Positions 1 through 51,737 of a DNA stretch of 51,737 bases are shown here, in pieces. The DNA lies in the NCBI GenBank assembly GCA_030041335.1, contig JASHOB010000074.1:1-51737 (forward strand), written 5' to 3'. The notes under the pieces were generated by a model. The model was not told where the DNA came from. It made no database searches and worked only from the letters and a program-made list of their open reading frames with translations. The translations under genes were made by a program, and so were the position numbers. Numbering within the stretch: position 1 is the first letter of the stretch; each line of letters starts with the position of its first letter. This DNA comes from Alphaproteobacteria bacterium. GTDB lineage: Bacteria > Pseudomonadota > Alphaproteobacteria > ATCC43930 > CGMCC-115725.

Positions 1-133
1 CTCCTCACTGCGTCGGCGCTCCGAAGGTATTCACTTTCGCGGCTCAATACCCGGCCCGCACGTACCCCTGTCAACGCTTCGGCGACGCCCTCGCGGGCGA
101 TTCCGCATGACTCGGGGCTGGTGTGGGTCGCTA

Positions 134-189
134 GTCCTTCACCATGTGACTCTTTCATTCACAACACCTTGCCGGTTTTGACCGGCGCA
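134..189 (+). repeat. Leader element copy A, upstream of msrA
   Basis: A block of about 56 bases is nearly the same as 8304-8359. Bases 151-180 are identical to 8321-8350 over 30 positions. It ends in a hairpin (gccggt-tttg-accggc, 171-186) lying just before the Shine-Dalgarno sequence of msrA; the hairpin ends 18 bases before the ATG. The sequence from position 1 to this block has no convincing gene and may belong to the same dispersed element. Whether it is a regulatory leader or the end of a mobile element cannot be told from two copies. Confidence 0.7.
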
Positions 190-204
190 CGAGGAGAGGT
201 GAAA

Positions 205-915
205 ATGACCTTCGACCGATGTCATGCCGCGATCGCCGGCGCCGCCACAGCCGCCCTGCTCGTCGTCGCCACATGGTCGACGCTGACCAGCGCCGCGTCG
301 GCGCACGAAATACCGGCGCCATTGCTCGACGAGAAAGCGGCTCCCGGGGTCTCGTCGGAGACGGCGGTATTAGCAGGTGGCTGCTTTTGGGGCGTGCAGG
401 GCGTGTTCCAGCATGTCAAGGGAGTGACGAGCGCGGTCTCCGGCTATACCGGCGGCGATCAGGAACATGCCATCTATGAGGTGGTTGCGACCGGCACCAC
501 CGGCCATGCCGAGTCCGTGCGTATCGTGTTTGATCCGCGCCGGATATCCTACGGCCGCATCCTGCAAATCTATTTTTCGGTGGCGCATGATCCAACCGAA
601 CTCAACTATCAGGGTCCCGATCACGGCCCGCAATATCGCTCGGCGGTCTTTCCCGTGAATGACGAGCAGTCACGCATTGCCAGGGCCTATATCGCACAAC
701 TCGACAAGGCGCATGTGTTCGATGCGCCGATCGTTACGACCATCGAGCCCGGCAAAAAGTTCTTTCCCGCGGAGGCCTACCACCAGGACTTCCTGACTTT
801 GCACCCCGACTACCCCTATATCGTCTACAACGATTTGCCGAAGATCGAGAATTTGAAGACGGTGTTCCCCGGCTGGTATCGACCCGATCCAGTGCTGGTG
901 ACCGCGACCAATTGA
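205..915 (+). CDS. msrA: Exported peptide-methionine (S)-S-oxide reductase
   Basis: Reduces the S-epimer of methionine sulfoxide in oxidised proteins. The 236-residue product starts at ATG 205, chosen because GAGGAGAGG lies just upstream; an in-frame start at 121 has no such signal. Residues 1-33 look like a signal peptide (hydrophobic stretch, then SAASA), so it probably acts in the periplasm. The catalytic motif GGCFWG is present with Cys60, followed by the family's YTGG and YHQDF segments. No cysteine follows Cys60, so the usual resolving cysteines are missing, and regeneration would need an outside thiol donor or partner. No MsrB or MsrPQ gene is in the window. The gene stands alone, followed by a convergent gene. 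Confidence 0.93.
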   Translation: MTFDRCHAAIAGAATAALLVVATWSTLTSAASAHEIPAPLLDEKAAPGVSSETAVLAGGCFWGVQGVFQHVKGVTSAVSGYTGGDQEHAIYEVVATGTTGHAESVRIVFDPRRISYGRILQIYFSVAHDPTELNYQGPDHGPQYRSAVFPVNDEQSRIARAYIAQLDKAHVFDAPIVTTIEPGKKFFPAEAYHQDFLTLHPDYPYIVYNDLPKIENLKTVFPGWYRPDPVLVTATN

Positions 916-953
916 ACGGTCGGCCATCGTCGGAGCGCGGGCGACAGCAGCCC

Positions 954-1631
954 TTATCGTGGTGGCTCCGGGACGGCATCGGCAAAGACAAAGCCGTCGC
1001 GTTCGACGACCCGACCGATCGATATCGGTATGGGCGCCGAAAACATCGGCCCCGCCGATACGACGGTGTGGAATTCGCCATTCTCGCCGCATGGATCGCA
1101 ATCCGCCGGCAGCGCCGCGAGAAGGTCCTCATCGAAGCACCGGCCGGCGAAGCTGCGGTCGAGTTTCTTCGGGTCGACGCAGACAAGGTGGGCGATCACG
1201 CCGCTTTCGATCATATGATGGGCAAGCGACCTGGTGTTCCGTCGCCAGAGCGGAAACAGCCCGATCATGTCGGCGGCCACGAGCTTTGCCTCGCGATAGG
1301 CGCGGATGTCCTCGAGGAACAAATCTCCAAATACCATGTGGCGCACACCTTGGGCCTTGATCTCTTCGACAGCGATAGCCATGCGCTGTTCATAGACTTC
1401 ATTCGAACATGGATAAGGCAACGGCACCTTGATCGAGGGCAAGCCCAGCGCCGCGACCTGACGGTCGAGTAGTTCGTTGCGCACGCCATGCATCGCGACT
1501 CGATTGGCGACCTCGTTGGTGGTGGTGAGCACACCGACTATGTCGGCCAGACCGGTGCGCCGCGCCGTGTAGAGTGCGAATGCGCTGTCTTTGCCGGAGC
1601 TCCAGGACACGAAGGCGCGGGGCGGGTTCAT
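954..1631 (-). CDS. PP-loop ATPase, Dph6/MJ0570-like (adenine nucleotide alpha hydrolase family)
   Basis: A 225-residue protein with the PP-loop SSGKDS near residue 11 and the family motif DPCGENGEFHT near residue 185. Archaeal and eukaryotic relatives (Dph6) amidate diphthine on elongation factor 2. Bacteria have no diphthamide, so the bacterial substrate is unknown, and an ATP-dependent adenylating amidotransferase or ligase role is an inference. Its start codon overlaps the stop of the upstream EamA transporter by four bases (ATGA), so it is the last gene of a three-gene minus-strand operon with the two transporters. That pairing hints at handling of a small metabolite. Confidence 0.85.
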   Translation of the reverse strand: MNPPRAFVSWSSGKDSAFALYTARRTGLADIVGVLTTTNEVANRVAMHGVRNELLDRQVAALGLPSIKVPLPYPCSNEVYEQRMAIAVEEIKAQGVRHMVFGDLFLEDIRAYREAKLVAADMIGLFPLWRRNTRSLAHHMIESGVIAHLVCVDPKKLDRSFAGRCFDEDLLAALPADCDPCGENGEFHTVVSAGPMFSAPIPISIGRVVERDGFVFADAVPEPPR

Positions 1632-2560
1632 GGTATTTGCAATCCGGTGGTCAGTAGCCAGCCAAAGAGGATGATGCCGAAGCCGAGGCCATTATAGGGT
1701 CGGAATGGTTCGCCGAGCAGGAAAACGGCGAGCAGCGCGGTGAAGGCGGGCTGAAAAGGGTAGGTAAAGCCGGCACGGTTGGCGCCGAGGAGTTCGACAC
1801 CCCGGTTCCAGAAAAGATAACCGAGCACCGAGGAACTGGCCGCGATGTAGATCACCGCCGCGATCACGTTCCAGCTCCAGATCGGCGTACGCACAAAGAT
1901 CTCTTCGTAGGCAAAACAGGGCGATAGCGCGGTCAGCCCGATCAGTGTCAGGACGAAGGCAAAGCCGATGCCGTCCATCTCCCTCGGCCGGCGATTAACC
2001 AGGACGGAGTAGAGGGACCAGATCGGCAGCGACAGGAAAATGATTAGATCGCCGCCGTTGAACCGCAGGTGCCGCAGGTTCTGCCATTCGCCGCGCGACA
2101 CGATCAGCATCACACCGAGAAAGGTCAGCGCCATGCCGAGCCATTGCCGTCGCGTCGCTTCCTGGCCGTCGATCGCCCACACCATCAGCACCATGACCAG
2201 GGGCGTGGCGGCGTTGAGGATGGTTGCGTTCACCGCGGTCGTGTAGTTGAGCCCGACATAGATGATGGCCTGGAAGGTGGCGACCCCGGTAGCGCCGAGA
2301 ATCAGGAACAGCCACCAATGCGTCCGCACCAGATGCCACCTGCCGCGCAGTCGCGGCAGCGCGAACGGCGCCAGGATCAAGGCCGCCAGCGTCCAGCGAA
2401 AAAAACTAAGGGCTACCGGGGGAAATACCGTATGGATGCCGCGGCCAATGACCCAGTTCGTCGCCCAGAAGAAATTTGCCGAGATCAGGAGCAGGTAAGC
2501 ATAGACGGCGCGGCGCCCCTGCCCGCGCTGCACAGTGCCGGTTCCGACTGTTGCCGCCAT
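1628..2560 (-). CDS. EamA/DMT-family transporter (copy 1)
   Basis: An inner-membrane protein of 310 residues with about ten hydrophobic helices in two repeated EamA halves, a size normal for drug/metabolite transporters. Motifs such as NWVIGRGIH near the first helix and FRPYNGLGFGIILFGW at the C-terminus are shared with the adjacent gene at 2565-3503, so the two are tandem duplicates. Members of the family usually export amino acids, nucleosides or other metabolites; the substrate here cannot be read from sequence. Only four bases separate its start from the stop of the upstream copy, and its stop overlaps the PP-loop gene start, so the three are probably co-transcribed. Confidence 0.9.
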   Translation of the reverse strand: MAATVGTGTVQRGQGRRAVYAYLLLISANFFWATNWVIGRGIHTVFPPVALSFFRWTLAALILAPFALPRLRGRWHLVRTHWWLFLILGATGVATFQAIIYVGLNYTTAVNATILNAATPLVMVLMVWAIDGQEATRRQWLGMALTFLGVMLIVSRGEWQNLRHLRFNGGDLIIFLSLPIWSLYSVLVNRRPREMDGIGFAFVLTLIGLTALSPCFAYEEIFVRTPIWSWNVIAAVIYIAASSSVLGYLFWNRGVELLGANRAGFTYPFQPAFTALLAVFLLGEPFRPYNGLGFGIILFGWLLTTGLQIP

Positions 2561-2564
2561 TGCG

Positions 2565-3503
2565 CTAGACCGGCGGCCGCAATCGCAGACTACTGGTCAG
2601 ATACCAACCGACGATGATCATTGCGAAGCCGATCGCGTGATAGAGATAAAATTTCTCGCCCAACAACAGGATCGCAAGCAAAGTCGCGAACAACGGTTGG
2701 AACGGGTTGGTAAAAGCGGCTCTATTGGGACCAATAAGCTCGACGCCGCGGTTCCACAGAGCGTAGGCACCGGCGCCGGCCGAAATGCCCACATAGACGA
2801 CAGTGGCGACGCTCACCAGATTCCATACCGGCGTTCGCACGAAGATTTCCTCATAGACGAAGGCCGGCGCCAGCGTCGCGAGGCCGATCGGCGTCAGCAA
2901 AAACAGAAACGCCATGCCATCGACTTCGCGCGGCCGGCGGCGCAGCAGGACCGAATAGACGCACCAGATCGGAATCGACAATACAATCAACAGATCGCCT
3001 GGATTAAAGCGGAATTGTTGCAGCGTCGCCAACGAGCCGTGCGCGATCACGATTACCACGCCTGAGAGCGACAGCATTAGTCCAAGCAACTGTCGCGGCG
3101 TCGCGGTGTGTCGCTCCATCAGCCACGCCACCAATACCATGACGATGGGATTGCCGGCAGTCAGCAATGAGCCGTTCACCGCGGTCGTGTAGTTCAAGCC
3201 AACATAGGTGATGCATTGCGGCACAGCAATGCCGCAGGCGCCGAGAATCAGCAGGACGCGCCAGTGCGCGCGCACGATTGGCCATTGACCCTTGAGGCGC
3301 GGCAGCGCGATCGGCGCCAGAACCGCGCCGGCCACGAACCAGCGCCAGAAACTCAGGGCCACCGGCGGAAACGTCTCGTGGATGCCGCGGCCGATAACCC
3401 AATTGCTCGCCCAGAACAAGTTGGCGAGAAGCAAGAACGCGAACGGATAAATCTCGTCGCGGCCGCGGCGCGGACGCACGGCAATGTCGGAACCGGCGGT
3501 CAT
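2565..3503 (-). CDS. EamA/DMT-family transporter (copy 2, operon lead)
   Basis: A 312-residue paralogue of the downstream transporter, with the same ten-helix EamA/EamA layout. It shares long similar stretches including NWVIGRGIHETFPPVALSF and the YEEIFVRTP loop. It is the first gene of the minus-strand trio and starts 107 bases from the divergent mutL start, so that gap should hold both promoters. Two tandem copies may form a heteromer or transport different but related metabolites; this is inference. No substrate-specific residues were recognised. Confidence 0.9.
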   Translation of the reverse strand: MTAGSDIAVRPRRGRDEIYPFAFLLLANLFWASNWVIGRGIHETFPPVALSFWRWFVAGAVLAPIALPRLKGQWPIVRAHWRVLLILGACGIAVPQCITYVGLNYTTAVNGSLLTAGNPIVMVLVAWLMERHTATPRQLLGLMLSLSGVVIVIAHGSLATLQQFRFNPGDLLIVLSIPIWCVYSVLLRRRPREVDGMAFLFLLTPIGLATLAPAFVYEEIFVRTPVWNLVSVATVVYVGISAGAGAYALWNRGVELIGPNRAAFTNPFQPLFATLLAILLLGEKFYLYHAIGFAMIIVGWYLTSSLRLRPPV

Positions 3504-3610
3504 GACGCGTCAAATTGTCTGCGCATCGCGGTGGCGTCAACCGAGTCGCCGATATATTGCCGGCTCGAGTCGCACCGAGTCTTGGCGCGATGCCGCGCCG
3601 GGAGCACAAT

Positions 3611-5392
3611 ATGCCCATGACTATTCGTCAATTGCCGCCAGTCGTCGTCAACCGCATCGCCGCGGGCGAGGTGATCGAACGCCCTGCCGCGGCAGTCAAG
3701 GAACTGGTCGAGAACGCCATCGATGCCGGCGCCCGTCATGTCGACGTCGTGTTGCGCGATGGCGGTCAGGCACTGCTCGCGGTCAGCGACGATGGCTCCG
3801 GCATGTCGCCGGCAGAATTGGCGCTGGCAGTCGAGCGCCACTGCACCTCGAAGCTCCTTGACAACGATCTGCTTCACATCAAACACCTGGGCTTCCGCGG
3901 CGAGGCGCTGCCTTCGATTGGCGCGGTCTCGCGCCTCGCGATCACCACCCGCGAGCGCGGCGGCGAGGCGGTGCGGCTCACGGTCGAAGCCGGGGCCAAG
4001 GGCGCGGTCGAGCCTGCCACGCTCAATCCCGGCACGCGAGTCGAGGTGCGCGATCTCTTTTTCGCGACGCCGGCGCGGCTCAAATTCCTGAAATCGGCGC
4101 GCGCCGAGCGCGACGCCGCACTCGACGCGGTCACGCGCCTCGCCATGGCCTACCCCGCGATCGCTTTCACCGTCACGGGCGATAACGGTCGGGACCTGTT
4201 GCGGCTGGGCGCGGTTGGGTCGGACCTCAGGCAGGATGAGGCGCGGCGCCAACGGCTCGCAGCGATCCTCGGCCGCGACTTTACCGACAACGCCATGCCG
4301 ATCGAAGCCCAGCGCCAAGGAGTGATCCTGGCTGGATTCGCCGCCTTGCCAACCTTCAATCGCGCCACCTCGCGAGACCAGTATCTCTGTGTTAACGGCC
4401 GGCCCGTACGCGACAAGCTGCTGGCCGGCGCGGTGCGGGGCGCCTACGCCGATTTCCTGGCGCGCGACCGTCATGCCATGGTGGCGCTGTTCCTCGAACT
4501 GCCTGAGACCGAGCTCGACGTCAATGTGCATCCCGCCAAAGCCGAGGTGCGCTTTCGCGACGCGGCCCTGGTGCGCAGCCTGATCGTCGGCGCGCTCCGG
4601 CACGCCATCGGCGGCGCCGGGCACCGCGCCTCATCCGAGACCGCGGAACAGGCGCTCGCCGCGGTCCGCCCCGCAACCTTTTTCAGTCACTCGCCATCCT
4701 ACCCGGTATCGCGGCATTCGCTGCCGTCGGGCCTCACTGACGTCGCCATGGCGCTCTACGAGCCCGGTCTGCGCCCGACCCCACCCCCGACACCAGATGC
4801 GCCGGAACAGCATTTTCCCCTCGGCGCCGCCTGCGCGCAGTTGCATGATACCTACGTCGTCGCGCAGACCGCAGAAGGCATTGTCATTGTCGATCAGCAC
4901 GCCGCGCATGAGCGCCTGGTCTATGAACGCATGAAGGCAGCACTGGCCGCCACCGGGATTCCCCGACAGATGCTGCTTTTGCCTGAAGTCGTCGAGCTCA
5001 ATGAGGCCACCGCCGACCGCCTCGCCGCACGCGCAGACGAACTCGCGGAGCTGGGCCTAGTGCTGGAAAAATTTGGTCGGGGCGCGGTGGTAGTGCGGGA
5101 GGTCCCTGCCCTTCTCGGCGAGACCGATGTCCAAGGTTTGGTGCGCGATCTTGCGGACGAGCTCGCTGAACTCGGCGACACGCTCGCGCTCAGAGAGAAA
5201 CTGGCCGAGGTTTGCGGCACGATGGCATGCCATGGCTCGGTCCGCGCCGGCCGCCGCTTAAACCAGGCTGAGATGAACGCGCTGTTGCGTCAAATGGAGG
5301 CGACACCCCATTCCGGTCAATGTAGCCATGGCCGCCCGACCTATGTTGAACTGCGCCTCGCCGATATCGAGCGGTTGTTCGGGCGGCGCTAG
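3611..5392 (+). CDS. mutL: DNA mismatch repair protein MutL
   Basis: Matchmaker ATPase that couples MutS mismatch recognition to strand cleavage. The start at ATG 3611 has GGAG six bases upstream and gives a 593-residue protein; upstream in-frame starts would add residues foreign to the family. The N-terminal GHKL ATPase is clear: [27 protein letters not shown]-type box, DDGSGM, then the GFRGEAL box. The C-terminal dimerisation domain carries the endonuclease motif DQHAAHE with Asp at about residue 428, plus ACHGSVRAG and CSHGRPTY. This is the latent nuclease form found in bacteria without MutH. It is divergent from the EamA operon, with no mutS nearby. Confidence 0.97.
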
Positions 5393-5655
5393 CCTGGTGC
5401 GCCGAATTTTCAGTAGTTCACTGCCAGTGGCATGTCGGAACACGGGCTGACGCAGCGGAAGCCCGGCAACCGGGGCCGGCGCCGAGCCGGCAGGCGACTT
5501 GCCGCTACCGCCGCCCCGCCCCAAGGCAGTGCGCGCGAAACGCCGTTCGGGCCCAATACCGCTCGCCGAGATCGGTGCAACCGACATGGCACTGCCGTAG
5601 ATTGGACCAGGAACAAGCACCGAGGAACGGCGACACTTAAGTCGGGAGGTAACGC

Positions 5656-6849
5656 ATGAAGCGCAGTGTCTTGGCTGGCATATTTTCGTTGGTGCCGCTA
5701 TTCGCAGTTGCCAAGGGCAGCTACGATCCGGGAGCCTCCGACACCAGCATCAGGATCGGCACGACCTGGGCATTTTCAGGTCCGGGCTCCGTCACCAGCC
5801 CGCTCGAGCGGCAGATGGCGGCCTATTTCCGCATGGTCAATGACCGGGGCGGCATTAACGGGCGCAAGATCGATTTAATTGCCCTCGACGACGGCTACAT
5901 TCCCGCCAAGACAGTCGAGGCGACGCGCCGTCTTGTCGAACTCGACCAGGTGTTGCTGATGTATGGCCAACTCGGCACGCCGACCAACATAGCGGTGCGG
6001 CCGTACCTCAACGCGCACCACATCCCGCAGCTTTTCGTCACCACCGGTTCGAACAGCTTGATCAATCCCGAGAAGTATCCGTGGACCATGGGCTTCGCGG
6101 TGAGCTACGCGCTGGAGAGCCGCGTGTTCGCAAAATACCTTCTCGCCAACCACCCCAATGCCAAGATCGGCATCCTCTATCAGGACGACGATTTCGGCGG
6201 CGATCACCTGAATCCGTTCCTGGCGACCCTCGGCGACAAGGCGGCGAGTATGGTGGTGGCACAGCAAAGCTACGGCGCCACCGATGCCAATGTCGCTTCG
6301 CAAATCATTGCCCTGCATGCGGCCGGCGCGGACACACTTTACCTAATGGCACAGAGCCGCGCCGCGGTGCAGGCGGTTGCGGCGGCGCGCAACCAGCCGG
6401 GCTGGAACCCTCTGATCTTCATGTCCTATGTCGCCACCGCAAAGAGCGTGGCGGGCACTCTCGGCGACAAGCTTACGGGTGTAATGTCGGTCGACAGCAG
6501 CAAGGACCCCACCGACCCGGGATGGGCCGGGGACCCGGCCGTGAAAGATTATCTGAACTGGGTCAGGACATATGCGCCACCGCAGGATCAAGCCTCAGAT
6601 GCGGCCGGGCCCGGCGGCTATTTGTCGGCGCAGGTCCTGGTCGAGTTGTTGCGGCGTTGCGGCGACACGCTCACCCGCGCCAACGTGATGAAGCAAGCGA
6701 CCAACATCAAGAATATGTCGTTGCCACTGTTGCTGCCGGGCATCACGCTCAATACCTCGCGCTCTGACTATTTTCCCATGCACCAAGCGATGCTCAAACG
6801 TTTCGACGGCGCCCGCTGGGTCCTGGTCGGACAGCCGATCACGGAGTGA
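5656..6849 (+). CDS. Liv-type ABC transporter substrate-binding protein (type 1 periplasmic fold)
   Basis: A 397-residue periplasmic binding protein of the branched-chain amino acid/amide/urea family. GGGAGGT precedes ATG 5656. Residues 1-20 form a signal peptide ending in FAVAKG, and the mature part opens with the family's IRIGTTWAFSGPGS segment and later the NDRGGINGRKI motif. It would capture a small acid or amino acid and deliver it to a LivHM permease. No permease or ATPase adjoins it. The only liv permease operon in the window (12954-16273, minus strand) lacks a binding protein, so the two might work together, but aromatic acid and other ligands are equally possible for this family. Confidence 0.9.
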   Translation: MKRSVLAGIFSLVPLFAVAKGSYDPGASDTSIRIGTTWAFSGPGSVTSPLERQMAAYFRMVNDRGGINGRKIDLIALDDGYIPAKTVEATRRLVELDQVLLMYGQLGTPTNIAVRPYLNAHHIPQLFVTTGSNSLINPEKYPWTMGFAVSYALESRVFAKYLLANHPNAKIGILYQDDDFGGDHLNPFLATLGDKAASMVVAQQSYGATDANVASQIIALHAAGADTLYLMAQSRAAVQAVAAARNQPGWNPLIFMSYVATAKSVAGTLGDKLTGVMSVDSSKDPTDPGWAGDPAVKDYLNWVRTYAPPQDQASDAAGPGGYLSAQVLVELLRRCGDTLTRANVMKQATNIKNMSLPLLLPGITLNTSRSDYFPMHQAMLKRFDGARWVLVGQPITE

Positions 6850-6910
6850 TGGGCCGCGAATGTATGCCGCCGGCACACTCGACCCGTGGCGTGACGTCCA
6901 GGGGTGACTC

Positions 6911-8047
6911 TTGCCGACCGATACTGCGGGACACGTGCTGGTTTATCGCGACCGCTTGGGCGTGCGATCGGAAGTGCAGTTCTTGCGGCGTCTCTACTCG
7001 GGCTTCAATCGCTTGTCGCCGGTATGGCTCGGCTGTCATATCGAGGCGAATGTCGATGCGCTCGGTGCCCCAGTCCTGCAAATCGGCCGCGACGGCACAC
7101 TCGGCGCGCTCGACCGCGCGCTCTTCAAGCAAGGTGGTTTGGTGCCGTTGCGGCCCGATTTGCGCGCGCTCAAGCCGCGCTTGATTCATGCTCATTTCGG
7201 CCGCGGCGGCGCGTTGGCCTTGCCGATCGCACGCGCTTTGCACGTGCCCCTGGCAGTCACCTTCCATGGCGGCGATGCCACCAAGGAGACGCATTATCGC
7301 CGGCGCGTGATCCCGACGATTTATCAACGCCGGCTCCCGGCCCTGCAGCGCGAGGCGGCACTGTTCCATTGTGTTTCCGACCATATTCGCGATGTGCTTG
7401 CGGCCCGCGGCTTTCCGCCTCAGAAACTCCGCACCATTCGTCTCGGCATCGAGCCTGACCCGCCCGTGGCGTCGCACTACGGCGGTGAGCGACCTTATCT
7501 GCTCTTCGTCGGGCGCTTCGTCGAAAAGAAGGGGGCGACGCATCTGCTCGATGCACTGCGCTTGCTGTGCAACGGCGGCGAGGCGCCGCGGCTCATCATG
7601 ATCGGCGATGGGCCGCTCGGCGGCCAATTGCGGCGCACCGCGGCATCGCTGCCAGGGGTGAGCTTCCTTGGTTGGCAAGCTCCGGCCGAGGTACGGGCGC
7701 GTATGCGCGGCGCGATGGCGCTGATCGTCCCCAGTGCGACCGCGGCTACAGGCGACGAGGAAGGTTTGCCGACAGTGGTGCTCGAGGCGATGGCGCAAGG
7801 CACGCCGGTTATTGGCTCCCGGCATTCCGGCATCGTCGAGGCGGTCACCGACGAAGCAGACGGGTTGTTGGTGCCGCCGGGCGATCCGTTGGCGCTCGCC
7901 GAGGCGATCGGACGGCTCATCCGTGATCAGGCGTTGCGTCAGCGCCTCGGCATGGCGGCGAGACGCACGGTTGCACAGCGCTTCGACGCCAAAACGCAAT
8001 CCCATTGCCTCGAAGACGCACTGCTGTCGCTCGCCGAGCTTCACTAG
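6911..8047 (+). CDS. Glycosyltransferase, GT-B fold (GT4-like)
   Basis: A 378-residue cytoplasmic glycosyltransferase. It starts at TTG 6911, preceded by AGGGGTGA. The N-terminal half contains the HAHFGRGGALAL and VTFHGGDAT segments typical of the acceptor-side domain. The C-terminal half contains the donor-site features FVGRFVEKKG near residue 200 and the E-x7-E region around EEGLPTVVLEAMAQG, followed by GTPVIGS. These are the hallmarks of retaining GT4 enzymes such as those building exopolysaccharide or lipopolysaccharide. Sugar and acceptor are not predictable. It starts 61 bases after the binding-protein gene and may be read through from it, with no functional link evident. Confidence 0.88.
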   Translation: MPTDTAGHVLVYRDRLGVRSEVQFLRRLYSGFNRLSPVWLGCHIEANVDALGAPVLQIGRDGTLGALDRALFKQGGLVPLRPDLRALKPRLIHAHFGRGGALALPIARALHVPLAVTFHGGDATKETHYRRRVIPTIYQRRLPALQREAALFHCVSDHIRDVLAARGFPPQKLRTIRLGIEPDPPVASHYGGERPYLLFVGRFVEKKGATHLLDALRLLCNGGEAPRLIMIGDGPLGGQLRRTAASLPGVSFLGWQAPAEVRARMRGAMALIVPSATAATGDEEGLPTVVLEAMAQGTPVIGSRHSGIVEAVTDEADGLLVPPGDPLALAEAIGRLIRDQALRQRLGMAARRTVAQRFDAKTQSHCLEDALLSLAELH

Positions 8048-8373
8048 GATGCCTCAACCCAGCCAGTCGCAGTAGGAACCATGATTGCGCATAGCCCCCT
8101 GCAGAGATCCGGACCAGCGGCTTTGCTTGCCCCCCTGGCGGATCTGACCGGGTATCTCTCCCCGCCATCGGGAGCTTTTGCTTCCGGGCTTTCGGCGGAT
8201 CGGTCACCCTTCCCGCTGCCGGATATGATTATGGTGGCAACTGGGCAACCTCCACCGGTCGGACTTCCACGCACAGGAACCGCAGCTGGCATCGCTGCAC
8301 CTGGCCCTTCACCGTATTATTCTTTCATTCACAACACCTTGCCGGTTTTGCCCGGCGCAATCGGAGACCCACC
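8048..8373. other. Intergenic region carrying leader element copy B
   Basis: These 326 bases hold no convincing gene. Several GC-rich inverted repeats lie between about 8140 and 8240 (for example ccgcc...ggcgg around 8160-8200). The right end, 8304-8359, is the second copy of the leader element. Together it resembles the decayed end of a dispersed element that now forms the leader of the SDR gene. Confidence 0.5.
8304..8359 (+). repeat. Leader element copy B, upstream of SDR gene
   Basis: Second copy of the element at 134-189, with 30 identical bases (8321-8350) and similar flanks. The terminal hairpin is kept as gccgg-ttttgc-ccggc (8341-8356). It ends 17 bases before the ATG at 8374, nearly the same spacing as at msrA, so both genes share a structured leader next to the ribosome-binding site. 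Confidence 0.7.
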
Positions 8374-9153
8374 ATGCCTGAGATGTCGGGAAAGATCGCA
8401 ATCGTCACCGGTGGCAGCCGCGGCATCGGCCGCGCGATCGCGCGCGAATTGGCGATGCAAGGTGCCTCGGTGATGATCTCGTCCCGCGATGCCAAGAACT
8501 GCGAGCAAACGGTTGGTGAGATACGGAATGGGCGCGGTGTCGCGGCGTCGATTGCGCTTGACTTGCGTGAGGCCGACGCGCCGGCAAGGCTCGCCCTTGA
8601 AACCGTGAAGCAGTTTGGCGGTATCGACATCGTCGTCAACAACGCCGGCGCCACGCAACGCGGTGATTTTCTCTCGCTGACGGACGAGCAATTCATCGAC
8701 GGTTTTGCGCTCAAATACTATTGCACTGTCCGGCTGACGCGTGCGGCTTGGCCGCAGCTGAAGGCGCGGCATGGCTCGATCGTCAATGTCATTGGTGCCG
8801 GCGGTCGTACTCCCGGCGCGCATTTCGCCATTGGCGGCTCGGTCAACGCCGCCTGTCTCTCGTTCACAAAGGCCATTGCGGAACTGGGTATCACCGACGG
8901 CGTGCAGGTCAATGCCGTCAATCCCGGCCCGGTCAGGACCGATCGCCAGATCGTCGGGCTCGAGTCCGCGGCAAAAAAGGAAGGCATTACGCTCGACGAA
9001 GTGATCGCGCGCATGGTCAAAGCGCAGAAGATTTCGCGCATGGGCGAGCCCGAGGACATCGCCGGGCTGGTTGCCTTCATCGTCTCGAAGCGTGGCTCGC
9101 TGTTCCAAGGCGCGCTGATCGACATGGAAGGCGGTTCGACCAAGACAATCTAA
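8374..9153 (+). CDS. SDR-fold oxidoreductase with altered active site
   Basis: A 259-residue short-chain dehydrogenase/reductase fold protein. The NAD(P)-binding motif TGGSRGIG (12-19) and the NNAG motif (89-92) are intact. The catalytic segment is not canonical: where YxxxK is expected the sequence reads HFAIGGSVNAA, placing Phe151 at the Tyr position and Gly155 at the Lys position. The preceding Ser is also absent (VNVIGAGG). It may bind a cofactor without normal dehydrogenase chemistry, or belong to a divergent subfamily with another mechanism. The C-terminus MEGGSTKTI is usual for the fold. It overlaps the convergent rsmD end by four bases. Confidence 0.88.
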   Translation: MPEMSGKIAIVTGGSRGIGRAIARELAMQGASVMISSRDAKNCEQTVGEIRNGRGVAASIALDLREADAPARLALETVKQFGGIDIVVNNAGATQRGDFLSLTDEQFIDGFALKYYCTVRLTRAAWPQLKARHGSIVNVIGAGGRTPGAHFAIGGSVNAACLSFTKAIAELGITDGVQVNAVNPGPVRTDRQIVGLESAAKKEGITLDEVIARMVKAQKISRMGEPEDIAGLVAFIVSKRGSLFQGALIDMEGGSTKTI

Positions 9154-9710
9154 AGGGTGAATCGCAAGAACAGGATCCGCGCCTTGCCGTAGCGCCTGGT
9201 GTCGAGCAAAGCGAAGCCGTCCGGCGGATCGAAATTCGTCCTGCCGGCCACTTCGAGGGAGACGATCGCATCGTCCGCAATCCAACCCTGCGCTCCGAGC
9301 GCTTCGAGTGCCGTCTCCGCGACCGCCTCGGTATAGGGCGGGTCCATGAAAACGAGATCGCAGGGCAAGGCCGCGCGCGGCGGATGCAAAGCGTCGACGG
9401 CCAGCACGCTGGCGCGCGCTTGCTCGCCCAGCGCTTTCACATTATCGGCCAGTAGCTTCCGGATATCGCGGTCCCGTTCCATAAAGCTGGCCCGCGCGGC
9501 ACCCCGTGACAGTGCCTCGAGACCCAAGGCACCGGTACCGGCAAAGGCGTCGAGCACGTGCGCCCCTTCGATCCGCGTGCGCCCGGCAAAGCGGGCATGC
9601 ATGAGAATGTCGAATAGCGCCTCGCGTGCCCGTGAAGCGGTCGGCCGCACCATTTGGCCCGACGGTGCCGCGATGTTGCGGCCCTTATGCCGACCGGCGA
9701 TGATGCGCAA
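9150..9710 (-). CDS. rsmD: 16S rRNA (guanine-966 N2)-methyltransferase
   Basis: Methylates G966 of 16S rRNA in the 30S subunit, using S-adenosylmethionine. The family start LRIIAGRHKGR follows directly from TTG 9710, giving 186 residues, the usual RsmD length. Farther upstream in frame there is no plausible start and the sequence reads as rluB antiframe. Motifs include RPTASRAREALFDIL, the SAM-binding DAFAGTGALGLEALSRGA, and the catalytic DPPY. The start lies inside the end of the upstream pseudouridine synthase gene (26-base overlap), so the two are translationally coupled and form an RNA-modification operon. Confidence 0.92.
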   Translation of the reverse strand: MRIIAGRHKGRNIAAPSGQMVRPTASRAREALFDILMHARFAGRTRIEGAHVLDAFAGTGALGLEALSRGAARASFMERDRDIRKLLADNVKALGEQARASVLAVDALHPPRAALPCDLVFMDPPYTEAVAETALEALGAQGWIADDAIVSLEVAGRTNFDPPDGFALLDTRRYGKARILFLRFTL

Positions 9711-10434
9711 GGGGTGGCACCAAATCGCGGCCCAGCACGGCACGCATGATGCCGCGCGGCACTTCGGCAATGGCGCCGCGGGGCAGCTCGGCGAGCTGGA
9801 ACGGGCCATAGGCAACACGGATGAGCCGTGTCACGTCGAGACCGAGCGCCACCATCACCTTGCGGATCTCACGGTTGCGGCCTTCACGCAGACTGGTCGT
9901 CAACCAGGCATTGGCGCCTTGCACGCGATCCAAGGTCGCGGTAATCGCCCCGTATTCGACGCCATCAACGCGCAATCCCCGATCCAACCGGGTTAGTTGC
10001 TCTTGCGTTACCGCGCCGTGAACCCGCACCCGGTATCGCCTGATCCAGCCGCGGGACGGCAATTCCAGTTCGCGCTCGAGCCCGCCATCATTGGTCAGCA
10101 GCAGCAGCCCTTCGGAATTGAGATCGAGCCGGCCTACCGAGACAAGACGTGGCAGCCCCGCCGGCAATCTGTCAAAAACCGTTGCCCGGCCCTGCGGGTC
10201 CCTGTGTGTCGTCACCAGTCCCGCGGGCTTGTGAAAGCGGAACAGGCGGGTTGGCCCGCGCATTGGCAGCGGCTTGCCGTCGACTTCGATCCAGCTCGCG
10301 TCATCGACGTTGCGCACCGGGTTGGTCAGCACCGCGCCGTCAACCGCGACCCGCCCGTTGGCGATCCAACGTTCGGCTTCGCGGCGCGAGCACAAGCCCG
10401 CCCGGGCGAGCGCCTTGGCAATCCGCTCGCTCAT
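9685..10434 (-). CDS. RluB/RsuA-family rRNA pseudouridine synthase
   Basis: A 249-residue enzyme that isomerises a uridine in ribosomal RNA to pseudouridine. An N-terminal S4 RNA-binding domain (RIAKALARAGLCSRREAERWI) is followed by the synthase domain with the catalytic-loop motif VGRLDLNSEGLLLLTNDG (Asp is the nucleophile) and the GRNREIRKVM segment. These features fit RluB/RluE/RsuA; RluB (23S U2605) is most likely on length and motif, but the subgroup is not certain. It overlaps the upstream amidotransferase by four bases and rsmD by 26, so the three genes are one operon. Confidence 0.92.
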   Translation of the reverse strand: MSERIAKALARAGLCSRREAERWIANGRVAVDGAVLTNPVRNVDDASWIEVDGKPLPMRGPTRLFRFHKPAGLVTTHRDPQGRATVFDRLPAGLPRLVSVGRLDLNSEGLLLLTNDGGLERELELPSRGWIRRYRVRVHGAVTQEQLTRLDRGLRVDGVEYGAITATLDRVQGANAWLTTSLREGRNREIRKVMVALGLDVTRLIRVAYGPFQLAELPRGAIAEVPRGIMRAVLGRDLVPPLAHHRRSA

Positions 10435-11150
10435 TTTTTTGCCGCAGCGGCGACAAGAGCGTCGAAAATACGCGTGTCACCAGGCGACAGCGCATATTCC
10501 GGATGCCATTCAACGCCGAGAACGAACCGTCGCCTAGGATCCTCGATGCCTTCAACGATGCCATCAGGCGCACGGGCGTCGACCAGTAAGCCGGGCCCAA
10601 CCTCTTTCACCGCCTGATGGTGGGCGCTGTTGACCGGCATCTCATCCATGCGCGTCACTCTGTGGAGCAGGGTCCCCGGCTCGACCTTGATCGTGTGGCC
10701 CGGTTCGGTTCGCGGGTTGGGCTGCTCGTGTTGGAGCGCGCCGGGCCAATCGTCGGGGATATGCTGCAACAGTGTGCCACCGAGTGCCACGTTCAGGAGC
10801 TGCATACCGCCGCAGATGCCGAGCACGGCCCGGTCGGCGGCAACGGCGGCGCGTGTCAACGCCAACTCGAATTCCGTGCGGCGTCTTTTGGTGGTGACTG
10901 CGGCATGCGTGGTTGCCGCACCAAAGAGGGCGGGATCGACGTCGAACGCCCCCCCGGTGACGATCAGACCGTCGAGCACAGCGAGGTATTGCGCGGCGCG
11001 GTCCGGCTCATGGGGCAACAGGATCGGGAGGCCACCCGCCGCCGCGACCGCGTCGCAATAGTTCTGGCGGATCGCGTACCAGGGATGGGTCTTCGAGTAC
11101 TTGCCCGGCGGTTCGGAATCGAGGGTCAGGCCGATGAGCGGAGCGGTCAT
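10431..11150 (-). CDS. Class I glutamine amidotransferase, PuuD-like (peptidase C26)
   Basis: A 239-residue hydrolase with the nucleophile motif LGICGGMQ (Cys near 114) and the His-Glu pair in VEWHPEY. The nearest known roles are gamma-glutamyl-GABA hydrolase (PuuD) in putrescine breakdown and related gamma-glutamyl hydrolases. No other putrescine genes are nearby, so the substrate is open. It is the lead gene of a minus-strand operon with the pseudouridine synthase (ATGA overlap) and rsmD, a grouping that says nothing obvious about its substrate. Confidence 0.9.
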   Translation of the reverse strand: MTAPLIGLTLDSEPPGKYSKTHPWYAIRQNYCDAVAAAGGLPILLPHEPDRAAQYLAVLDGLIVTGGAFDVDPALFGAATTHAAVTTKRRRTEFELALTRAAVAADRAVLGICGGMQLLNVALGGTLLQHIPDDWPGALQHEQPNPRTEPGHTIKVEPGTLLHRVTRMDEMPVNSAHHQAVKEVGPGLLVDARAPDGIVEGIEDPRRRFVLGVEWHPEYALSPGDTRIFDALVAAAAKK

Positions 11151-11231
11151 GTTGGTGATTCTAGTGGATTTGCTTCTGCCGATTCCAGTCGCTACCTTAT
11201 GTCAAATCTTTATGCATCAGGAGCCCAGACG

Positions 11232-11834
11232 ATGTCCGCGATCGACCCGGAAAAACTGAAATCCTACGCACGGCCGGAAGGTACGCCGTTCCGCATCCAG
11301 AAAATCGGTCATGTCGTGCTCAATGTCACCGATATGGAACGTTCCGTGAAGTTCTACACCGAAGTTCTGGGCATGAGGGTATCCGATGTCTACAAAGAAG
11401 ACATGATGCCGGGTGGCATGGTGTTCATGCGCTTCAACTCGGACCATCATGGCATTGCGCTCGTCGGTGGCATGCCTCACGAATCGAACAGCGTCGAGCT
11501 CAATCATTTCGCCTTTGAGGTTGGAACGTTGGACGAGGTGCTGCGCGCAGCCCAGCATCTTCACAGGCACAATGTCCGCGTCGATTTCGAGGGCCGCCGT
11601 CGCGCCGGGGTGCAGATCGCGGTCGAGTTCCGCGATCCCGACGGCCATCGGCTCGAAATCTATTGGGGCCTCGATCAGGTCGGCAGCGAAGGGCATATTC
11701 GGCCCGGCCATGAATGGAAATGGGCGCACAGCCTCTACGACGCGGTGGTGGATCCGGTGCGCGGGCAGGACACGACGCTGGCTGATCCCGAGCTGTTGAA
11801 AGAATTCAAGTCGGCGCTGGCCGGCGCCAAATAG
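11232..11834 (+). CDS. VOC-family (glyoxalase/extradiol dioxygenase-like) protein
   Basis: A 200-residue metal-dependent vicinal-oxygen-chelate protein. It starts at ATG 11232 behind AGGAG; an in-frame ATG at 11199 lacks that signal. One VOC module spans about residues 20-145: IGHVVLNVTDMERSVKFYTEVLGM at the first metal side, ELNHFAFEV in the middle, and FRDPDGHRLEIYWG at the end, so likely metal ligands are His (GHVV), His (LNHF) and Glu (LEIY). The layout resembles ring-cleavage dioxygenases and their relatives. It heads a plus-strand set with a broken gene and a DUF1932 dehydrogenase, which suggests a degraded catabolic operon. Confidence 0.87.
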   Translation: MSAIDPEKLKSYARPEGTPFRIQKIGHVVLNVTDMERSVKFYTEVLGMRVSDVYKEDMMPGGMVFMRFNSDHHGIALVGGMPHESNSVELNHFAFEVGTLDEVLRAAQHLHRHNVRVDFEGRRRAGVQIAVEFRDPDGHRLEIYWGLDQVGSEGHIRPGHEWKWAHSLYDAVVDPVRGQDTTLADPELLKEFKSALAGAK

Positions 11835-11842
11835 GAAAGCCC

Positions 11843-12054
11843 ATGTCGTCGCGCATGTTTTTCCGGGGCGGCGATATGGCGATCTGCGGCCGCGCGACAT
11901 TCCGGTCGAGCAGCCGAGCGGTGAACTGACCATGCGGCTCGAATTGAAGACCCGTGAGATCGGTGGCGCCTGGCGGTTGCGCACCGCGAGTCGCTTGCTC
12001 GCCGGCGCCTGCTCGGCTCACGCTCAGTCGCGACCAGGTAAGGTCTGCCCATGA
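11843..12054 (+). pseudogene. Remnant, possibly of a PrpF-type isomerase
   Basis: An ATG at 11843 with a good AGGAAAG signal begins MSSRMFFRGGD, which then runs to an early stop in that frame. A different frame then reads PRDIPVEQPSGELTMRLEL and continues, open, to a TGA at 12052-12054 that overlaps the next gene's ATG (ATGA). An intact ribosome site at one end, a coupled stop at the other, and a frame change in between are what a gene with a large internal deletion would leave. The RGG start and the PSG-x-L-x-hydrophobic tail recall PrpF-type isomerases, but this family call is weak. Confidence 0.4.
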
Positions 12055-12953
12055 CAAAGGCAAAAATCTCGCTATCCGCGACCCTGCTCGGTTTCGGCGA
12101 AGCCGGCTCAATCCTTTCGGCAGGGCTTGTCAAGGCCGGCGCGCAAAGCGTTGCCACTTATGACCTCAAGTTCAACGAGGCCGAAGGACCGGCGATGATG
12201 GCGGGCGCCGAGGCCGCGGGCGTCCATCCGGCTCTGTCGCCGGCGGAAGCGGCCGCCGGGTCGGACATCATCATCGCAGCGGTGACCGCGAGTTCCTCTG
12301 TCGACGCCGCGCGCACCGCGGCGCGCTATATCAAACCCAATCAATTCTATTTTGACCTCAACTCGGTCTCGCCTGGCAGGAAGCGCGAAGCGGCGAGATT
12401 AATCGACGACGCCGGTGGCAAGTTCGTCGATGTGGCGGTGATGGCACCGGTGCCGCCTTACGGCGTCAAGGTGCCGATGGCCGTCGGCGGCAGATGGGGC
12501 AAGGCAGTGGCCGAGCGTCTCGTGCCGTTCGGATTCCGCATTGACGTGTTTGAGCGCGAGGTCGGCTACGTCTCGGCGATGAAAATGTGCCGCAGCGTCA
12601 TGATCAAGGGCATCGAATCGCTGGTAATCGAGGCGATGACGGCAGCTCATGCCTACGACGTGGTCGACCAGGTTATCCCGTCGCTTGATGAATATTTCAA
12701 AGGCAAGGATTGGCGATCGCAGGCTGAGTATATGTTCGGCCGCGTCGTCGAACACGGTGTGCGCCGCGCCGCCGAGATGCGCGAGGCGGCCAAGACCGTT
12801 GCCGAAATCGGCCTTGAGCCGCTGATGACGGCCGCGACCGCGGAACGCCAACAATGGGTCGCCGACCACATCCCGCGCGACAAATTCAAAGGGCGCGAAA
12901 CGAAGCTCGACGACTACGCCGCCGCGATCCAGGCCGCGCTCGACGGTAAATAG
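12051..12953 (+). CDS. NAD(P)-dependent dehydrogenase, 6-phosphogluconate dehydrogenase-like with DUF1932
   Basis: A 300-residue beta-hydroxyacid dehydrogenase-type protein. Residues 9-20 hold the Rossmann motif (LLGFGEAGSI) and residues 85-110 the segment FDLNSVSPGRKREAA. The all-helical C-terminal half with KMCRSVMIKGIESL matches DUF1932, in which the family lysine lies in this helix. Relatives oxidise hydroxy acids in aromatic or sugar-acid breakdown, but the substrate here is unknown. The start overlaps the stop of the upstream remnant by four bases, so it was the downstream gene of an operon whose middle gene has decayed. It ends directly against livM on the other strand. Confidence 0.88.
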   Translation: MTKAKISLSATLLGFGEAGSILSAGLVKAGAQSVATYDLKFNEAEGPAMMAGAEAAGVHPALSPAEAAAGSDIIIAAVTASSSVDAARTAARYIKPNQFYFDLNSVSPGRKREAARLIDDAGGKFVDVAVMAPVPPYGVKVPMAVGGRWGKAVAERLVPFGFRIDVFEREVGYVSAMKMCRSVMIKGIESLVIEAMTAAHAYDVVDQVIPSLDEYFKGKDWRSQAEYMFGRVVEHGVRRAAEMREAAKTVAEIGLEPLMTAATAERQQWVADHIPRDKFKGRETKLDDYAAAIQAALDGK

Positions 12954-13928
12954 TCAGCCGCGGGACTGCCAGCGGTTCAGGTAATAGAGGAATTCGCCAA
13001 CGATGCCGCGGCGGAAGATCAGGATGATCAAGACGAAGATCACGCCGATCACCACTGGCACGGGGACGCCAATGCCTGCGAGATACTCGTCCATCGACAC
13101 CGTGATGACGGCGCCGACTACCGGTCCCATCAGCGTGCCGAGCCCGCCCAGCAGCACCATCAGCACCACCGCCGCCGAGGTGGTGAAATCGACATCGGTG
13201 AGAGTGGCGAGGCCTAGCGCCACCGCCTTGAGTGAACCGGCGACACCGGCGAGCGCAGCCGACAAGACGAAATTGATCAGTTTGTAGCGGTCAACGGGGA
13301 AGCCAAGCGAGATCATGCGCGGCTGATTATCCTTGATGGCGCGCAGCACCTGCCCGAACGGAGACTTCCATACCCGGCGCACCAGGACGTAACCAAGAAA
13401 GAAGATCCCGGCGGTGACATAGTACATTGCCATGTTGTCACGCAGATCGACGACGCCGAGAAGCCAACCGCGCGGCACCGCCTGGATGCCGTCTTCGCTG
13501 TGGGTGAAGGGGAGACGCAGGGCCAAGAAATAGATCGCCTGGGCCAGCGCCAAGGTCACCATGGCGAAGATCAGACCGCTGCGGCGGATCGCGATCGCGC
13601 CTGCAATCAAGCCCAGGAAGGTCGCCGTCAACGTGCCCGCGAGAATCGCGAGCTCGAACGGAAAGCCGAACTCCTTGGCGGTTTCCGCGGCAATGTAGGC
13701 GCCGCCGCCGAAAAAAGCAGCGTGGCCGAAGGACAACAGTCCGCCGCCGCCGATCAGCAGATTGAAAGCGCAAGCGAACAGGGCCATGCACAAAAGTTCC
13801 ATCAGGAACACGGGATAGATCACGAACGGAGCGCCGATCAGAATCACGACGCCGATCGCCATCGCTACCCACTCAAGGCTGCGGCCTTTGCTCTCGCTGG
13901 CGGAGATGCCGCTGATTTCGAGAGCCAT
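12954..13928 (-). CDS. livM: Branched-chain amino acid ABC transporter permease LivM
   Basis: A 324-residue inner-membrane permease with about nine to ten hydrophobic helices. The family segments LLSFGHAAFFGGGAY and LGGLGTLMGPVVGA are clear, the latter near the cytoplasmic EAA-type loop. It pairs with LivH to form the channel of a Liv-type importer. It is the last gene of the minus-strand livGFHM operon, two bases after the LivH stop. The operon has no binding protein of its own. Ligands of this family range from leucine to amides, urea and aromatic acids, so the substrate is not fixed. Confidence 0.93.
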   Translation of the reverse strand: MALEISGISASESKGRSLEWVAMAIGVVILIGAPFVIYPVFLMELLCMALFACAFNLLIGGGGLLSFGHAAFFGGGAYIAAETAKEFGFPFELAILAGTLTATFLGLIAGAIAIRRSGLIFAMVTLALAQAIYFLALRLPFTHSEDGIQAVPRGWLLGVVDLRDNMAMYYVTAGIFFLGYVLVRRVWKSPFGQVLRAIKDNQPRMISLGFPVDRYKLINFVLSAALAGVAGSLKAVALGLATLTDVDFTTSAAVVLMVLLGGLGTLMGPVVGAVITVSMDEYLAGIGVPVPVVIGVIFVLIILIFRRGIVGEFLYYLNRWQSRG

Positions 13929-13929
13929 A

Positions 13930-14799
13930 TCAGCGCTCCCGTCCGAACAGGCCTTGCGGCTTGGTCATCAGGACCACGATCATGATGGCGAAGATCACCA
14001 TGTTCGAGGCTTCGGGATAAAACACCTTGGAGAAACCTTCGAGCACGCCCAACATCAGCCCGGTGACGATCGAGCCGAGGATGGAGCCGAATCCACCGAT
14101 CACCACCACCGCGAACACGGTAATGAGGATATTGCCACCCATCAGCGGATTCACTTGATAGATGGGCGCTGCCAAGACGCCGGCAACACCGGCGAGCGCC
14201 ACGCCACCGCCGAACGCCAGCGTTACCAGCAGCGGCACATTAATGCCGAAGGCGCGAACCAACGTTGGGTTCTCGGTTGCGGCGCGCAAATAGGCGCCAA
14301 GGCGCGTCCGCTCGATCGCGAACCAGGTGCCGAAACAGAGGATGAGCGAGGCAACCACCACCCAAGCGCGGTAGTTTGGCAAGAACATGAAGCCGAGATT
14401 GTGTCCGCCGGAGAGCGCTTCGGGATAATCGTAAGGCTGACCCGACGTGCCGTACCAATAGACGAACAGACCCTGGATGATCTGAAACAGACCGAGGGTT
14501 AAGAGCAGCCCGTAGAGATGATCAAGATTGTAGACGCGCTTGATGATGGTACGCTCGAGCAACATGCCGAAGGCAGCGACCCCGATCGGCGCCAGCAGCA
14601 GCGATGGCCAATAGCCGATCCCGAGATATTGCCCCAGCATCCACGCGAAAAATGCACCGAGCATGTAGAAGGCGCCCTGCGCCGCGTTGACGATGCCGAG
14701 CAGGCCAAAGACAATCGCGAGGCCGAGCGACAGCATCGCATAGAACGAACCGTTGATCAGGCCGAGAAGCAATTGTCCGAATAATGCCATGGCCGACAT
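13930..14799 (-). CDS. livH: Branched-chain amino acid ABC transporter permease LivH
   Basis: A 289-residue inner-membrane permease with eight or so hydrophobic segments and the family motifs NGSFYAMLSLGLAIVFGLLG at the N-terminus and GGFGSILGSIVTG near residue 240. It forms the second half of the Liv-type channel with LivM. It starts 15 bases after livF ends, and its stop lies immediately before the LivM start, so the four genes are co-transcribed. Confidence 0.93.
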   Translation of the reverse strand: MSAMALFGQLLLGLINGSFYAMLSLGLAIVFGLLGIVNAAQGAFYMLGAFFAWMLGQYLGIGYWPSLLLAPIGVAAFGMLLERTIIKRVYNLDHLYGLLLTLGLFQIIQGLFVYWYGTSGQPYDYPEALSGGHNLGFMFLPNYRAWVVVASLILCFGTWFAIERTRLGAYLRAATENPTLVRAFGINVPLLVTLAFGGGVALAGVAGVLAAPIYQVNPLMGGNILITVFAVVVIGGFGSILGSIVTGLMLGVLEGFSKVFYPEASNMVIFAIMIVVLMTKPQGLFGRER

Positions 14800-14814
14800 G
14801 GCCGATGTCTCCTT

Positions 14815-15522
14815 CTAAACCCCGAGATATTCCTCGAGCCTTTCCATTTTTCCCGCGATCTCGGATTTGGAGATCATGTCGACGATCTTACCGCTTTCCA
14901 TCACATAGTGCCGGTCCGCGGCATTTGCGGCAAAGCGGAAATTCTGCTCCACCAGCAGCACCGTCAGCCCTTTGTGTTTTATCGTCTCGAGCACCGCGCC
15001 GATCTGCTGCACGATCACCGGCGCCAGACCCTCGGTCGGCTCGTCGAGCAGCAAAAAGCGCGCGCCGGTGCGCAGGATCCGGGCGATCGCCAACATCTGC
15101 TGCTCGCCGCCGGACAGCTTGCTGCCTTGGCTGCGGGCGCGATCCAGCAGGTTCGGGAAAAGCCGGTAGATCTCGTCGAGCGTCATACCGTCCGGCGCCA
15201 AGGTCGGCGGCAACATCAGATTCTCGGTCACAGTCAGGCTGGCGAAAATCCCCCGCTCTTCCGGCACATAGCCGACGCCCAAGCGCGCCACGCGCTCGGG
15301 CGCCAGGCGGATCGTCTCGGTACCCATCACCTTCACCGAGCCCTCGCGCCGCCGCAAAATGCCCATGATCGCGCGAAGCGTTGTGGTCTTGCCGACGCCA
15401 TTGCGGCCGATCAGCGTGACGACCTCGCCCCAGCCGACGTTGAGGTCGACGCCGTGCAGCACGTGGGATTCGCCGTACCAGCCCTGTAAGCCGGCAATCT
15501 CGAGCACCGCCGTCTCAGGCAT
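14815..15522 (-). CDS. livF: Branched-chain amino acid ABC transporter ATPase LivF
   Basis: A 235-residue cytoplasmic ATPase. The start at ATG 15522 was chosen because MPETAVLEIAGLQGWYG aligns with the family start; the open frame upstream lies inside livG. The Walker A motif GRNGVGKTT, signature LSGGEQQMLAIARIL and Walker B DEPTEGL are all intact, and DEPTEGL is typical of LivF. It overlaps livG by eight bases. Confidence 0.93.
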   Translation of the reverse strand: MPETAVLEIAGLQGWYGESHVLHGVDLNVGWGEVVTLIGRNGVGKTTTLRAIMGILRRREGSVKVMGTETIRLAPERVARLGVGYVPEERGIFASLTVTENLMLPPTLAPDGMTLDEIYRLFPNLLDRARSQGSKLSGGEQQMLAIARILRTGARFLLLDEPTEGLAPVIVQQIGAVLETIKHKGLTVLLVEQNFRFAANAADRHYVMESGKIVDMISKSEIAGKMERLEEYLGV

Positions 15523-16273
15523 GAACCGTTCCCATATAAGCCTCGACCACGGCCGGATTCTTCGACACCTCGGCGTAACTGCCGTCCGCCAGGATTTCGC
15601 CACGCTGCATGACGGTGATGCGATGGGACAGGTCGGCGACGACGCTGAGATTGTGTTCGACCATGAGCACGGTTCGATTGCGTGCCACGCGGCGAATCAG
15701 ATCCACGATCCGACCGATGTCCTCGTGCGCCATGCCCGAAGTGGGCTCGTCGAGCAACAAAAGCTCCGGCTCGAGCGCCAGTGTGGTCGCAAGTTCAAGC
15801 GCGCGCTTGCGGCCGTAGGGTAGTTCCGCAGCAACCAGGTCAGCCTGTCCTTCGAGTCCGACATCGGCCAGGATCCCGCGCGCGCGTTCGTTCATTTCAT
15901 TGAGCACCGCGTCCGAACGCCAGAAGAAGAAACTGTCGGCGCGAAAGCGCTGCAAGGCGACACGGACATTTTCCAGCACGGTCAAATGCGGAAACACGGC
16001 AGAAATCTGAAACGAGCGGACGACGCCCAGTCGAGCCACCTCGTGCGCGCGAACATTGGTGATGTCCTGGTCCTTATAGAAAATGTGGCCGCTGGTCGCC
16101 GGTAGAAACCGCGTCAGCAAATTGAAGAACGTTGTCTTGCCGGCGCCATTAGGACCGATCAGCGCATGAATGGTGCCGCGCTTGACGTCGAGGCTGACAT
16201 TCTGGACCGCGATGAAGCCGGCAAATGACTTGGTCAGCGCCTCGGTGCGCAGGAGAGGACCGGCGTCGTTCAT
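15515..16273 (-). CDS. livG: Branched-chain amino acid ABC transporter ATPase LivG
   Basis: A 252-residue ATPase and the first gene of the livGFHM operon. The start at ATG 16273 is taken from family alignment (ALTKSFAGFIAVQNVSLDV follows); the longer frame upstream is unrelated in composition, and no strong ribosome site is visible. Walker A is GPNGAGKTT, Walker B DEPTSGM. The signature is the LivG-type variant LPYGRKRALELA rather than LSGGQ, which is normal for this subunit. It forms the nucleotide-binding dimer with LivF. Confidence 0.93.
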   Translation of the reverse strand: MNDAGPLLRTEALTKSFAGFIAVQNVSLDVKRGTIHALIGPNGAGKTTFFNLLTRFLPATSGHIFYKDQDITNVRAHEVARLGVVRSFQISAVFPHLTVLENVRVALQRFRADSFFFWRSDAVLNEMNERARGILADVGLEGQADLVAAELPYGRKRALELATTLALEPELLLLDEPTSGMAHEDIGRIVDLIRRVARNRTVLMVEHNLSVVADLSHRITVMQRGEILADGSYAEVSKNPAVVEAYMGTVHA

Positions 16274-16542
16274 GCGTCGAGCCGGGTGGCCGCCGCGAAA
16301 CCCGAAATGATGCCGATCACTACGCCTCCCCGTCACAAAACGACTACGCCAGTGCGATGATATCGGCCGCACTTGCATGACTCAGGTCATTTTCTATGAC
16401 CTTATTGGGCCCACCCGGTGGCGTCAAGGAAGCATCGGGCGCGCCAAAACGCGGCGGATCGCGAATTTCAGCGCGCCGGCGCCGCCCGTTGCCAAGCTGC
16501 GGTCGCGATTGCGGGGCGTCTCACTCCGCGCGACAAATGAAT

Positions 16543-17112
16543 TCATTCGCGTTGCCGGTTTGCGAGTTCGGCAGCCAAGCGGTCGTACCATGCCGTCTGT
16601 TGCGCCGGGGTGAAATGGGCGTTGGCGGGGCTTGGATTGGGCGCGACAAAGAGAAGGGACGAGCCGATGGCTCGCGGTTGCGGACCGAGCGCAAAGGCCT
16701 TGACGTCGGTCCCGAGGTGCGGTGCCACGGCGCGATAGATCGTGACGCCGTGAAAGCAGACGGCGCGCGGGCGAAAATGTTCGAGCTTGTCGATCAGCAC
16801 CGCGACGCCACTGACCAGCTCGTGCGCGGTCAGATCGCGGGCCTTCGCCGTCGGGCGCTTCACCAGATCGGTGAAGCCGAAGCCGAAGTCGGGCAACGCG
16901 CTGTCATGGCATGGCTCCAGGCATTTGACCCCTAACCCGCACCGCGCCTTCTCGCTCAACGGCGAGCGGGAAAAGCACGGCCAGAACCGGTTGGCGCGCC
17001 GCGCGAAATAATGACCCTGCGCCACCGAATAGAGTGAGGGATTGATGCCGACAAAGACCACGGTCAACGCGTGGCGCAGCAGATCGGGCAACGTGGCGGG
17101 GGCGCCGTCCAT
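16543..17112 (-). CDS. mug: G/U mismatch-specific DNA glycosylase (Mug-like)
   Basis: A 189-residue uracil/thymine-DNA glycosylase of the Mug branch, removing uracil and related bases mispaired with guanine. The active-site motif VGINPSLYSVAQGHYFAR near residues 20-37 and the second motif APNPSPANAHF at about 158 fit Mug. The ATG at 17112 shares a base with the stop of the FAD gene upstream (TGATG), so the two are coupled. Between the FWPCFSRSPL segment and FGFGFTDLV lies a segment (about residues 50-75) unlike other Mug proteins, encoded by a hairpin-forming stretch, which looks like an in-frame insertion. Confidence 0.85.
   Translation of the reverse strand: MDGAPATLPDLLRHALTVVFVGINPSLYSVAQGHYFARRANRFWPCFSRSPLSEKARCGLGVKCLEPCHDSALPDFGFGFTDLVKRPTAKARDLTAHELVSGVAVLIDKLEHFRPRAVCFHGVTIYRAVAPHLGTDVKAFALGPQPRAIGSSLLFVAPNPSPANAHFTPAQQTAWYDRLAAELANRQRE
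16949..16972. repeat. REP-like inverted repeat inside mug
   Basis: Nine-base arms (ttctcgctc and gagcgggaa, one G-T mismatch) flank a six-base loop. It lies within coding sequence, next to cccctaacccgc at 16929-16940. That neighbourhood resembles the palindromic dispersed repeats common in alphaproteobacterial genomes. No second copy was noticed in the window. Confidence 0.5.
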
Positions 17113-18425
17113 CAATCGGTGCGGAACAGATTGTCCCTAAGCCGATCCTGCAATGCCGCAATGTCGATCTGGTGCACGCTGCCGGACCCGGCCAGATCGA
17201 GGGCATTGACCGCCGCCTTGCCCATCGCCATGCACGGACCCATCACGCGAACGCTTGAGAGCGCCGCCGCGTCGCCATCGATGCAGCGCCCGGCTGCAAC
17301 GAGGTTGTCGGCATCGGCGGCGGTGATGCTGCGCAGCGGCACATAGTGCATATGGTCAGGGTCGAACGGTTCCCAGATATAGCCGGCCTCCCGGCTGTGG
17401 AGTTCGATCGGCCAGGTGCAACGTGCAATTGCGTCGGGGAAGCGGGTGCCGTGGCGGACCTCGTCCACGGCGAGCTGGTGGGCACCGACGATCCACCGCG
17501 TCTGACGGATGCCGGGCTGGCCGAATGCGCGGATCCGCGACCGACCGAAGCATCGGGGATATTCGGCCCTCAGGAAGGCGACGACTTTGTCGACCTGTGC
17601 CTTGCCCTCGAGCTGGATCTTGGACATACGGAGCGGATCGAGCGGCGTCTCGATATGCGTCATGTTAACGAGTGCTATGCCGCGGCCGGGTGCAACAAAG
17701 GCAAAGCCGTCGCGACGTGGAAAGCCATACTGCTCGTGCTTGGCGGCGACGCGTTCGGCAAACTCCTCGCGCGTCGGCGCGTGCTCAACGTCGATATTTT
17801 CGAGCACCACCATTTGCGTGCCGTAGATCGGACCTTCCGCGGCCTCGCGGCACGGCAGTCCCGCCTGCCAGGCGAGGGCGGCATCGCCGGTGGCGTCGAC
17901 AAAACCGTTCGCCTCGATGCGGACTTCGCCGTAGCGCGTCGTTAATTCCAGCGCGACCACGCGCCGGCCCTCCATCACCACATTGCGCACGATGGCACCG
18001 ACCAGAACCGTCATGCCTGACGCGCGGATCTCCTCTTCGATCCAGCGCGACAGCGCAACCTCGTCATACATGACGACGGTGGTGAGGCCCTGACGCCAAT
18101 GCAGCGCGCCCGCACGATCGAGTTCCTTGAACATCTTGTCGGCGATGCCATGGGTGACCTGGTAGGGTTTGCGCTGCTCGTCGCCGTTGGAGAAAAAGCC
18201 GCAAAACGTGCCGACGATCGAATTGACGGCCTGGCCCCCGAGGCTGGGCAGGCCATCGATCAGCGCCACTTTGCGTCCCAACGCCGCCGCCTCAAGCGCG
18301 GCCGAAGTACCGGCGGCGCCCGAGCCGACGACGCAGATATCGACCGATAGATTTTGCGCGGTGCTGGCTTTGCCCTTGCGCACGATCTTGGTTTCGGTGC
18401 GAAGCAGCTTCGGATCGATCGACAT
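17112..18425 (-). CDS. FAD-dependent oxidoreductase (FAD_oxidored family)
   Basis: A 437-residue flavoprotein. The start at ATG 18425 has GGGAGA upstream. Residues 30-60 hold the FAD-binding motif VVGSGAAGTSAALEAAALG, and later VDATGDAALAWQAG and the closing AAGRCIDGDAAALSSVRVMGPCMAMG complete the cofactor site. This family covers poorly characterised dehydrogenases, some linked to Fe-S or tartrate/hydroxyacid metabolism. Substrate is unknown. It is followed without a gap by mug on the same strand, and the pair may be one transcript. Confidence 0.88.
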   Translation of the reverse strand: MSIDPKLLRTETKIVRKGKASTAQNLSVDICVVGSGAAGTSAALEAAALGRKVALIDGLPSLGGQAVNSIVGTFCGFFSNGDEQRKPYQVTHGIADKMFKELDRAGALHWRQGLTTVVMYDEVALSRWIEEEIRASGMTVLVGAIVRNVVMEGRRVVALELTTRYGEVRIEANGFVDATGDAALAWQAGLPCREAAEGPIYGTQMVVLENIDVEHAPTREEFAERVAAKHEQYGFPRRDGFAFVAPGRGIALVNMTHIETPLDPLRMSKIQLEGKAQVDKVVAFLRAEYPRCFGRSRIRAFGQPGIRQTRWIVGAHQLAVDEVRHGTRFPDAIARCTWPIELHSREAGYIWEPFDPDHMHYVPLRSITAADADNLVAAGRCIDGDAAALSSVRVMGPCMAMGKAAVNALDLAGSGSVHQIDIAALQDRLRDNLFRTD

Positions 18426-18648
18426 GAAGGTGGTCTCCCGGCTTGCCTTATTGTTGAGCAAATTCGATGGCCCGGCGCAATGCGTTTGCGCGCGGACGCG
18501 ATATGCTATCCTCGTCGCCGAGGGACCTTTTAGGCAAGATCAGCAAGCTTTCAAGGATTCGCGTCGCCGACGTCGCCAATGCCATGCCGGATCGCCTCGC
18601 TAATGTCATGAAACACAATCCCCTGCGCCGGGCGTGGACGCCCGAGGC

Positions 18649-19605
18649 ATGAGCGAAGCCGCGCAACAATTGGTGGAACCGACAGCACTAGCGATCGGTC
18701 TAGCCGCCGCGATCGTCGCCGCAACCGGCGACGAGCCCCGCGTTCTCGTGGTGCGCACGCGCCACGGCATCGACGCCCTCCCCTCGGGACCGCTCGAAGC
18801 GCGGCACCCTACCCTCGAAGCGGGCCTGCGCAACTGGGTCGAGCGCCAGACGCATCAGGCCCTTGGCTATGTCGAGCAGCTCTATACGTTCGGTGATCGC
18901 GACCGCCGCGAGACCGACGGCGAAGGTGCGGGCGGCGCGCTCTCGGTGGCCTATCTTGCATTGGTACGCGAGGCGCGCCCGGCCGGTGCCGCCGACGCCT
19001 CTTGGCAAAGCTGGTATCGCTATTTTCCCTGGGAGGATTGGCGCGCAGGCCGTCCTTCTGCGATCGCGGCGATCGAGCCGCCGCTCTGGGAATGGGCGGC
19101 GCAGGGCGGCAAGCTTGGTGAAGAGCGGCTGCGCCTCAATTTCGGTCTGGGCGGCGCGCGCTGGAACGAAGAGCGGGTGCTCGAGCGCTACGAGCTGTTG
19201 TACGAAGCCGGGCTGGTGCCGGAGCGGGTGCGCGACGGGAAGCAAGGGGCACCGCTGCCCGAGGCTGCCCGAGGCGTGGCCATGGCCGTTGATCACCGCC
19301 GGATGCTGGCCACCGCGATCGGGCGCTTGCGCGGGAAGATCAAATATCGCCCGGTGGTCTTTGAGCTGATGCCGCCAAGTTTCACGCTTTCGGAATTGCA
19401 GCAGATCGTTGAGGCCTTGTCGGGCGTTCGGCTCCACAAGCAGAATTTCCGCCGCCTGGTGGAGCAGCAAGGGTTGGTCGAGGAGACCGGCGAGACGCGC
19501 GCCGAAACCGGCGGGCGCCCGGCCCGGCTCATGCGTTACCGCCCCGAAGTGCTGGTCGAGCGTCTCGCGCCGGGCGTGCGCCTGCCGGCGCTGCGGCGCA
19601 CATGA
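18649..19605 (+). CDS. nrtR: NAD biosynthesis repressor, Nudix-winged-helix NrtR
   Basis: A 318-residue regulator. The N-terminal Nudix-fold domain contains the NrtR hallmark GYVEQLYTFGDRDR and LSVAYLALVRE. The Nudix box itself is degenerate, as in the family, where the domain senses ADP-ribose rather than hydrolysing it. The C-terminal winged helix (about residues 230-305) includes FTLSELQQIVEAL and RLHKQNFRRLVEQQGLVEETG. The start is ATG 18649; a GTG at 18634 is also possible. It sits just upstream of nadABC, which it very probably represses through the dyad at 19772-19788. Activation by ADP-ribose is family knowledge, not visible here. Confidence 0.9.
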   Translation: MSEAAQQLVEPTALAIGLAAAIVAATGDEPRVLVVRTRHGIDALPSGPLEARHPTLEAGLRNWVERQTHQALGYVEQLYTFGDRDRRETDGEGAGGALSVAYLALVREARPAGAADASWQSWYRYFPWEDWRAGRPSAIAAIEPPLWEWAAQGGKLGEERLRLNFGLGGARWNEERVLERYELLYEAGLVPERVRDGKQGAPLPEAARGVAMAVDHRRMLATAIGRLRGKIKYRPVVFELMPPSFTLSELQQIVEALSGVRLHKQNFRRLVEQQGLVEETGETRAETGGRPARLMRYRPEVLVERLAPGVRLPALRRT

Positions 19606-19712
19606 GCCGCGCTCGCGCGGCGACAAACCGGCCGGGCTCGATGGTTCCTCGTTTTTGCAGTTCTGTCATGAATGTTTCCTGCTTGACCGCTCCGCGGGCG
19701 ACGCCCTAGCTT

Positions 19713-19719
19713 ATACTCA
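19713..19719 (+). promoter_or_regulatory. Extra ATACTCA half-site upstream of nadA
   Basis: The same heptamer (ATACTCA) that forms one arm of the nadA-proximal dyad, about 60 bases farther upstream and without a matching second arm. It may be a weak secondary NrtR contact. Confidence 0.35.
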
Positions 19720-19771
19720 ATCTTAGCAAAAGTTGCGCCGGATGATTATCCGGTTTTACTTGTCACATAAA

Positions 19772-19788
19772 ATGCTCAAAATGAGTAT
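19772..19788 (+). promoter_or_regulatory. Probable NrtR operator before nadABC
   Basis: An inverted repeat, atgctca-aaa-tgagtat (7-3-7, one mismatch), ends 21 bases before the nadA start. A TTGTCA at 19760-19765 could be the -35 box, in which case the dyad covers the -10 region, as expected of a repressor site. It lies between nrtR and the genes it should control. Confidence 0.65.
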
Positions 19789-19809
19789 ATGGGGTGAGGA
19801 GGAGGCCGA

Positions 19810-20802
19810 ATGTCACTCGAAGATGTGATCCCGACCGCCATGCCTTTAGCGGCGCTTTATCGGCGCGTCCGTGATTATGTGCCGGCGGTTGAGTGGCCGG
19901 TTCACGCCGGCGACATCGAGGCGATCTTGCGCCTCAAGGCCGAGCGCAATGCCGTCGTCCTGGCCCACAATTACCAGACGCCGGAAATCTTCCACACCGT
20001 TGCCGACATCGTTGGCGACAGCCTCGCCCTGGCGCGCGAGGCCGTCAGCACCGCCGCCGATGTGATCCTCCTCGCCGGCGTTCATTTTATGGCCGAGACC
20101 GCAAAGCTCCTTAATCCGGATAAGGTCGTGTTGATCGCCGACACGCGCGCCGGCTGCTCGCTGGCAGAGTCGATCACCGGCGCCGATGTGCGCTTGCTGC
20201 GCGAGCGCTACCCGGGAGTCCCCGTTGTCACGTACGTCAACAGTTCGGCCGAAGTGAAAGCCGAATCCGACATCTGCTGCACCTCCGCCAACGCCCAGAA
20301 GGTGGTCGAATCGCTGGGCGTCCCGAAAGTCATCATGCTGCCCGACGAATATCTGGCGCAGAACGTTGCCAAGCGGACCGCAGTCGAAATTATCGCCTGG
20401 AAGGGACACTGCGAAGTCCATGAAAGATTCACGCCCAATGACATCGCGGAGCTGCGCAATTCCTATCCTGGCGTCACCGTTCTCGCGCATCCCGAATGCC
20501 CGCCCGCCGTCGTGGCGGTGGCCGATTTCACCGGCTCGACCGCCGGCATGATTGATTACGTCGGCAAGAACAAGCCGGCGCGTGTCGCGTTGATTACGGA
20601 ATGTTCGATGAGCGACAATGTCGCGATTGCGCACCCGGAGCTCGAATTTGTGCGGCCCTGCAATCTCTGCCCGCATATGAAACGCACGACGCTGCCGAAG
20701 ATCCGGCGCGCCCTCGAAACCATGACACATGAAGTGACCGTGCCGGCACCCTTGGCCGCGCGCGCGAGAGCCGCGGTCGAGCGGATGCTGGCGCTAACCT
20801 AA
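19810..20802 (+). CDS. nadA: Quinolinate synthase A
   Basis: Condenses iminoaspartate with dihydroxyacetone phosphate to quinolinate, using a [4Fe-4S] cluster in the cytoplasm. The 330-residue protein starts at ATG 19810 behind GAGGAGGAGG. Motifs include [21 protein letters not shown] at the substrate side and three cluster-type cysteines in [16 protein letters not shown] and [10 protein letters not shown]. First gene of the nadABC operon under the NrtR-type operator. Confidence 0.96.
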
Positions 20803-20912
20803 ATGCGCGGGCAAATTCTCGACCGAACGGCGCGCCGCTCCCTCGCGCTCGCGCAGGGAAGATGGCGAGGCGAAACGTTCCGGTTCAGGGCGGCGGCGGC
20901 CGGAGGTGAGAA

Positions 20913-22418
20913 ATGACCGACCGCACCGTGATCATCGGCGGCGGCATCGCCGGTCTGGCGACCGCGATCCGTTTGGCGCCCTTGCCGGTCACCCTGCTCG
21001 CCGGCGCGCCCCTATCGACCGGGGCTGCAACGGTATGGGCCCAAGGCGGCGTTGCCGCGGCAATCGGCGGCGACGACCAGCCGGCCTTTCACGCCCGCGA
21101 CACGCTCGACGCTGGCGCCGGCATCGGCGATCGCCTTATCGCTCAATCCGTCGCGGCGGAGGCGCCGGGCGCTATTGCCTGGCTCGAACGTCTTGGTACC
21201 GCTTTTGACCGTGACGCCGCGGGCAGGCTCGTGCTCGGCCTTGAAGCGGCCCATTGCCGTCGTCGCATCGTCCATGCCGGCGGCGATGGCACGGGCCGTG
21301 CCATCTTGGCGGCGCTGATCACTGCCGCGCGCGCCACATCCTCTATTACCCTCTTCGAGGATGCCCGCGCCCAATCCCTGATCCGCGACCGCAATGGCAA
21401 CATCGCGGGAATAATGATGCGGCAGGGCGGCACGGTCGATTATGTCGCAGCGCGCGCCGTGGTCTTGGCGACCGGCGGCATCGGCGGTCTTTACGTGCAT
21501 ACGACCAATCCTTTGGGCGCGATCGGTTCGGGTTTGAAGATGGCGGCCTGCGCCGGCGCCGTGATGCGTGACATGGAATTCGTGCAGTTCCATCCCACCG
21601 CCGTCGATCTTGGCCGCGATCCCATGCCGCTCGCCACCGAGGCGATGCGTGGCGAGGGCGCGGAGTTGATTAATGACCGGGGCGCGCGGTTCATGACCGA
21701 TATACCGGGCGCCGAATTGGCGCCACGCGATGTCGTCGCGCGTGCTATCTGGCGGGAATTGGCGCTCGGCCGGCGCGTCTATCTCGACGCCCGCGCCATC
21801 GCGAACTTTGCCACCCGGTTCCCCTCGGTGACGGCGTTGTGTCGCGCGCTCGGCCTCGATCCGGCGACGGCGCCGATACCGGTGCGACCGGCAGCCCATT
21901 ACCATATGGGCGGCGTCAAGGTCGACCGGCGTGGTCGCAGCAGCATCGCGGGATTGTGGGCCTGCGGCGAAGTCGCCGCCACGGGCCTGCACGGGGCGAA
22001 CCGGCTCGCCAGCAATTCGCTTCTCGAAGCACTCGTCTTTGCGAAATGGATTGCGCTCGACATTGGTCAACTTGCCGCCGGCAAGCCGGGGGGCCCCGTC
22101 ATGCTGCCCAATCCGGTCATCGAACGCTCGCAGAATCCGGCAATCCGTGCCCAAATGGAGCAGAATCTGGGCGTTGCCCGTGACGCTCGCGGCATCGCCG
22201 AGGCCATCGCCACCTTCGCTGGCGATGAAGCGGCGACGGTCGGTCTGCTGATCGCGGCTTCGGCGTGGCACCGGCGCGAAAGCCGCGGTGGTCATTTCCG
22301 CAGCGATTATCCGACCGCAAAACCCGAATTTGCGAGTTCGCGCGACGTCACGCTTGACCAAGCCCGCGCTCTCGCAACCGAACTCGGGGCCGATGCGCCC
22401 ATGGCGCGTCGCCAATGA
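20913..22418 (+). CDS. nadB: L-aspartate oxidase
   Basis: FAD enzyme that oxidises L-aspartate to iminoaspartate for NadA. The 501-residue protein has the N-terminal FAD motif [16 protein letters not shown], the [11 protein letters not shown] segment, [18 protein letters not shown], the FVQFHPTA motif and the closing [19 protein letters not shown], all typical of NadB. Its start lies 110 bases after nadA and its stop overlaps nadC by four bases, so nadB and nadC are coupled. The C-terminal helical part is a little short but complete. Confidence 0.96.
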
Positions 22419-23257
22419 TCGAGCCACTGCCGGCAATTCTCGTCGAGCCGATCGTGCGCGCCGCGCTGACTGAAGATCTCGGCCGCGCCGGCGACATCAC
22501 CACCGATGCGGTGATTCCCGCGACCGCAGCGTTCGACGGCGTCATCGCGGCGCGTCAGCCGGGCACGATCGCCGGGATCGAGGCGGCGCGCTTGGCCTTT
22601 TTCCTGCTCGATCCGACTATCAGCTTAGGCATCGAAAAACCGGACGGCACGGCGGTTGCAGCCGGCGACGTCGTAGCGCGGGTCAAGGGTCCCGCGCGCG
22701 CCATCCTCTCGGCGGAGCGGACCGCGCTCAATTTTCTCTGCCGCCTATCCGGCACCGCCACCGCAACCGCGCGTCTCGTCGAAGCGGCGAAGCCGCACCG
22801 GGCGCGCATCGTCTGCACACGCAAAACGACGCCCGGTCTGCGGCCGCTCGAAAAACATGCGGTGCGCGCCGGCGGCGGCGTCAATCACCGTTTCGGGCTC
22901 GACGATGCGGTGCTGATCAAAGACAATCACGTCGCGGTCGCAGGCGGCATCCGCGCTGCCGTCGAGCGCGCCCGCGCCGCCATCGGTCATCTCGTTAAGA
23001 TCGAAGTCGAGGTCGACACCCTGCAGCAATTGGAGGAAGTGCTGACACTGCCCGTCGATGTCGTGCTGCTCGACAATATGGCGCCGGAGATGCTCGCTTG
23101 CGCCGTCACCATGGTCGCGGGCCGGTTGCTGACCGAGGCCTCCGGCCGGGTGAACGAAAACACGGTGCGGGAGATCGCCGCGACCGGGGTCGATTACATT
23201 TCCTCTGGCTGGATAACACACAGCGCCCCGATCCTTGACTTGGGGCTCGACGTCTGA
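22415..23257 (+). CDS. nadC: Nicotinate-nucleotide pyrophosphorylase (carboxylating)
   Basis: Converts quinolinate and PRPP to nicotinate mononucleotide, the last committed step of the de novo NAD route. The 280-residue protein has [18 protein letters not shown] at the start, [16 protein letters not shown], the [21 protein letters not shown] active-site stretch, and [10 protein letters not shown]. It overlaps nadB by four bases and ends beside the convergent DUF1013 gene, two bases away. Confidence 0.96.
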
Positions 23258-23259
23258 GG

Positions 23260-23856
23260 TCACTCGGTCAGCGTCTCTTCGCTGTCATAGTTCGGAGCTT
23301 CAACCGTGACCACCACCGGCTCGCCGGTCGCGGTGCGCCGGCCGCGATTGGCGCGCGTCACCGCATCTTCCAACTCCTGAAGCGTGCACAGGCCGAGGGC
23401 TACCGGATGACGCGGCTTGATGCCGGCAGCGTTCCAATGCGTCCGGTCGCGCACAGCCTGGATGGTCGGCTTTGTGGTGCCGATCAGTTTTGAGATCTGG
23501 CCGTCGCTTAGCTCCGGATGGCTCTTGAGAAGCCAGGCAATCGCGTCAGGCTTGTCCTGGCGCTTGGCGATCGGCGTGTAGCGCGGACCCTTGTGCTTGA
23601 CAATGGCTTCCGGATGGGCGCTCTGCAGCAATTTGAGCCGCGCCGACGGATCCGCCTGGCAGCGTTCAATATCCTCCAACGCCACCTGGCCATTGGCGAC
23701 CGGATCGATGCCGATCATTTGAACGGCGACCTCGCCATCGGCGATCGCTTGCACTTCAAGCGGATGTAAGCCGCAAAATTCGCCAATCTGTTCGAATGTC
23801 AGACCGGTATTCTCCACCAACCATACCGCCGTCGCCTTGGGCATCAAAGGCTGCAT
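23260..23856 (-). CDS. DUF1013 protein, TrcR-like cell-cycle regulator
   Basis: A 198-residue protein conserved in alphaproteobacteria and often named TrcR. ATG 23856 is chosen because AGGAAGGA lies six bases upstream; an ATG at 23862 would sit directly on that signal. The N-terminal part (ATAVWLVENTGLTFEQIGEFCGL) and the later segment DAIAWLLKSHPELSDGQISKLIGTTKPTIQAVRDR both look like helix-turn-helix elements, consistent with DNA binding. A tail with VVVTVEAPNYDSEE follows. Link to the cell cycle is family knowledge. Confidence 0.85.
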   Translation of the reverse strand: MQPLMPKATAVWLVENTGLTFEQIGEFCGLHPLEVQAIADGEVAVQMIGIDPVANGQVALEDIERCQADPSARLKLLQSAHPEAIVKHKGPRYTPIAKRQDKPDAIAWLLKSHPELSDGQISKLIGTTKPTIQAVRDRTHWNAAGIKPRHPVALGLCTLQELEDAVTRANRGRRTATGEPVVVTVEAPNYDSEETLTE

Positions 23857-24204
23857 CGTCATTCCTTCCTGGACCATCGCCCGTTTTTCGCTACGCAAAA
23901 GGGCCAGAAACCGACCCGAATAATCCGGCGAATCTGTACGGGACAGAGGCTATATAGGGGTGAAGTCGGCTACGGGAAGTCCCGTCCCGGCACCCGTGAC
24001 CCGATCGAGCATGTCCTCCACAGCAGCCGCTTGGCCTTGCCGGGAGGGGGATCTTCACCACAAAAGTGCCGGAGTTCAATCCCGCGTTTGCCGCCCGCCC
24101 AGGGGACAATTTCCGCCGCCCGCCCAGGCCGCGGGTAGCAACGCCCCCGTCGCGAAGCGTCCCGATCCCGGTGCCGCGGCGCGCCAGGCGAGAGGCGGAG
24201 CGCA
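23857..24204. other. Upstream region of the DUF1013 gene
   Basis: No gene is convincing in these 348 bases. It should hold the DUF1013 promoter (minus strand). A perfect small inverted repeat, acggg-aagt-cccgt, lies near 23973, and ccgcccgcccagg occurs twice as a direct repeat near 24090 and 24117. Their meaning is unknown. Confidence 0.4.
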
Positions 24205-25200
24205 TCAGATTTTCAGTACGATCTTGCCAATGTGCGTCGAACTTTCCATCAGCCGATGGGCCGCGGCAGCGTCGGCGAGCGGAAATATTTTGTCGATCAC
24301 CGGTTTGACCTTGCCGGCAGCCAGCAACGGCCACACATGACTTCGCAAGCCGTCCGCGATGGCACCCTTTTCGGCGACCGGTCGGGGCCGAAGGGCCGAG
24401 CCGGTGATCGTGAGGCGACGCCGCAGCACCGCGCCGAAATCGATCTCCGCTTTGGCGCCGTGCAGGAAGGCAATAAGCACCAACCGACCGTCGGTCGCCA
24501 GGACATCGAGATTCCTGGGAAGATAATCACCCGCCACCATGTCCAGCACGACATCGACACCCCGGCCGCCGGTGGCGGCCTTCACGACCGCAACAAAATC
24601 TTCGCCTTTGTAGTCGATGGCTCGGCTTGCCCCCAGCCGCTCACAAACTTGGCATTTCGCGTCGCTGCCGGCGGTCACGAAGATCTGCCGGGCGCCGAAT
24701 TCTCGTGCCAATTGGATCGCGCAGGTACCGATGCCACTCGACCCGCCATGGATGAGGACGCTTTCGCCGCGTGCTAGCGCGCCCCGCTCGAACAAATTGT
24801 GCCAAACCGTGAAGAAGGTTTCGGGCAAGGCAGCCGCCTCGGCCATCGAGAACCCGTGGGGGACCGGCAGACATTGCGGCTCTGGCGCTACACAATATTG
24901 CGCATAGCCACCGCCGGCGACCAGCGCCGTCACGTTGGCCCCGCGCTCTAGCTTTGTGTCCCCGCCCGCGGCCACGACGCTGCCCGCGACCTCGAGACCG
25001 GGAATATCAGAGGCGCCCGCCGGGGGCGGATAATGGCCCAGTCGCTGCATGATATCGGGTCGATTGACCCCGGCGGCAGCGACCTCGATCAAGACCTCGC
25101 CGCGGCCTGGCTTGGGCACGGGCCGTTGGACCGGCTTAAGCACGTCGGCCGCGCCGGGCTTGGCGATTTCAATTGCCGTCATGGTCTCGGGGAGCGCCAT
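24205..25200 (-). CDS. Zinc-independent medium-chain dehydrogenase, NADPH:quinone oxidoreductase (PIG3-like)
   Basis: A 331-residue quinone-oxidoreductase-type enzyme. The GroES-like domain (GRGEVLIEVAAAGVNRPDIMQR) leads to the cofactor domain with LIHGGSSGIGTCAIQLAREFGA. The AAALPETFFTVWHNLFERG segment and the absence of structural-zinc cysteines fit the QOR/PIG3 subgroup. It would reduce quinones or other electrophiles with NADPH. It is divergent from the DUF1192 gene with 75 bases between the starts. Confidence 0.9.
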   Translation of the reverse strand: MALPETMTAIEIAKPGAADVLKPVQRPVPKPGRGEVLIEVAAAGVNRPDIMQRLGHYPPPAGASDIPGLEVAGSVVAAGGDTKLERGANVTALVAGGGYAQYCVAPEPQCLPVPHGFSMAEAAALPETFFTVWHNLFERGALARGESVLIHGGSSGIGTCAIQLAREFGARQIFVTAGSDAKCQVCERLGASRAIDYKGEDFVAVVKAATGGRGVDVVLDMVAGDYLPRNLDVLATDGRLVLIAFLHGAKAEIDFGAVLRRRLTITGSALRPRPVAEKGAIADGLRSHVWPLLAAGKVKPVIDKIFPLADAAAAHRLMESSTHIGKIVLKI

Positions 25201-25275
25201 GTCGATGCCTCGGATATTGCTTCGTCGATTGCACCTCTAGCCCGATCGCGCCACACTGGCAACCGGAGACGAGCG

Positions 25276-25461
25276 ATGGAAGAGGACGATTTACCGACCC
25301 GCCCGAAGGAGCCAGGAAGAAAAAACCTGGCACCGCTGTCGATCGCCGAACTCGAAGCCTATATCGGCGAACTGGAAGAGGAGATTGTGCGCGTTCGCGC
25401 CGACATCGCCGCCAAGCGGGCCCAGCGCGGCGGTGCCGAGGCGCTGTTCAAGCACAAATAG
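25276..25461 (+). CDS. DUF1192 small protein
   Basis: A 61-residue cytoplasmic protein matching the alphaproteobacterial DUF1192 family: acidic start (MEEDDLPTRPKEPGRKNL), then the conserved LSIAELEAYIGELEEEIVRV segment, predicted as a short helical hairpin, and a basic tail. GGAGACGAG lies ahead of ATG 25276. Function unknown in the family. It ends 259 bases before the large coiled-coil gene. Confidence 0.85.
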   Translation: MEEDDLPTRPKEPGRKNLAPLSIAELEAYIGELEEEIVRVRADIAAKRAQRGGAEALFKHK

Positions 25462-25720
25462 CGGCGAAACATTGGTTGAGGCCCGGGAGGGCGGCGGCAA
25501 TCGCCAACGCCGTCGGCCGGAAAGCGCCAACAACCTCGCTCCGGCCGCATTAGCGCCCGCATTTTCCGTAGCGGTTCTTGGCGAAACCCCCTCAAATCGA
25601 AACGATTCGTCGCGAAAAAATCGACCATCAGTTCGCCTTTCGAGCGCTCGGGTTCCCGCCTTGGTTACGACGCGCTGCCCCTTAAGAATCGGTTACAGTT
25701 TAGTTGACGCGTTAGAGGCG

Positions 25721-28700
25721 ATGAGCGAGGCTGGCTTCCACAACTACCCGACAATGAGACGAGAAAGCGAGGGGCGGGCCTTGTCAAAATCATGGCGCAC
25801 GGTCTTGTCTTGGCCGGTTCTTGGAACCGCATGGATTGCCGTTTGTCTCTTCTATCTCTATACGCGGGTCGGCTGGCCCAGGATTGCCGCCATGCCGCCG
25901 CCGGAGATCGCCACCATCGTCATCGGCGTGGCGCTGCCGCTGTTGCTCCTCTGGCTGGCGACCAGTTCGCGGCGCCGCACCACGGACATACTTGAGCTGG
26001 AGCGCCGCCTGGCGCAAAAGATCGGCGAGATTGGCGCCCAAACCAACCCGCCCGATGCGGAGGCCGGTGATGCACTCCGGCGGCGCGCAGCCGATCTCGC
26101 CTCCACCGCCGAAAGTGCGGCGCAGCGATTGGATCGCGCCACGGCGGCACTGGGCGATCAGCTTGCCGGTTCGGTCGATCGGGTCGTCGCGGCGACTCAG
26201 CGTGCCGAGGGCACGCGCGATAATCTCGATACGACCGTGGCGGAAATTGGCCGCCTCGCCGAGTCGATCGCGACCCACGCCGCCACCGTCGAGCGGGCGG
26301 CTGGGCGTGACCTTGCTGCGGCAGCGGAACGGCTGGCCTCACAGGTCGCGGTTGTCGAGTCGGTGATCGAGCGCGCCTTCGCGGCAAGCGGCGAACGGGT
26401 GACAGCGCAGGCCGGCGAGATGGAGGGTCGCCTGGTCGAGACGCTGCAGCGCACGACCGAGCGGTCAGTCGATGAACTCAGTCGTGTCGGCGCTCGCCTC
26501 GCCCGTGAAACCGGCGCTGCGGCCGACCGGGTCGCCAGCGAGATTACCAACTTCGAGGGTGTGGTGAGTCGCACTGTCGGGACGGCCAGCGACCGCCTCG
26601 GCGAACAATCGGCACAGCTTCAACAGCAGATTCTCGCTACGACCACACAATTCGAAGGCACTTCCGCGCAGATCGATATGATGACGCGGCGTGCCCATGA
26701 AATGGTCGCCGGTTCGGCCGAGACTTTGTTGGCGGGCTGGCAGAACGCGGCGGCGCAGGCCGAGACCCTGGCCAACAGATTCCGCGACTACGCCGGCGAG
26801 ATCAATCGCCACGCCGAGCAGACCTCGCTGCAGGCAGAAGCGCACGGCGCGACACTGTTGCGCCACACCGAGACTTTGCGCGCCGCGGCGGCGGAGGCAT
26901 TGGCCCGGCTCGAAGAAAGTGGTGCGAATTTCGGCACGCAAAGCGACAGGCTGACCGTGGCGGCCCGCGATGCCGGCACCCGCATCACCGAAGCGAGCGA
27001 TGCCCTGCAGGGCACTGCCCGCGACCTGCTCGCCTTGAGCGAGCAGTCGGCCACCCGGGTTGACGCGGTCGGCGACAGCCTGCGCCGGCGCGGCAGCGAG
27101 TTGTCGGACGTGGTCCAGACCAATATCGGGGCGCTCAATCGCACCGTGGAGACATTCCGCGAGCAAGGTCAAGCGGTGACGGTCTCGGCCGAGCAAACGA
27201 TCGCGCAAATCGGCGATGCCGTTGCGGGACTGCGCCATCAGGCCGGGGATCTGCAGACCGGGGTCGACCAGCTCGCCACGCACGCGCAGCTCGCGGCCCA
27301 AGGTCTCGAGCAGTATCAGGTGCGGCTCAGCGATATCTCGTCCAACGCGGCGCAACAGTTCCACAGCGCCGGCGAAGCGATGCGTCAAGAGATCGGGCGC
27401 GCGACGGTCGATGCCGAGCAGGCCACGCAGCGCCTGGCGCAACTCCAGGAGACATTTGTCGCACAATTGAGCCGGCTCGATGCGATCCGCGGCAATATCG
27501 CGGCCCAGGCAGCGCAAATGCAATCGCTGCTGCAGCAGCATGGCGATGATCTCGCGTCGACGTCGGAGCGCACGATTGCGCGTTCGGCAGCGGTCGGTGA
27601 GACGTTCCGCGATCAAGCGACACAGTTGCGCGAGACGGCGCGCGAGGCAAACGCTCAGGCGGAGGCCTTCGGTGCGACGCTGCAGCATCAGCTGCACGAC
27701 TTGAACGGCGCGGCCGAGACGCTGTCGGCGCTAACAACCACCATCAAGGATGCCATCCTGTCGGGCACTGCGGAGCTCGGCACGGCGACCGAACGTGCCG
27801 CGTACCGGATCGACGATGTCAGCCAAGCCCTGACCCGCCAAGCATTGGCGATTGGCGAGGCCGGTGAACATGCGACGCGGAATATCGAGGCCAACGGCGC
27901 GGTGCTGCAGCATCATGCCACCGCTGCCGAAGCGGCTGCCGAACGCGCTGCCCGGCGACTTGGCGAACATGGCGAACAGATCGCTGCCGCCGGCCTCAGG
28001 CTCACGGAAATCGGCGATCAGTTCGAACGACGCACCCAGAATCTGGCGCTGGCGACAAACCAAGCGTCGGGCCAGCTGAATGACGTCACTGACCAGTTCG
28101 CCGATCGGATTGCTTCGTTCGCGTCGGCCGGCGAAGCGATTTTGGGACGGTTGCATGAGCTCGGCGATTCGGCGCTGCGCCAGGCCGATCTTCTGTCCCA
28201 GGGGCTCGAGGCGACCACTCAAACCGGCGAAAAGGCCAGCCAGGCGCTCTTGAGGCAATTGCGCGAACTGGCCACCGCGGCCCAAGAGACGGCGCGCGAT
28301 CTGGCGGCCATACGTGCGGGGCTAGGCGACCACGTGCTCCATCTCGACGGTGTTGCGCAGCATGCAATGGAGCAAGTCGGCAACTTTGCCCAGGGTGTGC
28401 GAAACTACGCCAAAGAAGTGACAGACGCTGGGGACCAGGCGACCGCAAAGGTCGGCAGCGTCGCCCAACTGTTCCAGACGCAGACCCAGGCGCTTGTCGA
28501 GGCCGGCGATCGTGCCAGCCTGAAGGCAGAAACCATCGCTGACCTGTTCCACGCCCAGACCCGGGCGCTGACGGAGGCTGGCCAGCAGGCGAATGCCGCC
28601 GCCGACCAAATTGCGCAGATGTTCGAGCAGCGCTCGCAGGCGCTGCTACGAGCCGGTAGCCTCGCCGGCGACGAAGCCCGCGCAAATGCCGGTACCATTG

Positions 28701-30502
28701 CCGAAGTTTTCGAGACGCGGGCTCAGGCCTTGTTGAAGGCTGTCGAGGAGGTGGGTGAGCGGGCGCGGGCCAAAGCCGGCGACGTAGCGGCGCTGTTCGA
28801 GGCGCAAACCCAGGCCTTGCTGAAGGCCGCCGATGACGCCGGCGATCAGGCGCGCGCGAAAATCGATAATGTGGCGCGACTTTTTGCAATGCGCACCGAA
28901 GCCGTACTCGCTGCAGCCGACAGAGCTGGCGAGCAGGCAGTGGCCAAGGCGGACGAGATCGCGCGGACCTTCGAAGCGCGTACCGAAGCGCTTTTGAAGG
29001 CGGCGACCGAGGCCGGTAATCACGCCGGCGCGCGGGCGGATGAGTTGACCCATCTGTTCCACGAACACGCGCACATGCTGGCGCGCGCCGCCGACGAAGC
29101 CCGGCAGATCGCCGGCGCCAAAGTCGACGACGTCGCCCGGCTATTCGAGACGCAGGCTCAGGCACTGTTGAAAGCCACCGACGAAGCGGGCGACCGCGCC
29201 GGCGCCAAGGTCGATAACATTGCGCGGCTGTTCGCGTCGCGCACGGATGCGCTGTTGCAGGCAGCCGACGAGGTCGGCGATCAGGCAAGCATCAAGGCGA
29301 ACAATATTGCGCGGCTGTTCGAGGCTCGCACTCAGGCGCTCTTGAAGGCTGCGGACGAGGCAGGCGAACGCGCCACGGCGCGGATCGATGGCATCGCGCG
29401 CGACTTCACCGAACGAAGCGAAGCGTTGCTGAAATCGGCGGACGCGATGCGGGCGGAAGCCAGCGACCACGCTGGCACAATCGTCCAATTGTTCGAGGCG
29501 CGCACCCAGGCGTTGTTGCGTGCAGCAGACGACGCCGCCAATCAGGCCAACGTCAAGTCGAGTGATTTGTCCAAGTCGTTCGAGATCCAGGCCCAGCAAT
29601 TGCTCGTCGCCGCCAATGAGGCAAGCGATCGCGCTCGGGCCAAGGTCGATGACATTGCCCAGCTGTTCGCCGCCCGCACCGAGGAGCTGCTCAAAGCCGC
29701 CGACAGGGCGGCTGAGGAGGCGACCGCGCGCGCCGCAACCATCGCCCAGCTCTTTGCCGCCCGCACGGAAGCGCTGATCAAGGCGGCGGACAAGGCCAGC
29801 GATGACGCAGGCGCCAAGGCGCACACCATCACGGCCGCGTTCGAAACCCGCACCCAGTCGCTCCAGAAACTTGCCGAAGACGTGGTCGCGGAAACAAAAA
29901 AACTGAGCGAAGCGACCGCGGCCGAAGCGAAACGATTGCGCGAGGCGGCGATCGTCCATGCCCAGATGTTGCGCGAAGCCACCGAGGCGGAGGCGCAGCG
30001 GCTGCGCGAAGCAGCGGCTCAGGATGCACACAAGATGCGAGAGTCCATTGCCGCCGACGCGCAAATGCTGCGTGAAACCGCGGCGCAGGAGGCGCAGAAA
30101 TTACGCGCCGCAGCCTCGGTGACGCAGCAGGAGACGTTCCTTAAGGCTGCAACCTTGATCATCGAAACACTGAACTCGATCGCCGTCGATCTGCAGCCGG
30201 TGCTTGAACCGAACATTTCCGACGCAGTGTGGCGGCGGTTTCATGCCGGCGATCGCGGGGCTTTCACGCGCCAGTTGCTGCAGATGCAAGAGCCGAGCTC
30301 GTCATCGATCATCAAGAAGAAGTTCGAGGACGACCCGGCGTTTCGCGAGCATGTGCTTCGCTATCTCAGCCAATTCGACACGCTCTTGGCGCAGGCCAAG
30401 GAATGCGATCCTTTGGAAGTGCTCGGCGCCGCCTTTGTCACCGCCGATGTCGGCAAGCTTTACCTTGTGCTATCGCGTGCGGTCGGGCGGGTAAGCCATT
30501 GA
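25721..30502 (+). CDS. Giant membrane-anchored coiled-coil repeat protein (1593 aa), possible polar scaffold
   Basis: Start ATG 25721 follows AGAGG; the open frame farther upstream (from 25385) runs through the DUF1192 gene and reads as non-coding. Residues about 25-75 contain two hydrophobic helices (WPVLGTAWIAVCLFYLY and IATIVIGVALPLLLLWLA), so the protein is anchored in the inner membrane. Residues 80-900 are Ala/Glu/Arg-rich helical coiled coil resembling apolipoprotein- or chemoreceptor-like stretches. Residues 903-977 are three 25-residue units, 978-1383 fourteen exact 29-residue units, and 1391-1467 seven 11-residue units. A distinct globular C-terminus (1468-1593) ends with TADVGKLYLVLSRAVGR. 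Two N-terminal membrane helices plus a very long coiled coil recall TipN-type polarity factors, but no family match is claimed. Confidence 0.8.
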   Translation: MSEAGFHNYPTMRRESEGRALSKSWRTVLSWPVLGTAWIAVCLFYLYTRVGWPRIAAMPPPEIATIVIGVALPLLLLWLATSSRRRTTDILELERRLAQKIGEIGAQTNPPDAEAGDALRRRAADLASTAESAAQRLDRATAALGDQLAGSVDRVVAATQRAEGTRDNLDTTVAEIGRLAESIATHAATVERAAGRDLAAAAERLASQVAVVESVIERAFAASGERVTAQAGEMEGRLVETLQRTTERSVDELSRVGARLARETGAAADRVASEITNFEGVVSRTVGTASDRLGEQSAQLQQQILATTTQFEGTSAQIDMMTRRAHEMVAGSAETLLAGWQNAAAQAETLANRFRDYAGEINRHAEQTSLQAEAHGATLLRHTETLRAAAAEALARLEESGANFGTQSDRLTVAARDAGTRITEASDALQGTARDLLALSEQSATRVDAVGDSLRRRGSELSDVVQTNIGALNRTVETFREQGQAVTVSAEQTIAQIGDAVAGLRHQAGDLQTGVDQLATHAQLAAQGLEQYQVRLSDISSNAAQQFHSAGEAMRQEIGRATVDAEQATQRLAQLQETFVAQLSRLDAIRGNIAAQAAQMQSLLQQHGDDLASTSERTIARSAAVGETFRDQATQLRETAREANAQAEAFGATLQHQLHDLNGAAETLSALTTTIKDAILSGTAELGTATERAAYRIDDVSQALTRQALAIGEAGEHATRNIEANGAVLQHHATAAEAAAERAARRLGEHGEQIAAAGLRLTEIGDQFERRTQNLALATNQASGQLNDVTDQFADRIASFASAGEAILGRLHELGDSALRQADLLSQGLEATTQTGEKASQALLRQLRELATAAQETARDLAAIRAGLGDHVLHLDGVAQHAMEQVGNFAQGVRNYAKEVTDAGDQATAKVGSVAQLFQTQTQALVEAGDRASLKAETIADLFHAQTRALTEAGQQANAAADQIAQMFEQRSQALLRAGSLAGDEARANAGTIAEVFETRAQALLKAVEEVGERARAKAGDVAALFEAQTQALLKAADDAGDQARAKIDNVARLFAMRTEAVLAAADRAGEQAVAKADEIARTFEARTEALLKAATEAGNHAGARADELTHLFHEHAHMLARAADEARQIAGAKVDDVARLFETQAQALLKATDEAGDRAGAKVDNIARLFASRTDALLQAADEVGDQASIKANNIARLFEARTQALLKAADEAGERATARIDGIARDFTERSEALLKSADAMRAEASDHAGTIVQLFEARTQALLRAADDAANQANVKSSDLSKSFEIQAQQLLVAANEASDRARAKVDDIAQLFAARTEELLKAADRAAEEATARAATIAQLFAARTEALIKAADKASDDAGAKAHTITAAFETRTQSLQKLAEDVVAETKKLSEATAAEAKRLREAAIVHAQMLREATEAEAQRLREAAAQDAHKMRESIAADAQMLRETAAQEAQKLRAAASVTQQETFLKAATLIIETLNSIAVDLQPVLEPNISDAVWRRFHAGDRGAFTRQLLQMQEPSSSSIIKKKFEDDPAFREHVLRYLSQFDTLLAQAKECDPLEVLGAAFVTADVGKLYLVLSRAVGRVSH
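28652..29869 (+). repeat. Fourteen 87-bp tandem units encoding 29-residue repeats
   Basis: Each unit is exactly 87 bases with no insertion or deletion. The consensus opens AADEAGDRARAKVDDIA and continues RLFEARTQALLK. Units have diverged at many positions (for example the fifth, with HLFHEHAHMLAR), so the duplication is old or under selection. Three shorter 75-base units precede the array (28427-28651). Confidence 0.9.
29891..30121 (+). repeat. Seven 33-bp units encoding hendecads
   Basis: Seven consecutive 11-residue units of the form EAQRLREAAAQ follow the 29-residue array. Hendecads favour a straight or slightly right-handed coiled coil. This is seen directly in the translation. Confidence 0.85.
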
Positions 30503-30508
30503 GAAAGC

Positions 30509-30539
30509 CAATCCCCTGCCAGAATCAGGCAGGGGATTG
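30509..30539. terminator. Terminator hairpin between convergent genes
   Basis: A perfect 12-base-pair stem (caatcccctgcc / ggcaggggattg) with a seven-base loop lies between the stops of the coiled-coil gene and hsp20. There is no long T tract, so it may be Rho-assisted or act in both directions. Confidence 0.75.
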
Positions 30540-30564
30540 TAGCATTGCGATCGAACTGCCGATA

Positions 30565-31029
30565 TCAGGCAGCTTGCTTTTGCTCGACGCTTTCCGGCTG
30601 CGGTTGCACGCCCGCGGAGATGGCGATCTTGCGGGGCTTTGCGGCCTCGGGCAGGTCGCGGACCAGGTCAACGCTCAGCATGCCGTTGGCGAGGCCGGCG
30701 CCGACGACCTTAATATGGTCGGCGAGCTGAAAGTGCCGCTCGAACGTGCGGCGCGCAATGCCGCGATGAAGATACTTGGCCGGCTCGGCCTCGGTCTTTG
30801 ACTTGCCGGAGACGGTCAGGTCGTTCTCCTTCACGACCACGTCGAGCTCATCCGGGCCGAAGCCCGCCACCGCCATTGTCAGGCGGTAGGCGTTGTCACC
30901 GGTCGCTTCGATATTGTAGGGCGGATAGGACGAACCGGTATCGACGCGCGTGGCCGCGTCCGCGATGCGCATCAGACGGTCAAAACCGATGGTCGAACGG
31001 AAAAGAGGGGAGAAATCGAAATCGGACAT
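30565..31029 (-). CDS. Hsp20/alpha-crystallin small heat-shock protein (IbpA-like)
   Basis: A 154-residue ATP-independent holdase chaperone. Start ATG 31029 lies eight bases after GGAGGA; the longer frame to 31095 lacks a signal. The N-terminus MSDFDFSPLFRSTIGFDRL is typical of alphaproteobacterial HspD/IbpA proteins. The alpha-crystallin domain spans about 40-130 with YRLTMAVAGF, LHRGIARRTFERHFQLADHI and the GMLSVDLVRDLPE strand. The C-terminal I-x-I-type motif appears as RKIAI. No clear ROSE-type leader or heat-shock promoter was identified. Confidence 0.93.
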   Translation of the reverse strand: MSDFDFSPLFRSTIGFDRLMRIADAATRVDTGSSYPPYNIEATGDNAYRLTMAVAGFGPDELDVVVKENDLTVSGKSKTEAEPAKYLHRGIARRTFERHFQLADHIKVVGAGLANGMLSVDLVRDLPEAAKPRKIAISAGVQPQPESVEQKQAA

Positions 31030-31258
31030 AACCATATCCTCCAATGAGCAACATGGGTTGAGCCGCGTCCGCGCGTCATCGCCGGACATCGGCAACCAGA
31101 CCCGCTAGGCAGCGTCCGGCTGACTATTAGATAGGTCGGAAAGCGCCCCGATCAAGGGCGGCACTCGAGATGTGGCCAACACGAGGACGAGGTGCGCGTC
31201 CGGGCAGCTGTCGCCTGGCAAGGTGGACGCCCGTTGCCGGGCGTTGGAGGGTAAGCGC

Positions 31259-31492
31259 CTACTTTTTATTTGTGGCGCCGAAGCCCTGGAACCGTTTGTT
31301 GAAGCGCGCCAGCTGGCCGCCGCTGTCGACGAGGCGCTGTTGGCCGCCGGTCCAGGCCGGGTGCGATTTCGAATCGATGTCGAGCCGCAACGTATCCCCG
31401 GCCTTCCCATAGGTCGAACGGGTCTTGTAGCTCGTGCCGTCAGTCATCACGATGGTGATCTCGTGATAGTCGGGATGGATGTTCTCTTTCAT
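31259..31492 (-). CDS. rpmE: 50S ribosomal protein bL31, zinc-free form
   Basis: A 77-residue ribosomal protein at the inter-subunit bridge. ATG 31492 gives the family start [19 protein letters not shown]; the longer frame upstream does not match. The core STYG...[15 protein letters not shown] and the end [10 protein letters not shown] are diagnostic. No cysteines are present, so this is the C-minus type that does not bind zinc, which in many bacteria replaces the zinc form under zinc shortage. Here it may be the only copy. Confidence 0.95.
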
Positions 31493-31665
31493 GGCCTGCT
31501 CTGCGCGGAAGCGCGGGTTATAAGGAACCATGGCCGACAAGGCAAGCCCGACCCTGCGATGGGCGGCGATCCCTTGGTTTCACGCAATGGCCAGGGAGAG
31601 GCAACCGGGTATTGTGTCGGCGCACCCAAGTACCGCCTTGAGGGTTCGGTGCGCGGTTGGGGTGC

Positions 31666-32709
31666 ATGAGCAAAGGGGCAAGGGCATTGGAGAAAGCCTC
31701 GGCACGAACCGTCTTACCCCGAAACTTTTGGTACGTGGCCATGCCGAGTTCGCGGCTCGGTGGGAAACCGGTTGCCTGCTCGCTTCTGGAGCAAGACCTC
31801 GTTCTTTTTCGAGACCGAAATTCCCAACCGCACGCGTTGCTCGATCGCTGCGCCCATCGCGGCGTGCGGTTGTCTCTGGGTTCCGTCGTCGACGGCACCC
31901 TGCGCTGCCGCTATCACGGATGGCGCTTTGGCGGCGACGGCCGATGCGTCCAAATCCCTTCGCTGCCAAGCGATGCGTCAATCAGGGCCAATGTCGGCGT
32001 TCCGGCGTTTCGCTGCCTCGAACAGGATGGTTACGTGTGGGTATGGATCGGTGCGGAGCCGCCGCAACCCGATACCCCGTCGACCATCGCCCACTTTCAC
32101 CGTTACCGCTGGAAACAGGGGACGATGTTGTTTGCCTGTTCCTTTGTCAGCGCGATCGAGAATAGTCTTGATTGGTGCCACGCGGCGTTTACGCACCCCT
32201 GGACGCATCCGCATTGGTTTGCCTCAAAGCTCCATGGAATCCGTGACCAGCCCTATGAATGCCGCGTGACGGAGCACGGCCTCGTGGTCTTCGCCCCGGT
32301 CACCAAGGATGCGGCGGCGGCGGTACCGGCCGGGGCACTAAAAATCGATTTCACCTTGCCCGACCGGATCGCCTTCTGTGTCGGCTCCGATGATCCGCTC
32401 ATCGTTCTTCGCTTCGTTCCAGTCAACCCGGCGGCGTGTCGTCTCGAGTGGCTTGCTCGCCGTACGCTCCCGCTCGGTCCAAGAATTCGTTGGAGCCATC
32501 GCACGCCGACCGTCTTCGCGCAGGACCGGAAAGTTCTCGAAAGCGCGCAAGAATGGTATGATCGCGGCGATCCGAATTTCGAACGGAGTGTTGAAGCGGA
32601 CGCCGCCTCGCTGCTGGTTAGACGAGTTATCGCGCTAGCGGCGGAAGGACGATGGGAGGCATCGCGGCGTCATCTTCACCAGCGCCGCATCGTCAACGTG
32701 CGCGCCTAG
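31666..32709 (+). CDS. Rieske-type non-heme iron oxygenase, alpha subunit-like
   Basis: A 347-residue oxygenase. The Rieske [2Fe-2S] ligands are Cys62, His64, Cys81 and His84 (CAHRG and CRYHGW). The catalytic iron site is Asp169, His172 and His177 in ENSLDWCHAAFTH, the usual N-x2-D-x2-H-x4-H arrangement. ATG 31666 is taken as start. Relatives hydroxylate, desaturate or demethylate aromatics, sterols and other lipids; a lipid substrate is inferred from the neighbours (acyltransferase, prenyl synthase, SCP2-like protein). No partner reductase or ferredoxin gene is beside it. First of three co-directional genes. Confidence 0.88.
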   Translation: MSKGARALEKASARTVLPRNFWYVAMPSSRLGGKPVACSLLEQDLVLFRDRNSQPHALLDRCAHRGVRLSLGSVVDGTLRCRYHGWRFGGDGRCVQIPSLPSDASIRANVGVPAFRCLEQDGYVWVWIGAEPPQPDTPSTIAHFHRYRWKQGTMLFACSFVSAIENSLDWCHAAFTHPWTHPHWFASKLHGIRDQPYECRVTEHGLVVFAPVTKDAAAAVPAGALKIDFTLPDRIAFCVGSDDPLIVLRFVPVNPAACRLEWLARRTLPLGPRIRWSHRTPTVFAQDRKVLESAQEWYDRGDPNFERSVEADAASLLVRRVIALAAEGRWEASRRHLHQRRIVNVRA

Positions 32710-32781
32710 GGACAGCGCCATCGGGGGTTGCGTGAATCGAAGTTGTGTTGCTGAAACGCTGAGACCAGGAGGCGGCTGCCG

Positions 32782-33642
32782 GTGACGCTTATCCTGCCGC
32801 GCGTACTGCACGAAGACCCGGCGCTTTATGACGGCGAGAGCCTGCAGCGCCGTGATCCAAGCTACATCCGCGATCTCATGCCGTTTCAAGAGGCACTGTT
32901 CCGATACTATTTTCGGGTGGAGACGCGCGGCTTCGGCCGCATGCCGAAGGATCGGCCATTTTTGATGGTCGGCAACCACAATGGCGGTCTCGCCGCGCCG
33001 GACACCGGAATGACGATGCACGCGATTCTGCTTGCGCGCGGCGTCGACGCGCCGATCTACGCTCTTGTCCATCCGAATATTTTTAAGCAACCCTACCTCA
33101 ATGTTCATGCCATGAAGGTAGGGGGCATCGCCGCAACCGCGCGAATGGCGCTCAAGGCGATCGACCAGGGCGCCCCGCTTTTCATCTATCCGGGCGCGGG
33201 CGACGACGCCTACAAGCCCTTCGAGGCGCGACACAAGATATCATTCTTTGGCAACGACGCCTTCGTCCGCCTGGCGCTGCGGTTTCGGATTCCGATCGTG
33301 CCGGTGATTTCCATCGGCGCCCACGAGACGCTGATCGTATTGGATGATGGACGCCAGCGGGCACGCGAATGGGGGTTGTCGGAGTTGGGGGTAGAGCGGC
33401 TTCCCTTGACCTACTCCTTCCCCCACGGGTTGGCCCTGGGAGTGAACTTTTCGATCCCGTTCCCGGCGCGGATGGAAATCGAAATGGGCCCGGCAATCGA
33501 ATTTCCCGACCACGGCCCGAAGAGCATCGGCGATCGCGATCTGGTGAAGTTCTGTTACGACCACGTCGAACGCGCGTCGCAAGCCATCATGGACGGCTTG
33601 CTCGCTCGGCGGCGGCGCCGCGAACTTCTGGCCCTAGCCTGA
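32782..33642 (+). CDS. PlsC-like lysophospholipid/glycerol acyltransferase
   Basis: A 286-residue acyltransferase. GTG 32782 follows AGGAGG at a good distance. The active-site motif is NHNGGLAAPD with His66 and Asp74, a longer H-x7-D variant than the usual HxxxxD, as in the hemolysin/DGAT-like branch. The second motif is IYPGAGDDAYKPF, matching the PGG block of that branch. It would transfer an acyl chain from acyl-ACP or acyl-CoA to a lipid alcohol; the acyl carrier protein encoded at 40570 could be the donor, which is inference. The polyprenyl synthase follows two bases after the stop, so they are coupled. Confidence 0.85.
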   Translation: MTLILPRVLHEDPALYDGESLQRRDPSYIRDLMPFQEALFRYYFRVETRGFGRMPKDRPFLMVGNHNGGLAAPDTGMTMHAILLARGVDAPIYALVHPNIFKQPYLNVHAMKVGGIAATARMALKAIDQGAPLFIYPGAGDDAYKPFEARHKISFFGNDAFVRLALRFRIPIVPVISIGAHETLIVLDDGRQRAREWGLSELGVERLPLTYSFPHGLALGVNFSIPFPARMEIEMGPAIEFPDHGPKSIGDRDLVKFCYDHVERASQAIMDGLLARRRRRELLALA

Positions 33643-33644
33643 AC

Positions 33645-34715
33645 GTGTCGACGATCAGAGAAAAAGAGCAGGTGAGCCGGCCGGCGCGGTCGACTGATCA
33701 TTTTTTTAACGTGCTTGGCGACTATCGCGACCGTGTATTGGATCGCATTTGTGCGCTGGTGCCGAAAAACCGCTACCAACGAACGCTCTACGCGCCGATG
33801 CTCGAATATCCCCTGCGCGAGGGCAAGGGATTTCGACCCGCCTTGTGTCTCGCCGTATGCCAGGCGTGCGGTGGTCGTCTGGAGGAAGCGCTCGACACAG
33901 CGGCGGCGCTCGAGATGTTCCACAATGCCTTCCTGATTCACGACGATATCGAAGACGAGTCCGAGACGCGCCGCGGACATCCGACGCTCCACCAGAAATA
34001 TGGTGTGGCGATCGCGACGAACGTGGGCGATGGCCTCAATATGCTGGCGATGCGGACGTTGCTGGGAAATACCCGGCGGCTCGGATTGCAGAAGGCGCTC
34101 GCCTTGATTTTTGAAGTCGAGCGCATGGCGCGAGAATCCACCGAAGGCCAATCGATCGAGCTCGATTGGGTGAAGTACGACCGGCCGGATGTGACGCTGC
34201 GCGATTACCTGACCATGATCTACAAAAAGACCTGCTGGTATACCTGCATCTCGCCGATGCGGACGGGCGCGTTGATCGGCAACGCCGGCATCGATTGCCT
34301 GGATGCGTTTATTCCCTTTGGGTTTAAGGTTGGCGCCGCATTTCAGATCCAGGACGATATCTTAAACCTCACGGCCGAAGAGGCGCTCTACGGCAAGGAG
34401 ATCGGCGGCGACCTGGCCGAAGGTAAACGCACGGTGATGTTCGTCCATCTGTTGCGTCACGCCGGAAAAGCCGACTGCACTCGCATTTTGGAGATCTACG
34501 GCCGCGCGCGGGGCGACAAGACGGTCGAAGACCTTGCCTTCGTTCTCGATTGCATGCACCACTACGGCTCGATCGAATTTGCGCACACCCTGTCGCAGTC
34601 GCTTACCCTTTCTGCTTCGCGCATCTTCGAACGCCGCTTCAGGTGGATGGCGCCCAGTCCCTATCGGCAGTTTCTTGAAGAAATGATTGATTACATGATT
34701 GACCGGCCTCTTTAG
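33645..34715 (+). CDS. Polyprenyl diphosphate synthase with DDxxN second motif
   Basis: A 356-residue trans-isoprenyl diphosphate synthase that condenses isopentenyl units into a C15-C20 or longer chain. GTG 33645 sits two bases after the acyltransferase stop. The isopentenyl site GKGFRP is at 60-65 and the first aspartate motif HDDIEDE has Asp100, 101 and 104. The second motif is QDDILN (Asp237, Asp238, Asn241) where bacterial enzymes usually have DDxxD. Eukaryotic type III geranylgeranyl synthases also carry DDxxN after FQI, as here (FQIQDD). Its last 77 bases overlap the convergent SCP2-like gene. Confidence 0.9.
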   Translation: MSTIREKEQVSRPARSTDHFFNVLGDYRDRVLDRICALVPKNRYQRTLYAPMLEYPLREGKGFRPALCLAVCQACGGRLEEALDTAAALEMFHNAFLIHDDIEDESETRRGHPTLHQKYGVAIATNVGDGLNMLAMRTLLGNTRRLGLQKALALIFEVERMARESTEGQSIELDWVKYDRPDVTLRDYLTMIYKKTCWYTCISPMRTGALIGNAGIDCLDAFIPFGFKVGAAFQIQDDILNLTAEEALYGKEIGGDLAEGKRTVMFVHLLRHAGKADCTRILEIYGRARGDKTVEDLAFVLDCMHHYGSIEFAHTLSQSLTLSASRIFERRFRWMAPSPYRQFLEEMIDYMIDRPL

Positions 34716-35133
34716 GCGCGGTGTCGCTGCGGAACGAAGTGAGCAGTGTCCGCATCTGGCGCGACCGGATGGCGCCATCGGCGAATGCGATGCAAGCGCG
34801 CGATATGTTCGGCAGCAGCCTGACATCGCCCCAGACGTTGAGCTTGCCCATGGTGACGCAATCCATCATGTCGGCCTTGCCGTCGATCAATGCGAGAATG
34901 GTCTTGCGGGTTGCCTGGACGAAAACAGTTGCGTCGGCAGGCAAGGGCTGCAAATGCAGCTCCGCGTCGGCGCAGTGCAGGCTGAACAGCTCGCCCTCGA
35001 CATCGAACGTTACCGACAACCCGTTCATCTCGCGAACGAGCCGGTAGTAAGCCGCGAGCGCATCGCAGCGCAAAATGCGGAGCGCTTCTTCCAGCGTCGC
35101 CGCGACCGTGTGGCCGTTTCCGCGGCGATCCAC
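34639..35133 (-). CDS. SCP2-like sterol/lipid-binding protein
   Basis: A 164-residue protein whose residues 35-140 follow the SCP2 pattern: VTFDVEGELFSLHCADAEL, then TRKTILALIDGKADMMDCV, then KLNVWGDVRLLPNISRACIAF. SCP2 domains bind sterols, fatty acids or isoprenoid lipids in a hydrophobic tunnel. GTG 35133 lies three bases after the CrtC-like gene's stop, so it is the last gene of the ispH operon. The tail (about 25 residues) is encoded by DNA that also encodes the C-terminus of the polyprenyl synthase on the other strand. Confidence 0.75.
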   Translation of the reverse strand: MDRRGNGHTVAATLEEALRILRCDALAAYYRLVREMNGLSVTFDVEGELFSLHCADAELHLQPLPADATVFVQATRKTILALIDGKADMMDCVTMGKLNVWGDVRLLPNISRACIAFADGAIRSRQMRTLLTSFRSDTAPKEAGQSCNQSFLQETADRDWAPST

Positions 35134-35136
35134 CGC

Positions 35137-36171
35137 TCAGGCCATAAATTCAAAACAGCCGCGGGTGACGAATTCGACGGCCGTCCGGCCGAATTCGCCG
35201 CGAACGGTGCAGTTGCCGACGGTCTCATTGAGACCGACGACACCGAAACCGAAATCGGTCGGCACCGACACCTGGAGGGCGCCATCGATGCGATAGTCAA
35301 TGTCGATCCAGTCGTCGGCATCCCTGGCAGAAATGCGGTATTCTATAGGGATTTCAAGTACTTGCCCCCACTCTATCAGGCGCGCGGGGCCCGGCAACCG
35401 CGGAATCCGTCCTTCGAACCGGCCGAAGCGGCGGGCGCGGATCATTTGGCGGGTGAAGAGTTTCGCCAAGGTGCCGTTGTGCCAAACGCCCAACGTCTGC
35501 TCGAGCACCTGGCGTCCGTCGCGGTCCGTTGTCCGGTCAAATACCAGGGCGGTTTGGCCGGCGTCTTGCGCCGGCGCCATGAGTGTTCCCCACTCCCAGC
35601 CGAAATCGTCGCCCCATTTCCACTGGCCCCAATTGTGGTCGTGATAGGCCAGGGCATCGGTAAACGAGATCGCGGTGTCGGTTAAGGCAATGCGGCCAGA
35701 CGCAGACAGAGCCGGAACGATCAGCCAATTGAGATGTCCACTGCCGATTGGCGTGTCGTTCCAGATCAGCATCGGCGACGCCCGCGGCACCAATCGCGCA
35801 GTCAGTGAAAATTCCTCATCGCGGAGATGGATCGCCAACTGGTACGCGCCGTCGACATACTCGACGCGATTCCCCGACAGCTTCAGGGACAGGCGTTCCG
35901 CATTCAGGCTCGCGGCTGCGGCCTCGTAACTGTCAATCGATCCGGACCAGCCATGCGAGGGCCGGTGACACAACGCGATCACGTCGGCCGTCGCCATTCC
36001 GGCGCGAGTCACGTCGCCGGAAAGGCTGACATTGGCAATAATGTCGGCATCGTGTTGCACATCGGTCAGCGTAAAGTGAAACCATTCTTTGAAGCTGCTC
36101 CGTCCCGGGGCGCCTGGCGGCGGCAAATGCGGGCGATCGACAATATCGAGGATTTGCCGAATATCCTTCAT
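35137..36171 (-). CDS. CrtC/hydroxyneurosporene synthase-like (AttH lipocalin-type) protein
   Basis: A 344-residue protein of the CrtC/AttH superfamily, double beta-barrel proteins that include carotenoid 1,2-hydratase. The conserved block YHDHNWGQWKWGDDFGWEWG is at 176-195, with the ligand-side His and Trp residues of the family. CrtC adds water to a terminal isoprene double bond, so a terpenoid substrate is plausible. No other carotenoid genes (crtB, crtI) are in the window, so the carotenoid function should not be assumed. It sits in the ispH operon, 15 bases after the small protein gene. Confidence 0.8.
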   Translation of the reverse strand: MKDIRQILDIVDRPHLPPPGAPGRSSFKEWFHFTLTDVQHDADIIANVSLSGDVTRAGMATADVIALCHRPSHGWSGSIDSYEAAAASLNAERLSLKLSGNRVEYVDGAYQLAIHLRDEEFSLTARLVPRASPMLIWNDTPIGSGHLNWLIVPALSASGRIALTDTAISFTDALAYHDHNWGQWKWGDDFGWEWGTLMAPAQDAGQTALVFDRTTDRDGRQVLEQTLGVWHNGTLAKLFTRQMIRARRFGRFEGRIPRLPGPARLIEWGQVLEIPIEYRISARDADDWIDIDYRIDGALQVSVPTDFGFGVVGLNETVGNCTVRGEFGRTAVEFVTRGCFEFMA

Positions 36172-36186
36172 GGTGGCGCTGCCATG

Positions 36187-36411
36187 TCACCGAAGAATCG
36201 GATCACGGAGAGGCTTTCGTGAACGCGCCCCATTCGCGGGCAGGTCTTCGGCGGCCGCGCCGCCGCTTCCCAGTCCTGGCAACACCCTGACGATCTGTTC
36301 GGATGCCGAGATCAGACCAAGCAGCAAAAACAGAAAATTATTCCGTTGCGCAAAGCGCATGGTCTCGAGCCCCGGCGGGCGCGGCTCAAGACTATGGGGC
36401 GGTCCGCTCAT
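36187..36411 (-). CDS. Unknown small protein with one hydrophobic segment
   Basis: Product of 74 residues, family not recognised. A hydrophobic helix (NNFLFLLLGLISASEQIV, about 24-41) may cross or lie on the membrane, and the C-terminus is basic and flexible. Its ATG overlaps the stop of the next upstream gene by four bases (ATGA) and the CrtC-like gene follows after 15 bases. This tight packing is the main reason to accept it as real. Confidence 0.65.
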   Translation of the reverse strand: MSGPPHSLEPRPPGLETMRFAQRNNFLFLLLGLISASEQIVRVLPGLGSGGAAAEDLPANGARSRKPLRDPILR

Positions 36412-36866
36412 CGGTTTTCCGCCGCCTCGGCTTGCGACGTCGCGGCAATACCGGCGGCAACCTGGCTGATTTGTGTCAAGATCTCTTCGATTTCGGCGGT
36501 GGCAAGCTCACGCAATGCCGACTCCAACATGGTGATGGGCCCATCTTCAAAAGGTTCTGCATTGCGCAAGTGATAGTCGATGTTGGCGCGGCTCCAAATG
36601 AGCCAGCCGCGATTGACCAACGGCGAATCGCCGAGAATGGAAACCCAGCGGCGGCCCTCCGGTGTCTCGGCATAACGCCGGCCCTCATCGATTAAGGATT
36701 GGATCAGGTTGCGCACGGCCTTCTTCGCGTCGTCGCCGGGACCCGCCAGCGCTCCGAGCAGCGCGCCAAGCGGCCCCAATCCCAGCAAGGCCGACGCCAA
36801 CCTGTCGGTCGGCGTGGGCGGTGGATCGCGGATCACCAATTTGGGTATCGCGACCATGGTCGTCAT
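36408..36866 (-). CDS. Unknown 152-residue alpha-helical protein
   Basis: Not recognised. A Pro-rich start (VIRDPPPTPTDRL) leads to a small-residue hydrophobic stretch (LGLGPLGALLGALAG, about 28-42), then acidic amphipathic helices (AKKAVRNLIQSLIDEGRRY; LESALRELATAEIEEILTQI). The pattern suits a membrane-associated or self-associating helical protein. It overlaps the genes on both sides by four bases, so it is made together with them from the ispH operon. Confidence 0.75.
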   Translation of the reverse strand: MTTMVAIPKLVIRDPPPTPTDRLASALLGLGPLGALLGALAGPGDDAKKAVRNLIQSLIDEGRRYAETPEGRRWVSILGDSPLVNRGWLIWSRANIDYHLRNAEPFEDGPITMLESALRELATAEIEEILTQISQVAAGIAATSQAEAAENR

Positions 36867-37666
36867 GGTTTTTTGCGGGCGGTCTTCGCCGGCTTGAGGC
36901 CCGAGCGACCTGCCGCGGCGCGTGCGTCGATCTTGGGGCGGTGCCGTCGCGTCTTCGCCGGCGCCGGCTCTGTCACCAACGCCGGCGCCGGCACGGGCAC
37001 CAAAGATTCGGGTTCCGATACGGGGGAAATGACCGCGCCGGGCGGGCGCTCAACATGAAGGTTGATTAAAAGCTGCGTACCCTCGAGCCCCGTCACCGTT
37101 ACGGTCGAGAAGTAATCCTCGTCGACGCGAAACGCGTCGCTGACGGTGAAGATCAGCTCTATCTTCTTTTCTTGCCCAGGCTGGATTTGCAGGTTCGGCG
37201 GGTCGAAGGCGGTCTGCGACGCAATCAGCTGACTCCCGTCCGCGCTGGCAAAGGGCGTCGTTTCGAAGGCGACGTCGATCGGGGCCTTCTTGTTGTTCTC
37301 GAGATGAAACGGCGCCCGGACCACCGCACCCGGTTGTGCCGACAGGACCATGTTAGCTTGCGTTCGGGCCGATTCGGCTGGCTCGGCCATGCCGTTCAGC
37401 CGCTCCATGAGGCGATCATTGAAAGCGAGTGTCAGCCCGACGAGTGTTTCGTAGTAATCGAGGTGCTCCTTGATGCTCGCGCGCAATGCCCGCATCGCCG
37501 CGTCACCGGTGTCGGGCCGCCGAGCCAGGTCGCCGATATACCGCGCCAATTGTGCGTTGACTTCGACGGTGCGCGCATCGGCGCGCATTTTTTGTGTCAG
37601 CAGTCGCGATACCTGGTCTCGCAGTTCTGGATCAGACAGAAGACGTCTTAGATTCTCCAGGTTCAA
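36863..37666 (-). CDS. Unknown protein: helical N-terminus, Ig-like beta domain, basic tail
   Basis: A 267-residue protein, not recognised. TTG 37666 has AGGAG six bases upstream. Residues 1-100 are helical (LRRLLSDPELRDQVSRLLTQ opening). Residues 105-210 alternate in a beta-sandwich manner (VVRAPFHLENNKKAPIDVAF; QIQPGQEKKIELIFTV; TQLLINLHVERP), like Ig-like or bacterial carbohydrate/adhesion folds. The tail is Pro/Ala-rich, then Lys/Arg-rich (TRRHRPK, KTARKKP). No signal peptide. It is the first unknown gene after ispH, 42 bases downstream, and overlaps the next gene by four bases. Confidence 0.78.
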   Translation of the reverse strand: MNLENLRRLLSDPELRDQVSRLLTQKMRADARTVEVNAQLARYIGDLARRPDTGDAAMRALRASIKEHLDYYETLVGLTLAFNDRLMERLNGMAEPAESARTQANMVLSAQPGAVVRAPFHLENNKKAPIDVAFETTPFASADGSQLIASQTAFDPPNLQIQPGQEKKIELIFTVSDAFRVDEDYFSTVTVTGLEGTQLLINLHVERPPGAVISPVSEPESLVPVPAPALVTEPAPAKTRRHRPKIDARAAAGRSGLKPAKTARKKP

Positions 37667-37708
37667 TATCGGCTCCTGTCCTGTGGCACGTAATCTTGGA
37701 ACGCCATT

Positions 37709-38668
37709 CTATCGAGTCGCTTGCTTAACGCCGGTCTGTTCGAGCTCGCGAGGCATGCGGAACTGGACCGTCTCGGGTCGGCCAATGGCCTCCTCCCGCA
37801 GATCGGGGTACCAGGCGCGCAAAGTCGCGAGCAGATCCGTGACCAGGTATTCGGGGGACGACGCGCCCGAAGTGATGCCGATCGTTGTCATACCCGTCAG
37901 CCACTCGCGCTTCACCTCGCGGGCGCAATCGACGAGATATGCCGGGGTGCTCCGGGCAAGCGCCACTTCCAACATGCGCACGGAATTCGAGCTGTGCCGA
38001 GCGCCCAAAATGATCACGATGTCGCTCAGATCGGCCAGTTTTGCGACGACGCGCTGCCGGTTCTGCGTTGCGTAGCAGATGTCGTCGGCTTGCGGACCGA
38101 CGATGTGTGGGAACCGTTCCTTCAATACGCCGATGATTCCGGCGGTGCTGTCGGCGGCAAGCGTTGTCTGCGTGACATAGGCGACATTGTCCGGATCCTC
38201 TATCGTCACGGCACGCGCCTGGTCGTCGTTCTCGACGACGATGATGCGGGCACCCGGCCGCGGCTCATAATGCCCCACCGTGCCGATGACCTCGACGTGT
38301 TCGGGATGCCCGATCACCAGCACGGTGCGGCGATTGCGAGCGTGTTTCGCAACTTCGAGATGGACTTTTTTCACCAACGGACAGGTTGCGTCGATGACGC
38401 GCAACTGCCGATCCTCCGCCTCGCGCCAAACAGCGGGAGCCACGCCATGAGCGCTGAAAATCACAATGGCGCGTTGCGGCACATCGTCGAGATGATCAAC
38501 GAAGATAACGCCGCGTTCACGTAGCGATGCCAGCACATGGCCGTTGTGAACGATCTCGTGGCGAACGTAGATCGGTGGACCAAACCGCTCGAGTGCAGAC
38601 TCGACAATACTCACGGCGCGATCGACGCCGGCGCAAAAACCCCGTGGACTCCCGAGAAGGACTCGCAT
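37709..38668 (-). CDS. ispH: 4-hydroxy-3-methylbut-2-enyl diphosphate reductase
   Basis: Last enzyme of the MEP pathway, making IPP and DMAPP with a [4Fe-4S] cluster. ATG 38668 gives the family start MRVLLGSPRGFCAGVDRA; an ATG at 38680 is nearer to GGAGG but too close. Cluster cysteines are Cys12, Cys96 and Cys198, with His41 and His74 also in place. At 319 residues it is complete. It leads a six-gene operon with three unknowns, a CrtC-like protein and an SCP2-like protein, so it probably supplies isoprenoid units to that pathway, perhaps as a second copy. It is divergent from the acyl-AMP ligase, with 231 bases between. Confidence 0.93.
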   Translation of the reverse strand: MRVLLGSPRGFCAGVDRAVSIVESALERFGPPIYVRHEIVHNGHVLASLRERGVIFVDHLDDVPQRAIVIFSAHGVAPAVWREAEDRQLRVIDATCPLVKKVHLEVAKHARNRRTVLVIGHPEHVEVIGTVGHYEPRPGARIIVVENDDQARAVTIEDPDNVAYVTQTTLAADSTAGIIGVLKERFPHIVGPQADDICYATQNRQRVVAKLADLSDIVIILGARHSSNSVRMLEVALARSTPAYLVDCAREVKREWLTGMTTIGITSGASSPEYLVTDLLATLRAWYPDLREEAIGRPETVQFRMPRELEQTGVKQATR

Positions 38669-38899
38669 AGCGCCCCCCATGGCCTCCGATGGATCGCTGA
38701 CGATCCCCCCCTTCGGCTGCGCTGTCAGGCCATGTTATCGACCGCACATCTCAATAGCAACAAACTGATGCGGCCGACGGGCTCGAAGCCATCCCGAACC
38801 TGTCGCATTTGCCTTGTATTTTCGCGGCCTTTTTTTGGGCGTGAGGACGCCAATGGATTGTGAGGATCGCCGAGCGTATAGTTTTTTGGGGGTCGGGGC
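38669..38899. promoter_or_regulatory. Divergent promoter region, ispH operon and acyl-AMP ligase
   Basis: The 231 bases between the two start codons must carry both promoters. They are less GC-rich than the neighbours, with a T-run at 38829-38835 and another near 38881. No clear dyad or known operator was seen. Shared control of the two transcripts is inferred from this layout. Confidence 0.4.
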
Positions 38900-40573
38900 A
38901 TGCATTTCGGCGACAAGCCATTGACATTGGCCGATGCGCTGGCGCGCACAGCAGCAGGATACCCTGAACGCGGCGTGACAATTCTAACTGGCCGGCACGG
39001 TCAAGGCCGGGTCTTCTATTCTGACTTGTTCGCCCGGGCGAGCGAGGTGGCGCGGCATCTGACGGGGCTTGGATTTCGACGCGGCGACGCGCTCGTGCTC
39101 GCCCTGCCGACGTCGGCGGCGCTCATCGAATTGTGGCTTGGCGCCGTGATGTGCGGAGTCCGTCCAGTCGCCGTGGCCCCGCCAATGCCGTTGGGCGATC
39201 TCGCGGCAACAGTCAACCGGCTGACCAGCGTCGCGGTTGCGGTTGAGGCACGCTGCCTCATCGTCCCTGAGACATTGAAAACACGCTTCGGACCCGAAAT
39301 TCCCGCTCATTCGCCAGAAGATGTACGAAGCGCGCCATCGCAATCATTTCTCAACGATGCAGCGCCGGACGAGATCGCCTTCTTGCAACTGACCGGCGGG
39401 ACGACGGGGATGCCACGTGCTGTCGCGATTTCTCATCAGGCGGCGCTTGCGAATGTTGCGGCAGCGCACGACGCACTGCTGCAAGGCGATGCGGCTTCAA
39501 GACCGTTTGAAACTGTCGTTTCATGGCTGCCGCTGCATCACGATCTCGGCCTCGTTGGCGCATTCCTGTCGTCGATCATCGTCGGGTGCGACCTCTGCCT
39601 CATGGCGCCGCAATTGTTTTTGGCGCATCCCGCGCTCTGGTTTGGACAGATCGCCACGAGCCAGGGGGTTTTATCGCTCTCGCCCAATTTCGGTCTGCAA
39701 CTTTGTCTCGATCGGCGCGCCTCGGTTCCGGAATCCGGCGATCTTTTGAATTGGCAAGCGGCCATTTGCGGCGGCGAGATGCTGAGGCCTGACACGCTCT
39801 TCGGTTTCGCCGCGGGGTATCGGTTACCGTCGACGGTGCTGAGGCCAAGCTACGGCCTCGCCGAGGCGACGGCCGCCGTAACCATGGACCGCGCCCGTCG
39901 GGGACCACATACTCGGCCGGCGCCGCCGCACACCACCGATCGCTTCGCACTGTCCGAGGTCATTTCTGTCGGTGCTCCTGTTTCCGGCACGATCATCCGG
40001 ATCGCCCGCCCCGACGGAAGGGTCGTTCGTGAGGACGAGGAAGGCGACGTCCTCGTCGCCGGTCCTGGGTTATTTTCGGGGTATATCGGCGATGCCGCGA
40101 AGACGCGTTCGGTCTTGCGAGATGGTTGGCTGCACACCGGCGATCTTGGCTTCCTTCATTGCGGCGAGCTCTACCTTACCGGTCGAAAATCGGACAGCCT
40201 GATCATCCGCGGCACGACATTCAGCCCGCACGATCTCGAGTGGATTGCCGAAGCCATTGCCGGAGGCGGCGGGCGCCATCGTGCGGCGGCATTTTCGGTT
40301 GCGCGCGACAATGCGGGCGAACTGGCCATTCTTGCTATCGAGACCAGTGAAAGGGATCCTCGAAAACGCGCGGCAATCGAGGCGGATCTTCGCCGGAATA
40401 TCGCGGCCAAGCTCGCCCTTCAGCTTTCCGACGTTGTCTGGCTCAGAACCGGAAAGCTGCCACGGACAACGAGCGGCAAGATCCGACGCGGCATGACGCG
40501 ACAGCTTTATCAGAGAGGCAGGCTCGATCGGATCGATGCGCCCGGTCTCGCTGCCAGCGTTACCGGCGCATGA
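38900..40573 (+). CDS. Fatty-acyl-AMP ligase-like adenylating enzyme
   Basis: A 557-residue ANL-superfamily enzyme that activates a carboxylic acid as an acyl-adenylate. The phosphate loop is LTGGTTGMPRAVAISH, the FAAL-typical segment is SWLPLHHDLGLVG, then YGLAEA, HTGDLGF and the catalytic lysine in PRTTSGKIRR. The LPLHHDLGL block points to FAAL rather than acyl-CoA synthetase, and the overlapping ACP gene (ATGA) supports transfer of the acyl group to ACP, not CoA. The chain length is not predictable. Its product could feed the acyltransferase at 32782. Confidence 0.88.
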   Translation: MHFGDKPLTLADALARTAAGYPERGVTILTGRHGQGRVFYSDLFARASEVARHLTGLGFRRGDALVLALPTSAALIELWLGAVMCGVRPVAVAPPMPLGDLAATVNRLTSVAVAVEARCLIVPETLKTRFGPEIPAHSPEDVRSAPSQSFLNDAAPDEIAFLQLTGGTTGMPRAVAISHQAALANVAAAHDALLQGDAASRPFETVVSWLPLHHDLGLVGAFLSSIIVGCDLCLMAPQLFLAHPALWFGQIATSQGVLSLSPNFGLQLCLDRRASVPESGDLLNWQAAICGGEMLRPDTLFGFAAGYRLPSTVLRPSYGLAEATAAVTMDRARRGPHTRPAPPHTTDRFALSEVISVGAPVSGTIIRIARPDGRVVREDEEGDVLVAGPGLFSGYIGDAAKTRSVLRDGWLHTGDLGFLHCGELYLTGRKSDSLIIRGTTFSPHDLEWIAEAIAGGGGRHRAAAFSVARDNAGELAILAIETSERDPRKRAAIEADLRRNIAAKLALQLSDVVWLRTGKLPRTTSGKIRRGMTRQLYQRGRLDRIDAPGLAASVTGA

Positions 40574-40833
40574 GGAAAAACACCTGGACCACGGTGCGCG
40601 AACTCGTTGGAGAGGTCAGCGGCGTTGACATTGCCGCGTTCAATAAAGACGCCGATCTGTTTGCTGACTTTGGCATCGATTCGGCGAAAGCGCTCGAATT
40701 GATTGTCGGGCTTGAAGACGCATTCGACATCACTATCAGCAGCGCAGAGGCCGCCGATATCTCGACGCTAGGCGACCTCGTCGACCTCGTCACCCGCCTA
40801 CGCAAACCAAACTCAAAGGTGCGGCGCCGCTAA
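40570..40833 (+). CDS. Acyl carrier protein
   Basis: An 87-residue carrier protein. The phosphopantetheine serine is Ser38 in DFGIDSAKALELI, the standard DS motif slightly modified (DSAKAL instead of DSLxxV). The rest (four helices, acidic, with a short basic tail KVRRR) fits an ACP. It overlaps the stop of the acyl-AMP ligase by four bases and is most likely its dedicated partner. It ends 18 bases before the convergent cysteine-rich protein gene. Confidence 0.9.
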   Translation: MRKNTWTTVRELVGEVSGVDIAAFNKDADLFADFGIDSAKALELIVGLEDAFDITISSAEAADISTLGDLVDLVTRLRKPNSKVRRR

Positions 40834-40851
40834 CGGTCGGCTGGTGCGCAA

Positions 40852-41595
40852 TCAGCAGCAGCAATCACATTCGCAGACGACGTGGTAAGGCCCGCAATCG
40901 CGCGGCAGCAACGCCACCGCGATTCGCAGCGAGCGAATGTCGCAGCCCTCGACGCGACAATCGGCATAGCAAACGAGACAGTCATCGACATCGATCGGCT
41001 CCTTGCGGCCCTCTTGCGAGCCGGTCGTCAAGCGATCGAAGGGCGCCTCAACGATCAAATTTATGCAGTGGGTCGCGCAGGGACCGAGTTTGAATTCGGG
41101 CGCCGGAGGCAAGAACCGCGCCACGATCGGCGCGGGATGTCCGCCGCGGGTGGTCCATCCACTCAAGTCGAGTTTGATCTGCCGTTCTCGGCGCCACCGG
41201 TTTTCAAAACACAGCGGAATGACGCGCGTCTCGCCGAGCCGGGCATAGACGACGAGATCGGCATCGACGATGCAGCAATTACAGTGACAGGGATCATAGT
41301 GGCCGCACGGTTCACAGCATTCGTCGCGGCGCGACGGCCCCCACTCTTTCCAGCGTTGCGGGGCACGGCTATAGGCATAGCGGCCGCCACGCATCGTTCC
41401 TTGCGTGCCGCCAATCGTATCGGACAGGTTGGCGAAGGCTTGACGCACACCATCCGCGATCGGCCCGATTAGCCCATCCGAGATGAACCGGTTCATATCG
41501 GCGCCCGACGGCATCGGGTTCGCCGTCGCACCCCCCCAGCCCGATGCGGGCATCATCTGATCAGGTCGAATGCTTGCTGTTTCGAAATAATTCAT
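40852..41595 (-). CDS. Unknown cysteine-rich beta protein
   Basis: A 247-residue protein, not recognised. Cysteines cluster in three places: ECCEPCGHYDPCHCNCC (about 92-108), CLVCYADCRVEGC (about 205-220), and the last residues CECDCCC. The middle looks like a beta sandwich (ARLGETRVIPLCFENR; HCINLIVEAPF). A Gly-rich N-terminus precedes it. There is no signal peptide, so the cysteines are more likely metal-binding or cluster-forming than disulphides, or the protein becomes oxidised outside the cell by an unusual route. The ATG overlaps the Ig-like gene's stop by four bases. Third gene of a minus-strand trio. Confidence 0.78.
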   Translation of the reverse strand: MNYFETASIRPDQMMPASGWGGATANPMPSGADMNRFISDGLIGPIADGVRQAFANLSDTIGGTQGTMRGGRYAYSRAPQRWKEWGPSRRDECCEPCGHYDPCHCNCCIVDADLVVYARLGETRVIPLCFENRWRRERQIKLDLSGWTTRGGHPAPIVARFLPPAPEFKLGPCATHCINLIVEAPFDRLTTGSQEGRKEPIDVDDCLVCYADCRVEGCDIRSLRIAVALLPRDCGPYHVVCECDCCC

Positions 41596-42398
41596 TTCCG
41601 TCTCCTAACCCTTTCGATGCCGGCCGGCACGACCAAGATTCTCAAATTGTCATCGTAAATGTAGGCGACGGCCGCATAGCGTGCATTGGCCTCCAAGCCA
41701 TCGGGAATTCGGATGTTGAAATCGATGGTCGCCATGGCGCCGGGTGCGATCTTCACCGGATCTTCCGGTCCCTCGACCCAAAGAAGCCCGGTCTTCTTAA
41801 AAAGCTCATTCGTTTGCCGCAGATAGGCATTGAGCCAATCGTCGAAGGTCTTCGCTTCATCGGCCGCTTGGTGAAGGGTGGCGCGTATCGTGCGGCAAAT
41901 CCCGAGTTCGTCGTCGAGAGGCACGGCACCAATGCGGCCGATATCGATCGCGACATTGCCGCGATTAGCAAAGGTAACGCGTTTGTGAGCGCGTGAACCG
42001 GGACTATTTTCGACAATCAACGGATTGGGCGACATGTCGAAGTCAAGGTTCTCGGCAACATGAAGCACAGCGGGATACCGGTAATCTCCCAGCGTCAGCG
42101 CCGCTTGGTATTGGCCCGGCGGTGTCTGCGGATGGATGCTCGCCCGAATCTTCAGCACCTCGCTGCCACCGGGCGCCAAAATGCCGATCATCGACACCGC
42201 AACACTATGCAACATGGCCGCCGGCAAGCGATGTCCCGCGCCGCCCTCAATGTCGAGACGACCAGGCCGCAAAAAAACCCGCTCATCGCCGGGGTTTTTG
42301 ACCGATACTTCGCCTCTCAAACGCCCCGGCGGGCCCATCAAATGAATTGGCCGCTCTGTCGAGTGGTCGACGATTTCGTAGCTCGGAAGTGCGCGCAT
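41592..42398 (-). CDS. Unknown protein with two Ig-like beta domains
   Basis: A 268-residue protein, not recognised. Two beta-sandwich-like halves are suggested: residues 20-125 (RGEVSVKNPGDERVFLRPG; LKIRASIHPQTPPGQYQAAL) and 140-265 (RVTFANRGNVAIDIG; AMATIDFNIRIPDGL; YAAVAYIYDDNLRILVV). The pattern of N-P-G turns and P-G-Q-Y recalls COG1470/NEW3-type Ig-like domains. There is no signal peptide. It is translationally coupled to the cysteine-rich protein and resembles in style the Ig-like protein at 36863-37666, so both sub-clusters carry such a protein. Confidence 0.78.
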   Translation of the reverse strand: MRALPSYEIVDHSTERPIHLMGPPGRLRGEVSVKNPGDERVFLRPGRLDIEGGAGHRLPAAMLHSVAVSMIGILAPGGSEVLKIRASIHPQTPPGQYQAALTLGDYRYPAVLHVAENLDFDMSPNPLIVENSPGSRAHKRVTFANRGNVAIDIGRIGAVPLDDELGICRTIRATLHQAADEAKTFDDWLNAYLRQTNELFKKTGLLWVEGPEDPVKIAPGAMATIDFNIRIPDGLEANARYAAVAYIYDDNLRILVVPAGIERVRRRK

Positions 42399-42438
42399 CG
42401 TCTAGGCCAGCTTTTGCTTCCCCCCCGACTCGGTCTCG

Positions 42439-42930
42439 TTAAGGAACGCGTATCCGGACGGATTGTCCGCCTTCCATGGGATGATGCGGATGTGGGTGCG
42501 GCGCGAACTGGGCCGCGTCACCGACGACAACCGGCTGGCGGCTAAGATCCTCAATTACCGTTGTGCTGTCATCCACATAGTTGAAGCCCATGACCTCGAC
42601 GCCCAAAACGGTCAATCCGAAGTGACGCGAAACGGGCTTGCAAATCTTGGTCGACGGAAAGCGCTCGAGTCCGACTTTGAAGCAAAAATCGATCTGCAGC
42701 GGCTTCAAATCCATCTCGACAGCGGTCTTGCTGTCAGAATTGGAATCTGCCTTGAGACGGATATTGTCTAATCCGACAATTTTAAATTCCGCATTCGCTT
42801 TGCTGTCGATCTCATTTTTTGAATTAGAATTTGAGGTAATGGTCGATTCGGACTTCGAATCGATCTGTGATTGCGAATTAAAGTTAATCGTGTCGGGAAT
42901 ATTGATCGAAACGCCGCCACCACTAGGCAT
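42439..42930 (-). CDS. Unknown Ser/Asn/Asp-rich protein
   Basis: A 163-residue protein, not recognised. Residues 10-70 are rich in Ser, Asn, Asp and Lys in an alternating pattern (NFNSQSQIDSKSESTITS; SNSDSKTAVEMDL), which suggests beta-strand stacking or a flexible linker. The C-terminal half is more ordinary, with His-rich PHPHPHHP near residue 145. The DNA of the first half is clearly more AT-rich than the surroundings, a sign of transfer or of selection for this composition. It leads the minus-strand trio, with GGAGGG before the ATG and 40 bases to the Ig-like gene. Confidence 0.72.
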   Translation of the reverse strand: MPSGGGVSINIPDTINFNSQSQIDSKSESTITSNSNSKNEIDSKANAEFKIVGLDNIRLKADSNSDSKTAVEMDLKPLQIDFCFKVGLERFPSTKICKPVSRHFGLTVLGVEVMGFNYVDDSTTVIEDLSRQPVVVGDAAQFAPHPHPHHPMEGGQSVRIRVP

Positions 42931-43512
42931 GGTGCCCTCCCAAGCGGTTTGAATTAAGAGAGGCTGGTACGGGGAAGCAGAACAAATTATGTTACCTCGT
43001 TAAGCGACAACCGTCAAACGAAGTCCGCTGGTTGGCACCACCCGGTTGCGAGGATTGGGGCGAACCGCCAGGACTTGGCCTTGTTGTCGTAACGATCTAT
43101 TCAAAGTACAGTGCCAAGAGGGGATCGGCGATCGCGCGCAGTCGCTGTCGGTACCGGGGTTTTTGACCACCAGGGTTTTGTTTCCGCGGTCGATATTGCG
43201 GACCTCGCCGTGCCCATCGTGGCATCGACCATGCCGTTCTATTGGCAAGTTCGGATCTGCAACGAGCTATCGATTTCGACACCAACGCGCAATTTAGGGG
43301 CTGAACCGGCAAGGTTTACACAGGCGTCCCGATGATTGAGATCGCTGATTTTTCCGGCGGCCGCGGCAAAGTCGCGATCTGCGGCGGGTCTTGGACGTGC
43401 CTTTGTCCTGAAGTGCTGCGGCAGCACCGTTGTGTATTGGTGGTTGGCGAAGCTTGAGCGGGACCGACAGCGGTTCCACATGCGCCGAACGGCTGAGGAA
43501 GGGGGCCAATGG
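42931..43512. other. Intergenic region with one possible small gene
   Basis: 582 bases between the divergent unknown trio and the cobalamin-radical SAM gene. It should hold both promoters; an AT-rich patch at 42981-43002 is the likeliest for the trio. The stretch 43000-43266 may encode a short protein or remnant. Nothing else is recognised. Confidence 0.45.
43000..43266 (-). CDS. Possible small gene or remnant
   Basis: An open frame on the same strand as the trio, about 82 residues from TTG 43248. It has beta-like segments (NKTLVVKNPGTDSDC; GLRLTVVA) reminiscent of the VKNPG turn in the Ig-like protein. There is no ATG and no clear ribosome site, and an upstream stop lies near 43267. It may be the C-terminal remnant of another member of the set. 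Weak call. Confidence 0.3.
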   Translation of the reverse strand, partial: LVADPNLPIERHGRCHDGHGEVRNIDRGNKTLVVKNPGTDSDCARSPIPSWHCTLNRSLRQQGQVLAVRPNPRNRVVPTSGLRLTVVA

Positions 43513-45099
43513 ATGAGGTTCAATCCCCATATTCTCATGGTCTTTCCCCAGTTCCCGGCGCGGACTTTCTGGAGCTTGCGAGCGGCCTGCGAATTCTTTG
43601 GCGCCCGCTGTCCAGCACCGCCCCTTGGCCTGATCACGGTGGCGGCTTTGCTGCCGCGCGAATGGCCGGTGCGGCTCGCCGACCGCAACGCCGAGGTGCT
43701 GACGGAGGCAGATCTCAAATGGGCTGACTTGGTGATGACGGGGGGCATGCTGTCCCAACGGCGCGACACACTCGCTGTCATCGCGTTGGCCCATTCCTAT
43801 GGCAAGCCGGTCGTCGTGGGCGGCCCCGACGTCACTTCGAGCCCGGAGGAATATCCCGCAGCCGACTTCCGGGTCCTGGGTGAGGCCGAAAATCTGCTCG
43901 ACCAATTTATCGCGGCATGGCGCGCTGGCGCACGCCAGGGAACCTTCGCCGGCGAACGACCCGACGTCGACGTCACCAAGTCTCCGGTCCCGCGTTTCGA
44001 TCTCCTGAACTTTAAACACTACCTCAATATTGGTGTTCAGTTTTCGCGCGGCTGCCCGTTCAATTGCGAGTTTTGCGACATAATCGAGCTCTATGGCCAT
44101 GTCCCCCGGGCCAAATCCAACGAACAAATGCTGCGTGAGCTCGAAAGCCTATATTTGGCTGGTTATCGCGGCCATGTAGATTTCGTCGACGACAATCTCA
44201 TCGGCAACAAGAAGGCGCTAAAAAGGTTTCTGCCGGTCTTGCGCGAATGGCAGGCGGCACGGCGCTATCCTTTTCAATTTTCGACCGAGGCCTCGATAAA
44301 TCTCGCCGACGATGCGCAGCTCCTGCAAATGATGCGCGAGGCGAATTTCTTTTTCGTCTTCGTCGGCATCGAGAGCCCGGACTCACAAACACTGGTTGCG
44401 ACCCAAAAGAAACAGAACACCCGCCGCGACATCGCGGAAAGCGTGCACCGGCTCTACCAGGCCGGGATGGTGGTCACCGCCGGCTTCATTGTCGGTTTCG
44501 ATGCCGAAAGGCCCGGTGTGGCGGAAGCCATGGTCGGGTGCATCGAAGCCACCAGCATCCCTGCTTGCATCGTCGGGCTCTTGACCGCATTGCCGGGCAC
44601 CCAACTGACACGGCGCCTGAGCCGGGAAGGCAGGATGTTGGCGGCCGACGCGCCTCTGTGCCTCGGCGATGCGGCCGGGCTCAATTTCGTGACGCTGCGG
44701 CCGCGCAGCGAGGTGCTCGCCGATTATGCTGCGGTTCTGGAAAGCATTTACGCTCCACCAGCATATTTCGAGCGTGTCCGAGTCATGGGACGGGCGCTCA
44801 ATCTCCCGCGTTTCCACCGGTTCCCGCTTCGCGGTCCGATTTGGGGGATCCGTATGTTGGTCGCCGCGGTGTGGCAGCTTGGTATCCGCTCGACCGAACT
44901 GCGCCGCCATTTTTGGCGGACATTGATCGATATCGCGCTTCACCGAAGCGCTAACATCGAAGCCGTCGTGGGGATGATGATCTTGTACACGCATCTTGGG
45001 CCCTTCGCCCGCTACTTGATCGGCGAAGTCAACCGCCTGCTCGCCACCGCCGAGCCCGCGCTGCCCGCGGCGTCGAGATCGGCGCATTCCGCGCTATGA
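43513..45099 (+). CDS. Cobalamin-binding radical SAM protein with DUF4070, hopanoid methylase-like
   Basis: A 528-residue protein. ATG 43513 follows GGAAGGGGG. The N-terminal cobalamin-binding domain (1-150) leads to the radical SAM domain with the cluster motif SRGCPFNCEFC (Cys181, 185, 188) and then the DUF4070-like C-terminus. HpnP (C-2 hopanoid methylase) and HpnR (C-3) share this order, and stretches such as FVDDNLIGNKKALKRFLP and FSTEASINLADD fit the HpnP side best. Several alphaproteobacterial paralogues have other or unknown roles, and no squalene-hopene cyclase is in the window. It would methylate an unactivated carbon, perhaps on the lipid made by the neighbouring genes. Confidence 0.85.
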   Translation: MRFNPHILMVFPQFPARTFWSLRAACEFFGARCPAPPLGLITVAALLPREWPVRLADRNAEVLTEADLKWADLVMTGGMLSQRRDTLAVIALAHSYGKPVVVGGPDVTSSPEEYPAADFRVLGEAENLLDQFIAAWRAGARQGTFAGERPDVDVTKSPVPRFDLLNFKHYLNIGVQFSRGCPFNCEFCDIIELYGHVPRAKSNEQMLRELESLYLAGYRGHVDFVDDNLIGNKKALKRFLPVLREWQAARRYPFQFSTEASINLADDAQLLQMMREANFFFVFVGIESPDSQTLVATQKKQNTRRDIAESVHRLYQAGMVVTAGFIVGFDAERPGVAEAMVGCIEATSIPACIVGLLTALPGTQLTRRLSREGRMLAADAPLCLGDAAGLNFVTLRPRSEVLADYAAVLESIYAPPAYFERVRVMGRALNLPRFHRFPLRGPIWGIRMLVAAVWQLGIRSTELRRHFWRTLIDIALHRSANIEAVVGMMILYTHLGPFARYLIGEVNRLLATAEPALPAASRSAHSAL

Positions 45100-45344
45100 A
45101 CAGCACGGCGGCAATAGCCTGCGGCTCACGACCTAAAAGTCAACCCCATCGTGCAGTCGGCGCGGGCCAAAAACGGCGACATGGCGAGCCGCAATCTGCG
45201 CAAAAATTTTAACGGCATCAGACCATCAGTTTCGATCCGTACCGTGGTCGCTGTGTAACGGCAGGTACGGTTTGCCGTCTGCGCCACAGTCTATTCCTCT
45301 CGGCGCCTGGTGCGCCTCAAGGTCAGCGATTGTCGCAATGCGAC

Positions 45345-47711
45345 TCAGAGCCGGGCTGACCACAAACGCAATGAATTACCGATCACCGAGACCGAGCTGA
45401 AGCTCATCGCCGCTGCGGCCACGACCGGGCTCAATAGAATTCCCAAGAATGGGTACAGCACCCCGGCGGCGAGCGGAATGCCAAGAATGTTATAGACGAA
45501 GGCAAGCACCAGATTCTGTCGGATATTCCTCATGGCGGCGCGGCTCAAAGCGCGGGCTCTGGCAATGCCGGCCAGATCACCCTTGACCAGCGTGACGCCC
45601 GCGGCTTGCACCGCGACCTCGGTTTTCGTACCGATCGCAATACCGACATCCGCCTCCGCGAGTGCCGGAGCGTCGTTGACGCCATCGCCCGCCATTGCCA
45701 CGACCCCGCCGTCGCGGCGCAGACGACGCACGATGGCATTTTTCTGCGCGGGGAGCACATCCGTCTCGATTTCGGTAATGCCGAGCTTGGCCGCCACCGT
45801 TTGCGCCGTGGTGCGATTATCCCCGGTCGCCATGATGATGCGGACACCGTCCGCCCTGAGACTGGCGAGCGCCGCTTGCGTCGTCGCTTTGATCGGATCC
45901 GCGATCGCGATGATTCCCGCTGGACGACGATCGACGGCGAGGTAGATAGCCGTGGCGCCGTCGCGGCGCAGTTTCTCGGCTCGGTCTTCGAGCTCGGCAG
46001 CGCTGATCCCGAGTTGCCTCATCAGCTGGACATTGCCGGCAGCAACGTGGCGGTCGCCGATATTGCCTATCACCCCTTTGCCGGCTTCCGAGCTGAAGCC
46101 GGCAACTTCCTGCATGCCGAGCGCCCGCTCCCGAGCTGCGGTGACGATCGCAGCGGCAAGCGGGTGCTCGCTCGAGCGCTCGAGGCTGGCACCAAGCGCG
46201 AGAACGGTCGCCTCATCGAACCCCTGGACGGGCACCACCGCAACGATTCGCGGCTTGCCCTCGGTAAGCGTCCCGGTCTTGTCGACAACGAGCGTGTCGA
46301 CCTTCGCCAAGCGTTCGAGCGCTTCGGCGTTTTTGATCAGGACTCCGGCCCTTGCCCCTTTGCCAACCCCGACCATGATGGACATCGGGGTGGCGAGTCC
46401 GAGGGCGCACGGGCAGGCGATGATGACGACGGAGACGGCGGCGACCAGTGCCGAGGCGAAGGCGGGAGGTGGTGCCGAGATCATCCAGACGACAAAGGTC
46501 ACGACCGCGACAAGAATGACCGCAGGAACGAACCATGCCGAGACGATATCAACGAGTCGCTGAATCGGCGCCCGACTGCGCTGCGCCTCTGCGACCATCT
46601 CGACAATGCGCGCGAGCATCGTATCAGAACCGATTCGCTCGGCGCGCATAATGAGGCTGCCCGAGCCGTTGACGGTGCAGCCGATGACCTCGGCGCCCGG
46701 CTGCTTCTCCACCGGCATCGCCTCCCCCGTCATAACGGATTCATCAACCGCGCTCCTTCCTTCCAGAACGACGCCATCGACGGGGATGCTGTCGCCGGGA
46801 CGAACTCTCAACCGATCGCCAATGTGCACGTGTGCCAGGGGCACTTCCTCGTCATAGCCGTCATTGCCGACACGGTGCGCGGTTTTTGGCGCAAGATCGA
46901 GGAGCGCCCGAATGGCGCCGCCGGCCTTCGCGCGCGCCCGCAATTCAAGGATCTGCCCGAGGAGCACCAGCACGATGATGACGGCAGTCGCCTCATAATA
47001 GACGGGCACACCGCCGCCTTCCCGAAGATTTGCCGGAAAGAGTTGAGGCGTGAATGTCGCGGCGAGGCTGTCGACATAAGCGGCGCCGACACCGAGGGCG
47101 ATGAGGCTGAACATGTTAAGCGATCGGTTGCGCACTGATTGCCAGCCACGCACCAGAAATGGCCACCCGGCCCACAGCACGATCGGGGTCGTGAACAGGA
47201 ATTGCAGCCACAGGCCAAGGACCGGCGGGATGTAGTGGTGAAGGTTGAGCGCGGGGACGTGGCCGCCCATTTCCAGAATGACGACGGGAATGGCGAACCC
47301 AAGGCCGACCCAGAAGCGGCGCGTCATATCAAGGAGCTCCGCGCTCGGACCGTCATCGTCGAGCGCCCTTACCGGCTCCAGCGCCATCCCGCAGATGGGG
47401 CAAACGCCAGCCTGCCCTTGCCTAATCTCCGGATGCATCGGACAGGTATAGGTGGCGCCGCTTGCCGGAAGCAGGGGCAGCGCCTCGGTACGCAGGTGAT
47501 TTTCCCGCCTGGCGGCCCCGTCTGCCGACGGCGTCGCGCCGCAAGAGTGAAGCGTTGGGCTCGTGTGATCGACCCGTGTCCCCGCGTTCCCCGGTTCGGC
47601 CTTCGTCCCGCAGATTGGTGCCGTTTGCGCGCCAATGGCGCGGTCTCGGTCACCGCGCGGGTGCTGGTGATGGCACGGGTCCGAACCGTTGCCAGGTGTC
47701 GCGGCTCTCAT
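45345..47711 (-). CDS. copA: Copper-exporting P1B-type ATPase
   Basis: A 788-residue membrane pump that exports Cu(I) with ATP. It has the HMBD-type metal segment [25 protein letters not shown] (read as two parts, about 88-112), eight hydrophobic helices, the CPC motif in [11 protein letters not shown], the phosphorylation site DKTGTLT, HP in SSEHPLA, and [10 protein letters not shown]. The first 85 residues are His/Cys-rich and loosely organised. There is no HMA domain, which is common in this subgroup. It is divergent from csoR with 65 bases between, sharing its operator, so copper induction is very likely. Confidence 0.94.
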
Positions 47712-47740
47712 AAGCGGGGAACTCAGGTTATTGCCTAGAG

Positions 47741-47776
47741 CTTGATAAATATACCCTTCAAGGGTATGGTATCAAG
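47741..47776. promoter_or_regulatory. Nested dyad operator between copA and csoR
   Basis: A perfect inner dyad, ataccctt-c-aagggtat (47751-47767), lies inside a second perfect pair, cttgata (47741-47747) and tatcaag (47770-47776). The right end touches the csoR ATG. CsoR sites typically have GC-tract dyads flanked by AT, as here. Binding would block both genes. Confidence 0.75.
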
Positions 47777-48052
47777 ATGCAAGCCAAGACGAAGAAATCG
47801 GTCGCTGCCCGCTTGCGGCGCATCGAGGGCCAGATTGGCGGTTTGCTCCGGATGGTCGATGACGACCGCTATTGCGTCGATATCCTGCACCAAGCCTACG
47901 CCGTCCGCGCGGCGGTGCTGAAGGTCGAGGAAGAAATCCTGCGCGATCATGTCTCGCACTGCGTCAGTGATGCCTTTGCCTCGGGCAATCTGCTGGAGCA
48001 GCGACAAAAGGTCGATGAACTCGTCGAGACATTCGGGCGTCTGCGGCGCTGA
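47777..48052 (+). CDS. csoR: Copper-sensing repressor CsoR (DUF156 family)
   Basis: A 91-residue all-helical repressor. The metal-site residues are Cys33, His58 and Cys62, with spacing exactly that of CsoR (C-x24-H-x3-C), so Cu(I) is the likely ligand rather than formaldehyde or nickel. The ATG at 47777 directly follows the operator, and the only Shine-Dalgarno-like AAGGG is inside the operator, so repressor binding or translation control overlap physically. It is divergent from copA. Confidence 0.93.
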   Translation: MQAKTKKSVAARLRRIEGQIGGLLRMVDDDRYCVDILHQAYAVRAAVLKVEEEILRDHVSHCVSDAFASGNLLEQRQKVDELVETFGRLRR

Positions 48053-48574
48053 GGCTCGCGCTGGTTGCAAGCGGCATTGGGAGAGAGCCGGACGGATGGC
48101 ACTCTTGAGGCCTCACCTGGCGCTCCTTTTGGCTAGCGGCGGCGTGCGGGTCGATCGTCGACGCCTTGCTCTTAGGCACGCGCATCGTCTGTCACACCCA
48201 GGGTTTATCGCGATAGGCGGCACAATCCCGGAGCGGATACACTCAACGGAGGCTGTCCGCGCAGAGGCTCCGATGAAGGGCACGGTACTCGATGTTGGTT
48301 TGCCACCGGTCTGTTCCAAGCTGGACCGAGCCGCCCCGGTGGTAAACCCCGTCCTCCGGCAGGACTGGCCGCGGCGTTGGCACGACGGCGGAAATTGGCA
48401 ATTGCGCACCCGGATCGGCTTTTTTTCGGCGGCCATCTGCGAACAAAACGAATGAGACACATCAACTCTCTGCATCACCACCGCAACGCTGGACGCGACG
48501 GTGCGGTCGGGGGCCGGAGCCGGTCCTGCATCAGCATCGCTGCCTCAACGGATCTAGCATTGGAGGAAACCGGG
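48053..48574. other. Gene-free stretch after csoR
   Basis: 522 bases with no convincing gene on either strand. Open frames exist but have no ribosome site and read as non-coding. A few GC-rich hairpins occur. It ends with TGGAGGAAAC, the ribosome site of the next gene. Confidence 0.4.
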
Positions 48575-48868
48575 ATGGAAAGCGGCTGTGAAGGGTCTCG
48601 CTCGAGGCTTGTCGGTTGCATTCAGCCCTGGCGCTTGCTTAGCATTGCCTTGATTGCGATGGTCGCGCTGGCGCGCGTACCGGCCAATGCTGACTCTTTG
48701 ACATCGCCATCTCGAGATCCCGCCCAAGACACCTCCACCGACCGGTCTGGATTTGCCTCGCAGAATGTGTGCGGCGGTGATTTTGGGATGCTTCAGCAAG
48801 CCGAAGACATGGTAAACGGCAATCGACGTCCGGATGGGTCAGAAATTTATCGCTGCACCAAATTGTGA
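48575..48868 (+). CDS. Small exported protein, unknown
   Basis: A 97-residue protein from ATG 48575 with TGGAGG upstream. Residues 18-40 form a signal peptide or anchor (WRLLSIALIAMVALARVPANA). The mature part is short and polar, with two cysteines (NVCGGDF and IYRCTKL) that could form one disulphide. The family is not recognised. It lies between the copper module and the response regulators and may be stress-linked, but nothing in it shows this. Confidence 0.6.
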   Translation: MESGCEGSRSRLVGCIQPWRLLSIALIAMVALARVPANADSLTSPSRDPAQDTSTDRSGFASQNVCGGDFGMLQQAEDMVNGNRRPDGSEIYRCTKL

Positions 48869-49146
48869 ATGACCTCGACCGCCCTTCGAAGAGCCGCAGC
48901 CCAAGGCCCCAGCGAGGGGAGGAGGGGTAGGAACACGAACGAAGTTGAACAGTCGTTCTTTGATTTCTATGCCCTTTGTGGCACGCCGCTGCCCGAAGCG
49001 ACGGGCTCCAGGGCATTAAAAGCGGTCATCGGGGCGGCGAAGTACTGACATGCCTTGATAATTTTGCACCGTTGAGGAGTGCGACTCGGTATTCCAGGAC
49101 GCGCTCTCGCGCCGTAACTTTGCGCCTTGCAAAAGGCCGACGCAGG

Positions 49147-49788
49147 CTACGAGGAAACGATGCCATTGCGTATGGCATAGTGCACGAGCTCGACAACAGA
49201 GCTAACCCCCAGTTTCTTCATCAACGAGGCACGGTGCGTCTCAACCGTCTTCACGCTAATACGCAGGGCGATGGCGATTTCCTTGTTCGAGCTGCCTTCA
49301 GCCAGAAGCTGTATAATCTGGCGTTCGCGCGGCGATAGCAGAGGGCGCTGCTGCCGATTTGTATGCTCGGTAGAGGCAAGTGCGTCGATCAATTCTTCGG
49401 ATATTCTCCCTGTAAAATAAGGTTTGTGTTGCGCCAACGCCGCGATGGCAGCCTCCACCTCCTTTGCCGAATCCGACTTGAAGACGTAGCCGCGGACCCC
49501 TGCTGCGATCAAGGACCGAAACCTTTCCTCGCCCTCATGCATGGTAAAGACGAGAAGCTCGGTATGCGGCGACGCCGTGCGAATCTTGTGAACGGCATCG
49601 CCCACTCCCTCGATGATGCTGAGATCGAGTATCATGATGTTCGGTTGCAGTTCGCTAACCGCTTCCAGGGTTTGTTGAAGGGTATCCGTTTCCTTACAGA
49701 CTACCCATCCCTGATGGTTCGAAATTAACTGGCGAAGACCCTGGCGGACCGCCTCGTGATCGTCGGCAATCAAGATCGTAAGCGCCAT
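49147..49788 (-). CDS. NarL/FixJ-type response regulator 1
   Basis: A 213-residue transcription regulator. The receiver domain (1-120) has the acidic pair DD9-10, the phosphoacceptor Asp55 in MILDLS, Thr82 and Lys104. The LuxR-type HTH follows (about 150-205: LSPRERQIIQLLAEGSSNKEIAIAL, HRASLMKKLG). It would be phosphorylated by a histidine kinase, none of which is in the window. It is divergent from a paralogous regulator 342 bases away. Target genes are unknown. Confidence 0.92.
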   Translation of the reverse strand: MALTILIADDHEAVRQGLRQLISNHQGWVVCKETDTLQQTLEAVSELQPNIMILDLSIIEGVGDAVHKIRTASPHTELLVFTMHEGEERFRSLIAAGVRGYVFKSDSAKEVEAAIAALAQHKPYFTGRISEELIDALASTEHTNRQQRPLLSPRERQIIQLLAEGSSNKEIAIALRISVKTVETHRASLMKKLGVSSVVELVHYAIRNGIVSS

Positions 49789-50130
49789 GGGCTCCTGCCA
49801 TCGCCATAAAACCGAGCCGAAAAACCAACCAAAAGGGCGAATGACGTTATGACAGTAAGGCTTGCGGGGCGCGCTCCCTCTCAGCCTGTATCCTCAGCTC
49901 AAGGGCACACCCCAAGCTTACCATCACCACGATGCTCATTAGATGCGCGGCGCTCAACCAACACTATCCATAATCTCGTGTAGAATACGATAATTTGATG
50001 TGTAGGCCCGCCATCCGAGTCCTAGACAATATTAGGTTACTCGCGCAATAAAAAAGCGCTTGCTGACCGCGCCGAGGGCGGTGATTAGCATGATCGGGTT
50101 ACCCGCTTTGAGTAAGGGGACTGGCCGGCA
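49789..50130. promoter_or_regulatory. Divergent promoter region of two response regulators
   Basis: 342 bases, notably AT-rich for this genome at 49965-50060 (for example tgtagaatacgataatttgatg). No coding sequence. It should hold promoters for both regulators, and possibly binding sites for their own products. No clear dyad was resolved by eye. Confidence 0.45.
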
Positions 50131-50781
50131 ATGATCCGTATCGCGATTGCCGATGATCACGAGGTGATCCGAATATTTTTGCGCAAACTAATCGAGGGCA
50201 ACCCCAACTATCTGGTTTGCGGCGAAGCCTCAAACGGGCTGGAGGCGGTGGAGCTCGCCGCTCGGCATCACCCTGACATAATCGTACTCGATTTGACCAT
50301 GAAACGTCTGAACGGTCTTGAGGCAATCACTCAGCTTCACAAGGTGCTTCCCAAGATCGAGATTCTGATTTTTTCGATGCATGATTCGAGTGAGTTGGTG
50401 CGCCAAGCCATTTCGGCCGGGGCCAGGGGTTTTGTGCTCAAATCAGGCCCAGTGAACCACGTGGAATTGGCCCTTAAGATGCTTTCCGAGCACAAACCAT
50501 ATTTTTCTCCTGAAATAGCCGAAATATTGCTACATGCGGCCGCAACCGAACCTTCTGGGGATGAAAGGCCACGCTTCGGCGGCCAGTTGTTGACGCTTCG
50601 GGAGCGCGAAATCCTGAAAATGTTGGCGGAAGGCAACACGAATAAAGACATCGCGTCCTCGTTGGACCTGAGCGTGACGACCGTGCAAACGCACAGGGCG
50701 AGCTTGATGCGCAAACTGAAAACCGATTCGATCGCAAAACTGATTCTGTACGCGGTTCGAAATCATATTGTCGACCCGTAA
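50131..50781 (+). CDS. NarL/FixJ-type response regulator 2
   Basis: A 216-residue regulator paralogous to the divergent one. The receiver has DD8-9, phosphoacceptor Asp54 in IVLDLT, Ser82 and Lys104. The LuxR HTH (about 152-205) contains LTLREREILKMLAEGNTNKDIASSL and TVQTHRASLMRKLK. ATG 50131 has AAGGGGA upstream. The pair share the HKPYF linker (HKPYFTG and HKPYFSP), so they are recent relatives and may form dimers or answer one kinase. Confidence 0.92.
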   Translation: MIRIAIADDHEVIRIFLRKLIEGNPNYLVCGEASNGLEAVELAARHHPDIIVLDLTMKRLNGLEAITQLHKVLPKIEILIFSMHDSSELVRQAISAGARGFVLKSGPVNHVELALKMLSEHKPYFSPEIAEILLHAAATEPSGDERPRFGGQLLTLREREILKMLAEGNTNKDIASSLDLSVTTVQTHRASLMRKLKTDSIAKLILYAVRNHIVDP

Positions 50782-51021
50782 CATTGGCGCACCCGGCAAT
50801 TCGGATCGGCCAGGCAACAACGGCGGTGCCCGCACCGCGGCAAGACGGCGATCCTCAATGGACAGGCGCAAGGTCCGATGACATTCTAAAAAGATCGGCA
50901 CCATTGGACCGTCGATCCGGCGCCGGCCATCGGTTTCGTAGGATCCGGCTCGAGCTGCGTTGAGAGAGTCGTCGAGCCATTTGGAATGTGAACGCGAACG
51001 ATAAGCGAGGAGCTATGAGCG

Positions 51022-51246
51022 ATGCGTAGATACCTTTTTTCCCTCGGTTTGATTGGCTGCCTCGGCATGCAAAACATGGCGTTCGCCGCCCCCGTTGGCG
51101 TCGCAACCTCGTTGATTGCGAGACCGGAAGCGAGCCGCACAATTGAGAATGTCTATTACTATCGTCATCATTACTATCCTTATCGATATCATGGACACTA
51201 CTACCGTCACCGTTCTTATCGTCACGGTCACTGGCATTACTATTAG
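51022..51246 (+). CDS. Tiny exported His/Tyr-rich protein
   Basis: A 74-residue protein from ATG 51022 with GAGGAG upstream. Residues 1-22 are a signal peptide (LFSLGLIGCLGMQNMAFA). The last 30 residues are almost wholly Tyr, His and Arg (YYYRHHYYPYRYHGHYYRHR, then more). Such tails bind metal ions or interact with the cell surface; the function is not known. Nearby copper genes make metal binding attractive, but this is inference. Confidence 0.65.
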   Translation: MRRYLFSLGLIGCLGMQNMAFAAPVGVATSLIARPEASRTIENVYYYRHHYYPYRYHGHYYRHRSYRHGHWHYY

Positions 51247-51538
51247 GTAGTCGTGGCACGGCGGCGCCTCAACAGAGCGCCGGCTTGAGCAGATCGGCAA
51301 AGAAACGGTCGCCTCAGAGAACCGACGCTCGCCGGCCGTGTCGCCGGTCCGCCCAGACGCACCTCGCGCCCGCCCGTTACCTCGGCTTCGTTTTATCTGA
51401 TCGGGGCATCGACAGTCCGCGAACCGGCACGTCGAAATATGTCGAAACGACTGGATATTAGATATTAGAAGCGCGAGCCGTGGCGGCAGGCCGAGCGAGC
51501 GTCCCGCCTCATGGTCATTGCTGACAGGTGCAGCTTCC

Positions 51539-51737
51539 TTAGAACGAGAAGCCGACGGCGAGGACGGGTCCGTATGCGGTAACGTCGAGGGTGCGAATCG
51601 CCTGGGTTGAATCGCCGATGCGCTCGGTGTTGAGTGCGCGGTAACCGGCGATCAGGTTGAGCCAGCTATTGGCTGCCCAGGTGACATAGGCGCCGACTTG
51701 CCATCCCCACGAGCCGCCGTCGACGCCGAACCCTTGG
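51539..51737 (-). CDS. Outer-membrane beta-barrel protein, C-terminal part (partial)
   Basis: The frame enters from the right edge and ends at TAA (51539-51541). The last 65 residues alternate polar and hydrophobic, with aromatic belts (SWGWQVGAYVTWAANSWLNL, GYRAL) and the closing VLAVGFSF, so the C-terminus is Phe, the usual outer-membrane barrel signal. Family cannot be named from this part. Confidence 0.75.
   Translation of the reverse strand, partial: QGFGVDGGSWGWQVGAYVTWAANSWLNLIAGYRALNTERIGDSTQAIRTLDVTAYGPVLAVGFSF

Follow-up and report, generated by a model that had tools for sequence, protein, structure and literature searches.

What do three tightly packed genes on the minus strand of an alphaproteobacterial contig encode, and with which other genes do they act? 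The window (the whole 51,737-nucleotide stretch of contig JASHOB010000074.1 that was analysed) carries them as follows:

42439..42930, minus strand: ORF1, 163 aa
41592..42398, minus strand: ORF2, 268 aa
40852..41595, minus strand: ORF3, 247 aa

A 40-nt gap separates ORF1 from ORF2, which overlaps ORF3 by 4 nt (ATGA), and the first-pass annotation was right about the coordinates, the strand and the tight operon. Its statement that signal peptides are absent agrees with our by-eye reading, which found none in ORF1, ORF2 or ORF3 and no LPXTG cell-wall anchor in ORF1. The AT-rich Ser/Asn/Asp region that it placed in ORF1 is also present, codons 1-72 having 42.6% GC compared with 55.8% in the remainder of the gene and 58.0-67.5% in the nine further window genes that were measured, ORF2 and ORF3 among them. 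Serine and asparagine account for 23 of the first 68 ORF1 residues (background 8.4% in 14 window ORFs; binomial P 4e-9) and cysteine for 20 of the 247 ORF3 residues (93 of 5,898 background residues; P 4e-9), both P values being post hoc for stretches chosen by that annotation. Promoter scans gave 2 hits, where shuffled sequence averaged 1.0 (sd 0.9), and terminator scans gave 6, where it averaged 3.1 (sd 2.0); neither result was given weight. Rfam has no match in window positions 36000-48500. None of the three proteins has a credible match in Pfam, NCBIfam, PHROGs, PADLOC or the PDB, and the description of the set as unlike anything recognised holds against the libraries tried.

Single-sequence searches alone would have led us to the verdict "orphan, possibly spurious". 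Nothing credible beyond the window was obtained with ORF3 in 99 genomes, with ORF1 in 385 class and 398 phylum genomes, in an exact-peptide search of genome contigs, or in plasmids, phages and viral contigs. One extra ORF2 match among 99 genomes (L003) was rejected, as it has an internal stop and overlaps an aminotransferase-like gene, and weak ORF3 matches at E 0.1 in 15 further genomes of the 398 were judged to be noise (13 of the 15 alignments inspected). Homologues were sought with a degenerate DNA pattern of one ORF3 motif, for which nine of 11 genome matches are true homologues; with the window, these give 10 loci in Pseudomonadota, Actinomycetota and Chloroflexota. Homologues of ORF1, ORF2 (split over two frames in L075) and ORF3 (216-285 aa) occur at all nine other loci, with the order ORF1-ORF2-ORF3 kept in 10/10, so the genes are not spurious. 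The first-pass annotation had allowed for spurious ORFs lacking homologues, which is not what was found, and its suggestion to look for co-occurring sets was well placed, since the set co-occurs at every locus.

The set has a fourth member, which that annotation missed:

36863..37666, minus strand: ORF4, 267 aa, a long N-terminal part and an Ig-like domain, in 10/10 loci

The ORF4 Ig domain is homologous to that of ORF3 (hhalign of the alignments, 94.7%, E 5.9e-8). At some loci, ORF4 is linked to the window copy only through other members, and a single-sequence ORF4 search of 99 genomes gave nothing credible beyond the window. The best PDB match of the ORF4 alignment, which included the L076 row in a wrong frame, is a GH123 glycoside hydrolase (E 0.03); GH123 relatives also appear among the ORF3 fold-search matches. 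Labelling the genes as a Ser/Asn-rich, Ig-like and Cys-rich trio caught these features of ORF1, ORF2 and ORF3 but left out ORF4, and ORF3 is itself also modelled as Ig-like.

That the four proteins form one co-inherited unit is well supported. Eleven genes of the window recur in L072, a Burkholderiaceae MAG, with order and orientation unchanged, the window having a ligase gene in addition, and a tree separates these two from the other eight loci, which include other alphaproteobacterial ones, with support of 100. The module has probably moved between lineages, with the qualification that six of the loci, L072 included, bear MAG in their titles and that misbinning could mimic transfer between phyla. 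Distribution is patchy. The Erythrobacter genome itself is the sole carrier among 59, and an ORF3 profile found only the window as a credible match in 398 phylum genomes, a search that scored at most 7 candidates per genome among the matches listed and may thus miss relatives. Three other stretches retrieved by this profile (31, 35 and 82 positions) were dropped, their frames being broken by stops.

Cysteines lie at ORF3 positions 93, 94, 97, 103, 105, 107, 108, 129, 173, 177, 206, 209, 213, 218, 234, 241, 243, 245, 246 and 247. The earlier count of about twenty and the CECDCCC end are correct, and the residues fall into groups, with some standing alone, and not into three neat clusters. Across the 10 aligned loci, 11 of the 20 are invariant, 10 of them outside the DNA pattern used to find the homologues, and all 10 copies end in -CC or -CCC. 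ORF3 comprises a poorly modelled N-terminal part, a CxCxCC motif, an Ig-like domain at about 111-235 and a Cys-rich C-terminal tail. The AF2 model has eight strands between 114 and 230 (pLDDT 87-94 in 9 of 13 ten-residue blocks from 111 to 240) and resembles the CEP192 ASH domain 6fvi (VIA Z 8.4, rmsd 2.4 over 100) and the chaperones FimC and SfaE (Z 8.3 and 8.2), Z values of about 8 being near the typical score of models without a clear match or of common folds. At the level of the predicted model, the core takes a PapD/ASH/MSP-type Ig-like fold, a likeness that shows no function. ORF3 belongs by sequence to no named family of this kind (Pfam at E 0.1; no family matched more than one of ten members), its profile found nothing credible in the PDB (best E 0.39, a dynein regulatory subunit), and comparison of the fold with viral structures yielded only scattered matches of low TM score. 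A RiPP precursor was set aside for proteins of 216-285 aa with a folded domain.

Structure prediction, which had been proposed as a check, thus yielded the ORF3 core, and an unreliable model for ORF1 (mean pLDDT 43.4; strands only at 94-126). The N-terminal half of ORF1 is the AT-rich, Ser/Asn/Asp-rich part, and its C-terminal half is conserved (consensus DxxPxxxDxC...LPPTxxCxP...FGxTxxGxE), with an RVRLG-like end that reads VRIRVP in the window copy. ORF2 is probably Ig-like (NEW3-like), judging from its sequence, and perhaps composed of two domains. The window copy matches NPCBM_assoc (PF10633) at E 0.05 and 14.2 bits, not reaching the gathering threshold of 24.4, and 3/9 ORF2 members match it weakly in a search at E 0.1 (best E 0.045). 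The ORF2 profile does not match ORF3 (1.6%) and matches ORF4 weakly (23%). Family searches recognised no catalytic family in ORF1-4. The earlier proposal of a structural or metal-linked set is partly supported, "structural" fitting the Ig-like domains and this lack of a recognised catalytic domain, and "metal-linked" being compatible with the 11 invariant cysteines and the His-rich stretches of some homologues.

The surroundings, also missed by the first-pass annotation, are the best clue to function. Two settings are seen, type I at three loci and type II at six, the tenth locus being cut by a contig end. The genes of the type I setting encode a polyprenyl-diphosphate synthase, an SCP2-like protein and two proteins without an assignment; those of type II encode a DUF362 protein, an epimerase resembling HpnA and two further proteins whose assignment is poor; no enzyme is common to both. 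The window is of type I:

33369..34715, plus strand: polyprenyl diphosphate synthase (PF00348 E 3.2e-59; type I, 3/10 loci)
34639..35133, minus strand: SCP2-like protein (PF02036 25.2 bits, cut-off 21.3; type I, 3/10 loci)
35137..36171, minus strand: unassigned protein, tocopherol-cyclase-looking (only PF14249 E 0.047, below cut-off; type I, 3/10 loci)
36408..36866, minus strand: ORF5, 152 aa, no family (type I only, 3/10 loci)
37709..38680, minus strand: IspH/LytB (PF02401 E 1.3e-87; TIGR00216 296 bits, above cut-off; type I, 2/10 loci)
38900..40573, plus strand: AMP-binding enzyme, fatty acyl-AMP ligase-like (PF00501 E 4.4e-48)
40570..40833, plus strand: acyl carrier protein (PF00550 E 1.1e-14; 4-nt overlap with the ligase gene; 2/10 loci)
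43336..45099, plus strand: B12-binding radical SAM protein, divergent from ORF1 (PF13282, PF04055, PF02310; start codon uncertain; 2/10 loci)

The L072 copy of the SCP2-like protein has no Pfam match at E 0.1. The 35137..36171 protein, which also looks somewhat CrtC/AttH-like, has no PDB match, and its L072 copy has no match at E 0.001. For the AMP-binding enzyme, the best NCBIfam model is NF006624 (312 bits, under the cut-off of 600). In L072, the equivalent position is occupied by a 36% relative of the radical SAM protein; synteny based on a 58% relative in G017 was rejected because the other module genes are absent from the 38 kb around it, where tblastn gave just a weak AMP-binding match and an Hsp20. 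A Rieske protein at 31657-32709 is closest to the SdmA type (72 bits, below the curated cut-off). In type II clusters, the epimerase scores 236.3 and 224.1 bits against HpnA TIGR03466 in the two of six copies scanned, not reaching the cut-off of 367.65, and a possibly START-like protein is matched in L069 at E 0.0017, below cut-off, its L067 copy giving no START match at E 0.1. Each of the 10 loci carries one or more neighbours loosely connected with lipids or acyl groups, as judged either from the neighbour's own family match or from its homology to a copy that was scanned; this is a plain count rather than a statistical association.

We tentatively propose, with a probability of roughly 0.3, that ORF1-4 form a scaffold in the cytosol, linked by thiols or metal, that serves pathways of hydrophobic metabolites. 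Without leaving the cytosol, the four proteins would assemble into a scaffold or coat that is itself not enzymatic and in which the Ig-like domains of ORF2, ORF3 and ORF4 may pack with a beta-rich ORF1, and the CxCxCC motif and C-terminal Cys tails of ORF3 would tie subunits together via metal sites or disulphides. Cytosolic thiols are normally reduced, which weakens the disulphide version. Such a scaffold might hold or organise a hydrophobic product or its enzymes, the product being an isoprenoid in type I (polyprenyl synthase, IspH, SCP2-like protein) and another lipid in type II (HpnA-like epimerase, possibly START-like protein, DUF362 protein). A stronger form, which we consider unlikely, is a bacterial protein compartment or coat of undescribed type, self-assembled in the cytosol from the four proteins by thiol or metal links, packaging or organising isoprenoid and other lipid biosynthesis, exchanged as a unit between lineages and fitted to two unrelated enzyme sets. 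Rab-type geranylgeranylation ends resemble the -CC/-CCC end of ORF3, and as a bolder corollary this end could conceivably be lipidated in type I clusters by products of the adjacent polyprenyl synthase. The other seven loci have no such synthase nearby, and a prenylated ORF3 tail was set aside as the main reading on this count.

The alternative that survives best, a possible one of somewhat doubtful standing, is a metal-handling module, in which the Cys-rich ORF3 and a short His-rich stretch in ORF1 would bind, deliver or store metal, for instance for neighbouring metalloenzymes. The invariance of 11 cysteines across 10 loci is consistent with this, as are His-rich stretches in some homologues (13 His in L070 ORF3, 12 in L074 ORF1); such stretches are not universal, however, with 0-1 His in ORF1 of L067-L069 and none in L076 ORF3. 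IspH and radical SAM proteins, both encoded in the window cluster, need iron-sulphur. In type II, DUF362 shares a Pfam clan with DUF2088, of the nickel-cofactor LarA superfamily (PMC11770544). A heavy-metal P-type ATPase (45345-47711) and a CsoR-type repressor also adjoin the window cluster, but the roughly 20-kb surroundings of the other nine loci lack a counterpart of the ATPase, for which reason a copper link was rejected. Furthermore, family searches matched no metallochaperone family.

A surface or extracellular fibre, made of Ser/Asn-rich and Ig-like subunits that are cross-linked through cysteine after export without a classical signal, seems improbable. The PapD-type fold modelled for ORF3, its Cys-rich ends, which could become disulphide-linked once exported, and the repeat-like N-terminal parts of some ORF1 homologues would all suit it, as would a weak, composition-driven match of ORF1 to Ser-Asp adhesins (E 0.0035), the best score against the MSCRAMM models (ClfA/ClfB/Sdr) being 15.3 bits with a model cut-off of 999. 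The lack of signal peptides by eye in the three window ORFs argues against export, and no secretion, usher or anchoring gene was recognised among the neighbours scanned, which are part of those at the 10 loci. We give still less credence to the idea that the four proteins are enzymes or carrier subunits of a biosynthetic pathway with accessory Ig domains. Biosynthetic genes are closely linked in both cluster types, but none of the four has a recognised catalytic family, and the enzyme set found beside them differs between the two types. A role in defence against phages, or as other cargo of mobile elements, to which the patchy distribution and a transposase-like ORF adjoining L076 might point, is very improbable given that PADLOC matches 0 families in window ORF1-4 at E 0.01 and that the scanned neighbours are mostly metabolic.

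Four proteins that occur together in records of three phyla, and for which Pfam, NCBIfam, PHROGs and PADLOC offer no family that reaches its threshold, suggest an undescribed system, and the 11 invariant cysteines point to selection on definite chemistry. This newness is indicated by absence from the libraries and a limited literature search, not by known function; we found no published description of such a four-protein set, a weak negative for a set that has no name to search by. If the scaffold or coat for hydrophobic pathways is correct, it would represent a kind of bacterial compartment other than capsids. If there is no scaffold, the two cluster types still mark uncharacterised lipid or isoprenoid gene sets, which are testable because named strains, e.g. 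Pacificimonas pallii WHA3, are among the type II carriers.

How does the module compare with known systems? Its type II epimerase and the window Rieske protein recall hopanoid/sterol clusters (HpnA, SdmB, SdmA), all under curated cut-offs, and no squalene-hopene cyclase or sterol-synthesis gene was recognised among the neighbours scanned. ORF2 is weakly like NEW3/NPCBM_assoc, but is not part of a glycoside hydrolase. The ORF3 core shares the modelled beta-sandwich arrangement of the ASH/MSP/PapD-like domains (6fvi, FimC, PapD), from which it differs in sequence (4-16% identity among the 50 matches listed), in having no Pfam match and in its invariant Cys tails. In contrast to FimC/PapD systems, no usher or pilus gene was recognised among the module neighbours scanned. 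Eukaryotic MSP-domain proteins work with lipid-transfer proteins, a resemblance by analogy only. Spore-coat and exosporium proteins of the CotY/ExsY kind are Cys-rich, self-assembling and made in the cytosol; that family was not matched in our searches and serves as a working analogy to the Cys-rich module. Finally, the polyprenyl synthase of type I clusters is matched by the model for the cargo of family 2 encapsulin operons (NF041169, E 2.9e-52), but with 178 bits it does not reach the cut-off of 450, a general prenyl-synthase likeness. No HK97-fold shell protein was recognised among the window proteins scanned (part of the window ORFs). With the scaffold proposed here, type I clusters would have in common with these operons the idea of a protein scaffold next to a prenyl enzyme.

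ORF1, ORF2, ORF3 and a fourth protein, ORF4, make up a conserved module of four proteins that matches no known family and in which cysteines are strictly conserved. The first three are the minus-strand ORFs of the first-pass annotation, which are confirmed here; ORF5 accompanies the module only at the loci that we term type I. In the window, these genes are:

42439-42930, minus strand: ORF1, 163 aa
41592-42398, minus strand: ORF2, 268 aa
40852-41595, minus strand: ORF3, 247 aa
36863-37666, minus strand: ORF4, 3.2 kb from ORF3
36408-36866, minus strand: ORF5

In the window, a 40-nt gap separates ORF1 from ORF2, and ORF2 overlaps ORF3 by 4 nt. The GC content of ORF1 codons 1-72 is 42.6%; ORF2, ORF3 and seven other measured window genes span 58.0-67.5%. 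ORF3 contains 20 cysteines versus about 4 expected from the window background. Searches of Pfam, NCBIfam and PHROGs gave no credible family for ORF1, ORF2 or ORF3, and sequence comparison with PDB chains gave no credible match for any of them.

Ordinary sequence searches with the window ORFs return the window itself as the sole credible match. Homologues were obtained by scanning a genome contig collection (described as 84,980 species) with a single degenerate pattern, at the DNA level, that encodes the ORF3 motif GCD[IVM]xx[hydrophobic][R/S][IVM]Axx[hydrophobic]2P. Eleven stretches matched, nine of which encode ORF3 relatives (37-53% identical; tblastn E 8e-36 to 2e-58); the remaining two, L038 and L040, encode no ORF3 relative and were dropped. 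By record title, the nine loci derive from Aurantiacibacter, an uncultured Erythrobacter, Pacificimonas, and MAGs assigned to Phenylobacterium, GS10 (unclassified), Burkholderiaceae, Nitriliruptorales (Actinomycetota) and, twice, Anaerolineae/Anaerolineales, which we take to be Chloroflexota, although misbinned contigs could blur these assignments.

We compared about 20 kb of surroundings at each of these nine loci. The search for co-occurring sets proposed in the first-pass annotation bears out the trio, ORF1-ORF2-ORF3 being kept in order and strand at all ten loci including the window; the 4-nt ORF2/ORF3 overlap is kept in four (window, L070, L072 and L076). An ORF4 homologue is likewise present at 10/10 loci, some copies being tied to that of the window through other members only. 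ORF4 directly follows ORF3 at seven loci (L067-L071, L074 and L076), and other genes separate the two at the window, L072 and L075. By hhalign, the Ig domains of ORF4 and ORF3 are homologous over 108 columns (94.7%, E 5.9e-8). ORF2 is probably also Ig-like, although its profile matches ORF4 only weakly (23%) and does not match ORF3 (1.6%). At L075, a MAG locus, the ORF4 homologue (13210-14151) carries an additional C-terminal helix-hairpin-helix domain (PF14520, E 2.9e-7), and the ORF2 homologue (10614-11407) is divided between two reading frames, which may reflect either sequencing error or decay.

Eleven ORF3 cysteines are invariant in all ten rows, located before the Ig domain (103, 105, 107 and 108), inside it (173, 206 and 218) and at the C-terminal end (234, 241, 245 and 246), and every copy terminates in CC or CCC. 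Conservation in residues 217-231 is partly built in because the pattern chose the members; outside these residues, it is independent of that selection. The ORF1 alignment has 10 positions invariant in 10 rows, whereas the N-terminal part varies and includes stretches that resemble repeats (period 13 in L074 and about 14 in L076); the L074 homologue (9740-10453) has N-terminal 13-residue tandem repeats that are TPVGLVSTLQGGD-like. The AF2 model of ORF1 is unreliable (mean pLDDT 43.4).

The module occurs in two kinds of gene surroundings. Type I loci (window, L072 and L075) add a polyprenyl diphosphate synthase, ORF5, a tocopherol-cyclase/CrtC-looking protein without an assigned family, and an SCP2-like protein. 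The window and L072 also have IspH, an acyl carrier protein and a B12 radical SAM protein in common and, counting the module, therefore have 11 shared genes that are identically ordered and oriented, an AMP-binding ligase being the single extra gene of the window cluster. Near this cluster lies a Rieske oxygenase (31657-32709; nearest to 4beta-methylsterol monooxygenase SdmA, 72 bits versus a cut-off of 600) with no counterpart in the surroundings of the other loci. Adjoining the module are a heavy-metal P-type ATPase with an HMBD domain and a CsoR-type repressor (45345-48052), the ATPase lacking a counterpart at the other nine loci. Elsewhere in the window, a 1705-aa frame (25385-30502, plus strand) marks a candidate coding strand, its sole match being an apolipoprotein-type helix (38.4 bits versus a cut-off of 90).

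Type II loci (L067-L070, L074 and L076) add an HpnA-like epimerase (2/6 copies scanned) and a protein that matches DUF2505/polyketide-cyclase weakly in L069 and no family in L067. A large protein that begins with a DUF362 domain (2/6 copies scanned; 700 aa in L069, 6509-8611) adjoins the module at all six. These loci also add a 406-416-aa protein, 63-93% identical among the six loci (L069:12022-13242; L067:8477; L068:7281; L070:5311; L074:10476; L076:3778), which has no match in Pfam (three copies scanned) or NCBIfam (one copy scanned) and, by eye, could be a beta-propeller. The remaining locus, L071, is cut off by the end of its contig, where the C-terminal portion of an AMP-binding enzyme lies next to ORF1; L070 likewise has an AMP-binding enzyme nearby.

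A tree of concatenated ORF1, ORF2 and ORF3 from the ten loci, rooted by midpoint only, separates the window and L072 from the other eight (support 100). Sphingomonadales-type loci, GS10 and Phenylobacterium form one group (support 100), which is joined to the Nitriliruptorales locus with support of 78; single-ORF trees agree on shallow groups and resolve deep splits weakly. The placement of the window, alphaproteobacterial to judge by its neighbouring genes, apart from the other alphaproteobacterial loci suggests that the module passed between lineages by transfer. Within the genomes searched it is rare and patchy: the window is the only credible match among 398 genomes of its phylum, and among 59 genomes a match is seen only in the Erythrobacter genome itself.

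We tentatively propose, at a probability of roughly 0.3, that the module is a cytosolic, thiol- or metal-linked scaffold serving hydrophobic-metabolite pathways, because four proteins without recognised catalytic domains accompany two different lipid-related enzyme sets, and because each set has a candidate lipid carrier (SCP2-like and, possibly, START-like). Close behind stands the alternative that the module handles metal. The scaffold proposal is weakened by the MAG origin of several loci and because the family matches of the type II neighbours fall below threshold, and the lipid-gene company is raw co-occurrence. The generic predicted fold of ORF3 weakens it further. The ORF3 model (mean pLDDT 65.7) has blocks of 87-94 over most of residues 111-230 and low values on both sides, and its nearest solved folds are generic ones of the ASH/MSP/PapD type (6fvi, Z 8.4; FimC, 8.3; SfaE, 8.2).
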